This document shows positions 1-64,000 of a stretch of DNA of 64,000 nucleotides, in pieces (the first letter of the stretch is position 1; every line of letters begins with the position of its first letter). Where the stretch lies: NCBI GenBank assembly GCA_015178975.1, contig WHVD01000033.1:248001-312000 (forward strand). Reading direction: 5' to 3'. The position numbers were made by a program, and so were the translations under genes. The notes beneath the pieces were generated by a model. The model ran no database searches. It saw only the letters and a list, made by a program, of their open reading frames with translations, and was not told the DNA's origin. The DNA comes from Hysterangium stoloniferum. Lineage: Eukaryota > Basidiomycota > Agaricomycetes > Hysterangiales > Hysterangiaceae.

Positions 1-560
1 TGGATAGTGAGCAAGTAAATCCCATTTGATTCATCACCTTGCTGAGTAGCTTGTACCATTCTCTACCCGATTGTTTTAAACCGTATAGAGCCTTTTTCAA
101 TTTGAGTACTTTCGATGGTGGACCTTGAGGAAATCCCGGTGGTTGGTGCATATACACCATTTCTGTAAGCTTTGCATTCAAGTATGCATTATTAACGTCC
201 ATTTGTTCTATCGGCCAGCTATTTTGGGCTGCTATGCCTGTGATAAGCCTCAGTGAAGCCAAACAAACAATTGGAGAGAACGTCTCTTCATAGTCTGTTC
301 CAAATACTTGTGTAAAGCCTTGAGCTACTAGTCGTGCCTTGTATGTATCGATGTTTCCATTCACATCACGTTTTATTCTTAACGTCCATTTAGAACTGAC
401 TATATTGATTCCTTCAGGTTTGTCGACGAGTTCCCAGGTGCCTAAATCGTGTAAGGCCTTCAACTCCTTTAAAAATGCTGGCTTCCACAATGGCCAATCG
501 TTTCCTCTCATAGCCTCTTCCACTGCAGCTGGTACACCTTCTTGAATGTTTGCAATCATC
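1..560 (-). pseudogene. Copia reverse transcriptase, N-terminal part
   Basis: The minus strand reads through the start of an RVT_2-type reverse transcriptase, with recognisable blocks such as KARLVAQGFTQ, the catalytic-region motif QMDVNNAYLNA, and LKLKKALYGLKQS. The domain continues beyond the left edge, so the YVDD box is not in the window. It belongs to the same Copia fossil. The stretch 561-1223 is the degraded linker between integrase and reverse transcriptase. Confidence 0.88.
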
Positions 561-1223
561 CCTATCGTTTCTAACCTCTCGCTGTCCATTCTGTCTGTAA
601 ACTCCATCCATTCCAATGGGCTATATGTGTCTGCATACAAAATATTTTTATCGACCATGATTGGCGGCTCACTTGGACTGTCTTCCCATAAAATTGAGTC
701 TTCATCAAAACCGTTTTCGTCTTCTAATATAACACATGTAGCTTTACCGAATTGATCTGGTATTTGTAGTCTTGGAGAAAATTCGATCTGACTAGAACCT
801 GCAGTACCTTCCCCTTGTCTAAGACAGCACATATAATCAGATGGAAATCTGGTTCTTGAACTTCATCTCAATTGCTCTTGAGGTAAGGATTCCATGGTTT
901 CTGGTAGCTCTGGAATGCTAACTTGAGGCGATTTGGGCAATGGTACATCTGTGGGCATTTGAGGAGGTATCTTGTATGTTTTGTGTTCTAAATCCCTTCC
1001 TGATACGAGTATAGGAACTCCTGCTCATTTGGGGAATGCCACATTTCGTTCTACAGTCACAGTTTGTTTTTCTGGCCAATATATGCAGTGCCCTTCACTG
1101 TTAAAACTGTACCCGACCCAGTGGCCCTCTTTTGCCTTGGGTCCCAGTTTACCTCCCTCTGGCTCCATCCTCACATACACAGTCTCTCCCCATTCTGGTA
1201 AGTCACTTAGATTCGGCTTCTTG

Positions 1224-1904
1224 TTATGAACTAACTTGTATGTATGGTGTTTTTCCATCGAGAGCTGATGTTGCTGTTCTGTTCTTTAGATATACCGCAT
1301 GTTGTATGCATTCGCCCCATAGGAACTTGGGTAGATTGGCAGCAATGAGCATCGATCGGGTGTGTTCAACTAATGTTAGATTTAGTCTTTCCGCGACACC
1401 ATTCTGTTGGGGAGTATCATGAATGGTTAACTGTTGGAGGGTTCCACGTGAGGATAGATAGTCTTTGAACTCATTGGATGTATATTCGCCCCCATTATCT
1501 GACTGTAGTTTCTTAATCGTAATGTCTCTTTGTTGAGTTAGGAATGCCTCGTATGCTTTGTACTTTTGGAATGCTTCTCCCTTCGTTTTCATCAGGTAGG
1601 TTCTTGTTTCTCTTGTGAAATCATCAGTAAATGATATATACCATCTACAACCTCTGATGGTTTGAACTTCGGATGGCCCCCACACATCGGTGTGTATTTT
1701 CTGGCCTTGAGACTTGGCTCGTTCTGATTTCCAAACTTTTGGAATTGGTTCCTGAGTGATTTTCCCTTTGATACAGGCTTCACAAAATTTGATAGGCTTC
1801 AAGTGATCCAATGTAATTCCTTCGATTGCCCCATTTTCGACCATTTGCTTCACAGCAGCTGGTGCTATGTGTCCCATATGTGTATGCAGCTCGTTTATCG
1901 TCAT
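1224..1904 (-). pseudogene. Copia integrase region
   Basis: About 226 residues with the GAG-pre-integrase zinc-binding motif (H-x3-H followed by FCEACIKGK, C-x2-C) and then the integrase core. The catalytic triad is recognisable: the Asp in HTDVWGP, the Asp in QSDNGGEYTS, and the Glu in the NGVAERLN block. In Copia elements this enzyme joins the cDNA ends to host DNA. It is part of the fossil above. Confidence 0.92.
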
Positions 1905-1955
1905 TGTAGTATAGGCATCACTCTGTAGATTATTGGTCTCGTGGATAATATAGCT

Positions 1956-3257
1956 TCATTGATATAGACTGTTGATTTGGTCGATTTGACCGCATATACC
2001 TCCCTCCGGATTTCGAAGGGTGCATTTTCCATCGCCAAACGTGCATGAGAACCCCTTCTTATTGCAGCATGCAATGGACACTAGAGTAAATGCTAATTCA
2101 GGTGAGTACAACACATTTTGTAATGTGATGTTAGTGGGCTTGTTGCCATTTTGCACTTGTATGCGCATATTGCCAATTCCCGTGGCTAGGAACTCTGTCT
2201 TGTCAGTGGCGCGAATTTTCCGAGGTGGGTTTATTGGTTCGAAGCTTGAGAATAAGCTTAGGTATGGGGACATATGAGAATTGGCCCCAGAGTCCCATAC
2301 TTCGACAATCTTTGTGCCGCTGTTGCTAGTTTCACCATTTGTTAAAATTCCTGTATTTAGTGAGCTAGCGAATGCATATGACTCTTTATTTGCAATATTT
2401 GCATTCCTGCTGTTGCCTGTATTGTATCCCCTTTGGTTTGTGTTATTGCGCCTTGAATTTCTGCACATATATCTTGGTCCTTGCCCCTCCTTACCACCAC
2501 CCTTAGCCCAACAATCGGCTATGACGTGCCTGATCCATCTGCAATTCAGATTGAAGCATGTCAGGTTTCGATTTTGAGTTGTAGAGGTATTTCTCGAGTT
2601 CCAGGAGTTATTGCTAGGACCTGTACTTTGCCGCTGGCGCTTAGTATTTACCAGAAGAGCTTGATTGTTGTTATTAGCTGAGTTTGGGGCTTTCTTTGAT
2701 TTTCTACGTTCGTACTCGGCTTTGATCATTGTTATTAGATTTGTTGGGGTTAAAACAGTCCCAGTGGCTGTTGCAGAAGTTGTGACCACATTCATCATGA
2801 CATCATAAGAGTCCGGGAGTGAACTCAACATAATGTTGAAGAAATCGGTATCTTCTATCTTCATTCCCATGCTTGCTAATTGCTGATGCATTTCGAGCAG
2901 GGTGCCAAGGTGGGAATGTACATCTTCCCCTTCTTTGCATTTTAGAGCACGCATTCTGCACTGCAAATCAACTTGGGCCATTTTCGGCTTCGACTCGAAT
3001 TCCTGGCAAATGGCCTCCCATACTTCTCTTGCTGTGCCGAGTCTTTGAAGACTGAGCATAAGAGACGGGCTGACAGATAGGAAGATCTGAGCTTTGACTC
3101 GTCCTTCACATGCAAGGTAATGATCCAACCGTTCCTCTTGTTTGTCCCTAAGATCTAACTGATCATTTGTCAATACAGTTCCTGCAACATATATTGTGGG
3201 ATCTGGGGGGTGCTGTGCACTTCTGTCGATATGTTTCAACAGTGCACCTGATTCCAA
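1956..3257 (-). pseudogene. Copia gag and aspartic protease region
   Basis: An open stretch of about 433 residues. The first ~200 resemble the UBN2/gag family of Copia elements (motifs such as AREVWEAICQEFES and SLPDSYDVMM). A CCHC-type zinc knuckle (CFNLNC...H...C) follows at about residue 233, then the retroviral-type protease signature VWDSGANSHMSP near residue 322. In the family, gag packages the RNA and the protease cleaves the polyprotein. It belongs to the Copia fossil and lies just upstream, in element direction, of the integrase region. Confidence 0.9.
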
Positions 3258-3624
3258 TATGGATAATATTCAGCTTTTCCAAGCGATCCAATTTTCACCA
3301 TTATCGGTGAGTTTCTCGAGTGTAACTATAGCGGGGCCCATAACCTGTTGAATAGGAGACAATATTTCGGAAGGATTTAGTCTGTTTGCGAAACTCAGTG
3401 AGTGAGTGAGTAAACTTCACTGAGGTATATGGTGAAATATCGTGACTTTTTATCTACTTTCTAATTATTTTAGGAGAGTTATTAGGGGACTAAATAGGGG
3501 AAATTTAGATACTCGAAGTTTCTAGTCCATTGCATCATTAAGGAGATTAGGAGTTACTTCCCCCTTAGTGGCACCTCAATATATGCGCATATATTCATCA
3601 TCGGATCCATATTTCGGTTACATT
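3258..3624. other. Flank of the Copia fossil, no gene seen
   Basis: This stretch should hold the leader and 5' LTR of the Copia element, but I found neither convincing TG...CA ends, nor a primer-binding site, nor a target duplication. A short tandem GAGT motif occurs near 3400. No coding sequence is supported. Confidence 0.4.
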
Positions 3625-3900
3625 TTATGCAAAGACTTGATTACTAACAGGAAGGACATAAACAAGAATGGTGAGGGGAGAGAGCTTGAGAGCTGTGGTA
3701 CATGCAGATTCCAGGCCAGACGATCCAGCTATTAGTTCAGTATAACCGCAATTATTCCGTTGAGAGCCAACACCCGTGGTCAACATGGTCTCCGAGTGAT
3801 TTGCATCAGAAATGGACTGGGGAGGAGATCTCATGCACAAATGAGAGACAATATTGGAAGAGAAAAGATGGTGAACATAGTCCTGGGCAACCATATTAAA
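3625..3900 (-). repeat. Fragment of family A C-terminal segment (shared with 41830-42060)
   Basis: The minus strand encodes ELIAGSSGLESACTTALK, a diverged version of the block LKLIAGSSEPESACTTVRS seen in family A copies at 11.2 kb, 33.2 kb and 55.7 kb. Nearly the same DNA recurs at 41830-42060, beginning with the same run about a gene for 'ggacataaacaagaatgg'. It is a detached piece of the composite repeat rather than an independent gene. Confidence 0.6.
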
Positions 3901-3959
3901 TCAAGACTGAGGCCATGTTAGAATTAGACGACACGGACGCAGCAGTGAGGTGTTGCAAC

Positions 3960-4395
3960 GATGGATCAGAAAGCATTGACAGTGAGGACTAGACCTTCAT
4001 AGTCGATCATGGATGCTTCTTCGATTGAGCCGCGAGAGAAACGAGAATGGTGATGGTATTGAAGCTGCGCACCGTAGGACACGCCAGACCAGGGTCGGAA
4101 GATCCAGCTATTAGGATCAGAGTAACCCCGATTATTTCTTCGGCGCATAATGCAGCAACTCTGTTCGATGTGATGGGACGATGGCAAGGTAGATTGAGGA
4201 TTGTCAAGTACTGTGAGTCCTCACTGATGTGAAAGCTGACATCTGGAGGTTTCTCCTTGGCTAGCACGATTGCGGTAACTAACTTACCAGTATTATTTTT
4301 GATAAAACGGCCTGGAACCCTCATAGTTATGTTCCGGTTTTTTTTTTTCCAGAAAATGGAGACGTAAGTCAAATTAGTCAATGGTACCGACACAT
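3960..4395 (-). pseudogene. Segment C of the composite repeat (copy 1)
   Basis: The minus strand reads RVPGRFIKNNTGKLVTAIV, then AKEKPPDVSFHISEDSQY, then a block ending in LILIAGSSDPGLACPTVRS that resembles the C-terminal part of family A. The same segment recurs at about 9600-9890, 42844-43240, 56766-57010 and 63690-64000. A T-rich tract followed by CCAG just before the conserved block suggests an intron acceptor. I do not recognise the protein. The segment may be the 3' end of a paralogue of family A. Confidence 0.6.
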
Positions 4396-5690
4396 CAGTG
4401 AAAAGTGTGGTGACTCTGCATAGGAAGGAACAGGTGACGACAATTACCGTTCAAAAGTCCGACGTATTTTTTGGAAGAGTTCTTTAATAGTAGATTGAAT
4501 CAAATGATTGTTTCGTTACTACTCTAAATGAAATAATTCAAAACATGACAATTGGAATGAAATCCAGTCAACCGAAATGGAAGCAGTAGGGGGAAATATC
4601 GGGATAGCGAGTAAAATAAGTTGTCGTAGCGTGTAGTATGACGATACCTACTGAAACATTGAAACAAAACACAAGCAGAATTTCTCGTGGATTAGCTGCC
4701 CACGCAGCGGGTCGTGGGTATTCTTCAGCTCTTAGTTATTATGTCATTCCACCTGACATGACCACGAGCTACGCTTCTCTTATGTAAGGTGAAAGTTCAC
4801 GACAATGTGAAGAAGTGTGGGTATGGTGTTGTACAATGGCTTGGTGTAATCCCGTCGTCAATTGGGATCACTGGTGGTCACACGAGTTGACAGGACCACG
4901 GTGTATTGTCCAGAACAAGAACAGGATACAGGCAGATGCAGCGTACGGTAAGGTAAGAGAAGGAAAACTGCCTAGGCTTTATATGCTGTGATCACGTGGT
5001 AGAACAAAAGGAGTGGAACAAAGGAGTGGAACAAAAGGACAATGAGTAAGACTGGGGCGCCAGGCTTACACTTGGCTCGGCTTCCTGTCCTCCCAAGAAA
5101 ATGACCCCAGGATAATGGTGGGACCACCTTCTTTGAGATGTCCTAGTGGTATTCGATTGAAATCGTTATCGCTAGTATATGCGATGTAATTTCAGCGACG
5201 GATAAGCTTCCGAATATATTCAAACACCAGTCTAGAGAACGTCGGAGCGATCATTACAAGTGACTATCTTTGCTTTAAAACTGTGTCAAATTACGTAGTT
5301 TTATACAACTCTCAAGTCCGCGTCCTGTTCTAAATGGTCGTCATTTATAATAGCGTGTTAGTCTAGCCGTCGTTGGTGCCCGCAAGTGTATTCAACTCAT
5401 GTATGGTATCAACGCGTGCAACATGCAGAGCTCATGGCAATTGTGAAGAATGATTGTATGCGCTCTGATATTTGTTCGACTTATGGCAGCTTTATTTTCA
5501 AGTTTTCAATGGAAGAAAATTAGTTTAAGGAATTCGCCGAACAAATTGCCTTGCACGGTGTGAAGGCCCTCGGTTTTAAGATCATGGATCTTGTTGATTG
5601 AATACCGGCGAAGATCTAATGAGCCTGAACGAGACATGCATTAAAATGGCGACGGGGGAGTTTCAGTTATATCTTATTTAAAAAGATTTC
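4396..5690 (-). repeat. Non-coding tail of the composite repeat (copy 1)
   Basis: No supported coding sequence. This DNA is repeated with moderate divergence at 9890-10860 (same strand) and, inverted, at about 55890-56700 and 63470-63640. Shared landmarks include the runs CGATCATTACAAGTGACTAT and CGCAAGTGTATTCAA. It separates segment C from the family A gene in each unit. Confidence 0.75.
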
Positions 5691-7863
5691 GTTCATGATT
5701 CGAATGTTAGTCTAGGCAGGGCTAGTGGCTCCAAATGTATTCAACACATGGATGAGTACAACTGCAGAGCTCGCGACGATAATACAAAGGGGCGATATGC
5801 GTTCTTACATCCGCCCAAATCATGTAGCTTTATAAGATCTGCAACCCCGGGTGCAAAGTGACTTGAATAAAGGGCGACGCTATTCGGCTCCTGGTTTGAT
5901 TGAGATGTGTCGGCAGTATCGAAGAGAAATGATTAGCAAGTGTGTCCATTTGATGGTGCAAAACCTTTCAGGGGAACCATGTTTTCCAACACTGATATGG
6001 TGTTCTAATTATAACCTACCAACACACGAGTGGAAGGAGTGGCGACCACGCAAAGGAAAGAACGTGCAGTCAAATCTAAACGCTCAAGGCTGGACCCGGT
6101 GTATTGGTCGTTGGTCGAGCCGCACATCACATTAAAATGTAGAAGGAGAGAAACGAGAATATAGATGGAATCTAGGCTGCGCACCGTGGTACATGCGGAT
6201 TCGGGTTCGGAGAATCCAGCTATCATCTTCAGAGTAACCGATATGATTATCTCGACACAATCCAAGAGCGGGTAATTTGGACTCGCTTCCATCAAAACCA
6301 GACTGGTAGGACAATTTCATGGGCGGATGTAAGACAGTGCTATAAGGTAAAATAATGTGAACGTACCTTACGACGCGCACAATGATCGAAGAAACCACAG
6401 TGAGCTGGTTGATGTGATCGGTGAGAAGCGGGCTGTCATCGAAGAAGGTTTGCAAGGAGCGCATACTCCAATACAGTGAACGTGATGCCTCCGAATCAAT
6501 ATGTTGTGTCAATGACGTTATAAGAATGTTTATGTCATCCAGTATAACGTTCAATACAGCTCCAGCAATATCTCGAAACCATGCGTCTTGGTGGATGCAA
6601 CACACGAGGAGCGGTATAGAATAATCATAAAAGTCAGGTGGTTGTGTGTGATTTTGTCTGTTAAGGTTTTGGTGGGCAGGATGAAATGATATGATGTGGC
6701 GACGCACGGTTGTAACCAGAATTCAATGTAACCTCTTATCACCGTGAGCTCCTCGACAGATAGTTGACGCACGTGGCAGGTCGCTTCCACGATATACACA
6801 AGGCCACAAAGGGGTGAGGGATCATGAAATTCTGTTAGAAAACTGCCGATGTTTATGATAAATGCTGATGCAACCTCATCAAAGTTGGTGTGCAGCGGTG
6901 ACTTGACTAAAACGTTGTAAAGTGATGACGTAATCCCAGTTGACGCGTCTCTATTTGACGGATGAACGCCGGGACACCACGTGAAGGCCCAAGCCAAACA
7001 CGTCATAAGCTGACCTATGCTATGCCGCTGCATATAAAGTGAAGGCATCGGGTCCCATAAAATCATCCAAGCTCGTTTCCGAATTTGAGGCGGGTATATG
7101 GGTCTACAAAGACGTTGGTATTTCGAGTGTATTCAACATTGACGCTGAGTTATCCCCACCTCATTAAATCAACACTCTCTTGAACTAGTCTTCCCAATCT
7201 TGGCAAGGTGAGATGCTTGCGTAGAACCTGGCTAAAGGCACCGTTGTCGTGAGACAATTGACTGATTATTTTCCCGTATATTGTTAGCTTTCCCATCAGC
7301 GAAGCTTTCTTTGCACTGTGCAGGACTTTCATCCCAACCCTTTCCAAACCGACTCCACAGTAATACCCAGGGCTAATTTCAATACTTGATGATGTCCCAA
7401 GACTCCGGGAGATCACTCCCCAGTCATCGTCATGACTGCGATACGGGCTGAGGTTGGATGCCGTGTTGGCGGATATCCAAGACATCTTGACAACAGTCGG
7501 TGGGTCATGGTAGCTCGTTTCTCCTTGGCACTGAAATATGCCGCATGTGACACAGATCCCATGGAAATAGCATTATACTTCGCTCACCAACTTGTCGACC
7601 CAGACCTCTATATGGTTTGCAGACAGCAGTATGTGCTGCTCATCATCGGGGGCCCGATAACATAAATCATGGCCGGGTTCGCTACAACCCCATCGCTCTT
7701 GAAGCTTTTCCCTAAATATCTCTCTCATCCCCTTCTGAATGATCTGGTCCCGTTGCTCTGAACTCAATACATCTGGGGGAAGTAGTTCCTCAGCGCCTTC
7801 AACGTAGGGCTCAGCGGTTGCCAAATCGTGATCTCTCAGAGTCATCTCGGTGACAGTAGACAT
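5690..7863 (-). pseudogene. Family A copy a: unrecognised multi-exon protein
   Basis: The ATG at 7863 opens an exon of about 96 residues (to 7573) with the family hallmark RWGCSEPGHDLCYRAPDD. A short intron (donor GTGAGC) leads to a second exon at about 7500-7150, with motifs YYCGVGLERVGMKVLHSAK and HLTLPRLGRLVQESVDLM. A third block, 7066-6551, carries VLVKSPLHTNFDEVASAF. A fourth, 6650-6132, carries LVCCIHQDAWFRDIAGAV. The C-terminal block lies at 6295-6005, and the end is near 5750. Blocks three and four lie in different frames here, so this copy is probably not functional. I know of no named domain. A TATA-less conserved upstream region (7864-8140) precedes it. Confidence 0.65.
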
Positions 7864-8140
7864 TGGTGGGTAGCAGTCGTACTTACATTCGAAAGGGGTG
7901 CTGAGCTTTTATGGCGCGGTCAGTCGGAGAGTTAATTCCACCAAGGTATAGCCTTGTGGCCGTGCTTACACAGCATTCACAGCCTGTCACTGCCGTCCTC
8001 GTAAATAACATCCCCTCACCTTCCATACAGGCTGCAGTGCACTAAGTTACCTTACTACTTTCTTACGCCTTCTGCTGAAGGCTCACACAGCATTTAATAA
8101 TAGTTTAGCCAATTGTTACCCCATAGTATAATATTATTGA
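7864..8140 (-). promoter_or_regulatory. Conserved upstream region of family A (copy a)
   Basis: About 270 bp upstream of the ATG at 7863 is conserved with the upstream regions at 28064-28330 and 39060-39560, including GAGAGTTAATTCCA and CACACAGCAT. Conservation beyond the coding part suggests the promoter moved together with the gene. The element-direction sequence contains GCCATAAAAGCTCA close to the start, a likely TATA-type box; the plus copy has GCATAAAAGCTCA at the same place (31499). Confidence 0.5.
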
Positions 8141-8300
8141 GCGTCAGAGTTGCAATGCAGCTTTTCTGACATTCCAGAAGTGGGTTCAAGAATTTCTAAT
8201 GAAGTCATCACGGTTCGGTTCAAGAAAGGTCCGGGAATAATCATTGCCTGTGAGATATATATATCTAGTCCTACAACATATTTAATTATTAGTCACAAAA
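8141..8300 (+). repeat. Segment X, 3' end (copy at 8.2 kb)
   Basis: About 150 bp matching 30170-30290 and 41440-41540, with shared run TATATATATCTAGTCCTACA and the following CACAAAACACGA. In the fuller copy at 29.6-30.2 kb it is the tail of segment X, convergent with a family B copy, and the same convergent order is seen here. Confidence 0.65.
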
Positions 8301-8308
8301 CACGACCC

Positions 8309-9476
8309 CTACAAATTCAAAGGGATCATCGATCCAGCTTTCGTCACGGACGCAGCACAGAACTGCATTAAGAATAAGAAGTGATTATATGCGCTCTGAA
8401 ATTGCTTCACACCATAATCTTGAATACCGCTCCAGCAACATGTCAAAACCATAAATCTTGGTGGATGGAACCGAATAGCTGAATAGGATCTTGGGTAACT
8501 CAATGTCGTTACTGGCTATTCTGGCGACAATGATTTTTGTCAGAAGGATGGGGTGTGATGGTGCACTGTTATACCAAGAATTCAAGTAGCCTCTGATCGA
8601 AGTCACTTCCACACTGCTGACGGACGTGGGAGATGGTTTCCACGATATACGCAAACCTACCAATGAGGAAAGTATCTTGACCATCAAATGTTGATATATT
8701 TCGGGCGATTTGCATGATAAATGTCGATGCGACATCATCAAGGTTGGTGTTTAGTGGTGGCTTGGCGGCAGTATTATAAAATAGCGACCTCATTGCAGTT
8801 GACGTATTGCTTCTATCTGATTGATTGACACCGGGGTATCATATGAAGGTGAAACCCAAGCTGTCAGGAGCTTTCCAGTGTGATCTCTCCGCTGTATATA
8901 GAGTGAATACCAGCGGAAAAGGCATAAAATCATCGACGCTCCCTCCGGAATTTCGTGGTTCTACGAAGATGTGAGGATTTTGAGTTATTCAATGACGCTA
9001 AGCTATCCCTACCTCATTCAATCAATGCTCTGTTGAATTAGTCTGCCAAGTCTTGCCAGAGTTTAATCCTGGGTCAGGAACCCGTCAAGCCGGGGTGCTG
9101 TGAGACCATTCCCCAGTCCGCAGTATGACTGAGATACGGGGTGAGGCACAATGTGGCGTTCGTGGACTCCCTGGCATCCCAACCATACTCGAAGGTTCAT
9201 GGTAAGTTGTCTCTCCTTCGCAGTGAAACATCCAGTTTGTCAACACTCGTGCAGCGAGAATTAAACTCAAGCCGGCTGTTGCTTGAATAATGGCCCTCCG
9301 TATTCAATTATATTATAATCCCACCACACGATTTTTAGTTTAAATAATTTTTTATTGCCCCAATGAGGACTGTATTCCTCGTGTGCCCTTGCCATATCAA
9401 GGGGCTTGCATCTTATAGACGGTCTGAGAAAAGCAAGGAAGATCACCAGAGTTGACAAGTCTGCTGCACAATCCAA
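8309..9476 (-). pseudogene. Family B copy 1: diverged paralogue of family A
   Basis: The minus strand carries, in order, MARAHEEYSPHWG (exon 1, 9390-9350), CEGETTYHEP (exon 2, about 9215), PPLNTNLDDVASTFIMQIA (about 8760-8700), and a block ending LDMLLERYSRL at about 8440. Each aligns with the matching family A block (CQGETTYHDPP, SPLHTNFDEVASTFI, MHGFEILLELY), so B is a paralogue. The same gene occurs at 30249-31501. Frame changes between blocks suggest decay. The function is unknown. Confidence 0.55.
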
Positions 9477-9599
9477 GAGGTGTTCAGAGCAATTTCTTAC
9501 GAGGTGGTTGACCGTCGAAAGTGAATATATTTTATTATCCTGGCTTGCTCAGTGAACTGTTCGCCACGACGCACCTGGCTCACACTATTCACCCATTGC

Positions 9600-9890
9600 T
9601 GTGGCTGTTCAATCTGATGATGGAAAGGTAGATTACGGATTGTGAAGTACTGTGAGTCCTTGCGAATGTCAAAGCTGACATCTGACGTGTCTCCTCGGCG
9701 AGCACCATTATGGTGACGAACCCACTAGCATTGTTTGATGAAACGGTATGGAAGCCACATGATTATGTTCCGGGGGTTATTTTCTGGAAAAGGAAGACGT
9801 GATTCGAATTCGTCAACGGTGTCGACACACCAGTGAAAGGTGCAGAGACTAACGAATAGGAAGGAACAGGGGACGACAACTAACGTTCAA
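9600..9890 (-). repeat. Segment C (copy 2, degraded)
   Basis: Matches 4200-4440, including the shared run AAGTACTGTGAGTCCT, but is more degraded and shorter. With the tail at 9890-10860 and the family A copy beyond, it repeats the order seen at 3960-7863. The unit therefore recurs in tandem about 5.2-5.4 kb apart. Confidence 0.65.
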
Positions 9891-10860
9891 GAGGCCCACG
9901 GATCTAGTCGAATAGCTCTTTGATATTAGATAGAATCAAATGACTTTTCGCTACTACTCGCAATGAAACAATTCAAACATGACAATTGGTGGAATGAACT
10001 CCAGTCAACTGAAATTGGAGCAGTCAATGTTTCAGAAGACAAACGAGAAAATCTCGGGGAATGACTGCTCCACGCGGCGGGTCGTGGGTATTCTTCAGCT
10101 CTTCGTTGATATGTGATTCCCCCGGACATGACCACGAGCTACTTTTCTCTTAGCCAAAGTGAAAGCTCCCGACATGCGTAGAAATGTCGGTGTCTTTATC
10201 ATGGTGTTGTGCATTGGTTTGTTCCCGGCTTCCTGTTCTCCCAACAAAGGACACGACAAGAATGTTAGGACTTGAGACGCCCTAGTGGTGTTCGATTGAC
10301 ACTGTTACTGCTAGCATATGCGATGTCATTTCAGCGACGGGTAGTCCTCGGAATCTATTCAACATCAATCTAGAGAACCTCGCAGCGATCATTACAAGTG
10401 ACTATCTTCGCTTTTAAATTGTGTGAAATTATGTAGCTTCATACAACTCTCAAGTCCGCGTTCGGTTTCAAATGACTGTCATTTATAAATAGGATGTTAG
10501 TCTAGTCACGGGAGGTGCCCGCAAGTGTATTCAATGCATATATGGCATCAACGCGTGCAACATGCAGAGCTCACCGCAAAGGTGAAAAGTGACTGTCTGC
10601 GCTCTTATATTTGCTTGACTTTTGGCAGCTGTACTGTCAAGTTTTTAGTGGAAGACTATTAGTTTAAGGAACTCCCCCAACACATTGACTCGCACAGTGT
10701 GAAGGCCCTCGGCTTTAAGATCATGGATCCTGTTGATTGAACACTGGCGAAGATATGGTGAGCCTGAACGAGACATGCAGCAAAGTGGCGACGGGGGAGG
10801 ACTTTTCAGACGTTCAGGAATATCTTATTCAAAACGTATCTTGTTAATAATTCGAATGTT
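9890..10860 (-). repeat. Non-coding tail of the composite repeat (copy 2)
   Basis: Homologous to 4440-5690, with shared landmarks such as GCAGGGTCGTGGGTATTCTTC-like sequence near 10075 and CATGCAGAGCTCA near 10560. It carries several deletions relative to copy 1. No coding sequence is supported. Confidence 0.7.
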
Positions 10861-10879
10861 AGTCTAGGTACGGCTGGTG

Positions 10880-12024
10880 GCCCCAAATGTATTCAACACA
10901 TGGATGGGTACAACTGCAGAACTCGCGGCGATAATAGAAAACGGCTATATGCGTTCTTACATTGGCCCAAATCATATAGCTTTATAAGATCTGCAACCCC
11001 GGATGCAATCCTGGTTTGGTTGAGATGTGTCGGCATCATCGAAGAGAAATGATTAGAAAGTGTGTCCAATCGATGGTGTAAGACCTTTGTCAAGGCAACC
11101 ATGTGCCTTCAACACTGATAGGGGGGTCTAATTAAACCCTATCAACAAACGAGTGGAAGGGGTGGCGACCACGCGAAGGAGGGAATGTGCAGTGAAATCT
11201 AAATTCTCAAACAGCTGCCTAATGATTTGGTCATGGGTCGAGCCGCGCATAGCGTCACAATGTGGAAGGAGGGAAACGATAATGGCGATGGTATTGACGC
11301 TGCGCACTGTGGTACACGCATATTCTGGCTCGGAAGATCCAGCTATCAGCTTCAGAGTCAAGTCGATTATTTTTTCGCCAGACACTAGGATTACCCAATC
11401 TGGGCTCGTGTGTCAGAATGAGACTGGTAGGACAATTATATGGGCGGATGTAAGACGGTGCTGGAAGGTAAAATATGGTGAACGTACCGTACGATGGGCC
11501 CAATCAGCGAAGAAAGCACTTTCAGCTGGTTAATGTGATCGATGAGAAGCGTGCTGTCGTCGAAGAAGGTTTTCAAGGAGTCAATGCTCTCATACAGTGA
11601 GATCGACGTGTGTAAATCAAGATGAAGTGTCAATGACGCTATATGCATGTTTATGTCGTCCAATAAAACCCTCAATACAGCTCCAGCGATATCTCGAAAC
11701 CATGCATCTTGGTGAATGCAACACACGAGAAGCCGGATAGGAAAGTAGTTGTCTCTGATATTCTCTGTTATGGTTTTGGTGGGAAGGATGAAATGGTGTG
11801 ATGGCACGATGCACGGTTGTAACCATAATTCAATGCAACCTCTGATCGCCGTGAGCTCCTTTGCAGATAGTGGACGCATGTGGCAGATCCCTTCCACTAT
11901 ACGAACAAGGCCGAAAAGAGGGAAGTGATCATGAAATTCTATTAAATGACGGGTGATGTGTATGATAAATGTTGATGCGACCTCATCAAAGTTGGTGTGC
12001 AGCGGTGACTTGACTAAAATGTTG
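10880..12024 (-). pseudogene. Family A copy b, 3' half, split by the pogo element
   Basis: Reading minus from 12024: the VASTFI block, then an uninterrupted frame 11897-11436 running from MEGICHMRPLSAKELTAIRG through LVCCIHQDAWFRDIAGAV to HHILPSSTVLHPP. A C-terminal block at 11385-11128 contains LKLIAGSSEPEYACTTVRS. The last exon, 11102-10893, ends LLSPRVLQLYPSMC. This copy shows that blocks 3 and 4, in separate frames in other copies, form one continuous peptide. The rest of the copy continues at 15829 on the other side of the pogo insertion, but exons 1 and 2 are not found. Confidence 0.7.
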
Positions 12025-12358
12025 TACAGTTGATTAGGTCATAATGCATAAGGTTATAATGCATAAATCTAATAATGCATTGGGTTGTATAGGGAACAAT
12101 GTTGGTACGCAGGGAAAATGAATACATAATGCATAATGCATAATGCATAGGCTGAGGATGGCAATATGCATTACTACGGGGAGAGAAATTAAGGTTTCGG
12201 AACTGTAATTACCGTGATTGAGGCACAGCTTTCACCAGCTGCTTAGGTTTGAATTAAATAGGCTGTACTATTCATACAAATGCCAGTATTGCACTAAGGC
12301 TGGGGCGTCAGGCATGTCAGGGTGGCCGAAGAAAATCAAATTTTCATCTTGTTTCCTT

Positions 12359-13077
12359 CTCTCTTCATCCTACACTGATTGAACCTCCTCTCTCTTTCCT
12401 CCAGGAGGTGCGTGTATGAGTTCCTTCTCTCCTCATCCTCCTCTAATTGGCATTCTCTCTTTCCTGCAGTGAGTGCATGTACCCTTTCTTTCTCTCTCCA
12501 TCCTCCTCTCTGTTTCCTGCAGGTTGTTCTCTTTCCACCCTCCACTGATTGGCATCCTCTCTCTGTCCACCAGCAGGTGTGTGTCCTATTTCCTTCTCTC
12601 TTCATCCTACTCTGATTGAACCACCTCTCTCATTCCTCCAGGAGGTGTGTGTATGATTTCCTTCTCTCCTTGTCTCATCTGATTGGCATCCTCTCTTTCC
12701 TGCAGTGAGTGTGTGTACCCTTTCTCTCTCTCTCTCTCTGTCCTCCTCTCTGTTTCCTCCAGGAGGTGTGTGTATGATTTCCTTCTCTCCTCAACCTCCT
12801 CTGATTGGCATTCTCTCTTTCCTGCAGTGAGTGCATGTACCCTTTCTTTCTCTCTCTCTCCATCCTCTTCTCTGTTTCCTGCAGGTTGTTCTCTTTCCAC
12901 CCTCCACTGATTGGCATCCTCTTTCTGTCCACCAGCAGGTGTGTGTCCTATTTCCTTCTCTCTTCATCCTACTCTGATTGAACCATTTCTCTCTTTCCTC
13001 CAGGAGGTGTGTGTATGATTCCTTCTCTCCTTCTCTCCTCTGATTGGCATCCTCTCTTTTCTGCAGCAAGTGTGTGT

Positions 13078-13115
<38 letters not shown>

Positions 13116-13290
13116 CTCCTCTCTGTTTCCTCCAGGTTGTGTGTGTACTCATTCCTTCTCTCTCCATCCTCCTCTGATTAGCATCCTCTCTCTGTCCACC
13201 AGTGAGTGCATGTCCCATTTCCTTTTCTCTTTGTCCTACTCTGATTGAATCCCCTCTCTCTTTCCTCCAGGAGGTGCACCCTTTATCATT
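12359..13290 (+). repeat. Pyrimidine-rich minisatellite with splice-site-like units
   Basis: About 15 units of roughly 60 bp, arranged in larger blocks (the run CTCTCTTCATCCTAC recurs at 12359, 12597 and 12958). Most units contain a pyrimidine tract ending TTTCCTGCAG or TTTCCTCCAG, followed directly by GTGAGT- or GGTGTGTGT-like sequence, i.e. a 3' splice site abutting a 5' splice site. A (TC)n run lies at 13087-13112. It lies between the left inverted repeat and the transposase start. Confidence 0.9.
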
Positions 13291-13314
13291 CTCCAAATGT
13301 GTCTTTGATTCCAA

Positions 13315-15527
13315 ATGCCTAAAACTGAGCCCAAGACTACACGAAAGCCTCGAGAAAAGCCAGCACCTTATGTCAAAAACAAACAGAAGCAAATTGACAA
13401 TAGAGATATGCCAAAGACATCTGCAAAACCAGCAATCCACACACAGCATGCAAATCTGACACTTGCTGATTGGCTGACTGTTCTCAAGTATGTTGATGAA
13501 CATCCATTGCTTTCACAAGGAGACATTGTCAACCATTTCAAGACCAAGATTGATGGTGCTTTACATTTTTCCCAATCAACACTCTCTTGAGCCATCAGCA
13601 AACGTCCAACACTTGAAGAACGCAGTCAATCTAACCCAACTGCATTATCTTCAAAGTGTGCATGAATTGTCACTTGACCTGACATTGAACATGCATTGGT
13701 TCTATGGGTCAATCATATGCTGGAGAAGAATGAGGTTGTTAGTGGACCCATGTTACTTGAAAAGCGCAAGTGTTTTGAGACTTTATTTGATGTGCCTGAT
13801 GATCAACAACTCACTGGTAATGGGTGGATCCCTTCCTTTTGTGCAACCTATAAGCTTAAGGAATACCGGCAACATGGGGAGGCTGGCTCTGTAGATCTCA
13901 GTGCTATAGAGGCTGAACAGAAAAGGCTTCAGAGCTTGATAGAAACATTCAAGCCCTGTGACCGGTGGAATTTTGATGAGACAAGTCTATTTCCAAAGTG
14001 AGTAATTCTTGTTTGTTGAATGAGAGATTATCACATGTATTTCCAGGTGTCCTCCTGATCGTGGTCTGTCAGACAGACATATGAGTGGAAAGAAAAAAGA
14101 CAAATTTTGAATTACCCTGGGATTTGCTTGCAATGCAGATGGCAGTGAGAAAATGCCACCAATTTACATTGGAAGGTCAAAGCAACCCCACTGCTTTGGA
14201 AAAAAATCACCTCAAGATCATGGCTTTAATTATTGGAACAACAAAAAGGCATGGATGACATCTGAAATATTTCAAGAGTAAGCCCTCCTTCCATATTTAC
14301 TCAGGACATTGAGAGCTAGCACTTAATTAATACTACAGATGGATTAAGAAGTTTGACCTGAAGATGCGAGCTGAAGGACGGCACATCTTGCTTGTCATTG
14401 ATAATTTTTCAGGTCATTACATTGAATATCAGCCAAAAAACATACACATTGAGTATTTCAAGCCAAATCTCACCTCCTTTGTGCAGCCACTTGATGCAGG
14501 AATAATCCACTGCTTCAAAGCACATTACCGTGGCCTTTTCTGTCGTCGTGCAATTGATCTTGATGAGGCAAATGGACCAGACATCTATAAAATTGACCTC
14601 CTTGAAGGAATGCAAATAGATGATGCAGCCTGGGAGGCAGTAGCCACTGAGACCATTCAGCATTGTTGGAACCACACTAAAATTCAAAGGTTTACTCTTT
14701 TTACTCTCTTCATACAGCTACTAATTATTATTTTTGCATTTATGTATAATAGACAGCTATTGTCAACATCTGCTAAAGACAGCTCTGAGGAGACTACTCC
14801 ACAGGTAGCTTCTGATCCTGGTGCATGGGATATCTTGCGAAGATTTGCAAGCAGTGACATGACACTTCCACAAGCAGAAATGGCACTGATTCAGCATCTT
14901 AGTGATCAGTACAAGGATGCTGACTGGTGTCCAGCTCTTAAAGCTGTAATGGAAGCTGAGGGTGATGTTTCAAAGGCACAGGAAGCCATTCAGGTATTGT
15001 CTGCTGCCTGTGGAAGGCCCAAGCTCACCATCAAACTCCCAGCATTCCGTCCTTCCCAGCTTGTAACAGCTGAAGAAAGTCTTGGGAGCTTTATTAAAAT
15101 TCTTCATCAAAAGAACTGTATCTTTGGTCAATTACCAACTGTCGAAGAACTAATCAACCCCGTTGAAGAGGGAAAAAATAATGGAGATGAATCTCCCTAT
15201 GCATTTCCTGGTGGAGATAAGGATATTGTACAACAGGTAGTACATGAACAGCAAGTGGAGAAGGGGGAAATCATGGAAATTGATGAATCTGACAATGATG
15301 ATTCAGACCCAACTGACAATCTCAGTCAACATGACACAATCAAATTGGTAAAACAACTGGAACAATTGGTAATCAAGTATGGGGCAAATCCATCTGACAA
15401 TCTCGAGTTGAATCATCTGCTGCACAAATTTCGTGCCCATTTGGTCCATGAAGACTCTATTAACTCAAAACAAACTACTCTTGACACCTTTTTCAAGCAC
15501 ACTACGGTAAGAGCCCATACTACATAG
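13315..15527 (+). pseudogene. pogo/Tigger transposase (DDE_1), lightly decayed
   Basis: The ATG at 13315 opens a basic N-terminus (MPKTEPKTTRKPREKP), followed by a CENP-B-like helix-turn-helix region (LTLADWLTVLKYVDEHP) and the DDE_1 core. Catalytic aspartates are visible in WNFDETSLFPK (about 13965), LLVIDNFSGHY (14390) and VQPLDAG (14485). Introns are likely at about 13999-14047 (donor GTGAGT, acceptor TTTCCAG), 14279-14340 and possibly 14690-14752. In-frame TGA codons near 13588 and 14108 sit where the family has Arg, consistent with CGA to TGA decay. A further frame change lies between 13590 and 13700. The acidic C-terminus ends at 15527. Confidence 0.85.
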
Positions 15528-15828
15528 ATAATGGAATATACATTTACATATTATCAATGGTTTCCAATCTAGAGAAAAATATAGTAGACAACCTATTACC
15601 TTCTTGAAACTAAATAACTGTTCAAATTGTCTTTTTGCAAAAAATAATATTCTAATAAAATGTTATTTACATTGAAGACTGGCCCCAGACAATACCATAA
15701 ACAACCATTTTAATTGTATATGTCACATGTTGTCACACATGTGTGACACTTCTGGTGTTGCATAAATCTTATAATGCATTGGCTGAGGGTGGGGACGAGC
15801 ATTATGCATTATGACCTAATCAACTGTA

Positions 15829-15945
15829 TAGTGATGACGTAATCGCAGTTGACGTGTCAGCAGGTGACACGGCTCCACCGGGCTATAGGAAAGTGCCGCT
15901 GTAGAGAGTTCAATCGGAAAGTAACCTATTTGGCAATAGTTTCAA
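15829..15945 (-). repeat. Family A copy b, remainder beyond pogo
   Basis: Sequence starting TAGTGATGACGTAATCGCA continues the family A homology interrupted at 12024 (compare AGTGATGACGTAATCCCAG at 6920). Homology fades near 15945. Confidence 0.75.
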
Positions 15946-15968
15946 GTCACGTCACAAGCACAAATTCT

Positions 15969-15977
15969 TATATATAC
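15969..15977 (+). promoter_or_regulatory. TATA box upstream of small gene
   Basis: The run TTATATATACTTT lies about 75 bp upstream of the ATG at 16045, a suitable spacing for a fungal core promoter with a 5' leader of about 45 nt. Confidence 0.45.
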
Positions 15978-16044
15978 TTTGGCACTCAAGACGACTTCTA
16001 CACAGCCAAATCAGTTTCATCAAACAGACGACCAAAACTCCATC

Positions 16045-16518
16045 ATGTTCAACACTGCATCATCCTCCAAAGTAACCCTCAGTTCCTACTCAAAACTGAC
16101 TCTTCACTCCCAAATAGAACTCCAGCCAATAACATCTCACTTCTCCTCATCCTCAGACATTATTTCCAAGCCCCTACCAGCCCACTCATGCTCCTCCAAG
16201 AAATACCATCATTTCCTCCGTCGACAGGGTATTCGACTCCCATATGCTCCAGACGATCCTGTCTTCATTCGTATAGAGCACTATGATGGCTCCTCCGAAA
16301 TCCTCCACTATCGATTCGATCAAGTGTTCCAACGAGATTGTTCCCCACCATCATCAGGAATCTGTTACATGGCAACATTCACTCCAGTAGGAGATCACGG
16401 AGGACCCAAGTTATTCAGGACCCCAGTTCCAGAGGGAAGTCAAGTAGAGCCTCGTCGAGGTCGTTGTCGATTTGTGTTCCTTGCGTGGTTGTGGAGCCTA
16501 CTCACCACCTGGTTCTAA
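16045..16518 (+). CDS. Hypothetical small protein, 157 residues
   Basis: A single open frame from an ATG at 16045 to a stop at 16516-16518. The N-terminal third is rich in Ser and Thr (MFNTASSSKVTLSSYSKL). The middle is more structured (FLRRQGIRLPYAPDDPVF, then a Tyr/Phe-rich stretch HYRFDQVF), and the C-terminus is Arg-rich, ending in a hydrophobic LAWLWSLLTTWF that could be a membrane anchor. The frame is also open upstream to about 15979 without an ATG. CpG dinucleotides are kept, unlike in nearby dead repeats. I do not recognise the family. It lies between the pogo-split family A copy and LTR-like sequence, so it may be part of a repeat. Confidence 0.45.
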   Translation: MFNTASSSKVTLSSYSKLTLHSQIELQPITSHFSSSSDIISKPLPAHSCSSKKYHHFLRRQGIRLPYAPDDPVFIRIEHYDGSSEILHYRFDQVFQRDCSPPSSGICYMATFTPVGDHGGPKLFRTPVPEGSQVEPRRGRCRFVFLAWLWSLLTTWF

Positions 16519-16529
16519 AATGGTGATTG

Positions 16530-17420
16530 ATTGTGTCCCCTCCTTATACTGCAAAACTAGGAACAGAACACGTCTAATCTCGGTTCATTGATTGGCAGTG
16601 TTGTCAAGGTTTCGAAATCAAGCATAGCATTTGAGGGTGACGCATTATCATGGGATTCTTGAGTGTTTCTGACTCATATCATCGATGTTTCATCAGCCAT
16701 CACTTCTATTACTCCATCATCCCTATTGTCTGACTCACTTCCCCTATTGTTCTATTGTGTTTCCCCATTTATCCGTGTCACATGTCTGATCTCATCTTTT
16801 GTTTGTCATTCTCTTATTGTTCAGCGCAGCCTTCCCCTATTATTGTTCACAGCTTTAGTAACACTCCTATTGTGATGACTCAGAGATGACTCACACCATA
16901 TCGCATCGTTATTGTGTCGCTGTTTGTAGATGTTTGATTTGACCTGTGCTCTCTCATGTATATAAGGGCCTCTCTTTTGCCCACTATTGAACAAGCAATT
17001 TCGTTGTATCTCATTTCAAAGCTCATTCTTAAGGACAATCTCTTAAGTCTTACTCTCAGTCTTACTCCTACGGCCAGTAAGGGATACTATAGTGTCTCTT
17101 ATTGTTGAAGTTCTACACTCCTCGACATTGGGCTTACATCAGCCTTTTGTATCTATATTCGATTACATCATCTAAGGTCCTATCTCTAGCCTCTCACTCC
17201 GAGTGTGTTTGGTTATAGACTGGTTTAACAAACGACTGTGTTAGTGACCGTCATAAAGACTTGACCATTGCATGCAGGTTATTAGGTCTTTTCCTAGTAA
17301 TGAACTTACACTGCACACCGGAGGCTTATCTAATACGTCACATGCCTAGTGTTACAGTCACTCGTGTGACTAAATGCTAGTCACTAGTGTGACTGTATGA
17401 GCCGGATTAGGTAATGTGTC
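16530..17420 (+). promoter_or_regulatory. Promoter-bearing, LTR-like region
   Basis: No open frame of note. TATATAAGGG at 16959-16968 is followed by pyrimidine-rich sequence typical of the transcription start of fungal LTRs, and a gag-like fragment follows at 17703. Ends of an LTR could not be fixed. Near 17350-17400 there are imperfect palindromes of the type AGTCACT..GTGTGACT. The stretch 17421-17700 is AT-rich and contains a perfect 10-bp stem, TAATAGCATA/TATGCTATTA, but no gene. Confidence 0.4.
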
Positions 17421-17702
17421 ATGTGACATCCAAATGCACACATACAAGCAAGGCAATGTGCCGGGCAGTAATAACTAAGTAAATAAAATATAAATAATTA
17501 GTTAAAAATTATAATAATTTAATTAAGTAATAATAGCATAATATGAGTCCATATATGCTATTATTTATGTGAAGTTAAAAGGAATAAGGCCTATTTTTCA
17601 CAATAAACATAGTAAAAATACAATAAAAATTCGAGAAAATATTAAGTAATTCAAAGAAAATTAAGAGAAAATTATGAGATAATGCTGATACCTCACACCT
17701 TC

Positions 17703-18206
17703 CTACCACACCATTCGTACTTCCACTCTCACTGCCAAATCTGAACCCTCTCTTTCTGATATCAAAGGGATTCTCGTTGGTTCAGCTTCCTCTGCCATTG
17801 CCATCAAATCTGAGCCAATTGATGTTGCATATATAGCTGGTCCAAAGCACGGGAATGTTCAAAAACAACCTGGTCAGTTTTCTAGGTCAGACACTACTCC
17901 ACCATCTATTTTAGAAGATGACAAAGGTTTTCATTGGTGTGATCCTACCAATGAAGGTCACTGTCACCATTGTGGTTGCCCAGGTCATATTGCTGCATTT
18001 TGTGTCTACAACATACCCCGAGAAGTCAGGGAATGGGTCATAAGTGGTCCTCCAAAGCCACCATATTTTGCCTCCTCCTCTACCAACACTGCTCATCAAA
18101 CAGAACAAGTTTTATCTTCCACCATTGTTAATAAATATTCATACAGGTCTTCACCACCCTCATCTCCTTCTTCTAGTCCCCCCAGATTTATTCTTAGGAT
18201 TTGAGT
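17703..18206 (+). pseudogene. gag-like fragment with CCHC zinc knuckle
   Basis: An open stretch of about 165 residues without a clear start. It contains a zinc knuckle, HCHHCGCPGHIAAFC (C-x2-C-x4-H-x4-C), preceded by FHWCDPTNEG and followed by NIPREVREWV and a Ser/Pro-rich tail. This layout is that of gag proteins of fungal LTR retrotransposons. The remaining element is not present; the foldback-like element inserted at 18288 interrupts the region. A fossil, broken. Confidence 0.65.
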
Positions 18207-18372
18207 ATTTTGTCTGGTGGGAGTTATTACTTAGATATGTGTCTCATCAGGTAGGAGTGTTAGATTCAGTGACTCAGCACAGTAGTTCACCACATGTCAA
18301 TAAGGCATCTTAAGATTCTGTGTATTAACTGATGGAAATGGGTCAGTGTATAGGGAGCTCACACAGATGATG

Positions 18373-18800
18373 TGATTCCTGAGATTCTTAGGGTAGATAC
18401 ATAGGATGTAATATGCAGATTATAGCAGTATTCACACAGAGATGATTCTTAAGATTCTGGGTGTATATACACAAACCATGATATACAGCCTATATGGGTA
18501 TCCACACTGAGATGATTCTTGAGATTCCTGGGGTAAATACATCTTACATGCTATGCAGAAAATAGAAGTACTCACACAGAAGTGATTCTTGAGATTTTTA
18601 GGGTAGATACATACACAGCAAGTGATATACAGATTATAAGATAATTCACACAAAGGTAATTCTTGAGATTCTTAATGTACATACACAGAACATGATATAC
18701 AGATTATATGGGTGTCTACACTGAGATGATTCTCAAGATTCCTAGGGTGAATGAAATACAGCTGATCTAGAGATATTTAAGCAAATACATAGAATAAAGC
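18373..18800 (+). repeat. 70-bp tandem array, left arm of FB-1
   Basis: Six degenerate units starting at 18373, 18443, 18513, 18583, 18657 and 18727, each beginning TGATTCTTGAGATTC or close to it, continuing GGGTAGATACATA and ending CACACAGA(G). The regular 70-bp spacing (74 once) is kept. The inverted counterpart is at 21495-21890. Confidence 0.9.
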
Positions 18801-18809
18801 CTTATGGAA

Positions 18810-19420
18810 ATTAGGGAGATTGGGAGGATTGGGAGGGTTAGGAGGATTAGGGGATTGGGGGATTAGGGGATTGGGGAGATTGGGGGGATTGGGAGGATTG
18901 GGGATTGGGGGATTGGGGGATTGGGAGGATTGGGGGATTGGGGGATTGGGGGGATTGGGGGATTGGGGGATTGGGGGATTGGGGGATTGGGGGATTGGGG
19001 GATTGGGGATTGGGGATTGGGGGATTGGGGGATTGGGGGATTGGGGATTGGGGATTGGGGGGATTGGGGGATTGGGAGGATTGGGGGAATTGGGAGGATT
19101 GGGGATTGGGGATTGGGGGATTGTGGGATTAGGGAGATTGGGGAGATTGGGGAGATTAGGAGGATTGGGAGGATTGGGGATTGGGAGATTGGGGGGATTG
19201 GGAGAATTGGGGGATTGGGAGGATTGGGGAGATTGGGAGGATTGGGGGATTGGGGGAGTTGGGGGATTGGGAGGATTGGGGGATTAGGGGGATTGGGGGA
19301 TTGGGGGGATTGGGGGGATTGGGGGATTAGGAGGAATTGGGGAATTGGGGGAATTGGAGGAATTGGAGGAATTGGGGAATTGGGGAATTAGGGGAATTGG
19401 AGGAATTGGAGAGAGTTGAG
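18810..19420 (+). repeat. G-rich minisatellite, left arm of FB-1
   Basis: About 600 bp of short units, mainly GGGGGATT, GGGGATT and GGGAGGATT, with GGGGGAATT and GGAGGAATT near the core. Long open frames through it (Gly-Leu-Gly, Gly-Ile-Gly, Trp-Gly) are by-products of the repeat and not genes. Runs of five Gs every 8-9 bases could form G-quadruplexes on the plus strand. Confidence 0.93.
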
Positions 19421-19429
19421 GAATAATTC

Positions 19430-21300
19430 AACTCAATCCTAAACCTAATTCCTCTGTCCAACTCCTTGATATATTTCCCTCCATCTCTCTCCCAATACTC
19501 CCACCCCAATGTCCTCAATCACTCTCCCAATACTTTCAATATCTCTTCTAATGTCTTCCAAACCATTCAATCAACTTCCAATACCTCAATACCTCTTCTA
19601 ATGACTTCTATCTCTCTCTGCCAGTACCTCCAACCTCCTTCCCAATGTCTAACCTCCCTCCTAATACTCCCAACCTCCCTCTCAACACCCTCAATCTCCT
19701 CTCAAAGACTTCTAATTTCCTCCCAATACTTCCATATCAATAATGCTGTAATGTGTAATCATGTCTATCCACATTTCACCAATTGCATAATTCTATCTGT
19801 TCCATTAGGCTCATAGTATCCCACTGTGTACTCAACATCCTTAGTGACATCTGTTCTGTTCCTCTGTATTGTCCTCCTTAGTATCAAATGCATTCTACAT
19901 CTAGAAGTTTCACTAAAAGCAGTCAATATTTGAATACACAGAATGTGTAAGGTAGTGATACACCATACACTGTGAGGTGGTAATAGGCTCTCATCATTCT
20001 TCTCTTTCTATTATTCTCCAAATGTATATGTACTTTACATGTGGTTTGCATATAGTAGTAATTATTCCCCATTATCACTCAATCTATTAGCTGTTTTTAT
20101 TTGCAGCAGATATTAGTCCTACACTATTCAACTGTTGCACTGTTGAAACATGGCAAAGTACAGCCAAACTAAAAATTGCTACCAATGTGATTCAAATAAC
20201 AACTGCATAACAGCTATAATAATTGCTATCTGAGGGATGAATGTGCAGAAGGTTCTGTTATAAACAATATCATTTTTGTGATGATCTGTATCATAATCTT
20301 ATAATGGTTATCACCATTCTCTTTAGTTGTGTAGAATATATGTAAACTATTGTAGTAAGATAAATTCCTATTACTATTAGAATGATATTTCCTTCTCTTG
20401 ATATATGTTTCATTGGCTTATAGAGCACTTTCTGGTATACTCCATTACAATAATTCAGAATTCCAGTCATGATATTTATAGTCTTTGTGGCAGTAGGATA
20501 ATATATAAAAAGTATTAGTACAAGGCAAACCTTGTTTCCAGTGGAATAACATTTCTTCCTTACTTGTATGACATGTTCATTTATTTAGAACTGTTTCAAT
20601 GGTGTAGTAGTTCTACAGCTAGACCAGTTGAACTGTGTAGAACTAATATCTGTAGGAGATGCAAATGGCTAATAGATTGAGTACTGAGAGAGAAAAAACC
20701 ACAGCTTTTGTGCAGCCACATGTGAACTTGTTGTGAACTGAGATGGTGGAGTTGGAGTGTCCCTGAGAATAATAAAAAAACCCTTGATCATGTATCACAT
20801 CATTTATCAACCTTCCTTTATTCCACATCTTACCACCACTTAATCTTTACTTCAATTGTTTTTTTTTTCCTATCATTACCCTCTTTTAATCTTTCATATG
20901 TACCTCAGTCAATTTTCCCCATCGTGTGGACTAAGGTACATTATTCACAACTTAGTCTATTTGTTACATTAGCATACTACTTCTTAATTGGTAGTAATGC
21001 TATTTGTTATAGAGAAAAATAATGAGACCCTATTTGAAACTCCCTACAAATCTCACAGAGAATAAACAGGGAGTATTGGGAGAGAGGTTGGGAGTATTGG
21101 GAGAGACATTGGAGGTATTGGCAGGAGAATTAGAGGTATATGGAGAGAGAGATGGAAGGCATTAGAAGAGATATTGGAGGTATTGGGAGAGTGATTGAGG
21201 ACATTGGGATAGGAGTATTGGGAGGAAGATGGAGGGAAATATATCAAGGAGTTGGACAGAGGGATTAGGTTTAGGATTGAGTTGAATTATTCCTCAACTC
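19430..21300. other. Non-coding core of FB-1
   Basis: Bounded by the inverted segment at 19430-19620 and 21053-21290 (ATATATCAAGGAGTTGGACA and its complement). Inside are pyrimidine-rich degenerate repeats (CCTCCCAATACT-type) to about 19735, then unique AT-rich DNA that matches 45700-47040 at high identity. No open frame with protein-like composition is seen. Confidence 0.7.
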
Positions 21301-21490
21301 TCTCCAATTCCTCCAATCTCTCTGATCCTCCAAATCCTCCAAATCTCCCCAATCTCCCCAATCTCCCCAATCTCCCCAATCTCCCCAATCTCCCCAATCT
21401 CCCCAATCTCCCCAATCTCCCCAATCTCCCCAATCTCCCCAATCCTCCCAATCCCCTCAATCCCCTCAATCTTCCCAATCTCTCCAACAC
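21300..21490 (-). repeat. G-rich minisatellite, right arm of FB-1 (C-rich on plus)
   Basis: About 20 near-identical 9-bp units CCCCAATCT between 21340 and 21440, with mixed units on both sides. It is the inverted counterpart of 18810-19420 but much shorter, so the arms have unequal lengths. The 70-bp array mirrored from the left arm follows to 21890. Confidence 0.9.
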
Positions 21491-21950
21491 CCTGAAAATC
21501 ACCTCAGTGTAGACACCCATATAATCTGTATATCATGTTCTGTGTATGTACATAAAGAATCTCAAGAATTACATACCTTTGTGAATTATCTTATAATCTG
21601 TATATCACTTGCTGTGTATGTATCTACTCTAAAAATCTCAAGAATCACTTCTGTGTGAGTACATCCATTTTCTGCATAGCATGTAGGAGGTATTTACCCC
21701 AGGAATCTTAAGAATCACCTCAGTGTGGGTACCCATATATGTAGTCTGTATATCATGGTTTATGTATGTACACCCAGAATCTTAAGAATCACCTCTGTGT
21801 GAATACTGCTATAATCTGCATATTACATCCTATGTATCTACCCTAAAAATCTCAGGAATCACACCTGTGTGAGCTCCCTATATACTGACCCATTTCCATC
21901 AGTTAATACACAGAATCTTAAGATGACTTATAGTCTATGGCCTAGTAGTT

Positions 21951-22660
21951 ACAAGTTGTGTACCATTGTGTGTCCATAGTGTGCACTGGTGAAATTTGCA
22001 TTCACTCGTTCATGTCTGTGTCTGTGTCTGAGCTCTCACACTTCTTGTGTCTCACATCCACCTCCCTTCTTCATTCTAACACTCTCTAGGGATGACAAAC
22101 AGACTTAAAAACAAAAGGGGTGTTCATGATGAGTATATCATATTATACCCATTTGAATGGTGTTTATTGCTATTGTTTGACTGTGATGATGGTGACGAAG
22201 TGGGACGAGAAAGAAATTATTTAAAGTGGAGATTACTTACCATGTAGTGAAGCTTCAATTATAACAAAAATTGAGCAGGTTATATGTGGGACATTGCATT
22301 ATTCCATAAGTGACTTATACCTAGATACAAGAAGCATGTCAAGCAGTATCAGGTGGATCAATTACTAAGGTAGAGAAATAATATGACTAAAACAATGATG
22401 GAGGATTTGTTGAAATTCCTAGGATATCTGCCCTAATGTTGTGTAGATGATGAGAGATAGTGGTGAATTAGTGAGTTGAATTGGTGAGTTGAATCACCAA
22501 ATTGATAGTAAATACTACAAAGACCTGGATCAAGTAACAGAAGAGACAAGATTGAGGAAACGGTAGCAAGACAATGTGTGCAGTGCATGTAGCAGAATTG
22601 GTATAATCTACATGAGTCTTTATTAGCATGTCACCTTCCCCAAAAAAAATAGAATAATAC
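21951..22660. other. No gene seen
   Basis: AT-rich, CpG-poor sequence. The first ~130 bp probably continue the region interrupted by FB-1. No homology to other parts of the window was noticed. Confidence 0.4.
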
Positions 22661-22672
22661 TTTGAATTCTAA

Positions 22673-24150
22673 GCAATGTCAATAAGCATTGCACAATGAC
22701 CCAAAGAGGCTTCCTTGACTTGAGTGTTAGAAGACATTGCCAACTGGTCTCTGTCATAGTGTGAGGTCATGTCATTTGAGATCTGTCTCACCTCCAAGTA
22801 GAGTTGCTCCTTTGATTCTTTCAAGAGGTGATTTGTTGCATGTACATATTCACAAGTGACTTTACCCCAAAATTTGTTGCTGAAATTGGTCTTTCTCTTG
22901 ACATCAGAGGAACTCTGTTCAAAGACTAATTTCTTGTGGGTCATCTTGCTCTGTGCAATTGCCTCAATAGTGATATTGCCTTTGGCAATAAGTGTGAAAC
23001 CATGTTCAACCTAAAAACAAGTCAGAAACAATAATATAATCACTGAGTATGAAACAAAACATACCACTGTGGCAGACATGGCCAAAGCACCATAAGGCTG
23101 ATTAGTAAGGAGATCTGCATCTCCCAGAGAGAGAATTTTGATGGCACCATGAATAGCACAATAGTGAGCTGCAAGAGTGTGGAGAATTAGAGGTCCTTGA
23201 AAAGGATGGTGGTATGGCTGTATTTAATTTTGCTTAGTCATCAGTAGTGGAAAAAAAAATTCATTCATACCATAGAGTCGGTGTCTCTATACAAGAACTC
23301 AAGGTTGTCAAGCTGATGCTGTGCAAAGACTTGATCATCATCATCTGTTGAGAAGCCATCTTCACTATTTTCAAAAATGCTTTTGATAATAGTAATAGCT
23401 GTAGAACCGAATGTAGCATGCCATGAGTCACTGATACATTGCATAGCCTGTAATCTTTGTAAGTATTATGACATGTAACAAAAAATGACACAGACAACTG
23501 CAAAAACGGCATCCTTTTGTTCAACTACATAGGGAATCTTCTTGTAAATCACATCCCATATCTCCTGCAGAGTATCAACAATGTCATAATATGCAAGATT
23601 CCAAGGGTCTGGTTGTTTCCCGACCCACCAAAGGAAGGTGGGGATGAAGTGCTTATGCCAATGGTCCTTATTATGAACACCATCAGGCAGGTCCTTGTTG
23701 CTGAAAGCAAGCTTTCGGCCCTTTTTTTCACATAGTTGGTTCTTCAGTATTTTTGTTAATTGCATGCTGTCAACTTTCACAATACCCTAAAATGTGTTGT
23801 AATTCAGCATATGTGTAATATATGAGAGATAGACTACATACTGAACTTGTAGCACATGCACCATTCTTTAGAGGACTGTTGACAGCAGCCTCTCATTCCT
23901 TTCCAATGGTTTCATCATTGTCAGAGAAGGCACTCTTAGAATCTGAGTTGGTGTCATTGTTGGACTTGTCAGATGAAGCTGGAAGTTGAACATTGGTAGT
24001 CTTTTTAGCATCTAACATTGAAGTAGTGGAATGGTGGGTGCTGGTGTGACGTTTGCTGAAGCTAAGGGTGCTGTTGCTGCTAGTAGACCCAGGTTGTGAT
24101 GAAGATGCAAGTTTGGAGACAGTAGTAGCCCAATTGGAATAACACCATCT
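22673..24150 (-). pseudogene. Basidiomycete-type uncharacterised multi-exon protein
   Basis: Reading minus, short introns separate exons with: a Ser/Thr-rich N-terminus (24150-23850); GIVKVDSMQLTKILKNQL and DLPDGVHNKDHWHKHFIPTF with WWVGKQPDPW (23786-23490); CISDSWHATFGSTAITIIKS (23445-23275); HPFQGPLILHTLAAHYCAIH (23215-23060); and VEHGFTLIAKGNITIEAI to the stop at 22673. From memory this layout (an IPT-W-G-DPW block, SWRS-GS-AL, F-HPF-LQT-A-H) matches a large family of uncharacterised proteins in mushrooms, often near transposable elements. An in-frame TGA lies near 23908, and CpG is nearly absent, so this copy is probably dead. A predicted intron runs from a GTATGT donor to TTTTAG at 23787. 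Confidence 0.6.
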
Positions 24151-24179
24151 TTCTTAGTTGGATCACTGCTAAGTTCCAA

Positions 24180-24850
24180 TAATAAAAAGTTGGTTGACTA
24201 AGGAGGATATTTGAAAACTATTAAGTATACCAAATTCTAATATACTCTAAAGGTCATTTAAACATCTGGGATGTGATTCAAACATAATTTGGTTTTTAAA
24301 ACTTTCAAAAAGTTTTAAACTCTCTCATACATTACAAACTAAAGAATCTTTCTGGACATGAGTAGACAATAAAAAAAATTAGTAGTTTGAAACACTAATA
24401 CTTTTAAAAAGTAGATACCTTTAGATAGTCCATTCCATGCATATGTATATCATTGGCACCTCTAAATACATATGTATTACTTCGGAATGGATCTGTCAAT
24501 CTGAACAGATTTCTACTTGATTCAACATACCAGAATATATAGGTAATTTCACTTAATAAAGAAGGCCATAGGATGAAAAATTTCCAATGACATCTCATAT
24601 ATTTTACTAGGAAATAACTACATTACAGCTTTTAAAAGACAAAGTACTAATAAAAGTATTAGTAGACATCTGTAAAAGGAAGGAAATTATATACAATAGA
24701 ATTTGTTAAATAACTATGGGTTGTATAAGATGTAATATGGAGAACTATTTCTGATGGTTGTTTTTTGATGATATAATTGTTTCAGAATAGATATCACTAT
24801 TTAAAGATGAAGTTTTGTAAAAATAAGACTTTTATTAGTAAATATTTGAG
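24180..24850. other. AT-rich stretch without gene
   Basis: Very AT-rich, CpG-poor sequence between the decayed gene and the solo LTR. No open frame, repeat or motif worth calling was seen. Confidence 0.4.
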
Positions 24851-24855
24851 ATTAT

Positions 24856-25666
24856 TGTTAGGATACACACACAGGGCGGGTCTCGTGAGAAACCCGCGGG
24901 ATATCCGGTAGGACTTGGCTTCAGCTTATAGGCTGCGCCCTCGCTAGATCGTGTTGTCCAATTTCGAACAGGCGGACGGGAATCCCGGGGAGTCCGGGCG
25001 GGGTTCGTGGGTCGTAGGTCGTAGGTCGTGAGGTCGTGAGTCGTGAGTCGAGATAGTCGAGAGAGAGAGATGCGCCGGAGCCCGTGGGCTCCGACTAGTG
25101 TGAGCGGTGTGATTTAGAGTAGGGAAAATATATTAGATTACTGGCGGGAATCTAAGCTAATTTTCTGACTGGATTGTATGTACAACATCTGCCAGTTTAA
25201 ATAGACCATGGAGTGAATGAACATACTAATCCGGTAATAATGAAAACGAAACTAACAAAACACAAACGGGAAATGTAAACACCAATTTTGGTGTTAGGAA
25301 CGGAACGGAATGGAGCGGAGTCCAAATCATGACAAAGCATAACCCATAACGGGAAATGGAGTGGGAGTGGAGTCCTAATCGTGACAGGTCATTTGACTAA
25401 AACAGGAACGGGGCTCGGATAGAGCGGTGACGGGATTCTGAGCTGGATCCGGTGACTGATGCATGGGACAAAGACGGACATAGACAGAGACGGAGTCTGG
25501 GGGAAGTCCAGTTACTGATATGTGTCGTACTGAGGTCGAACGTAACAAGTCTTGACGTAACGGAATCCGGGCGGGAAATCCTATAAACAGACGATTGGTG
25601 CTTGTGGCGCGTGGGGGCGTACGGGTTAGTGCCCGGAGTCCGGCGGGATTTGTCCGGGTCGTAACA
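24856..25666 (+). mobile_element. Solo LTR, family 1
   Basis: 811 bp starting TGTTAGGATAC and ending GGGTCGTAACA, flanked by the 5-bp duplication ATTAT (24851-24855 and 25667-25671). There is no internal region, so it is a solo LTR left by LTR-LTR recombination. It is GC- and CpG-rich, unlike its AT-rich surroundings, so it is likely young. A short GGTCGTA-type tandem repeat lies near 25010-25060. A related copy with heavy CpG loss is at 52118-53668. Confidence 0.93.
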
Positions 25667-25699
25667 ATTATAGTAATTATAAACACCCTCCAAAGGTAA

Positions 25700-26570
25700 A
25701 ATTCAACTGAGTATTATTTATTAAGATTCCTTATGATTTATTATTCACCTAATTCACTATTTGAGCCTCCTTGTTTCTGTTCTGCATGCTTGCCACAACT
25801 GACTTGTGATTGTACTGTATCTTCAAGGTCATTTGATGGACTTAGTTGTACTCCTGCTCCTCTGACAGGTCAATCACCATCTTCTATTTCAAGGTTGATG
25901 AGCTGGAAGGCATAGTGCCTACATCTATCCAATGGACATACCTCCAAAAGTTTGGGTTCAAGCCACTGCCAATACCAACACAGTTCTTGCAGGCCTCACT
26001 ACTGTCACAACACCAACATCAGCACTGAGACACAATGTCTGTCCCAGCTCTCGTGCAGATGCAAGGAGGATTTGACACACACACACAAACCACACTGCAA
26101 ATCAACTCATCGCAAGATGTAGTGCCAAGAAACACATAAAGCTTATGTTTCTCGGGTCACACATCACCCCTATGAACATATCTGGAGGTATGTCAGCATT
26201 ATTGTGTGGCCCATTTTCTTATTTAGGTTCTTCTGACTTTCAGATCGCTGAGCAAGTCTTTATTTTCTTTTAGGACACTCCCTTGCCCAATGTGATGAAT
26301 TTCCACATTTGAAACATCCCGATTGAGGATTACTCCTCCTGATTGCTGCTCCATGTGGAATTGCAGCACGACCATGCCCTCTACTTCAATGTGCTCCTCT
26401 TTGCGAACTGATACCCCTCTAGGCATGCAATGCGGAACCTTCAGCATAACTGGGACATATTTCTTTTTGAATTTCAACTTGTCGTAATTTATTGACAACT
26501 TCTTCAACAGTGTCAACATCATAATTGATTGTTGTTGATATTATATATATTGAAATCTTCAGATAGCATA
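25700..26570 (-). pseudogene. Copia-type gag relic
   Basis: The minus strand at about 26400-26280 reads GHGRAAIPHG and then a CCHC zinc knuckle, CFKCGNSSHWAREC, preceded at about 26500-26440 by sequence in the style of a Copia gag C-terminus. The rest toward 25700 is too decayed to assign. An old, broken fossil that stops beside the young solo LTR. Confidence 0.6.
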
Positions 26571-27010
26571 CTCATGAATAGACTAAGTTAGTCAGTATTT
26601 GTGATAGCATGCCCTGCCTCCAATAGTTTGAGTACCTGACATGGGATTATGTGTTCAGTTTATTAATACAAATTCTGATAGACATGTTGACTTTTCTGGG
26701 ATTTGGTGTTAGATTTCAAACATCATCCAAGCTCGGTTCCCTGTGTTCCCCTGGATCCCACTGTATGCCTGCTTCCCATTCTCATTTTTTGCACTGCTCT
26801 AATTGTCCTCTCGTTTTATAATTTTTTGGTTCATATTGTTTAAATATATAGCTGCATGAATAAACATTCCCTGCATCATTGCGAGGGTCTTCTCTCTACT
26901 CAGGTCCTTGATAGAGACACGTGAATATCAGAAGAGTGACCTTTGAATGAATGGAATATCACCGTGTCCCAAAAGTGTATGACCGACAAGAGCCAGCAAA
27001 CCGCGAGCGT
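26571..27010. other. No gene seen
   Basis: Probably decayed upstream part of the gag relic, followed by unassigned sequence. No supported features. Confidence 0.35.
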
Positions 27011-27016
27011 TCTTAA

Positions 27017-27480
27017 TCACTTGCCACACAAATACCAAGAAATTGCGACAGAAATCGTGTTACATTGAGAGTGTAAGACCTTCACTGGGGAAACCACGTC
27101 CCTCCCATACTGATACGTGATTCGAATGACGCGTGAGTGACAGAATAGTGGAAGGTAGACATCTGACGCACGTGGCAGATGGCTTCCACGATATACGCAA
27201 CGCTCGCCATAGTGAAGTATCTTCATTATCAAAGGATGATAAGTTTCCGGCCACTTGTACGATCAAGGTTGATGAAACATCATCAAATGTAGTGTGCAGT
27301 GGTGTTTAGTGACAGTATTATAAAGTAATGACGTCATTGCAGTTAAAGATTCGGGTTCGGAAGATCCGGCTATCAGCTTCAGAGTCAAGGCGATTATGCG
27401 CTCACCACCACAGGAGATCCCAATTTGGAATCGTGTGCGTCAGAATCAGGCTGGCAGCAAAGGTGGATAGGCGGATGTAA
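27017..27480 (-). repeat. Scrambled family A/B pieces
   Basis: 27017-27340 corresponds to the middle (VASTFI / RISWKP) block of the A/B genes on the minus strand. 27345-27480 corresponds to the far C-terminal block (compare 33120-33260 inverted). The two abut each other and then exon 1 of another copy, so the order does not match any intact copy. Confidence 0.65.
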
Positions 27481-27481
27481 A

Positions 27482-27786
27482 TCACATCGAAATGGCATCA
27501 TACTTTAACAACTCCTCAACCCAAACGTCTATATGGTTTTCAGACAGATGTATGTGCACCTCGTCCTCGGGTGGCCGATAACGTAAATCATGTCCGGGTT
27601 CGTTACACCCCCATCGTTCCTTGAGCTTCAACCGGAATATTTTCCTCATCCCCATCTCAAGCATCTGGTCCTGTTCCGTTGAGCTCAATACACCTGGGGA
27701 AACTAAGGGTAGTTCCTCAACGCCTTCAAGGTGTGACTCAGCCGTTTCCAAATCGTGATTCCTCAGCATCTCGTTGAAAGTAGACA
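27482..27786 (-). pseudogene. Family A copy c, exon 1 only
   Basis: The ATG at 27786 opens about 100 residues: MSTFNEMLRNHDLETAES, then RWGCNEPGHDLRYRPPED and NHIDVWVEELLKYD. It aligns closely with exon 1 of copies a, d and f. The downstream exons are missing, so this is a fragment. The upstream conserved region is present but split by a small inverted-repeat element at 27843. Confidence 0.7.
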
Positions 27787-27842
27787 TTGGTGGGTAGCAG
27801 TCGTACGTAGACTCGAAGGGGGTGTCATGCGTTTGTTGCGCA

Positions 27843-28063
27843 CACTGCTGGGCTGATCCCCTATAGGGGACACTCAAAATCCTTCTCAGTGAGGTGAAAT
27901 TTAAGAAATGGATTTTGTTTGCCACAAAATTTCAAATTGATTTCCTTATAAGGAAATTAATACAACCTTGCAGTGCACAAAATCCATTTCTTAAATTCTA
28001 ACAAAATTTGACATTCCTGCAAAGGATTTTGTGGTGCTCCAAAAGTGGTTCACCCCAGCAGTG
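27843..28063. mobile_element. MITE with CACTG ends in a family A upstream region
   Basis: 221 bp with inverted ends: CACTGCTGGG-TGA-CC at the left and its complement at the right, extended by a matching CAAAATCCTT inside each end. The 3-bp direct repeat GCA lies on each side (27840-27842 and 28064-28066). CACTG ends and a 3-bp duplication suggest a non-autonomous CACTA/CMC-type element. An internal imperfect palindrome is built around AAGAAATGGATTTTGT and its complement. No coding capacity. Confidence 0.8.
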
Positions 28064-28330
28064 GCAGTCAGTCGAAGAGTTAATCCCACCAAGGTACAGC
28101 TAGGGGCTGTGGTTACACAGCATTCACAGCAATTCATCCCTGCCTTCCTGATTCCCTCACCTTCTTTGAACCATATAGGCTCCAGTGTACTGAGTTACCT
28201 CACTACTTTCTCACGCCTCCCCCTGAAGTCACACAGCATCTAATAATAGTTTAGTGGATTGTGACCATAGTATAGTATTTTTGGTGTTCTTGAGCATCAC
28301 AGATGAAAGCAATGTGATGTCTCTGATATT
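28064..28330 (-). promoter_or_regulatory. Conserved upstream region of family A (copy c)
   Basis: Matches 7915-8150 and 39090-39600 (shared GAGTTAATCCCACCAAGGTA and CACACAGCATC). It lies upstream of exon 1 copy c, displaced by the MITE. It marks the upstream edge of the composite repeat. Confidence 0.6.
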
Positions 28331-28437
28331 CAAGAAGTGACATTAGAGAGTATTTGCAACTAATAGCATGGATAATATAAATGCCATCAAGAGTGATGCT
28401 TCCCCTGGTTGCTGCTTTCAAATTGGCACTCTGAACC

Positions 28438-28985
28438 TTAAACCTTCTCAGGCAAGATTGTGCACTTCCTGTTGAAGTTATACATTCGTGTTATCTTGGG
28501 CTCATAACCATAGGCACTTGGAGTTTCATGTACTGGACGACTGAAGCCCAGATGGGATGGTTCCTCTCCAACACCAATATGGTTGAATGAACAATGTGAG
28601 CTGGGGGGTCTTTGAGATGAGGCCACATCATCTTTGTCTTCATCATCAGTGATGTGATAGTTTTGGATGCTAGGTATACTGGGAGTGCCAATATTCTCTT
28701 GTCCTTTTTCAGTTGAACTCAAGAGGATGCATGAGAATGATGATGATGACATGGAGTCAACTGAAGGATAACTGCCATCAATAGTATATGGGACATTGAT
28801 GAAAGAGCTTGGACTGTGAGGATGAGGGTTGGTGCTGAGAGGCAGTGAAGGGCTAGGTTCATTATCAAGTGACACACCGCAAGGCTTTATGTCCCTTGTG
28901 GGTAAGGGGTGAATGGTATGAATATGTTGTTTACGTCCCCAGGTAGAAGAGAAAGTGTGATCACATTGTGGACATGATAATCAAA
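28438..28985 (-). pseudogene. Plavaka-like transposase N-terminus with C2H2 finger
   Basis: The minus strand from about 28980 reads a C2H2 zinc finger, CPQCDHTFSSTWGRKQHIH (C-x2-C-x12-H-x4-H), followed by about 145 residues rich in Ser, Pro and acidic residues, ending in YNFNRKCTILPEKV at 28438. A single N-terminal C2H2 finger, a disordered Ser/Pro-rich linker and a Y-HP-NG-C-G-LP block form the usual opening of Plavaka (CMC-clade) transposases in mushrooms. The catalytic part is absent and CpG is depleted. The assignment rests on layout, so it is tentative. Confidence 0.45.
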
Positions 28986-28989
28986 TAGG

Positions 28990-29640
28990 TGAAGCTGAAT
29001 GGCTGGAGTGGGCATATTGAACTTGGATGTTGTTAGTCAAATGCATGGTGATGGTATTGGAATGAGGTGCACATGAGAAGAGTGGGGCCCAGGCTACTGA
29101 AGAAAAGGTGATAGCATCATGGTGTGAAAGACTTGGAGGTACCACATAAAAATGACTCAGTGAAATTTGTGAAAGTCAGCTGACTATAGATAATGAGTAT
29201 TGTAGAAGTAAGCACTTGGATGAAAAAGGTGAGACAGAATGTCTTGAGAAGATGCAATAAGTGTCATAAATGTTCAATCTCCTCTTGAATATACTATTAT
29301 GTACACATAGTATAGTTAGTGAATCTCTCAGCGAACCTTTTATGCTGAGAGTAAGTACTTTGTTTATTGCCTCATTCTGGAGGTGGAGCTTATTATATGT
29401 ATTTAGTATTCAAAACATCTTTAGATATAGTACAATACAGCAAACATTTTACACTGAAGTTCAAAACATCTTTAGGTTATGGGCCCTGGCTCTTCATATT
29501 GATAACATCCAATTAATGAGTCCTCTTTGAAAAATTGTGAGAATGACCACTCACAGGAATTATCGAATATGAATCTCAGATGGACACCTAGCTTTATTAT
29601 TATCTGTCTTGCCGAGCGGAATGTTTCGCCCTAGGCTCAT
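28990..29640. other. No gene seen
   Basis: AT-rich sequence with a short local repeat (CAAAACATCTTTAG near 29412 and 29462). No supported coding sequence. The last ~110 bp match 39880-39950 and begin segment X. Confidence 0.4.
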
Positions 29641-29651
29641 ACTCTTGATGC

Positions 29652-30240
29652 GTGGACATGGCTCTTCAGCGCAACGATGACAATGTAGATCCATTATTGC
29701 GACTCACTCAGCTTGATCTATCGCAGGCAGACTTCAGCTGGTACGTCCAGATTCACCAAGTTGGGAATGCTAATATGTCTCCTTTTTCTGGTTTCTCCCC
29801 GCCCCCTTTGGGACTGGCCATGACAGTCCCTCTTCTGTCCCACACAATGGGCGTTCATCTCAGCTTTGAGTTTGATCCCCCAATCCATCCTTTATCTTCT
29901 CGGTTTGAATGATTGTCATTCAGGGAAATAATCCGGTACTGTGAGTTGATACGAATTTCCAACTTGAGGATCGGCTATTGTCATCGCAAAGTGGGCAGAA
30001 GATACGAGGCTTGCTGGGGTAATGTATTCGGGCATAGTCTTCAGTGTAGCAGGAAAAATAGAATAACACTTGCATCACTCTCGACGACAATAAAACTTTG
30101 GTATGCTAGTACCAGTCGGAAAAGGACAGGAATTCCCTTCAAAGACAGTGGCAAAGGCCGCACCTGGCCTTGGACTGGTTCAAGAATGATCCGGGAATAA
30201 TCATTTCCTGTGATATATATATATCTAGTCCTACAACGTG
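29652..30240 (+). pseudogene. Segment X of the composite repeat (best copy)
   Basis: An ATG at 29658 (MALQRNDDNVDPLLRLTQLD) opens a frame to 29912 with a Pro-rich, hydrophobic middle (FSGFSPPPLGLAMTVPLL). Further sequence to about 30200 contains AIVIAKWAEDTRLAGVMYS in another frame and probably belongs to a following exon. The copy at 39900-40290 (and 41160-41540 beyond an insertion) preserves both parts. The unit ends in TATATATATCTAGTCC, convergent with family B. No recognised domain; function unknown. Confidence 0.45.
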
Positions 30241-30248
30241 TTTCCTTA

Positions 30249-31501
30249 TTAGCCACAAAACACGAGCTCTACAAATTCAAAGGTATTATCGATCCAGTTT
30301 TCGTCACGGACTCCGCACAGAGCTGCATTAAGAATAAGAAGTGATTGTATACGCTCTGAAATTGCTTCACACGATAATCTTGAATACCGCTCCAGCAACA
30401 TGTCTAAACCATAAATGTTGATGGATGCAACCCACGAATAGTTGAATAGGATCCTGGTTAACTCGACGTCGTTACTGGCTATTCTGGCGACAATGGTTTT
30501 CGTCAACAGGATGAGGTGTGGTGGGGCGATGCACTGTTATAACAATAATTCAAGTAGTCTCTGATCGCAGCAACTTCTTCTACACACTGCTGACGCACGT
30601 GGTAGATGGTTTCCATGAGATACGCAAGCCCGCCAATGAGTAGAGTATTTTCACGATCAAATGTTGATATATTGGGGGGATTTGTATGATAAATGTCGAT
30701 GCAACATCATCAAAGTTGGTGTTTAGTGGTGGTTTGGCGGGACTATTGAAAAATAATAACTTCATTGCAATTGATCAACACCGGGGCACCATATGAAGGT
30801 AAAACTCAAAAACTTCAGGAGCTTGGCAGTGTGATCTCTCCGGTGTATATAGAGTGAAAACCACCAGAATAGGGATAAAATAATCGACGCTCCCTCCGGA
30901 ATTTCGTGGGTCTACGAAGACGTGAGTATTTCGAGTGCACTCAATGATTGACGCTGAGCTATCCCTACTTCATTCAATCAATGCTCTGGTGAATTAGTCT
31001 GCCAAGTCTTACCAGAGTGTAATTCTCGGTCAGGAAGCCGTCAAACCGGGGTGCTGTGAGACCATTCCCCAGTCCGCGGTATGACTGAGATCCGGGGTGA
31101 GACAGGATGTGGCATTCGTGAACTCCCTGGCATCCTAACCATAGTCAGGGGGTCATGGTAATTTGTCTCCCCTTGGCAGTGAAACATCCAGTTTGTCAAC
31201 AGTCGTGCAGCGAGAATTAAACTCAAGCCGGCTGTTGCTTGAATAATGGCCATCCGTATCCAATTCTATCATAATCCCAACACAAGATTTCTAGTTTAAA
31301 CAATGTTATATCGCCCCAATGAGGAGTGTATTCCTCGTGTGCCCTTGCCATACCAAGGGGGTCACTTAGTGTACTGCAGCCTTTATGGAGGGTTGAGGGG
31401 ATGTTATTTACAAAGGCAGGGATGACAGGCTGTGGATCCTGGGTAAGCACGGCCACAAGGCTGTACCTTGGTGAAATTAACTCTCTGACTGACTGCGGCA
31501 T
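30249..31501 (-). pseudogene. Family B copy 2: diverged paralogue of family A
   Basis: From 31501 on the minus strand: an exon containing MARAHEEYTPHWGD and LFKQQPA (to 31223); CQGETNYHDPLTM with RTGEWSHS (31170-31041); PPLNTNFDDVASTFIIQI (30730-30670); and NDVELTRILFNYSWVAS...LDMLLERYSRLS (30460-30360). The blocks match family A one for one. Frame changes between blocks suggest it is decayed, although CpG sites are partly kept. It faces away from family A copy d, with start regions only about 50-200 bp apart. Confidence 0.6.
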
Positions 31502-31548
31502 AAAAGCTCAGCACCCCCTTTGATTATAAGTACGACTTCTACCTACTA
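31440..31548 (+). promoter_or_regulatory. Core promoter of family A copy d
   Basis: GCATAAAAGCTCAGCACC at 31498 lies about 50 bp before the ATG at 31549 and is the likely TATA box; the same motif precedes copy a on the minus strand (7908-7895). A match to the family A upstream region (GGCCACAAGGCTGTACCTTG) precedes it. The region is shared head to head with family B copy 2. Confidence 0.5.
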
Positions 31549-33692
31549 ATGCCTACTTTCAACGATATGAATCTAGGGAATGACGATTTGGCAACGGCTG
31601 AGTCCTACCTTGAAGATGTTGAGGAATTACCACCCTTAGTTTCCCCAGGTGTATTGAGTTCAGCTCAACAGGAGAAGATCAATGAGGCGTGGATGAGGAA
31701 TGTATTCCGGCTGAAGCTCAGGGAACGGTGGAGCTGTAACGAACCAGGTCATGTTTTATGTTTTCGGGCCCCCGATGACGAACAGCACATACAACTGTCT
31801 GTAAACCATATAGAGCTTTGGGTTGACGAGTTGGTGAGTAAAGTATAATGCTATTTTCATGGGATCTGTGTCACATGCAGGATATTTCAGTGTCAAGGAG
31901 AAACGACCTACCATGACCCACCGACTGTTGTTAAGATGTCTTGGATATCCACCAACACGACACCCAACCTCAGCCCATATCGCAGTCATGGCGAGGACTG
32001 GGGAATGGAGTCGCAGTATGTTGGGGCATCTTCGAGTATTGAAATTGGCCCCGGGTATTACTGTGGAGTCGGTTTGGAAAGGGTTGGGATGAAAGCCCTT
32101 CACAGTGCCAAGACAGCTTTGCTGATGGCAAAGCTGACAATATACGGCCAAATCATGAGCCGATGGTCTCAAGACGACGGTGCCTTTAGCAGGTTTTTAC
32201 ACCAGCATCTCACCCTGCCAAGATTTGGAAGACTAGTTCAAGAGATTGTTGATTTAATGAGGTAGGGATCATTCAGCGTCAATGTTGAATGCACTCGAAA
32301 CCCCGACATCTTTGTAGACCCACATATCCACTTCAAATTCGGAAACAAGCATGGATGGTTCTAGATAAGGTCCCGGTGTATCCATTTCACATGCAGCGGA
32401 GTAGCAAAGGTTACAATACTCAGCTTATGACATCCTTAGCTTTGGCCTTCACGTGGTGTCCCGGCGTTCATTGGGGAGATAGAGACGCGTCAACTGCGAT
32501 GACGTCATCACTTTACAACGTTTTAGTCAAGTCACCGCTGCACACCAACTTGGATGAGGTTGCATCAACATTTATCACACAAATCGCCGGTGCTCTAACA
32601 GGATTTCATCATCCTTTACCCATTCTCGGCCTTGAGGAAATCATGGATGCGATCTGCCAGGTGCGTCAACTATCTGTAGAGGAGCTCACGGCGATCAGAA
32701 AATACTTTGAATTCTGGTTACAGGCGTGGGTCGCGACCTGACATCATTTCATCTTTTTTACTAAAAGCATAACAGGCAAAGTCGCCGGCGACTATTTTCC
32801 TTATCTGAACATCCTATACGGATTCTCGTGTGTTGCATCCACCATGATACATGGTTTCGAGATTTTGCTGCAGCCGCATTGAGGGTTATATTGGACGACA
32901 TAAACGTGCATATAGCGTCATTGACACTTCATCTTGATTTGGAGACATCAAATTTACTGTATTGGAGTATTTGCTCCTTGGAAACCTTCTTCGACGACCG
33001 CACGCTTCTCACCGATCACATCAACCAGCTGAATGTGGTTTCTTCCCTCATTGAGTCCATCTCAAGGTACGTTCACTATATTTGCCTTCCAGCACCCTCT
33101 CACATCCGCCTATGAACCTTTCCTACCAGTCTGATTCTGACGCACCCGATTCCAAATCGGGATCTCCTGTGGTCTGGCGCAGGAATAATCGAGTTGACTC
33201 TGAAGCTGATAGCTGGATCTTCCGAGCCCGAATCCGCATGTAGCACAGTACGCAGCCTGGACACCATTTCCATTCTCCTTTCTCTCGTTTCACATTGTGA
33301 CGTAATGCGGGGTTCGACCAACCGGCAATCCATCAGTTCCTCGCTTGAGAGTTTAGATTTGACCGCGCGTTATTTCCTTTGCGTGGTCGCCACCCCTTCC
33401 ACTGTGTGTTGGTAGGGTTTAATTATAACTCCATATCAGTGTCGGAAAACATGGTTGCCTTGAAAGGTTTTGCATCATCAAATGGACACACTTGCTACTC
33501 ATTTCTCTTCGATAATGCCGACACACCTCAATCAAACCAAGAGGAGCCAAATAGCGTCACCCGTTATTCAAGTCACTTTGCACCCGGTGTTACAGATCTT
33601 ATAAAGCTATATGATTTGGGCCTCTGTAAGAATTCGTATAGCCACTTTGTATTATTGCCGCGAGCTCTGCAGTTGTACCTATCCATGTGTTG
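31549..33692 (+). pseudogene. Family A copy d: best preserved, unrecognised protein
   Basis: Exon 1 (31549-31833) reads MPTFNDMNLGNDDLATAES, then RWSCNEPGHVLCFRAPDD, and ends at a GTGAGT donor; the acceptor is at 31880 or 31890. Exon 2 (to 32261) reads CQGETTYHDPPTVVKMSW, GYYCGVGLERVGMKALHS and HLTLPRFGRLVQEIVDLM. Then come the blocks VLVKSPLHTNLDEVASTFI (32526), LSVEELTAIRKYFEFWLQ (32673), VCCIHHDTWFRDFAAAAL (32830) and a short intron near 33067. The C-terminal block LKLIAGSSEPESACSTVRS lies at 33200, and the last exon (33451-33692) ends LLPRALQLYLSMC. At least one frame change (about 32720-32830) suggests it no longer makes a full protein. Intact length would be near 700-750 residues. No known domain; no clear signal peptide. 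Confidence 0.65.
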
Positions 33693-33699
33693 AATACAT

Positions 33700-34860
33700 T
33701 TGGGGCCACCCAGCCGTGCCTAGACTAACATTCGAATCATGAATGAGACATGTTTTAAATAATATATTACTGAATGTCTGAAAAAATCCCATCCTTCAAC
33801 ATCTCTTTCAACGTTTTACCTCTTCACTTTGGCATGTAATTGTGTCTGCTTCATTGGTTTCTCAGCTCTGCTCAGCAAAGAGCAATACTACTGAGTTGAA
33901 AAGGACAGATAACAGCATGGAGAACAGGATGCTAAGAGTATGTGTCTCTTTTGTGAAACCAGTAGGTGCACATCTTTGTACCCTTCATCAATCTACTAAT
34001 GTAGGCCCTTGTGCTTAGGTCTCTCAAAGCAGTGCAATGTTGGACAAGACTCCCTTGGGTCCATGTATGCAGATAAATGATCACATGCTCAATGGGCTGC
34101 AGTCGAAGCCGGCAATGCTGATAACAACTATGAGCACAAACATTAATTTATAAGTGTAAGTCATTTCACACTCACATTGTTCCAGTCAATGCCATCTACA
34201 AGTGGATAGCCTGAAAAATTCATCACAATGATAGAAGAAATAGACACATGCCAAATGTATGCATTTGATGCAGCACACTGGAGAGCTTAGTGAATTCTTT
34301 GTGTATCACTCTGCACTGACATCTTACCCTGATGAGTGCATTTTTACCTATGTGTCCATGGGATATTCAAGTTGCACAGCTATGGACAGTTCTGTTTCAC
34401 CATCCTGCTGTTGAGTAAAAGCTATTCATTTACTTTGCCATCTCATTTTCTCCACATGGGGTTCCCCATTCAATGTGCTTCATGCAAGTGTGAAATTCAC
34501 CAGTCTTGATAATTGGAATCATGGATTGGTGATCACAATTGGCAGTGATAGGATGAATGAGTGGGCAAGCAATTTCAGCTCTAAATACTTGTGTGCAAAA
34601 CAATTCCTTCATAATGTGAGTTGCACCTATATATTTTGCCTCTGTTGATAATAGTGCAATGAAAATTTTCTTTTTCGAATTCCAGGAAATTGTGCCTTGC
34701 TCTGCTCTCTTGTTCTGAAAACTGTCACTGATCTTCTGCCTCTATCCATGTTGACAAAATTACTGGAAGTTGAATATTGATGCTATGTCCATGAAGACTT
34801 CAATGCCATAAGTGGCTTAAATCCATGTGAGTTTTTGTGGCAGGTGCGACTTAGCTGTCT
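33700..34860. other. No gene seen
   Basis: 33700-33830 follows the family A end (matches 5700-5640 inverted). The rest is CpG-poor, AT-rich sequence without a convincing frame or repeat. Confidence 0.4.
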
Positions 34861-34869
34861 GCTTACCAG

Positions 34870-35280
34870 GGTTGTGGTTTCTTTGCTCATTGGGCTATCA
34901 TATGGTATGTTCACAATATTTTACCTTATGTATAGTGCTGTCTTACATCCACCCATGAAACTGTCCTACCAGTCTTGTTCTGACCCACACAAGTCCTAAT
35001 TGGCATCTCCTTATGTGTGGTAACTGATTGACTCTGAAACTGATAGATCCAAGCCCGAATCTGCATGTATCACAGTGCACAGCCTCAACATCATCCCCTG
35101 CTCACTTCTCATCTTCCACATTGTGACATAATGCACAGCTCAAGCAACCACCACTCCATCAGTTACCCACCTAAGTGTTTAGATTTGACCTCATGTTCCT
35201 TCCTTTGCATGGTCACCACACATTCAGCTTATGCAGTGGCACTCAATGCTGGGCCAGTGAATTGAACCCTTGTTTTCCAG
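34870..35280 (+). repeat. Family A copy e, C-terminal fragment with CpG loss
   Basis: Homologous to 33050-33400 of copy d, but with most CG dinucleotides changed to TG or CA (for example GATTCTGACGCAC in d corresponds to GTTCTGACCCAC here). Only the 3' part is present. Confidence 0.75.
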
Positions 35281-36050
35281 TGTTGTTAGCCTTGACAACA
35301 TTGAAAAATGGCAATACAGCTCACTATAACATTCACTATAAAACCATATTTAAGCCCAACTGATGGCACATTAACCCAATTTCTCATCCATGAAGCTACT
35401 AATTTGTCAAGCACATAAAACAAACCCAGTGTCAGTTTGTATTTCTGCTGTGGAGCACTGTTAAACCTCCAATACAGGATATCCTGGTTTATACCTATTG
35501 GAAGTGGAAAAGGATAATCAAGATGCAAACCTTGATATGCCCCCTATGGCAAAGCAAAGATACATACATACTGCAATTTTTAGTACTGATTATAGGATTT
35601 ACAGAGTCCTTAATTTATTGGTGTGAGGTTGGCTTTTGGGCATCGGAAGTTTATCTGTGGGTTAAAATTTCAATGCTTTTTTTCTTGTCTACCCAATGTA
35701 TATATTTGATAATACATACTACTCAATGCAGTACACAGGAGTAAATTTTAAATTGCACATTCAAATATTCTGAGTAAATCTTTTATTAAAGCATTCTACA
35801 ATGACTAGCTGCTCAACACCATGACAAAAGTACTGTAGAACAAATGTCAAAGGCAGTGCTGTGGCCAATACTGAATGACTCAAACAAGCCTTGAAAAGAA
35901 AGCATGGTATGAGGAGTAATAGTTCTAATGGCTATGATGGATATATCCAGTGTGGAAAGGAATGGTTGAAGGGATTGGTGGAAGGCTCTAAATTGGAAAG
36001 CACATTATAGAATCCAAGAGTTGTCCTGACAGCCTGGAAGGGGTAAAGTG
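35281..36050. other. No gene seen
   Basis: AT-rich, CpG-poor. It may include decayed upstream parts of the tyrosine-recombinase element that follows, but I could not align anything with confidence. Confidence 0.35.
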
Positions 36051-37810
36051 GACTATGGCAGATTTGGCTCATGCATTTGATATCAAACCAAATCAAGCAT
36101 CCCCATGGGTGGGGTGCTGGCCAGTTTTATTGGAAGTGCTTTGAAAATAATCTGGGGAAGTCAATGGCAGATGGTGCCCATGTTGTATTCAAGAAATATT
36201 GGGATAATTTGTAAGCAGAACCATTTGTTATTTCCAGACTGTGCTCACTAATGGAATGCTAATCCTGATCCCTCTCCAGAGACAGTGAAGGTCTTTATTG
36301 AGGGCTGTGGAGGTGGGATGAATCTTCTAATACTGCAGTTGGAAATCCAGTGACTGCATCATGTGTGATGGACACTATTCATGCTGAAAGCAAAAAACAT
36401 GGTGAAGAAGGAATTCAGGAACACTTGGGGGCCATGAGCTTGAGCTATATGGAGTGCATTTTTGAGTGGTCAGAGAGAGTCTTTTCAGTATCCTTTTCTC
36501 TGCATCATGCAACTGAACTCTCTTTAATTGAATGGCAAATGTTGCACAAGTATCTGGGTTGGCATGCATTATCTGCCACTACATGGACTGTCTGGACCAG
36601 GTATGCAATTAATTCTTCAATATTAATATGTGTACCATTGTAAACTGGTTTTGTGGCATCTAAAATAGGAATTTTGAAACTGTGAAGCTGACGTGGAAGC
36701 ATATCACATTTGGATGTGTGATGGAAGATGAATTTAGAATGCCACATTGGAAATTATCTCTTGTTGGGAGAAAGAACTGGCAGAGTCAGCTCAACAATGA
36801 GGTGGATTTGTGGGGCATGTACACAGTCACAGATATTTTGGGAAATTGACACACAAAGTGCATAGGACACATATGAGATATATCCACACCCTGAACTACC
36901 ATCTGTTGATATGGATCAGCATATGCATAACTGGATTAGTTTTCTAGAATCACATGTCTATGGCCAAATATTGCAGTCTGAGGATTTTTTATTCCCATCT
37001 GTAGGGAGCAATGGCATTGTTCAACCTGGATCTTTCATGTCTCATGATGTGGTCCAGATATGGATTAAAGAGTTTTGTACAGGGGCTGGCATTGATGTCA
37101 CACTCACTCATATTTCAACTCACTGTTTCTGGTGGGGTGGCTCTCAATATTGCTTCATGGTAGCACCAATCGGAAAATGTTGGACACTAGCAACAATCCA
37201 TCGGTGGGGTGGATGAGCAGATGGAGAACATGTGCATAAGTTTTGCTAAACCTCAGACAGAGATTAATTAATAAGACCTAACATTGGTAAAGTGAGATAC
37301 TCTAATAAGATACTTACTTGATGAGCTCCATTATTATGAGGAGGGACAGGGTGATCCTTTGTGACCAATTCAAAGTGAAGTCAACATGTCATTCCTTGGT
37401 GAGCATAAGGATATCTGCCCAGTGTCACTCTTAGAAATGAAAGAGTTGTGGTCTTCTATGGAGAGATCTATGGAGAAAAAAAAATTAAAGCTGAATTCTC
37501 CCATTCAATGTCTGGTCCAGCAGCTGCCCACCAGCATGGTGAACACACTGGAATACAACCCAAAAACAACACCACTAACACAACCAATGTGATGCCAATT
37601 CCACTTCCATTATCATCACTATTGGCATCTCCACCTCCCAGGCTATGCATTCCAGCTGCACGAATAGGCATTCCAAGGCATGAGCAATGGCTCACATTTG
37701 TACATGATTGCATCTGGATCTCACTGTGTACATCCCCAGATCAAATTGATCCAGCAAGGCAAGTGCTCACTAACATATTCACTCTAAAGGGTCTTATTCA
37801 AGGAAAATGA
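36050..37810 (+). pseudogene. Tyrosine-recombinase element relic (Crypton-like)
   Basis: Reading plus: ASCVMDTIHAESKKHGEEGI (about 36357); a block with VKLTWKHITFGCVMEDEF and GRKNWQSQL (36680-36790); MDQHMHNWISFLESHVYG with FLFPSVGSNG (36911-37020); and the catalytic region THISTHCFWWGGSQYCFM, IGKCW, IHRWGG (37110-37214). Then follow YLLDELHYYEEG-like sequence (about 37315-37345) and a C-terminal SANT-like EQWLTFVHDCIW (37680). This layout matches basidiomycete tyrosine recombinases (HCFRRGG-AQYRFM ... RWWGGWAEGE ... YLLDEL). Catalytic Arg and neighbouring Arg codons read Trp, Cys or His, and stops are present, so the enzyme is dead. From family knowledge, such enzymes cut and rejoin DNA through a tyrosine. 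Confidence 0.75.
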
Positions 37811-37814
37811 GAAC

Positions 37815-39024
37815 ACCTCATGATTGATTAATGGGTGGGATGAAATGATGTGATGTGGGGACACACAGTTGTAACCAGAATTCAATGTAACCTTTGATCA
37901 CCATGAGCTCCTCTACAGATAGTTGATGCATGTGGCAGTTTGCCTCCATGATATACACAAGGCAGAAGAGGGGTGAGGGATCATGAAATTCTGTTAGAAA
38001 ATGGGCGATGTGTATGATTAATGTTGATGCAACCTCATCCAAGTTGGTGTGCAGCAGTGACTTGACTAAAATGTTGTAAAGTGATGACATAATCACAGCT
38101 CACTCATCTCTATCTGACCAATAAACACTGTGGCAGTAAAAGAAGGCCAAAGCCAAGAATGCCATAAGCTGGGTAGTGTGACCTTTTCTGCTCCCCCGCA
38201 TGTGTGAATATATCTGGAAACTCTTGAAAACTTCCATCGCTCTTCTCCAAATTTGAGGCAGGTATGTATGTAGGTCTACAACTCAGATATGAGTATTTCC
38301 AGTGTATTAAATGATTGAGGTATCCCTAGCTCACTAAATCAGCACTGTCTTGGACTAGTCTTCCCATTTTTGACAGTGTAAGATGTTTGTGTAGAAACTT
38401 ACTAAAGGCACCATCATCTCGTAACAAATGGGTGATTTCCCCATATATTGTCAGCTTTGTGATCATTGAAGCTATCTTAGCACTGTGAAGGACTTTCATC
38501 CCAACCCTTTCCAAACTGACTCCACAGGAATACATGGAGCCAATGTCAATACTTGACATTGCCCCTTACTCTGTGAAATCATTTCCCAGTCATCATCATG
38601 ACTGCAATAGGGGCTGAGGTTGGATGTCATGTTGGTGGATATCTTAACAGCATTCGGTAGGTCATAGTAGCCCATTTCCCCTTGACACTGAATACACAGC
38701 ATGTGCCACATATCACATGGAAATAGCATTATACTTTACTCACCCACTCATCAACCCAAATCTCTATATGGTTTGCAGACAGCTGTATGTGTTGCCTATC
38801 ATCTGGAGCCCAATGATATAAATCATGGCCAGGTTCATTACAACCCCATTGTTCTTGAAGCTTCTTCCTGAACATGTCTCTCATCCCTTTAATGATCTCA
38901 TCCCATTGCTCTGAACTCAATACAATAGGGGAAACTAAGGATGGGAGTTCCTCAATGTCTTCAAGGTCGATCTCAGCTGTTGCTGAATTGTGATTCCCCG
39001 AGTCATTGAGTTGGAAGTAGATAT
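37815..39024 (-). pseudogene. Family A copy f, heavily CpG-decayed
   Basis: Exon 1 (about 39024-38740) reads RWGC-equivalent EQWGCNEPGHDLYHWAPDD and NHIEIWVDEWVSKV. Exon 2 (38690-38330) holds YSCGVSLERVGMKVLHSAK and HLTLSKMGRLVQDSADLV. Exon 3 (38100-37830) holds ILVKSLLHTNLDEVASTLI and LSVEELMVIKGYIEFWLQ. The copy ends at about 37815, where the tyrosine-recombinase sequence begins. Arg codons of other copies read Trp, His or Gln (RAPDD to WAPDD, ERWGC to EQWGC), as expected from C to T change at CG sites. Confidence 0.7.
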
Positions 39025-39620
39025 TGGTGGGTAGCAGTCTCACCTACACTAGAAGAGGGTGCCTTGCTTTTATGCCACCACCAGTTGGAGAGTTAATTCC
39101 ATGAAGGTACTATTGGAATTGGTGATGAAAGCACCCTTTTTCCTATGGGCTGTTCACCCATTTTTTCACTTTTTCATAGGAGGATGCTAATTGTGGACCA
39201 TGTTTTCTGAGGTTAATGCATGCCACAACCAGTGTACACCTAAACTAGCACCCTACCTATCATCTCAGAAGGTGATTCACTTAACTGACACATTGATTGA
39301 CAAACAAATACTTTTATTACAAGACTATTACCCCCTTGTAGATTGTGTATTACAATAAGCCAACTCATACTATTTTGAATAGGTACAGTGTTATAGCTGT
39401 ACTTACACAGGATACACAGCATTTCATTCCTGCTTTCATCCACAAGGTTCCCTCACCTTCCTTGAACCTTATTGGCTCCACTGTAATGGGGTGACTACTT
39501 CTTATGCCTTCCACTGAAAGCTCACACAGCATATAATAATGGTTCAGTCGATTGTCACCTCATAGTAATAGCATTTCTCAGCATCAGATTTGAAAGCAAA
39601 AATGCTTTTCTGATATTGAG
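39025..39620 (-). promoter_or_regulatory. Upstream region of family A copy f, with an insertion
   Basis: 39060-39110 and 39390-39600 match the conserved upstream regions at 7.9-8.15 and 28.06-28.33 kb. Between them, about 39110-39390 is extra sequence not present in the other copies; part of it (GAATGCTAATTGTGGACCATG-like) resembles 62100-62180, suggesting a small repeat of its own. Confidence 0.5.
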
Positions 39621-39879
39621 AAGTGACATTGCCATGCAGCATATAAATGCAGTCCAGAGCGATGCCAAGTGGTTGCTACTTTCAACATGTTCCTGTTAAT
39701 TTTGCAAACTTTCACTGAGGAGAACCCCAGGGTGAGTGATGGCCTAGTTGCATTAATGGTAAGCAACATGATTTTTTCATTCACCTCACCATATCCTTGG
39801 TTGTGACAAATCCATCTGGGTGTGTATTAACACATTCTAAATAAAATCTCATCTCAGGCAACACCAACAGCTAGCCTTA

Positions 39880-40290
39880 TTATTATCTGTCTATCTGAGT
39901 GGAATGTTTCACCCCAGGCTCACACAATTGATGCGTGGACATTGCTCTTCAAAGTGACAATGACAAGGTAGATCAAGCATTGTGACCTACCCAGAGTTTG
40001 ACCTATTTCAGGCAAAGCTCTTCCGGTATATAAAGATTCACCACACTGCCTATGCTAAGCTATTCCCATTTTCTGCCACCTTTCAGCCCCCTTCAGTGCT
40101 GCCGATTCCATTGTACCCTGTGACCTCCACATGGGTCACTGTAACAATCCCTCTTTATTCTCACATGATGGCCATTAATTACAACCCTGCATTTGTCACC
40201 ACAGTTGATCCTTCATTTTCTTGTGTTTGTAAGGGCGACTCCCTAGTTCATACAAACCAGCACATGAGGGCTCAGGTGTGAGACTAGTAG
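39880..40290 (+). repeat. Segment X, 5' part (copy at 39.9 kb)
   Basis: Matches 29590-29900 (shared TTATTATTATCTGTCT and TTGATGCGTGGACAT). The frame reads YIKIHHTAYAKLFPF and a Pro-rich part. It is cut at about 40,215 by unrelated sequence; the 3' part resumes near 41,160. Confidence 0.6.
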
Positions 40291-41150
40291 AGGGGATCCA
40301 AAGATAAATCTATTGCATACTAACACCATATCATACAACTCACCTAGTAGAGGGGATCCAAAGATAACAGATCTACAGAGCCCTCTACCAGTTACAGGCT
40401 TAAATAGAAAGAGACAGAACATATCACTGGTCAGGGGAGACCAGACACGGCCTGAGTCCCTTACAGCCTCGGACATCCGATGCAGTCTCAAAGTAGCATT
40501 GATGGAGTTGCACAAAGTCCAACTAGTCATGGATCATTCAATGGTCAAAATGGCCAGCTGAAAAGGAAGGTGAAGACGTCCCCTTAGGGGGATGGTCACA
40601 CTTTATTGAATATACAAGATTTTACTGAATAATCCTCATATTTTTTAAGTGAGACTATTCCTTCTGGCCATGACAACTTATTCTATGAGTTTATATTTAA
40701 TTATCTGAAATTTCATCTTTAAAATATGCATGCCCTTTTAAAATACACACAAATGACATAGTTTCAAAAGATTATTTGGATTAACCTAGATTATTTGGGT
40801 TATGACTTAATCTTTGGGTTATGATGTATTTTCTTGTATACAAGCAAACTTTCAAATATATTTCATTTAATTTAAATTCAGTTGGTTTAGAGAGTTAACC
40901 AGAACTATCTGGGGTACCAATCCCCATTGTGCAATTTATTCCAAAATAATAATCTACAGATGATTGTTTGACTAAATTTTGTCAGATATAGGATAAATAT
41001 TAATATTTTTACATTCTTCAGAGTGATACCTAATCAACTGAATTTGATTAAATATTAATTTTACAACAAACAATATAAATATATATACTTTAGTGGATAA
41101 ATAACTTTTGAAGTTTTGGGTTATCCTCCTTACAGTGTTGGCTAATTTGT
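40210..41150. other. Unassigned insertion within segment X
   Basis: Separates two parts of segment X that are contiguous at 29.6-30.2 kb, so it is probably an inserted element of about 0.9 kb. A direct repeat of about 24 bp (CTAGTAGAGGGGATCCAAAG plus four more bases) lies at 40287 and 40344. The rest is AT-rich. No coding sequence or clear inverted ends were found. Confidence 0.45.
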
Positions 41151-41154
41151 CAGC

Positions 41155-41540
41155 CAAGGAATGGACAAGGTATGCTGAGTCCTAACATATTTACAAGCTG
41201 ATAATCGGCTATAGTCTTGTCATCAAAAAATGGGCAGAATATGCAATGCTTGCCACAGCAATGCATCCTAGTGTCCTGGCTCTCAGATAATCTCAAGTGC
41301 AGCAGGATAACAATGAGATTATGTCTTGGGAATACCATTTGGATCACTCTTGGTGACAATTATACTTAGGTATGCTGGATTGGACCAAAAATGACAGCAA
41401 TTTCTTTCAAAGACAGTGGGAATGGTTGAATCTGGTGAGTGGTTCAGAAACAGTCCAGGAATATTTGTGGCCATAAGATGTATATATATATCATCTTACA
41501 ATATATTTAATTATTAATTACAAAACACAAAGCCCTACAA
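41155..41540 (+). repeat. Segment X, 3' part (copy at 41.3 kb)
   Basis: Contains VIKKWAEYAMLATAMHPS, the counterpart of VIAKWAEDTRLAGVMYS at 29985, and ends with the TATATATAT / CACAAAACACAA tail seen at 8240 and 30220. CpG-poor. Confidence 0.65.
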
Positions 41541-41829
41541 AGTCAAAGGGATAATCAACACAATTCTCATCAGCAATGAATTCCAGAGTTACAATGAGCA
41601 TAAGAAGTGATTGAATGAGCTTTCAACCCAACTCAAATGATGTAAGTTTATGCAACTATTGATGCCACCAAAGCAAGCTGAAAAAAAGAAAAAAAGGAAA
41701 GATATTATCCTCCTCCTTGCTTGCTTTCAATATACCAGTGAAAGGTGTGGCCACCATACAAAGGAAGGAATGAGGGGTGAAAAATAATTCCCAAGACCTT
41801 CAAGGTTGAACCAGGTCATTGAGCTGTGC

Positions 41830-43420
41830 ATTTTCCCTTAATGTGTAAGGACATAAACAAGAATGGTGAGGGGAGAGAGCTTGAGAGCTGTGGTACATGC
41901 AGAGTCTGATCCAGCTATCAGCTCAGTATAACTGCAATTATTCCTTTGAGGGCCAACATCTGTGATCAATGTGGTCTCCAAGTCATTTACACCAGAAATG
42001 GATTGGTAATGTCATGCACAAATGAAAGACAATATGCAAGAGAAAAGATGGTGAAGATAGTGTATTAAGGGCTCCACAAGGAAGGAAACCGTCCAAGTCG
42101 ATGTGAATGGAGAGCAGCACTGTGTTATCATTGAAGAAGGTTGGCAAGGTGACAAATTTCCAATACAGTGATTACTACATCGAAAAATGAATATGACCCC
42201 CCAAGGATGTCATACTTACGTTTATTCCATCCACCACAATATTTAATATGGGTTAAAGGCCCTTGTTTATTGCAAGGCTTTGGGCAATAAGATCACTGAC
42301 CCTGGAGATTGAACATGGATTTTGAAGATAATATTTGCATGAACAAGAGAAATGTTGTCATGGATCAGTGTTATTCCTACTGTTCTTTGTTATTCTTCAA
42401 TGATTTCTTTCATGTGATCCTTGGTAAGTGACGTGGGAACCAAAGTGGTGGGGCTTCTTCGAGATTTGGTAGTGGTATTCTATATGATGGGATAGTCATT
42501 AATGAATTGGATGTGGTTCTAGCCATGATTAGCATTTGATATATTCAATATATTTGTGAGAAAGAGCTGTAGAGCATGCTGCGAGGGAAAAGGTGGCTGT
42601 ATGTGCCCTTAAATTGGATCATACTACTATGTGGCTTGAAAATACGGTTACAAAGTGAGTTAAGAAAAGATCAATAGGACTATGCTCCTGCCAGTCTGGT
42701 TGAAATGTGAAGAGAGATGGTTGAAAATTGAGTTCGTCTAATTCTAACGTCACCTCAGTTTTCATCTAATATGATTCCCCAGGGGAAGGTCTTTCTCGAT
42801 CAAGTCCCACAGACGCATCAGGGAGAGGTGTGGTGACTATGCATCAGGAGGCATTGACAGTGAGGACTGGACCTTCATAGTTGATCATGGATGCTTCATT
42901 GATTGAGCTGCAGATCACATCCCAATGGTCAAGGAGAGGATGGTACTGAAGCTGTGCACTGTGGGACATGCGAGACCGGTCAGAGATCCAGCTATCAGGA
43001 TCAGTGTAACCCCAATTACTTCTTTGGCACATAATGCAGCAACTCCGTTCGATGTTATGAGATGATGGCAATGTAGATTGTGGATTGTGAAGTACTGAGT
43101 CCTCGCCAATGTTAAAGCTGACATCTGGCAGTTTCTCCTTGGCTAGCATGATTGCAGTGACTAACTCATCAGTATTATTTTTGATAAAATGGCCTGGAAC
43201 CCTCATAGTCACGTTCCGGAGTTTTTTTTCCATAAAATGGGGACATAAGTCGAATTTGTCAATGCTACCAACACATCAGTGAAAGGTGTGGTGACTATGC
43301 ATAGGAAAGAACAAGTGATGACAATTAACATTCAAGAGTCCGACATATCTTGTCGAAGACTTCTTGAATATTATATTGAATCAAGTGATGTTTCGGTCCA
43401 AGCCAAACATGTCATAACAC
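41830..43420 (-). repeat. Composite repeat pieces: A fragment, spacer and segment C (copy 3)
   Basis: 41830-42060 matches 3650-3890. 42245-42440 matches 54869-55055, a repeat of its own. 42844-43240 is segment C on the minus strand (RVPGHFIKNNTDELVTAIM, AKEKLPDVSFNIGEDS). 43240-43420 is its tail, running into GCCAAACATGTCATAA as in family A at 7000. The mixture shows rearrangement before the mariner element inserted at 43423. Confidence 0.65.
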
Positions 43421-43631
43421 TACAGTGAGGGACAAAACCCTTCCAATGATTTTTAGTTGTGCAAAGATTCTTGAATAACTCAAGAACCACTGTAGATACA
43501 GACCTGAAATTTGGTGGTTGGTTAGGTCTACATGTTATCTATATGCCCTTAAAATATTATGAATAAGCATTAGTATTTCCCATGCTATAAATAAAATAAT
43601 AATAAAATTACATTGGAAGGGTTTTGTCCCA

Positions 43632-43695
43632 GTCACATGATTAACAGAAAACCTTATTGATTATCAGCAAATAAGGTTTTGTTTAATCATGTGAC
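43632..43695. repeat. Long hairpin beside the mariner left inverted repeat
   Basis: A 64-bp palindrome: GTCACATGATTAA and AAAACCTTATT pair with AATAAGGTTTT and TTAATCATGTGAC around a loop of about 10 bases. It sits between the inverted repeat and the FB-2 insertion and could be part of the transposon or a tiny nested element. Confidence 0.7.
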
Positions 43696-44229
43696 CTGTC
43701 AAAATTAGATATATATATACACCACATGTCAATAAGGCATCTTAAGATTCTGTGTATTAACTGATGGAAATGGGTCAGTATATAGGGAGCTCACACAGAT
43801 GTGATTCCTGAGATTCTTAGGGTAGATACATAGGATGTAATATGCAGATTATAGCAGTATTCACACAGAGGTGATTCTTAAGATTCTGGATGTATATACA
43901 CAAACTATGATATACAGACTATATGGATACCCATACTGAGATGATTCTTAAGATTCCTGGAGAAAATACATCCTACATACTATGCAGAAAATAGATGTAC
44001 TTACACAGAAGTGATTCTTGAGATTTTTAGGGTAAATACATACACAGCAAGTGATATACAGATAATAAGATAATTCACACAAAGGTAATCCTTGAGATTC
44101 TTAATGTACATACACAGAACATGATATACAGATTATATGGGTGTCTACACTAAGGTGATTCTCAAGATTCCTAGGGTGTATCAAATACAGCTGATCTAGA
44201 GATATTTAAGCAAATACATAGAGTAAAGC

Positions 44230-45370
44230 CTTATGGGAATTAAGGAGATTGGGAGGATTAGGGGGATTGGGGAGATTGGGAGGATTGGGAGGATTAGAGG
44301 GATTGGGGGGATTAGGGGATTGGGGGATTGGGAGATTGGGGAGATTGGGAGGATTGGGAGGATTAGGAGGATTAGGGGGATTGGGGATTGGGAGGATTGG
44401 GGAGATTGGGAGGATTGGGAGGATTAGGGGATTTGGGGGATTTGGGGGATTTGGGGGATTTGGGAATTAGGGGGATTGGGGGATTAGAGAGATTGGGAGA
44501 TTGGGGGAATTGGGAGGATTAGGGAGATTAGGGGGATTGGGAGGATTGGGAGGATGGGGGATTAGGAGGATTGGAGAGATTGGGAAGATTGGGGGATGGG
44601 GGAATTGGGGGAATTGGGGGAATTGGGGGAATTGGGGGAATTGGGGGAATTGGGGGAATTGGGGGAATTGGGGGAATTGGGGGAATTGGGGGAATTGGGG
44701 AATTGGGGGAATTGGGGGAATTGGGGGAATTGGGGGAATTGGGGGAATTGGGGGAATTGGGGGAATTGGGGGAATTGGGGGAATTGGGGGAATTGGGGGA
44801 ATTGGGGGAATTGGGGGAATTGGGGGAATTGGGGGAATTGGGGGAATTGGGGGAATTGGGGGAATTGGGGGAATTGGGGAATTGGGGGAATTGGGGGAAT
44901 TAGGGATTAGGGGGATTGGAGGGATTAGAGGAATTAGGAGGATTAGGGGGATTGGGAGGATTGGGGAGATTAGGGGGATTAGGGGGATTAGGGAGATTAG
45001 GGAGATTGGGGGGATTAGGGAGATTGGGAGATTGGGGGGATTGGGAGGATTAGGGAGATTAGGGGGATTGGGAAGATTGGGAGGATGGGGGATTTGGAGG
45101 ATTGGAGGGATTGGGGGATTGGGGGGATGGGGAGATTAGGAGGATTGGGGGAATTGATTGGGAGGATTGGGGGGATGGGAGGATTAGGAGGATTGGGGGG
45201 ATTAGGAGGATTGGGGGGATTAGGAGGATTGGGGGATTAGGAGGATTGGGGGGATTAGGAGGATTGGGGGAATTGATTGGGAGGATGGGGGGATGGGAGG
45301 ATTAGGAGGATTGGGGGGATTGGGGGGATTGGAGGGATTGGAGGGATTAGGGGGATTAGGAGAATTTGGG
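44230..45370 (+). repeat. G-rich minisatellite, left arm of FB-2
   Basis: About 1.1 kb. The central part (44595-44905) is a nearly perfect run of the 9-bp unit GGGGGAATT, over 30 copies; the sides are mixed GGGAGGATT, GGGGGATT and GATTAGGA units. All three frames stay open because 9 is a multiple of 3, giving false proteins (Gly-Ile-Gly, Glu-Leu-Gly, Asn-Trp-Gly). Confidence 0.95.
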
Positions 45371-45399
45371 GGATCAGAGAGATTGGAGGAATTGGACTC

Positions 45400-47290
45400 A
45401 ATCCTAAACCTAATTCCTCTGTCCAACTCCTTGATATATTTCCCTCCATCTCTCTTCTAATATTCCCATTCCAATGTCCTCAATCACTCTCCCAATACCT
45501 TCAATCACTCTTCTAATGCCTTCCAAACCATTCAATCAACTTCCAATACCTCAATACCTCTTCTAATGCCTTCTATCTCTCTCTGCCAGTACCTCCAACC
45601 TCCTTCCCAATGTCTAACCTCCCTCCTAATACTCCCAACCTCCCTCCCAGCACCCTCAATTGACTCTCAAAGACTTCTAATTTCCTCCCAATACTTCCAT
45701 ATCAATAATGCTGTAATGTGTAATCATGTCTATCCACATTTCACCAATTGCATAATTCTATCTGTTCCATTATGCTCATAGTATCCCACTGTGTACTCAA
45801 CATCCTTAGTGATATCTGTTCTGTTCCTCTGTATTGTCCTCCTTAGTATCAAATGCATTCTGCATCTAGAAGTTTCACTAAAAGCAGTCAATATTTGAAT
45901 ACCCAGAATTTGTAAGTTATTGACACACCATACACTGTGAGGTGGTAATAGGCTCTCATCATTCTTCTCTTTCCATTATTCTCCAAATGTATATGTACTT
46001 TACATATGGTTTGCATAAAGTAGTGGTTTATTCCCCCATATCACTCAATTTATTAGCTGTTTTTATTTGCAGCAGATATTAGTCCTACACTATTCAACTG
46101 TTGCACTGTTGAAACATGGCAAAGCACAGCCAAACTAAAAATTGCTACCAATGTGATTCAAATAACAACTGCATAACAGCTATAATAATTGCTATCTGAG
46201 GGATGAATGTGCAGAAGGTTCTGTTATAAAAAATATCATTTTTGTGATGATCTGTATCATTATCTTATAATGGTTATCACCATTCTCTTTAGTTGTGTAG
46301 AATATATGTAAACTATTGTAGTAAGATAAATTACTATTACTATTAGAATGATATTTCCTTCTCTTGATATATGTTTCATTGGCTTATAGAGCACTTTCTG
46401 GTATACTCCATCACAATAATTCAGAATTCCAGTCATGATCTTTATAGTCTTTGTGGCAGTAGGATAATATATAAAAAGTGTTAGTGCAAGGCAAACCTTA
46501 TTTCCAGTGAAATAACATTTCTTCCTTACTTGTATGACATGTTCATTTATTTAGAACTGTTTCAATGGTGTAGTAGTTCTACAGCTAGACCAGTTGAACA
46601 GTGTAGAACTAATATCTGCAGGAAATGCAAATGGCTAATAGATTGAGTACTGAGAGAGAAAAAACCACAGCTTTTGTGCAGCCACATGTGAACTTGTTGT
46701 GAGCTGAGATTTAAATGTACCTGAGAGAGTGGTGGAGTTGGAGTGTCTCTGAGAATAATAAGAAAACCTTTGATCATATATCACATCATTTATCAACCTT
46801 CCTTTATTCCACATCTTACCACCACTTAATCTTTACTTCAATTGTTTTTTTTTTCCTATCATTACCCCCTTTTAATCTTTCATATGTACCTCAGTCAATT
46901 TTCTCCATTGTGTGGACTAAGGTACATTATTCACAACTTAGTCTATTTGTTACATTAGCATACTAATTCTTAATTGGTAGTAATGCTATTTGTTATAGAG
47001 AAAAATAATGAGACCCTATTTGAAAAACTCCCTACAAATCTCAGAGAGAATAAACAGGGGGTATTGGGAGAGAGGTTGGGAGTATTGGGAGAGACATTGG
47101 AGGTATTGGCAGGAGAATTAGAGGTATATGGAGAGAGAGATGGAAGGCATTAGAAGAGATATTGGAGGTATTGGGAGAGTGATTGAGGACATTGGGATAG
47201 GAGTATTGGGAGGGAGATGGAGGGAAATATATCAAGGAGTTGGACAGAGGGTTTAGGTTTAGGATTGAGTTGAATTATTCCTCAACTCTC
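45400..47290. other. Non-coding core of FB-2
   Basis: Matches 19430-21300 of FB-1 over its length, including the closing inverted segment ATATATCAAGGAGTTGGACA near 47228. Small differences only (for example an extra ~20 bp near 46710). No protein-like frame. Confidence 0.7.
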
Positions 47291-47835
47291 TCCAATTCCT
47301 CCAATCTCTCTGATCCTCCCAATCCCCCCAATCCCCTCAATCTTCCCAATCTCTTCAACACTCTGAATTCCCATAAGGCTTTACTCTATGTATTTGCTTA
47401 AATATCTCCAGATAAGCTGTATTTGATTCACCTTAGGAATCATGAGAATCACCTCAGTGTAGACACCCCTAATCCTCCCAATCCTCCCAATCCTCCCAAT
47501 CCTCCCAATTCCCCCAATCCTCCCAATTCCCCCAATCCTCTCAATCCCCCAATCCTCCCAATCCCCCCAATCCCCCAATCCCCCCAATCCCCCTAATCTC
47601 CCCTAATCTCCCAAATCCCCTAATCTCCCAATCCCCCCAATCCCCCTAATCCTCCCAATCCCCCAAATCCCCCTAATCCCCCTAATCCCCCCAATCCCCC
47701 CAATCCCCCCAATCTTTCCCCTAATTCCCATAATTCCCATAAGGCTTTACTCTATGTATTTGCTTAAATATCTCCAGATCAGCTGTATTTGATTCACCCT
47801 AGGAATCTTGAGAATCACCTCAGTGTAGACACCCA
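47291..47835 (-). repeat. Right arm of FB-2 with internal duplication
   Basis: C-rich units (AATCCTCCC, AATCCCCC) in two blocks, 47300-47360 and 47465-47720. A segment of about 110 bp, starting ATAAGGCTTTACTCTATG and running to GTGTAGACACCC, occurs twice, at about 47365-47470 and 47735-47832; FB-1 has it once per arm. This points to unequal exchange or slippage in the arm. Confidence 0.85.
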
Positions 47836-48317
47836 TATAATCTGTATATCATGTTCTGTGTATGTACATTAAGAATCTCAAGAATTACATACCTTTGTGA
47901 ATTATCCTATAATCTGTATATCACTTGCTGTGTATGTATCTACCCTTAAAATCTCAAGAATCACTTCTGTGTGAGTACATCCATTTTCTGCATAGCATGT
48001 AAGAGGTATTTACCCCAGGAATCTTAAGAATCACCTCAGTATGGGTACCCATATATGTAGTCTGTATATCATGGTTTATGTATGTACATCCAGAATCTTA
48101 AGAATCACCTCTGTGTGAATACTGCTATAATCTGCATATTACATCCTATGTATCTACCCTAAAAATCTCAGGAATCACATCTGTGTGAGCTCCCTATATA
48201 CTGTCCCATTTTCATCAGTTAATACACAGAATCTTAAGATGACTTATAGTCTATGGCCCATATATAACTGTTCACTTTTTAGTTCAACAACATCCCCACA
48301 ACTCAACATTTTACACC

Positions 48318-49321
48318 ATGAAAGCTCTTACTCCTCCTCAGGTTGCCACATTCTCATTTTGCTCAATAAGGGCAAGTCTACTTCTCAGATCTCTGCAATC
48401 ACTGGCAGAGATCTGTTTACTATATCCAGAATTCACTTTACCCATTGCCCATCACTTGCCAAAGCACCTGGTGGCCATCCATGCAAGCTTTCTCCCTCAG
48501 ATATTCATTATTCCCTCTAACAAATCACTTCTCAGAAGGCAGAACATGCCACTGAGGTGACCAAAATCCTTCAAAATATGACTGGAGAGTCCATTTCAGT
48601 GAAGACTGTTCATAGAGCACTCAAGAATGCTGGAATGAGGGCTGTGGTGGAGAGAGATGGCCTTTACTCACTAAGAGGCATAGGAAGGCAAGGATGGACT
48701 CTGCTCTGGCACACAAGGACTGGACTGTGGATGATTGGAAGAGGGCTGTTTGGTTAGATGAGACAAAAATCAATTGTTTGGAGTCAGATGGGAGGAAGTA
48801 GGTGTGGAAAAGGGCAGGAGAGGTGCTCAGTGATAGGGTGGCTGAGGGTACAATCAGGTTTGGAGGAGGAAATCTGATGTTGTGAGACTGTATGTTGTGG
48901 GAAGGACCAGGATATTCCACCAAAATTGATGGAAGGATGGATGCTGACCTTTATGTTAGCATTATGGAAGATGAACTTCAATAAATCATGGAGTATTATG
49001 GCAAGAACACAGGAAATGTGGTCTTTCAGCAAGACAATGACCCCAAACACAAGAGCAAAAAGGCCACCAATTGGTTTAAAGACAATGGATTTCTGGTCAT
49101 GGTATGGCCACCTCAGTTTGCTGACCTTAATCCAATTGAACACCTCTGATATTACCTCAAAAGGAGGCTGGGTGGCACCCAAGAGTATTCATGAGTTGTG
49201 GGAGAAGGTTCAGACAGAGTGGGAGAAGATCCCTGCCTCTACTTGTCAGAACTTGATAGAGAGTATGCCTAGAAGGGTTGAGGCTGTTTTGAAGGCCAAG
49301 GGAGGCTATACCAAGTACTAG
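48318..49321 (+). pseudogene. Tc1/mariner transposase, decayed
   Basis: The ATG at 48318 opens MKALTPPQVATFSF, followed after a frame change by the helix-turn-helix part (KGKSTSQISAITGRDLFTIS) and SVKTVHRALKNAGMRAVV at 48596. The DDE region has LDETKIN (about 48757), QQDNDPKHKSKKATNWF (49029), and WPPQFADLNPIEHL (49105), giving D...D...E. Several stops and frame changes are present, for example a stop right after NPIEHL and one at GRK near 48798, so it is inactive. Members of this family cut at the inverted repeats and insert at TA. Confidence 0.88.
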
Positions 49322-49482
49322 ATTGTTTAATTTGTATTTTTTTTATACCAGGGACAAAACCCTTCCAATGTGATTTTATTAGTGTTTTATTTATAGCATG
49401 GGAAATACTAATGCTTATGTCATAATATTTTAAGGGCATATAGAAACATATAGACCTAACCAACCTCCAAATTTCAGGTCTG

Positions 49483-50204
49483 TGTTACGACTGTGTCGCA
49501 ACCCTTCGCACGCCGACGGTCCCCGATGGTATACCCTAGTTATACATCTTCAACAATACAAGATCTTGGAAGCCGTCGGCCCCCCGATGCTGACGTATGC
49601 TCTCCGGTCAATCAAACCCGACTACGCCTTTCTGTCTGGTTATGCTTTGATACGTCCCTTTCATTATGTTGATCCGTTCCACTCTATGTTTCACATATGT
49701 CTATCTATATTTGTAGTCCTCGAACTATTTCCTTTTATCGTAATTTCCATTCTCAGTTATCATCGGCCTCCGAACTAATCATAAACTTCCCGTTCCTAGT
49801 CAAGCTTAATGCTAATACCGTTTTCCGCCCTTCTCCCCATTAGTATTTTCTAGACGCCTGTTACTTGTATATGAGCCCGCTGTAGTTGTAGTTACTAGGC
49901 AATCAGAATATCGACTCAGAATACCCTCATACATCTGTAGCAGTCTCATACTAAAGAATCCCCCTTCCGCCTTCGCATGTGCTCACCCACTCTCGGCCCC
50001 GACCCCTTGGCCCGACACTTGACTTGTCCTTCGGTTCCGATCGGTATCTCGCCGAAAGGTTCTTCTTAGGGTTTAGTCTTCGCCCATCCGAAATTCAAGG
50101 ACAACCTACAGATATTTGCGAGGGCGCAGCACATAAGCTGAAGCCAAGTCCTCCCGATCGGTCCCCGTCGGCCACCGACATTAGTCAGTTTCTAGTTCTT
50201 AACA
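49483..50204 (-). mobile_element. Solo LTR, family 2 (copy 1)
   Basis: 722 bp with TGTTA...TAACA ends, flanked by the 5-bp duplication GTCTG (49478-49482 and 50205-50209). In the minus orientation it starts TGTTAAGAAC and ends AGTCGTAACA, matching the end of family 1 LTRs. It is CpG-rich and sits in the CpG-poor right inverted repeat of the mariner element, so it is a late arrival. Solo LTR only; no internal region. Confidence 0.93.
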
Positions 50205-50289
50205 GTCTGTATCTACAGTAGTTCTTGAGTTATTCAAGAATCTTTGCACAACTGAAAATCATTGGAAGGGTTTTGTCCCTCACTATATG

Positions 50290-50950
50290 TCACCATTACC
50301 ATGACAATTGCTGCCATCCCACTGTTCAAGTGCCCATCCTGTACACCAACATACTGGAATGTACCCTGCTCCCACAATTGTCGCACATTGCACCTTGCTG
50401 TCAAGTAGCGATTGTTTCCCTTCTTGTGGTTAGTGCCACTACCAGTTCCCTTTTGTGTACTGGGATTGATGCCACAACCATTGGTTCTTGGACCATCGGG
50501 TCCCTAATTTTCCAAATACTCACCTGCATTTTGGAGAAATTCTTTTATGCAAAGATTTGACGATTAGAAGCCATTATTTTGGATTCCCCTTGTTTTGTTT
50601 TTGTTTTTTCTAGTGCCATATCAATTTCCATCATCATTGCATGTTTTTCTGGACTGGGTTCATGGACTCTGTCACCTGAGGCTCCACATTGACAGAGGAG
50701 GTCCAACAGGGTTGAATTTGGGGTAGTGGGTTGGCTTTTGTGTGGGGAGGGTCGTGAGTGTGACAATCCAGTCTTGCATGCATGAATTTTTTTGGTTCTA
50801 GTTATTTGGAGTAGCACTTGTTACAAACTTCGACAAAGACAATATTAAATGTGAAATAATCATGCACAATCAAGCAATTATATTTATATATTATTATAAT
50901 AAAATATTATATTTATAATTAACTAAAAGTAAATATAATAATTATATAAT
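50290..50950 (-). other. Unassigned, two short frames on the minus strand
   Basis: The minus strand shows open stretches 50817-50545 (with PSPHKSQPTTPNSTLLDLL) and, beyond a stop, KNFSKMQVSIWKIRDPMVQ and CDNCGSRVHSS to about 50330. Together they look like a decayed gene or element protein, but I recognise no family. 50830-50960 is extremely AT-rich. Confidence 0.3.
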
Positions 50951-50988
50951 AATATAAAATTGGCCCCCTGGCGCTTAGTATATGGCAT

Positions 50989-51350
50989 GTGGGAAAATTG
51001 TCACAAAGGCATGCAATGGTCACAAAGGCGCCCAATGGTCACAAAGGCACCCAATGGTCACAAAGGCACCCAATGGTCACAAAGGCGCCCAATGGTCACA
51101 AAGGCGCCCAATGGTCACAAAGGCGCCCAATGGTCACAAAGGCGCCCAATGGTCACAAAGGTGCCCAATGGTCACAAAGGCGCCCAATGGTCACAAAGGC
51201 CCGCAATGGTCACAAAGGCCCGCAATGGTCACAATGGCCCGCAATGGTCACAAAGGCCCGCAATGGTCGCAAAGGCACACAACAGTCACAAAAAGCACAC
51301 AACAGTCACAAAAAGCACACAACAGTCATAAAGGTGCACGACAGTCACAA
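50989..51350 (+). repeat. 19-bp minisatellite
   Basis: About 18-19 tandem copies of CACAAAGGCGCCCAATGGT (19 bp), with variants AAGGCACCC, AAGGCCCGC and, at the end, AAAAGCACACAACAGT. CpG is kept in many units. The three overlapping frames (HKGAQWSQRRPMVTKAPNG and shifts) are repeat artefacts, as 19 is not a multiple of 3 and all frames lack stops. Confidence 0.95.
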
Positions 51351-51433
51351 GATGTGAAGGGTGTGATACATGCACCGGTGCGAGAGCATTATGCCATTAT
51401 GTATGCTACTACAGAAAAAATTGGAAATTCCTG

Positions 51434-51659
51434 GAATATTCCAGTGGCTTCCAAAAGAACAGTTAGATATAATATATACAAATAGATTGTAGATATTGTA
51501 GAATATTCTATAAAATTCTAGAATGTTCCATTATGCCAAGAACATTCTATAGTTTTTTAAAAATAGTTGAAATCTTCCACAATGCTCTAGAAATTTCTAG
51601 AAAATTCTAAATGACATCATTCCTCCCAGAATGATATTATTCAATCTTCTAGAATCTTC
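51434..51659 (+). promoter_or_regulatory. Cluster of heat-shock-element-like motifs
   Basis: Perfect GAA/TTC alternations with 2-bp spacing occur at 51434-51441 and 51501-51508 (two units each), 51516-51528 (TTCtaGAAtgTTC), 51540-51547 (two units), 51590-51607 (four units: GAAatTTCtaGAAaaTTC) and 51647-51659 (TTCtaGAAtcTTC). Three or more alternating units are the known binding site of heat-shock factor. The last site is about 20 bp upstream of a TATA box. Binding is inferred from the motif only. Confidence 0.6.
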
Positions 51660-51680
51660 TAAATGTCTCAGACTAAAATG

Positions 51681-51688
51681 TATATAAG
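51681..51688 (+). promoter_or_regulatory. TATA box (TATATAAG)
   Basis: TATATAAGGAGCTCAGCTCC at 51681 is a strong core promoter directly downstream of the heat-shock-like cluster. Sequence after it (CATCAATCAATCAATC) looks like a fungal transcription start region. No open frame follows; this is probably an LTR or other element promoter. Confidence 0.6.
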
Positions 51689-51689
51689 G

Positions 51690-52112
51690 AGCTCAGCTCC
51701 AGCCTTGCATAGAACATCAATCAATCAATCTTATCATCTCATCAACCCAGCACATCTGTGTGTCACTGCAGCAAGCAGGCTACTCCACCCCAATCTGGGC
51801 AGTTGGACATCTAATTCCACCTCTATCAGAGCTGTTGGAAACCCTTGCCACCTCTATCAGAGTTGTTGGCCCAATCAGATCCCTTGTCACCTCAATCTGA
51901 GCTGTTGACTGATCTGTTGTTCCCTTTGTCACCTCAATCTGAGTTGTTGACTTTTGTTCCCCCTTGCCACTTCTTAGTTGAATAGTTGGCTTTTAAATTA
52001 TTTCCACTTCAGTTAGAGTTGTTGGGTATCAACCAATAATATATAAATAATCTTATACTATAGTCATCTCTTAATTGAGTACTGATTATTAGTTTTCTTT
52101 ACATTGTTATTT
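51690..52112 (+). repeat. Leader with degenerate ~40-bp repeats
   Basis: Degenerate tandem units built on CACCTCAATCTGAGTTGTTG and CACCTCTATCAGAGCTGTTG occur from about 51780 to 52025. No start codon or long frame follows. It continues beyond the LTR insertion at 52118 (from 53674: AGTCTAAGACTTCATTCACC). Together with the promoter this could be the R/U5 of an otherwise lost LTR element. Confidence 0.5.
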
Positions 52113-52117
52113 GTAGT

Positions 52118-53668
52118 TGTTAGGGTACGTACACAGCGGGTTTCCGGAGAAACCTGCAGGATATCCAGTAGGACTTGGCTTCAGCTTATAGGCTGCACCC
52201 TTGTGAGATCATGTTGTCCAATTTCAGACAGGCGGACGGAAATCCCAGGGAGTCCAGGCAGGGTTCATGGGTCGAGGGGTTGTAGGTCAGAGGTCGTGGG
52301 TTGAGAGGTTGTGAGTTGAGATAGGTGAGAGAGATAGATGTGCCAGAGCCTGTGAGCTCCAACTAGTGTGAGCAGTGTGATTCAAGTGTTACGACCGTGT
52401 CGCAACCCTATCGGCCCCGAGGTTATCGCCACTTGTCAACGTTTCAAGTGATCCTCTCGGAAACCATCAGCCCCGAAGCTGACGAATGTTTCGCAAAGAT
52501 CAAACTCCATTTATGCCCACGTCAAAATAACTCGTATTGTCTGGTCAAACTTTGATACGTCCCCTTTTATTATGTTGATCCATTCAATCTTATGTTTCAC
52601 ATATGTCTATCTATATTTGTAGTCCTTGAACCATTTCCTTTTATCGTAATCCCGCTCTCGGTTATCATCGGCCTCCGAACTAATCATAAACTTCCCGTTC
52701 CTAGTCAAGCTTATTGTTAATACCGTGTTCCGCCCTTCTCCCCATTAGTATTTTCCAGACGCCTGTTACTTGTATATGAACCCGCTGTAATTGTAGTTAC
52801 TAGAGCAATCAGAATATCGACTCAGAATACCCTCATACGTCTGCAGCAGTCTCATACTAAGAATCCCCCTTCCGCCTTCGCGTGTGCTCACCCACTCTCG
52901 GCCCCGACCCCTTGGCCCGACACTTGACTTGTCCTTCAGTTCCGATCGGTATCTTGCCAAAAGGTTCTTCTTAGGATTAGTCTCTGCCCGTCCGAAATTT
53001 AAGGACAACCTACGGATATTTGCGAGGGTGCAGCACATAAGCTGAAGCCAAGTCCTTCCGATCGGTCCTTGTCGGCCACCGACATTAGTCAGTTTTTAGT
53101 TCTTAACATCAAGTAGGAGTTTAGAGCAGAAAATGTATTAGATTACTGGGGGGAATCTAAGCCGATTTTCTGACTGGATTGTATGTACAACATCTGCCAG
53201 ACTATATAGACTGTGGAATGAATGACATACCAAATCCAGTAATAATGAAACAAAACTAGCAAAACATAAAATGAGAATAGTAAACACCAAATTTGGTGTT
53301 AGGAATGGGACGGAACAGAGGGGAGTCCAAATTGTGACAAATCATAAACCATAATGGGAAATGGAGCAGGAGCAGAGTCTAAATCATGACAGGTCATTTG
53401 ACTAAAATGGGAATGGGGCTCAGTTAGAGTGATGATGGGTTTTCCGAGCAGGGTCCAGTGACTGATGCGTGGGATGAGGTCGGATATAGACAGGGACAGA
53501 GTCTGGTGGGTATTCCAGTGACTGAAACACAATGTAACGAAGTCGAATGTAGACAAGTCTGATGTACAGAGTCCAACGGGAATTCTGGTAAACTGACAAT
53601 TGGTGCATATAGGGTGTGGGTGCATATAAGTTAGTGCCCGGAGTCTGACGGGAATTCTAGTTGTAACA
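52118..53668 (+). mobile_element. Solo LTR, family 1, split by a nested LTR
   Basis: Starts TGTTAGGGTACG and ends GTTGTAACA, flanked by GTAGT (52113-52117 and 53669-53673). Without the nested LTR (52387-53108) and its 5-bp duplication it is about 824 bp and aligns with the LTR at 24856-25666, but with many CG sites changed to TG or CA, so it is older. A fossil LTR without internal region. Confidence 0.92.
52387..53108 (-). mobile_element. Solo LTR, family 2 (copy 2), nested
   Basis: 722 bp with ends TGTTACGACC and TTCTTAACA on the plus strand, flanked by TCAAG (52382-52386 and 53109-53113). Nearly the same sequence as 49483-50204 and in the same orientation. It inserted into the older family 1 LTR. 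Confidence 0.93.
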
Positions 53669-53673
53669 GTAGT

Positions 53674-54309
53674 CTAAGACTTCATTCACCTCTAATTGAG
53701 TAATTTGACTGTTTATTATTACATTACAAATAATCCCTGTTTTATTTTCTCATTTATTGTGAATCAGTAAAGCATATTCACAAAACATCTTAAGTGTTTG
53801 AGCATAAATAAATATTGAGAATATCCTTGCAAGATCCTTAAGACTATACTAAGATCCTGATAAGTTAGTATCACAGTAGACCCTGTAGGTTAGTGTAAAT
53901 AAAGCATGTATTAGCCAAATAGTGTTTTATTCTATATCTCCTCTTTTGACCTGTTTATAAATATTTTTACTGTTTGATAAATAGTATAATATATATAAAA
54001 ACTAGCTAGAATTGAAGTTAAATGTAGCTTCAGAATCAGTGAATTGTTATTCTTATTTTAATAGTTGTTGTCACAGAAAAAGAACAAGTTTGCACAAGCA
54101 GTTCTCAAAACATTCTTTGCAAAGCAGGGTGCATATATTCAAGTAAACTCTTGACTTCAGGGTTTCTAAGTCTATTTAGGCTGCCACTGATTAATATCAA
54201 ATAGTTAAATTATTTTACCTTGCAGTGAATTGAGTATTTGCACATTTTGATAGAGCATTGGACTCCTTTTTTGAGAAATAGTATTAAAATAAGCCTAATA
54301 CATCACACT
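53674..54309. other. No gene seen
   Basis: AT-rich, CpG-poor. The first part continues the leader-like sequence interrupted by the LTR. No supported feature. Confidence 0.4.
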
Positions 54310-54868
54310 GAGCCCCATTCCCATTATGGTTAAATGACCTGTCACAATTTGGACTCCAGTCCCACCCCATTCCCGTTATGGTTTTATGACCTGTCACAAT
54401 TCAGACTCACTCCACTCCATTCTGTTCCTAACACCAAGTTTGGTGTTTATTTATCTTTTTCTATTTTTGGTAGTTTAGTTTTCATTATTACTGGATTTGG
54501 TATGTTATTCATTCCACAGTCTATATAGTCTGGCATATGTTGTACATACAATCCAGTCAGAAAATCAGCTTAGATTCTCCCCAGTAATCTTAGTATATTT
54601 TCCACTCTATTCTCCTCTTTGAAACACACTGCTCTTACTCATCAGAGCCCACAGGCTCCGACCCATCTATCACTCGACCTCCAACTTATCTATCTCGACT
54701 CCCCAACCTCTCAACCCATGAACCCCACCTGGACTCCCCAGGATTCCCATCCACCTGTTTGAAAATGGACAAGATGATCTCGTGAGGATGCAGCCTATAA
54801 GCTGAAGCCAAGTCCTACCGGCTTTCCCACCGGTTTCTCCAGAAGCCCTCCATGTACACACCTTAACA
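54310..54868 (-). mobile_element. Partial LTR, family 1
   Basis: In the minus orientation it starts TGTTAAGGTGTG at 54868 and continues with GGTAGGACTTGGCTTCAGC as in 24856-25666; it stops near 54310, about 240 bp short of a full LTR. CpG is eroded. No duplication was found. A fossil. Confidence 0.85.
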
Positions 54869-55055
54869 ATATGGGTTAAAGGCCCTTGTTTCTTACAAGG
54901 CTTTGGGCTATAAGATTGCTGACCCTGGAGATTGAACATGGATTTGAAGATAATATTCACGTGAACAAGAGAAATGTTGTCATGGATCAGTGATTATTCC
55001 TACTGTTCTTTGTTATTCTTTAATGACTTCCTTTGTGTAATCCTAGGTAAGTGAT
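54869..55055. repeat. Dispersed repeat shared with 42245-42440
   Basis: About 190 bp in two copies in the same orientation (ATGGGTTAAAGGCCCTTGTT at one end, TAATCCTAGGTAAGTGA at the other). In both cases it adjoins composite-repeat pieces. Identity unknown. Confidence 0.7.
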
Positions 55056-55059
55056 ACAC

Positions 55060-55990
55060 ATCGCCCGTTATTTCTCAGAATCTCATTATGTCTCAGAATT
55101 TGATCGGCACTTACCCTTTTTCAGCCTTATGAATATCGTAGAAGCGATCTGCCATATGTGTCCACTATCTGTAAAGGAGCTCACGGTGATCAGAGGTTGC
55201 ATTGAATTCTGGTTACAACCGTGCGTCGTGCCATCACAGCATTTCATTCTTCCCACCAAAACCACAACAGAGAATATCAGACACAACGACTTCGCTTTTA
55301 TGAATATCCTATAGAGCTTCTCGTGTGTTGCATCCATCAAGATGCATGGTTTCGAGATTTTGCTGGAGCTGTATTGAGGATTTTATTGGACAACATAAAC
55401 ATGCATATACCGTCATTGACACAACATGTTGATTCGGAGGCAGCATGTTTACTGTATTGGAATATTTCCTCCTTGCAAACCTTCTTCGACGACAGCACGC
55501 TTCTTACCGATCACATCAACGAGTTGAATGTCGTTTCTTCGCTCATTGGGTCCATCGTAAGGTACGTTCATAATGTTTTACCTTATAGCACCGTCTTACA
55601 TCCGCCTGTGAAACTTGCCTACCAGTCTGATTCTGACGCATACGATTCCGAGTTGACACCTCCTGGCATCTGGCGAAAGTATCATCGAGTTGACTTTGAA
55701 CCTGATAGCTGGATCTTTCGAGTCCGAATCCGCGTATACCACAGTGCGTAGCCTCGATTGCATCACCACTCTTGTGTCTCTCCTTCGACATTTTGACGTA
55801 ATGCGCGGCTCGAGCAATGTTCAATCCATCAGCTACAGGCTTGAGCGCTTAGGTTTGACCGCATCTTCTAACAAGCTGCCATATGTCGAACAAATATAAG
55901 AGCGCATACAGTCACTTTTCACCATTGCCCCGAGCTCTGCAGCTTGTCCGCGTTGATGCCATACATGAGTTGAGTACACTTGCGGGCACC
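55060..55990 (+). pseudogene. Family A copy g, 3' half
   Basis: Begins in block 3 (MNIVEAICHMCPLSVKELT), continues in another frame with LVCCIHQDAWFRDFAGAVL, TFFDDSTLLTDHINELNV and a likely intron 55562-55625 (donor GTACGT, acceptor CTACCAG), then LNLIAGSFESESAYTTVRS (55690) and SHFSPLPRALQLVRV (about 55910). Exons 1 and 2 are absent: the copy starts abruptly at the repeat ending 55055. It keeps many CpG sites. Confidence 0.65.
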
Positions 55991-56765
55991 ACTCGCGGCT
56001 AGATTGGCATCCTATTTATAAATGACAATCATTTCAAACAGAACGCGGATTTGAGGATTGTATGAAGCTACATAATTTATCACAATTTAAAACAATAATA
56101 GTCACCTGTAATGATCGCTGCGAGGTTCTCTAGACTGGTGTTGAATATAGGAGGACTTTCCTTCACTGCAATCACATCGCGGTAGCAATGTTAATCGAAT
56201 ACCACCAGGAAGTCTCAAAGAAGGCGGTCCTACCGTTAACTTCGTGTCATCATCTGTTCGGGAGAACATGAAGCCAGCCCAAACCAATGGACAACACCAT
56301 GATCAAACACCCACACTTCACATTGTCGTAAGCGTTCACATTGGATAAGAGAAAGGTAGCCTGTCGTTGTATCAGGGGGAATCACTTATCAATCAGAGCT
56401 GAAGAATACCCACACCGCCCCGCCGCGTGCAAAAGCCAAATCACAAGAAGTCTCGTTTGTGTTGTGTTTCAATGTTTCAGTCGCTAGCGTCACATTACAC
56501 GGCACGACAATTTATTTCACTCGCTATCCCGACATTTCCCCTACTGCTTCCAGTCCAGTCGACTGGAGTTCATTCTACCAATTGTCATGTTTGAATTATT
56601 TCATTTCGAGTAGTAGAAAAACAGTCATTTGATTCAATCTAATATTAATGCAATCGTCGACTAGATACATGGGACTTTTGAACGTTAGCTGTCGTCACCT
56701 CTTCCTTCCTATGCGTAGTCCTAGGCCATTTTATCAAAAGTAATGCTGGTTAGTTAGTCGCCATA
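55991..56765 (+). repeat. Composite-repeat tail (inverted copy)
   Basis: Inverted homologue of 4440-5420 and 9890-10560, with shared CTCTAGACTGGTGTTGAAT and ATTGTCATGTTTGAATTATT. No gene. Confidence 0.7.
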
Positions 56766-57010
56766 ATGGTGTTAGCCAAGGAGACACTTCCAGATGTCAG
56801 CTTGACCATTGTCAATTCACAGTACTTCACAATCCTTAATATACCTTGCCATCGTCACATTGAACAGAGTTGCTGCATTACAACCGGGGTCACTCTGACC
56901 CTGATAGCTGGATCTTTCCACCCTGGACTCGCGTGTACCACGGTGCGCTTCTTCAAAACCATCACCATTCTCGTTTCTCTCCTTACACATTGGGACACGA
57001 TCTATAAAGC
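56766..57010 (+). repeat. Segment C (copy 4)
   Basis: Reads VLAKETLPDVSLTIVNSQYF, then LTLIAGSFHPGLACTTVRF, matching segment C at 4007-4393. It follows the tail exactly as in the other units (inverted orientation), confirming the unit order A, tail, C. Confidence 0.7.
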
Positions 57011-57831
57011 TACATGGTTGGAGTCAATGTAACAGCGTATACAGCTACTTTTTACCTTCGCGGTTCTCTGTACCTCCTATTCGTTGATGTCGAGCGTAGA
57101 CGTTGAATATATTAACAGGTGGCTAGAATGACATCCGATTTATGAATGACAATCACTTCAATTAGAATTGAACCGACCCTGCAGGTCTGTTTCCGGTGGA
57201 ATCCCACTTGAAAAGATGATAATTAATTCTGAAAGATTTCCTCAGCAAATATTTCATACAATGTTAGATGTAGTTCCAACGTGGTCTTGAAATAGCTGTA
57301 ATTATGCCTGTCAGTGCTGTAGAACCGGGATCTGTGACTTCCACCCATTTATTGTAAGTCTCTGGTGCGAATCATTGCTTTGACAGATGTTCGACTGGTG
57401 TGCTCATTAGTTGTGGTTCCCCAGTTGTCATCACCTCAGATTCTCGAATTTTCAGCTTTGTCCGAAGGCCTTTTGCAGGAATTTGTGATGCTGAACCTAG
57501 TCCTACTTTGGAATAACAATGGATTATGTAACCAATCAGATATATTTCAACTGATTCAACCCAAACATATCACGCAGATGAGAATATTCCAAAAAAAAGC
57601 CCAAATTCGCAACATTTGTGGATTCTTTGTAAGACTGTGATATTGAGTCTCAGCTGTCACTTGTCAGGCTACGAACACCGCACAGAATAACGCAGGTGAG
57701 TATTGGTATTGAAACATATGATTACTCAAGAAAATGACAGGGGATAATGTCTGGCTGATACCTTGGCCACTCAATACTACACTCAATAGTTGGAGCTGTG
57801 AAGACCTGATACGATGCCACTTTTCGGAGAA
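57011..57831. other. Unassigned, one short frame
   Basis: A frame at 57365-57640 (MRIIALTDVRLVCSLVVVPQ) is open for about 90 codons without recognised features, and I do not trust it as a gene. The sequence is the target into which the hAT element inserted at 57840. Confidence 0.3.
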
Positions 57832-57839
57832 GAGCGTAT

Positions 57840-60800
57840 TAGTGGTTTGCAAGGCCGGGCCCAAAGCCCGAAAGCCCCGGCTGCCGAGCCCTCAAAGCCC
57901 GAGCCGAGCCGAGCCGAGCCTTCACACAAGGCTCAGGCGGCCCGAGGGCTCAGCCCAGGATTTTGAAAGCCTGAGCCGAGCCCTTGGGCCCGGGCTTTTA
58001 GTCATAGTGCTCCACTTGGTTCAACTGTACAGTTTTCAACTGCCCTGACCAAAACGGTTTAAGAGACCCAGATTCGAGGTAACTTCCAATGGCAAAGGGT
58101 GCTAAATCAATGCCATCAGTGCCATCAGTGTCCCGCCCCAAATGGGGTTTACATCCAGCAAGCAAAGTTGTTGACCCAGCAAACATTGCATTTGCTGAGC
58201 TGCGCTCTCACAAAGATGCTATCCATGCAAGAAGGATGGCTGAAGCTGCTGAGGCTGATAGTGGTCAAGATACAACAAGATCAACACTAGAAACATCTGG
58301 GTGGACATCACCACCAATTCTACCAACAACTGTCACTTCATCGCTGGAACTACCCACAACTGGCAAGCGTTCAAACCTGACGATTGAGGGTGGTGATGAC
58401 TCTGAGAATGATCAAGACCTGATTAGGCATCGTACTTCATGTCTTTTTTGAGTTGTTTTTGGTTACTAACTCTTGAAACCTAGGGAGCAAAAAGTCACGA
58501 CACTTAATCATTATCAATGAGAGTAATGAGGAAAGGCAAGGTGTTTCAGAAAATTCACCAGAGCAAGGCAAGACATTCTCATTCAGATAATATAGTAGAC
58601 TGAATTATAAACCATAATCTGCCACCAGAGAGTCGTCAATCAGAAGCCATTGACAAAGATGGTTTTCTCATCGATGTGGACATCCAACCTATTCCCAATG
58701 CCGCCCCGAAAATGTCATTGAAGGATCGAAGCCGTGACATTGATCATTTCTTCACACCGAGCTTTATCCAGAAAGACAAAAATTACCGCAATTGTTGCAT
58801 TTGCTCGTGAGTGTTTATACAACTGTGGAAACCTTTCCCTTGTTGACCTCTGGTGCCTGGCTTTACAGTAGAAAGTCTCCAAAACATAAGGTGTCTCTTG
58901 TCACAGATGTGACTACCTGTCGACGACACATGGAATCATATCACAAAGTAAATTCATCTATTCTTATATTCCCACTTTATTGAATGCTTTATCCTATGGT
59001 AGGGAGTATACCTCAAATGGGCCACTGAAAATGAGTTCCAATCAATGTTGCCCAAGGATGCTAAATGTCGTCATCAGGCAACCATGAAGGACACACAACA
59101 ACGCCTTGATCCTCACCTGGAAGAGAAACCACATCGAGAGAGAGTCATTCCATACACAGATAACCTGTTTTGTGAGGCAGCAATAGGGTGGCTTGTATCG
59201 ACTGACCAGGTAACAGAGGTTCTAATCATACAATACAGTACATGTTCAAATGATGTTTGATGATAGCCAATCCAAGCGTTCCACCACCCAGCTTTCCAAA
59301 AGATGATACATATTGCAGCACGTGCAACCAATGAGGTGAAGATTCCAAATGGCTGCCAAACACGCCAGGTGATCCTTGACACCTTCAAGGCACGACTGAT
59401 GGTACTATGTAGGAGGCTAACGGTGTGATCAAATAATATCACTCTTTATTTATGTTTTGCTGACAGTCATCCCATAGAGTGACATGGTAAAAGGTAAAGT
59501 TAGTTTAACTTGTGACGCATGGCAGGCCTCAAATATCAATGGTTACTTTGCTGTTACTGGGTCCTGGATTGAGGAGGTCAATGGTCAGTGGGAACTTCAG
59601 ACCACATTGCTAGGTTTTACACAGTTGAACAATGCACACCACAGTGTGCGGCTGGGTCAAGCCTTGTTCAAGATTGTTGCACGCTTGGGGATTGCACATA
59701 AGGTATGTTACACTTAAAACTCCCAAAGCAAGTTGACTACTGTCATCAGTAAATATAGATTGGTCATGTAACTTGCGACAATGCATCAAACAATGGCACC
59801 ATGCTCAAAGAGTTTGCAAAACATATCTGTGCAGAGACGGGACAAACATTCCACCCAGAAAAAGATCGTATTCGGTGCGTATGAGACTTCCATTTCATCT
59901 TCTCCCTTTGACAGCTCCTAGATGTCTCACTCATATTATCAACCTTGCGACACAGGCATTGATTTCGACACACAGCAAGTCAAAACACTACAATCCAGCA
60001 GAACCAGAGGCTGACCTCATGGTTGGTAATGGGCGTGATGTGGTGGGCCTTGTGCGGGCAATAAGTGTCAAGGTAACCAACATCCTATTCCCTTCACCCA
60101 TAACCCACTGTTGATGACATGCATCCAGGCACGTTCCTCTGCAAAACGGAAGCAGCTCTTTGCAGACCTTCAGCACCATGTCAATATGAAGCCAATTCAT
60201 CAGCTCCTTATTGACATGCCAGTTCACTGGTCATCAACATATATCATGACTTCACGAATTGAATTAATGGGTGATGTAAGTACTGTTATGATGACATGCA
60301 TATCTACTGACATGAACAGATTATCAATACATTTGTATATGAAATTGGAAGGGATGAGAAAGACCTCATGAAACGTGAAAAAATTGATAATCTACGGCTT
60401 GATGCTGGGGAATGGGATGAATTAAAGTTATTCAATGATCTTCTCGCTGTAAGCCTAACTTTGTTCTCATTCCTGTTGTCATTGAATGTTCAGGGTTTCT
60501 AGCATGCCGACAATGCTCAACATGCATTCTCGTCAGACCAGGCACCCACCCTGCACCTTGCATTACCTGCCCTTGAAGCACTACACAAGGCATGGAGTTC
60601 TCGACGTGCTCGTGTGAAGTATCAGGCCTTTGTTGCTGCTCTGGATGCAGGCTTGGTTAAAATTGCAGAGTACTATGATCGAACTGCTGATTCCGATGCA
60701 TACACTTTTGCTATGTGTGCGTAACAACATTTCATAATTTCTTCCTGATGCTAACACACATATCTTGCAGTTCTCGATCCCTCACAAAAGACCGAATACA

Positions 60801-61725
60801 TTCGGAGATATTGGGGTGTAGATAAACTCGACGACGTCCTCTTACGTGCTGAAGAGATTGTATGTTTTATCATCTACAAACCAAAGAAACTCTAATTAAT
60901 TGGCTGTCAGTACAAGGAACGTTACACAGAGATGTATATAGGTAACCCAGTGCCACCACCAAATCAGACAGGAAGCTTGACGACACGCAAAGTCGGGATC
61001 TTGCTTCGTGAACTATCAGACGATGAAGATGATGCAGACACACATATACAGAATGCTCACACTGACCCAAATGACCCATGGCGTGAAGACTTCAAGGGCT
61101 ACTTACATTCAAGGGATGAACTTGGGACCATGACAATTGTCGAATGGTGGGGGGTATGGATGTGTCTTGTATACTATATGTGATATACTCATGCTGTCAT
61201 CACAGTGGAATTCAACCAGGTACCCAGTCTGGGCCTCACTAGCTCGGGACTACCTTCCTGTCATGGCATCATCTGTCTCTAGTGAACGTGCATTTTCGTC
61301 AGCTGGAATAACTATCAGCAAACGTCGTAGTAGGCTCAAACCTGACATTGTTGAGGCTTTACAGTTCCTCAAGTGCCTCCATCACCGAGAACTGATCTAC
61401 CGAGAAGAACCAAGCACAATCTTGGAGTGCGTTGAGGGGAGTGGGGAGCCTGGGAGTTGGGATGACTTCGTTGGAGACCTTGAAGATGATGAGGGCTTTG
61501 AGGATTTAGATGGTGAGGAGGTTTTTGTTCAAAGTGTTGTGTAGGTACAACATCAGAGAAATTTGACACATTTTGCCCCCTAGAGCCGCGGCCTGAGCCT
61601 GAGCCGAGCCCGAGCCGAGCCTGAGCCCTCTACCTGGGCTCAGCTCGAGGTTTAGGAAAGCCCAAGCCCTACTAAGCCGAGCCCAAGCCGGGGTTTTGAG
61701 CCGAGCCGGGCCCTGCAAACCACTA
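57840..61725 (+). mobile_element. hAT DNA transposon, complete-looking
   Basis: 3,886 bp flanked by the perfect 8-bp duplication GAGCGTAT (57832-57839 and 61726-61733). Inverted ends read TAGTGGTTTGCAAGGCCGGG and, at the other end, TAGTGGTTTGCAGGGCCCGG. Both subterminal 150-180 bp are GC-rich with many GAGCC and AAGCCC motifs in both orientations. It carries one multi-exon transposase. Intact ends, a perfect duplication and kept CpG make it one of the youngest elements here. Confidence 0.95.
58089..61544 (+). CDS. hAT transposase, multi-exon
   Basis: The ATG at 58089 opens MAKGAKSMPSVPSVSRPKWG. A clear intron runs 58432-58483 (GTACTT donor, CTAAC branch point, TAG). A BED-type zinc finger spans NYRNCCICS and, after an intron, TTCRRHMESYHK (58780-58947). 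The RNase H-like core shows VSLTCDAWQASNINGYFAV (59499), VTCDNASNNGTML (59767) and CLTHIINLATQAL (59925). The C-terminal hAT dimerisation domain reads YPVWASLARDYLPVMASS and SSERAFSSAG (61222-61310), then an acidic tail to the stop at 61542. At least ten short introns are needed. An in-frame TAA near 58590 in the linker before the BED finger is either spliced out or a defect, so activity is open. It makes the enzyme that excises and inserts this element, in the nucleus. Confidence 0.85.
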
Positions 61726-61733
61726 GAGCGTAT

Positions 61734-61905
61734 GAACACTTTTGGCTTCTCTGCCCCGGCGTTTATTAGTCAGATAGAGACGCGTCAACTGCGATTATGT
61801 CATCACATTTTAGTCAAGTCACCGCTGCACACCAACTTTGATGAGGTTGCATCAACGTTTATCATAAACATCGCCCGCTCTCTGTCAGAATTTCATCTTG
61901 TAATC
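61734..61905 (+). repeat. Family A fragment (copy h)
   Basis: Contains VKSPLHTNFDEVASTFII (about 61815) preceded by GAGACGCGTCAACTGCGAT, as at 32490 of copy d. It is the right-hand target flank of the hAT element. Confidence 0.75.
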
Positions 61906-62215
61906 CACTGCCGTGGCACTCCACGTTCAGAATTTCTATTAAAAATAGTATGAGTTGACTCTATTGCAATACACAATATACAAGGGTTTAATAAGCTTGT
62001 AATAAAAGTACTTGATTCTCAATATCTTGTGTCAGTTAGTATAGCACCTCCTGACAATATAGGTTGGATGCTCTGGGAGGTGTATAGTGGTTCTGACACA
62101 CATTAACCTCCAAATGCATGGTCCACAATTAGCATCTTCATATGAAAAGTTGCAATAATTGGTGGACTCCCCCTATAAAAAAGGTGTGTTTCATCATCAA
62201 ATTTAACAATTTCAG
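61906..62215. other. No gene seen
   Basis: AT-rich and CpG-poor in its middle; includes CATTAACCTCCAAATGCATGG-like and ATTAGCATCTTCATATGAAA motifs that resemble 39170-39250 inverted, so a small dispersed element is likely. No coding sequence. Confidence 0.35.
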
Positions 62216-62222
62216 GCCCTCC

Positions 62223-63110
62223 GCCGGAGTAGTTCCAAGATGGCTTCAAACGGCCTATAAAACGCACCTTCGACATCTCCTACAGTCCAACAACGACAGC
62301 GAATTTCATTTACCTCTGTGTCAAGCTCGTTGTACAAGAAGGTCAGCAAGTCGTTGCCCACTTCTATACTTCACGTAGAATGAACGCTGGTACAACACTA
62401 TTCTGTGTCATCTTCGACTGACACTTCCAATTACTGCCACCCACCATCTATACCTGCTGGTATCCAAAATGTCATTTTTAAATGTCACCTGGAAATCGAT
62501 CGGCTCTATCCACAAAGGCCAGTCAACGCCAGGCTGCGAAGACTCTACTCAAGACCTTCCCCGCGGTGCCTCCCCGTCTCCAACCTTACCAAAGGATTTT
62601 GATTCATCCAAACATATATCGTGTGAAATACCAACAATATTCCCTGAAACACCTCTCGGTATGTAGCGTAATGCCTTTTTCATTACGATGATTTTGTTGA
62701 GCCACCGCTAACAGACAGATGAGTCCATTACCCCACCACCACCACTATACGACGACAAGAAGCCGTCAATCCCTCTTATTCGCACAGATTGGTCACACAT
62801 AGACATACTTTCAATTCTGGGTCGACCACTGACTTGCTGCTGTATTCTTGAGGCCCATCCTTACCACCTCTTGACGGCACAGCGGATCATTTATCAACAA
62901 TTTCTCATGAGTGACTGAGTCTAATATTAGTTCCATTAATTGATATGTTGTCATTGGATGTAGATCATGGCCATGCCAAGTTCCTAGATGGAACGAAAGA
63001 AGATACTCCCCTGCAAATTGTGAATAACCCTGACGATAATTCTTTAACAGTTTCCGGCGAGCCCTTCATACCTCCCCTTGAGATACAACTGAGAAGTCGT
63101 CAATTGTAAT
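62223..63110 (+). CDS. Hypothetical multi-exon gene, unrecognised
   Basis: Open blocks separated by plausible introns: FKRPIKRTFDISYSPTTTAN with VKLVVQEGQQVVAHFYTSRR (62244-62419); FLNVTWKSIGSIHKGQSTPG to FPETPLG (62472-62660); a GTATGT donor and CTAACAG acceptor (62661-62716); TDESITPPPPLYDDKKPS with IDILSILGRPLTCCCILEAH (62719-62910); an intron to ATGTAG at 62965; then GHAKFLDGTKEDTPLQIVN and a stop at about 63106. The start codon is not certain. CpG is kept and the frames are coherent, so it may be a real or recently real gene. No domain recognised. Confidence 0.45.
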
Positions 63111-63139
63111 TAGGTGCATCCTCTCATCATTCGCGCGCA

Positions 63140-63433
63140 ATGTCCCGATTGGCGAGCCAAATAGCATACATTTCTCCCGAGCTTCATCCCGTGTCGCCGA
63201 CCCTATTGTCCGAATCATCCCCTGATTCTTCGGACCGGTTATTAGAGGATTTTATCGATACGTACCACAAACGAGGTGGAGAACAAGGTGGAGATGATTC
63301 GATAAATTTCTGGAGTCATTCAAATCTTGCATTGTCTATAACTATATCAAGGTGTGTAACTAAGCCACTTGACCTTTTGTGGAACAGAGTCAGCAGGGAC
63401 ACTTTTAAACGTTCCCTACTCCAATGTCATTGA
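63140..63433 (+). CDS. Hypothetical protein N-terminus
   Basis: The ATG at 63140 opens MSRLASQIAYISPELHPVSP, with a Ser-rich part and an acidic helix (RLLEDFIDTYHKRGGEQGGD). The frame probably enters an intron after ALSITIS (a GTGTGTAAC donor at about 63351) instead of running to 63433. It follows the gene above on the same strand with 30 bp between, so the two could be one gene. The composite-repeat tail starts about 63470. Unrecognised. Confidence 0.35.
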   Translation: MSRLASQIAYISPELHPVSPTLLSESSPDSSDRLLEDFIDTYHKRGGEQGGDDSINFWSHSNLALSITISRCVTKPLDLLWNRVSRDTFKRSLLQCH

Positions 63434-63469
63434 GCGATTACACTATGGCTCTCAGAATTTTGGTAAACA

Positions 63470-64000
63470 CCGCAATTGAGTGCGTTCGGTTGACTGGATT
63501 TCATTCCAATTGTCATGTTTGAATTATTTCAGTTAGAGGAGTAACGAAACAATTATTTGATTCAATCTAATATTAAGGAACTCTTCTACAAGATACGTCG
63601 GACTCTTGAACGTTAATTGTCGTCACCTGTTCCTTCCTATGCGTAGTCGCCACACCTTTCACTGATGTGTCGGTAGCATTGACGAATTCGACTTACGTCT
63701 CCATTTTCTGGAAAAAAAACCGTGGAGCATAACTATGAGGGTTCCAGGCCGTGTTATCAAAAATAATACTGGTGAGTTAGTCACCGCAAACATGCTAGCC
63801 AAGGAGAAACCGCCAGATGTCAGCTTTAACATTGGCAAGGACTCACAGTACTTCAAAATCCTCAATATACCTTGCCATCGTCTCATCACATCGAACAGAG
63901 TTGCTGCATTATGCGCCGAAGGAATAATCGGGGTTACTCTGATCCGGTCTCGCGTGTCCCACGGTGCGCAGCTTCAATACCATCGCCATTCTTGTTTCTC
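63470..64000 (+). repeat. Composite-repeat tail and segment C (copy 5), cut by window end
   Basis: 63480-63660 matches 4400-4570 inverted. Segment C reads MRVPGRVIKNNTGELVTAN (63731) and AKEKPPDVSFNIGKDSQYF (63800), then RVAALCAEGIIGVTLI (63900). It is very similar to copy 1 at 3960-4395, mostly with CpG kept, and runs off the window. Confidence 0.7.

Follow-up and report, generated by a model that had tools for sequence, protein, structure and literature searches.

The locus raises the question of what kind of element stands at two places in the window (the whole 64-kb stretch of contig DNA analysed), how this element is built and what enzyme would move it. Two copies were located in the same orientation, 25 kb apart on one contig: copy 1 at 18288–21943 (3656 bp, + strand) and copy 2 at 43720–48259 (4540 bp, + strand). 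The left end of both is CACCACATGTCAATAAGG, from 18288 and 43720, respectively; the right end is CTATGGCC followed by one pyrimidine, T at 21943 and C at 48259, and the 3'-end of the element is therefore written GGCCY. The 22-nt left end and the 21-nt right end were each found twice in the window, with no other occurrence at up to 3 mismatches and none in shuffled sequences. Copy 1 is bracketed by the perfect 7-bp target duplication AGTAGTT (18281–18287 and 21944–21950), and copy 2 by the equally perfect ATATATA (43713–43719 and 48260–48266). Two places drawn at random from the window share a 7-mer, 1 base of slack being allowed, with a probability of 0.00034; ATATATA sits in an AT run and is weaker evidence than this figure implies. 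The differing 3'-terminal base would leave room for a duplication of 8 bp with a first-base mismatch in each copy, which is an unlikely reading.

The surroundings of the two copies were compared site against site. The 1-kb flanks gave short chance matches only; the 4-kb upstream flanks (E up to 0.01) had nothing in common; the 4-kb downstream flanks (E up to 0.01) had in common only a 152-bp and a 76-bp repeat at non-corresponding places, the first of them 2.9 kb out from copy 1 and 3.9 kb out from copy 2. An empty site for either insertion was not found within the 64-kb window. The shared orientation, the distance of 25 kb and the single contig would suit a single segmental duplication comprising both copies, or an error of assembly; the flanks are unrelated and the copies are therefore not one segmental duplication, the regions 18–22 kb and 43.7–48.3 kb being ruled out as such a pair. 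The separate target duplications and the 3.6% divergence of the cores argue in the same direction, and this explanation as a whole is considered highly improbable; the assembly could still have altered the lengths of the minisatellites. The preliminary description, which had reported two copies with matching ends and their own 7-bp duplications, was confirmed on both counts. Its conclusion that the whole structure moves as a unit is sound in view of the unrelated flanks; the word "prove" was slightly strong for two copies, one of them in an AT run.

From outside inward, each copy consists of unlike 18-nt tips, arms with units of ca. 70 bp, a G-rich minisatellite, a second, weaker inverted layer and a core; the arms carry the motif TCYTRAGATT, and the G strand of the minisatellite runs coreward on both sides. 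In copy 1, the left tip (18288–18305, +; the same sequence in copy 2, and different from the right tip) is followed by the left arm (18306–18800, +; tip motif and six units of ca. 70 bp, with six exact motifs and one TCTCAAGATT), the left G-rich minisatellite (18814–19409, +; units of 8–9 bp, GGGGGATT type) and the pyrimidine-rich left half of the second inverted layer (19424–19700, +). The innermost inverted pair lies at 20062–20134 (+) and 20625–20697 (−). Further to the right stand the other half of the second inverted layer (21060–21300, −), the right minisatellite (21299–21487, −; C-rich on the + strand, GGGGAGATT expanded), the right arm (21488–21925, −; six motifs, innermost unit deleted) and the 18-nt right tip (21926–21943, −; the same in copy 2 except for the last base).

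Copy 2 has the same order: left tip and arm (43720–44240, +; seven motif sites, five exact, one CCTTGAGATT and one TCTCAAGATT), left G-rich minisatellite (44243–45395, +; GGGGGAATT expanded), left half of the second inverted layer (45396–45675, +), innermost inverted pair (46028–46100, +, and 46591–46663, −) and right half of the second inverted layer (47046–47285, −). Its right minisatellite is divided into an inner short piece (47313–47351, −) and a main piece (47466–47714, −) by an extra duplicate, ca. 100 bp long, of the right arm's inner end (47366–47468, −); the right arm and tip (47730–48259, −) have seven motif sites, six exact and one TCTCAAGATT.

Left and right tips differ at 10 of 18 positions, with 7 matches among the ten positions 9–18; there is no inverted repeat at the very ends, whereas most cut-and-paste elements have one. 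The two halves of the second inverted layer are 84–85% identical. The core (ca. 1.3 kb) contains the innermost pair (73 nt, 75% complementary), which when slightly extended reached a z of 12 against shuffles; this pair is deeper and older than the outer layers. A nested inner transposon at the pair was rejected, no flanking duplication being seen by eye. The core as a whole was also considered as a decayed palindrome: the stretches from the second layer to the innermost pair are similar in length, and their homology was not above shuffles (z 1.05 in copy 1 and 0.21 in copy 2); the innermost halves gave z 0.07, likewise not above shuffles. Since no homology was detected between the stretches that flank the pair, one decayed palindrome is not claimed.

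The layered design described beforehand was thus recovered with the same layers and with an unmatched tip of 18 nt in place of ca. 20 bp. These tips do differ, as had been stated, and are not wholly unrelated at their inner positions. Six 70-bp units, named as part of that design, were counted after the tip motif in both left arms and in the right arm of copy 2, and not in the right arm of copy 1. The "shared core" is present in both copies and holds a further old inverted pair. The proposal of Foldback-type arms is supported by the inverted-repeat arms of tandem units.

The motif TCYTRAGATT was matched 23 times in 64 kb vs 1.14 expected. All 23 matches fall within arms and point inward, those of left arms being on the + strand and those of right arms on the − strand; counted from each end, the first starts at position 21, and the further ones follow at steps of 66–76 bp. 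Among the units of an arm, motif columns were more conserved in four of four arms (mean majority 0.90–0.94 vs 0.75–0.79, p 0.004–0.018), in a test biased toward the motif by the cutting of units at the motif itself. Across the four arms, 7 of 102 columns varied in the motif windows and 33 of 330 elsewhere, a difference without significance (p 0.44), and recent constraint on the motif is therefore not supported. TCYTRAGATT is a candidate transposase site; this role is strengthened by the THAP domain of the Galileo transposase, which was found experimentally to bind sites within long repeat arms (PMC3688188).

Identity between copy 1 and copy 2 was 96.4% in the core, 95.5% in the left arms and 96.9% in the right arms. 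In the four-arm alignment, arm-specific sites (left–right differences older than the split of the copies) amounted to 9 of 432 beyond the tips; within the tips, the 10 of 18 positions differ left–right in both copies; in the second layer, 27 of 220 sites were arm-specific, with 0 copy-specific and 0 cross sites. Fisher's test of tips vs arms gave p 1.6e-9 as run on 9/18 vs 9/412, the counts of 10/18 vs 9/432 making a larger contrast. In the ancestor of the copies the outer arms would thus have been ca. 2% apart, the next layer ca. 12% and the tips more than half. After the split, 28 arm sites changed in a single lineage; of the seven single changes assigned to copy 1's right arm, four border its deletion and may be alignment noise. 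Because the arms changed freely afterwards, constraint alone is insufficient to account for their ancestral likeness, and the simplest reading of these site patterns would be that homogenisation reached the arms, and not the tips, shortly before the common ancestor. Ongoing conversion within the resident copies was considered and found no support (2 copy-specific vs 1 cross site). The minisatellite expansions differ, copy 2 having 34 GGGGGAATT units in its left array and copy 1 having 11 GGGGAGATT units in its right array; the arrays appear to have turned over independently in the two copies.

The element is without a recognisable coding gene. The longest stop-free run in the core has 98 codons, a length reached by 9.4% of 500 simulated cores; the Pfam scan of 8 ORFs of core and second layer gave no family above the cut-off (CDC4_D and GBV-C_env scored below it and were taken as chance). 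In one shared ORF of 96–97 aa, the differences between the copies by codon position are 1, 4 and 2, with 3 gap positions. A coding core was rejected on these grounds: no Pfam family, a run length within the simulation and codon-position differences without a sign of selection on a protein. No P-type or THAP domain was found in the 8 ORFs of core and second layer; a non-autonomous copy need not have one.

A partner enzyme was sought in the window. The Pfam scan covered 138 of the 195 stop-free ORFs of at least 70 aa that remained after minisatellite ORFs had been dropped (221 before); left out were the 47 shortest ORFs and 10 ORFs of the element, 3 of the latter being among the 8 element ORFs scanned above. 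No P-type, THAP or Mutator domain was among the families found in these 138 ORFs, by a scan that could miss split genes with short exons. Ntox43 (2 ORFs; scores below the Pfam cut-off), SLC25_like and Gyro_capsid were matched at E 0.001–0.007 and taken as chance. Copia, pogo-like DDE_1 and hAT proteins are encoded in the window. The hAT copy occupies 57832–61733 (duplications included), with the 8-bp duplication GAGCGTAT and the ends TAGTGGTTTGCARG; six intron-like GT..AG matches of 40–56 nt lie in its gene (pattern matches only). Together with the copia, pogo-like and hAT proteins, these short stretches make a fungal host plausible. TCYTRAGATT is absent from this copy. It was rejected as the source of the enzyme on its 8-bp duplication, different ends and lack of the arm motif, and no transposase with the ends of the element was found in the window.

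A third copy was not found within the 64-kb window. Viral contigs gave 0 matches for both tips, the arm sequence, the degenerate arm pattern and the core sequence, and bacterial and archaeal contigs gave 0 matches for the arm sequence and the degenerate arm pattern, both being collections that say little for fungi; plasmid records gave no match to the core and second layer of copy 1. The Rfam search over the window gave 0 matches, and the tRNA search 0.

Taken together, the element is probably a non-autonomous DNA transposon with Foldback-type arms, moved with a 7-bp stagger by a TCYTRAGATT-binding DDE transposase from elsewhere, its arms being kept alike by conversion. The DDE transposase, encoded at another genomic locus, would bind the TCYTRAGATT array, pair the two arms and cut at the two unlike 18-nt tips in a cut-and-paste reaction, and the element would be inserted with a 7-bp stagger; the two tips would not be interchangeable. 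Judging from the sequence patterns, the long arms would have been kept alike by gene conversion in the lineage leading to the copies, and slippage or unequal exchange would lengthen and shorten the minisatellites. A further-reaching version, of rather low probability, would see here a fungal Foldback lineage with a 7-bp-staggering transposase and non-equivalent ends, the arms of which are repeatedly homogenised while the tips are protected by selection, elements with like tips being immobile. If true, the element would be a natural record of Foldback arms growing in layers, with a left–right identity of 75% in the deepest pair, 84–85% in the second layer today and ca. 98% in the ancestral outer arms.

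Three superfamilies come into question for the enzyme, each of them a sub-reading of the non-autonomous Foldback-type transposon just set out and, unlike the segmental duplication, compatible with it. Membership of the hAT group, namely among the hAT7 elements of rust fungi with their 7-bp duplications, is rather unlikely. In its favour, a hAT gene is present in this host and fungal hAT7 families are described as making 7-bp duplications (PMC12730594), against which stand the 8-bp duplication, other ends and missing arm motif of the hAT copy at 57832–61733. The end consensus of hAT elements is YARNG. By eye, the tips CACCA and RGGCC do not fit it. A Mutator-group element with the Foldback design of Tm1, that is, with subterminal inverted repeats and unlike tips, would give the closest layout match among the published elements compared, Tm1 being described with asymmetric 7-bp tips outside composite tandem-repeat arms and with a purine-rich (GA-rich) inner motif (PMC3169594); the Tm1 duplications are given there as 8–10, mostly 9 bp, against 7 in both copies here, the 138 ORFs scanned included no Mutator domain, and this affiliation is likewise rather unlikely.

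An element of the P superfamily and Galileo type, moved by a THAP-domain transposase whose duplications are 7 bp long and whose binding sites are repeated in the long arms, is judged distinctly unlikely. Most Galileo copies of D. mojavensis are reported with identical 7-bp duplications (PMC3573991), and binding sites are described in the tandem repeats of the Galileo arms (PMC3688188); the scanned ORFs of the window contained no P-type or THAP domain, and the ca. 40-bp extremities of Galileo are described as conserved between species (PMC3688188), whereas the outermost bases here differ left–right. The special link to Galileo drawn in the preliminary description is unsupported: duplications of 7 bp are also described for fungal hAT7 (PMC12730594), and unmatched tips for the Mutator-group Tm1 (PMC3169594). 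Because Foldback-like elements carry transposases of different groups, as described in PMC3169594, the structure does not decide superfamily membership. For non-autonomous elements, the Repbase rule as given in PMC4455052 relies on the same duplication length and on terminal positions 1–11 matching the reference with at most 1 mismatch.

In the literature searches, no fungal Foldback element was recognisable by title or start of abstract among the matches listed, which were mostly without subscription journals; a search for 7-bp duplications in fungi likewise gave no fungal Foldback element by title or start of abstract. The only basidiomycete paper with the word Foldback among the matches listed (PMC9757828) is, by its title, on hairpin small RNAs, and the term is absent from a survey of Laccaria transposons (PMC3411680). 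Galileo, which is Foldback-like, is reported to cause inversions of fly chromosomes (PMC2775673); for Foldback-like elements in general, independent origins with different transposases are assumed in PMC3169594. In the present element, duplications of 7 bp occur together with unlike tips, a regularly spaced motif array and layers that differ in age, so that the reasons for arm growth and the discrimination of the two ends become testable questions through the mapping of sites and the comparison of copies.

Compared with known systems, the element has the long inverted-repeat arms of tandem repeats, the several domains, the target duplications and the movement as a unit of Foldback elements. 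Tetris, a Foldback element of Drosophila virilis, is similar in its lack of a conserved ORF and its layered arms with tandem repeats of ca. 220 bp, and differs in duplications of 8–10 bp and its insect host (PMC4079207). The hAT7 elements of rust fungi are alike in being fungal and in their 7-bp duplications; they encode hAT transposases, and the description consulted makes no mention of Foldback arms (PMC12730594). Galileo (Drosophila; P superfamily) shares the 7-bp duplications of most copies, a trait found in both copies here and not exclusive to P, as well as long arms, changes of arm length and, in some subfamilies, tandem repeats with transposase binding sites in the arms (PMC3573991, PMC3688188). 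It differs in the remnants of a P-type transposase in some copies and in the conserved extremities, in place of which unlike tips and no transposase are found here; an inverted repeat reaching the very ends, a trait of Galileo and P taken from the description of the Galileo repeats as terminal (PMC3688188), is absent, 10 of the 18 outer positions being different. Tm1 of root-knot nematodes, a Mutator/Foldback element with a Phantom-type transposase (PMC3169594), shares short asymmetric tips outside subterminal inverted repeats, composite tandem-repeat arms with a GA-rich inner motif, variable arm length and many copies without transposase. Its duplications of 8–10 bp, the Mutator trait, were not found here, and the Tm1 arm units of ca. 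14 bp and nematode host (PMC3169594) contrast with the units of ca. 70 bp and the long G-rich minisatellite of the present, probably fungal element. The element resembles the Foldback elements of insects and nematodes, and seems to be a further form within this loose group, not something of a new kind.

A hAT element occupies 57832–61733, the 8-bp duplications included. Its inverted ends of 14 nt, TAGTGGTTTGCARG, match at 13 of 14 positions, the 8 bp duplicated on either side of it read GAGCGTAT, and ORF 61134–61541 contains a hAT dimerisation domain. GAGCC/GCCCGAGCC-type repeats are located close to either end.

A pogo-like DDE_1 transposase ORF was found at 14331–15524, and pieces of a Ty1/copia-type retrotransposon (gag, pre-integrase, integrase; minus strand) at 2–3269. 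The Pfam scan of 138 stop-free ORFs (at least 70 aa) of the window also gave a Tc5-type DNA-binding domain, which may belong with the pogo-like ORF, and a reverse transcriptase domain, which may belong with the copia pieces, each in one of the scanned ORFs. A gene-like multicopy family was present at 5078–12042, 30177–33784, 37832–39109 and 55094–56466, with 76–86% identity within the family; two of its ORFs, scanned singly, matched no Pfam family.

A short inverted repeat (43632–43695), 24 bp from the second copy of the Foldback-like element (43720–48259), looks like a small hairpin element. Two direct repeats of 572 bp (49633–50204 and 52538–53108; 92.5% identity; start-to-start distance 2.9 kb) enclose a 19-bp tandem array (50996–51292); the pair is LTR-like, with provisional ends.
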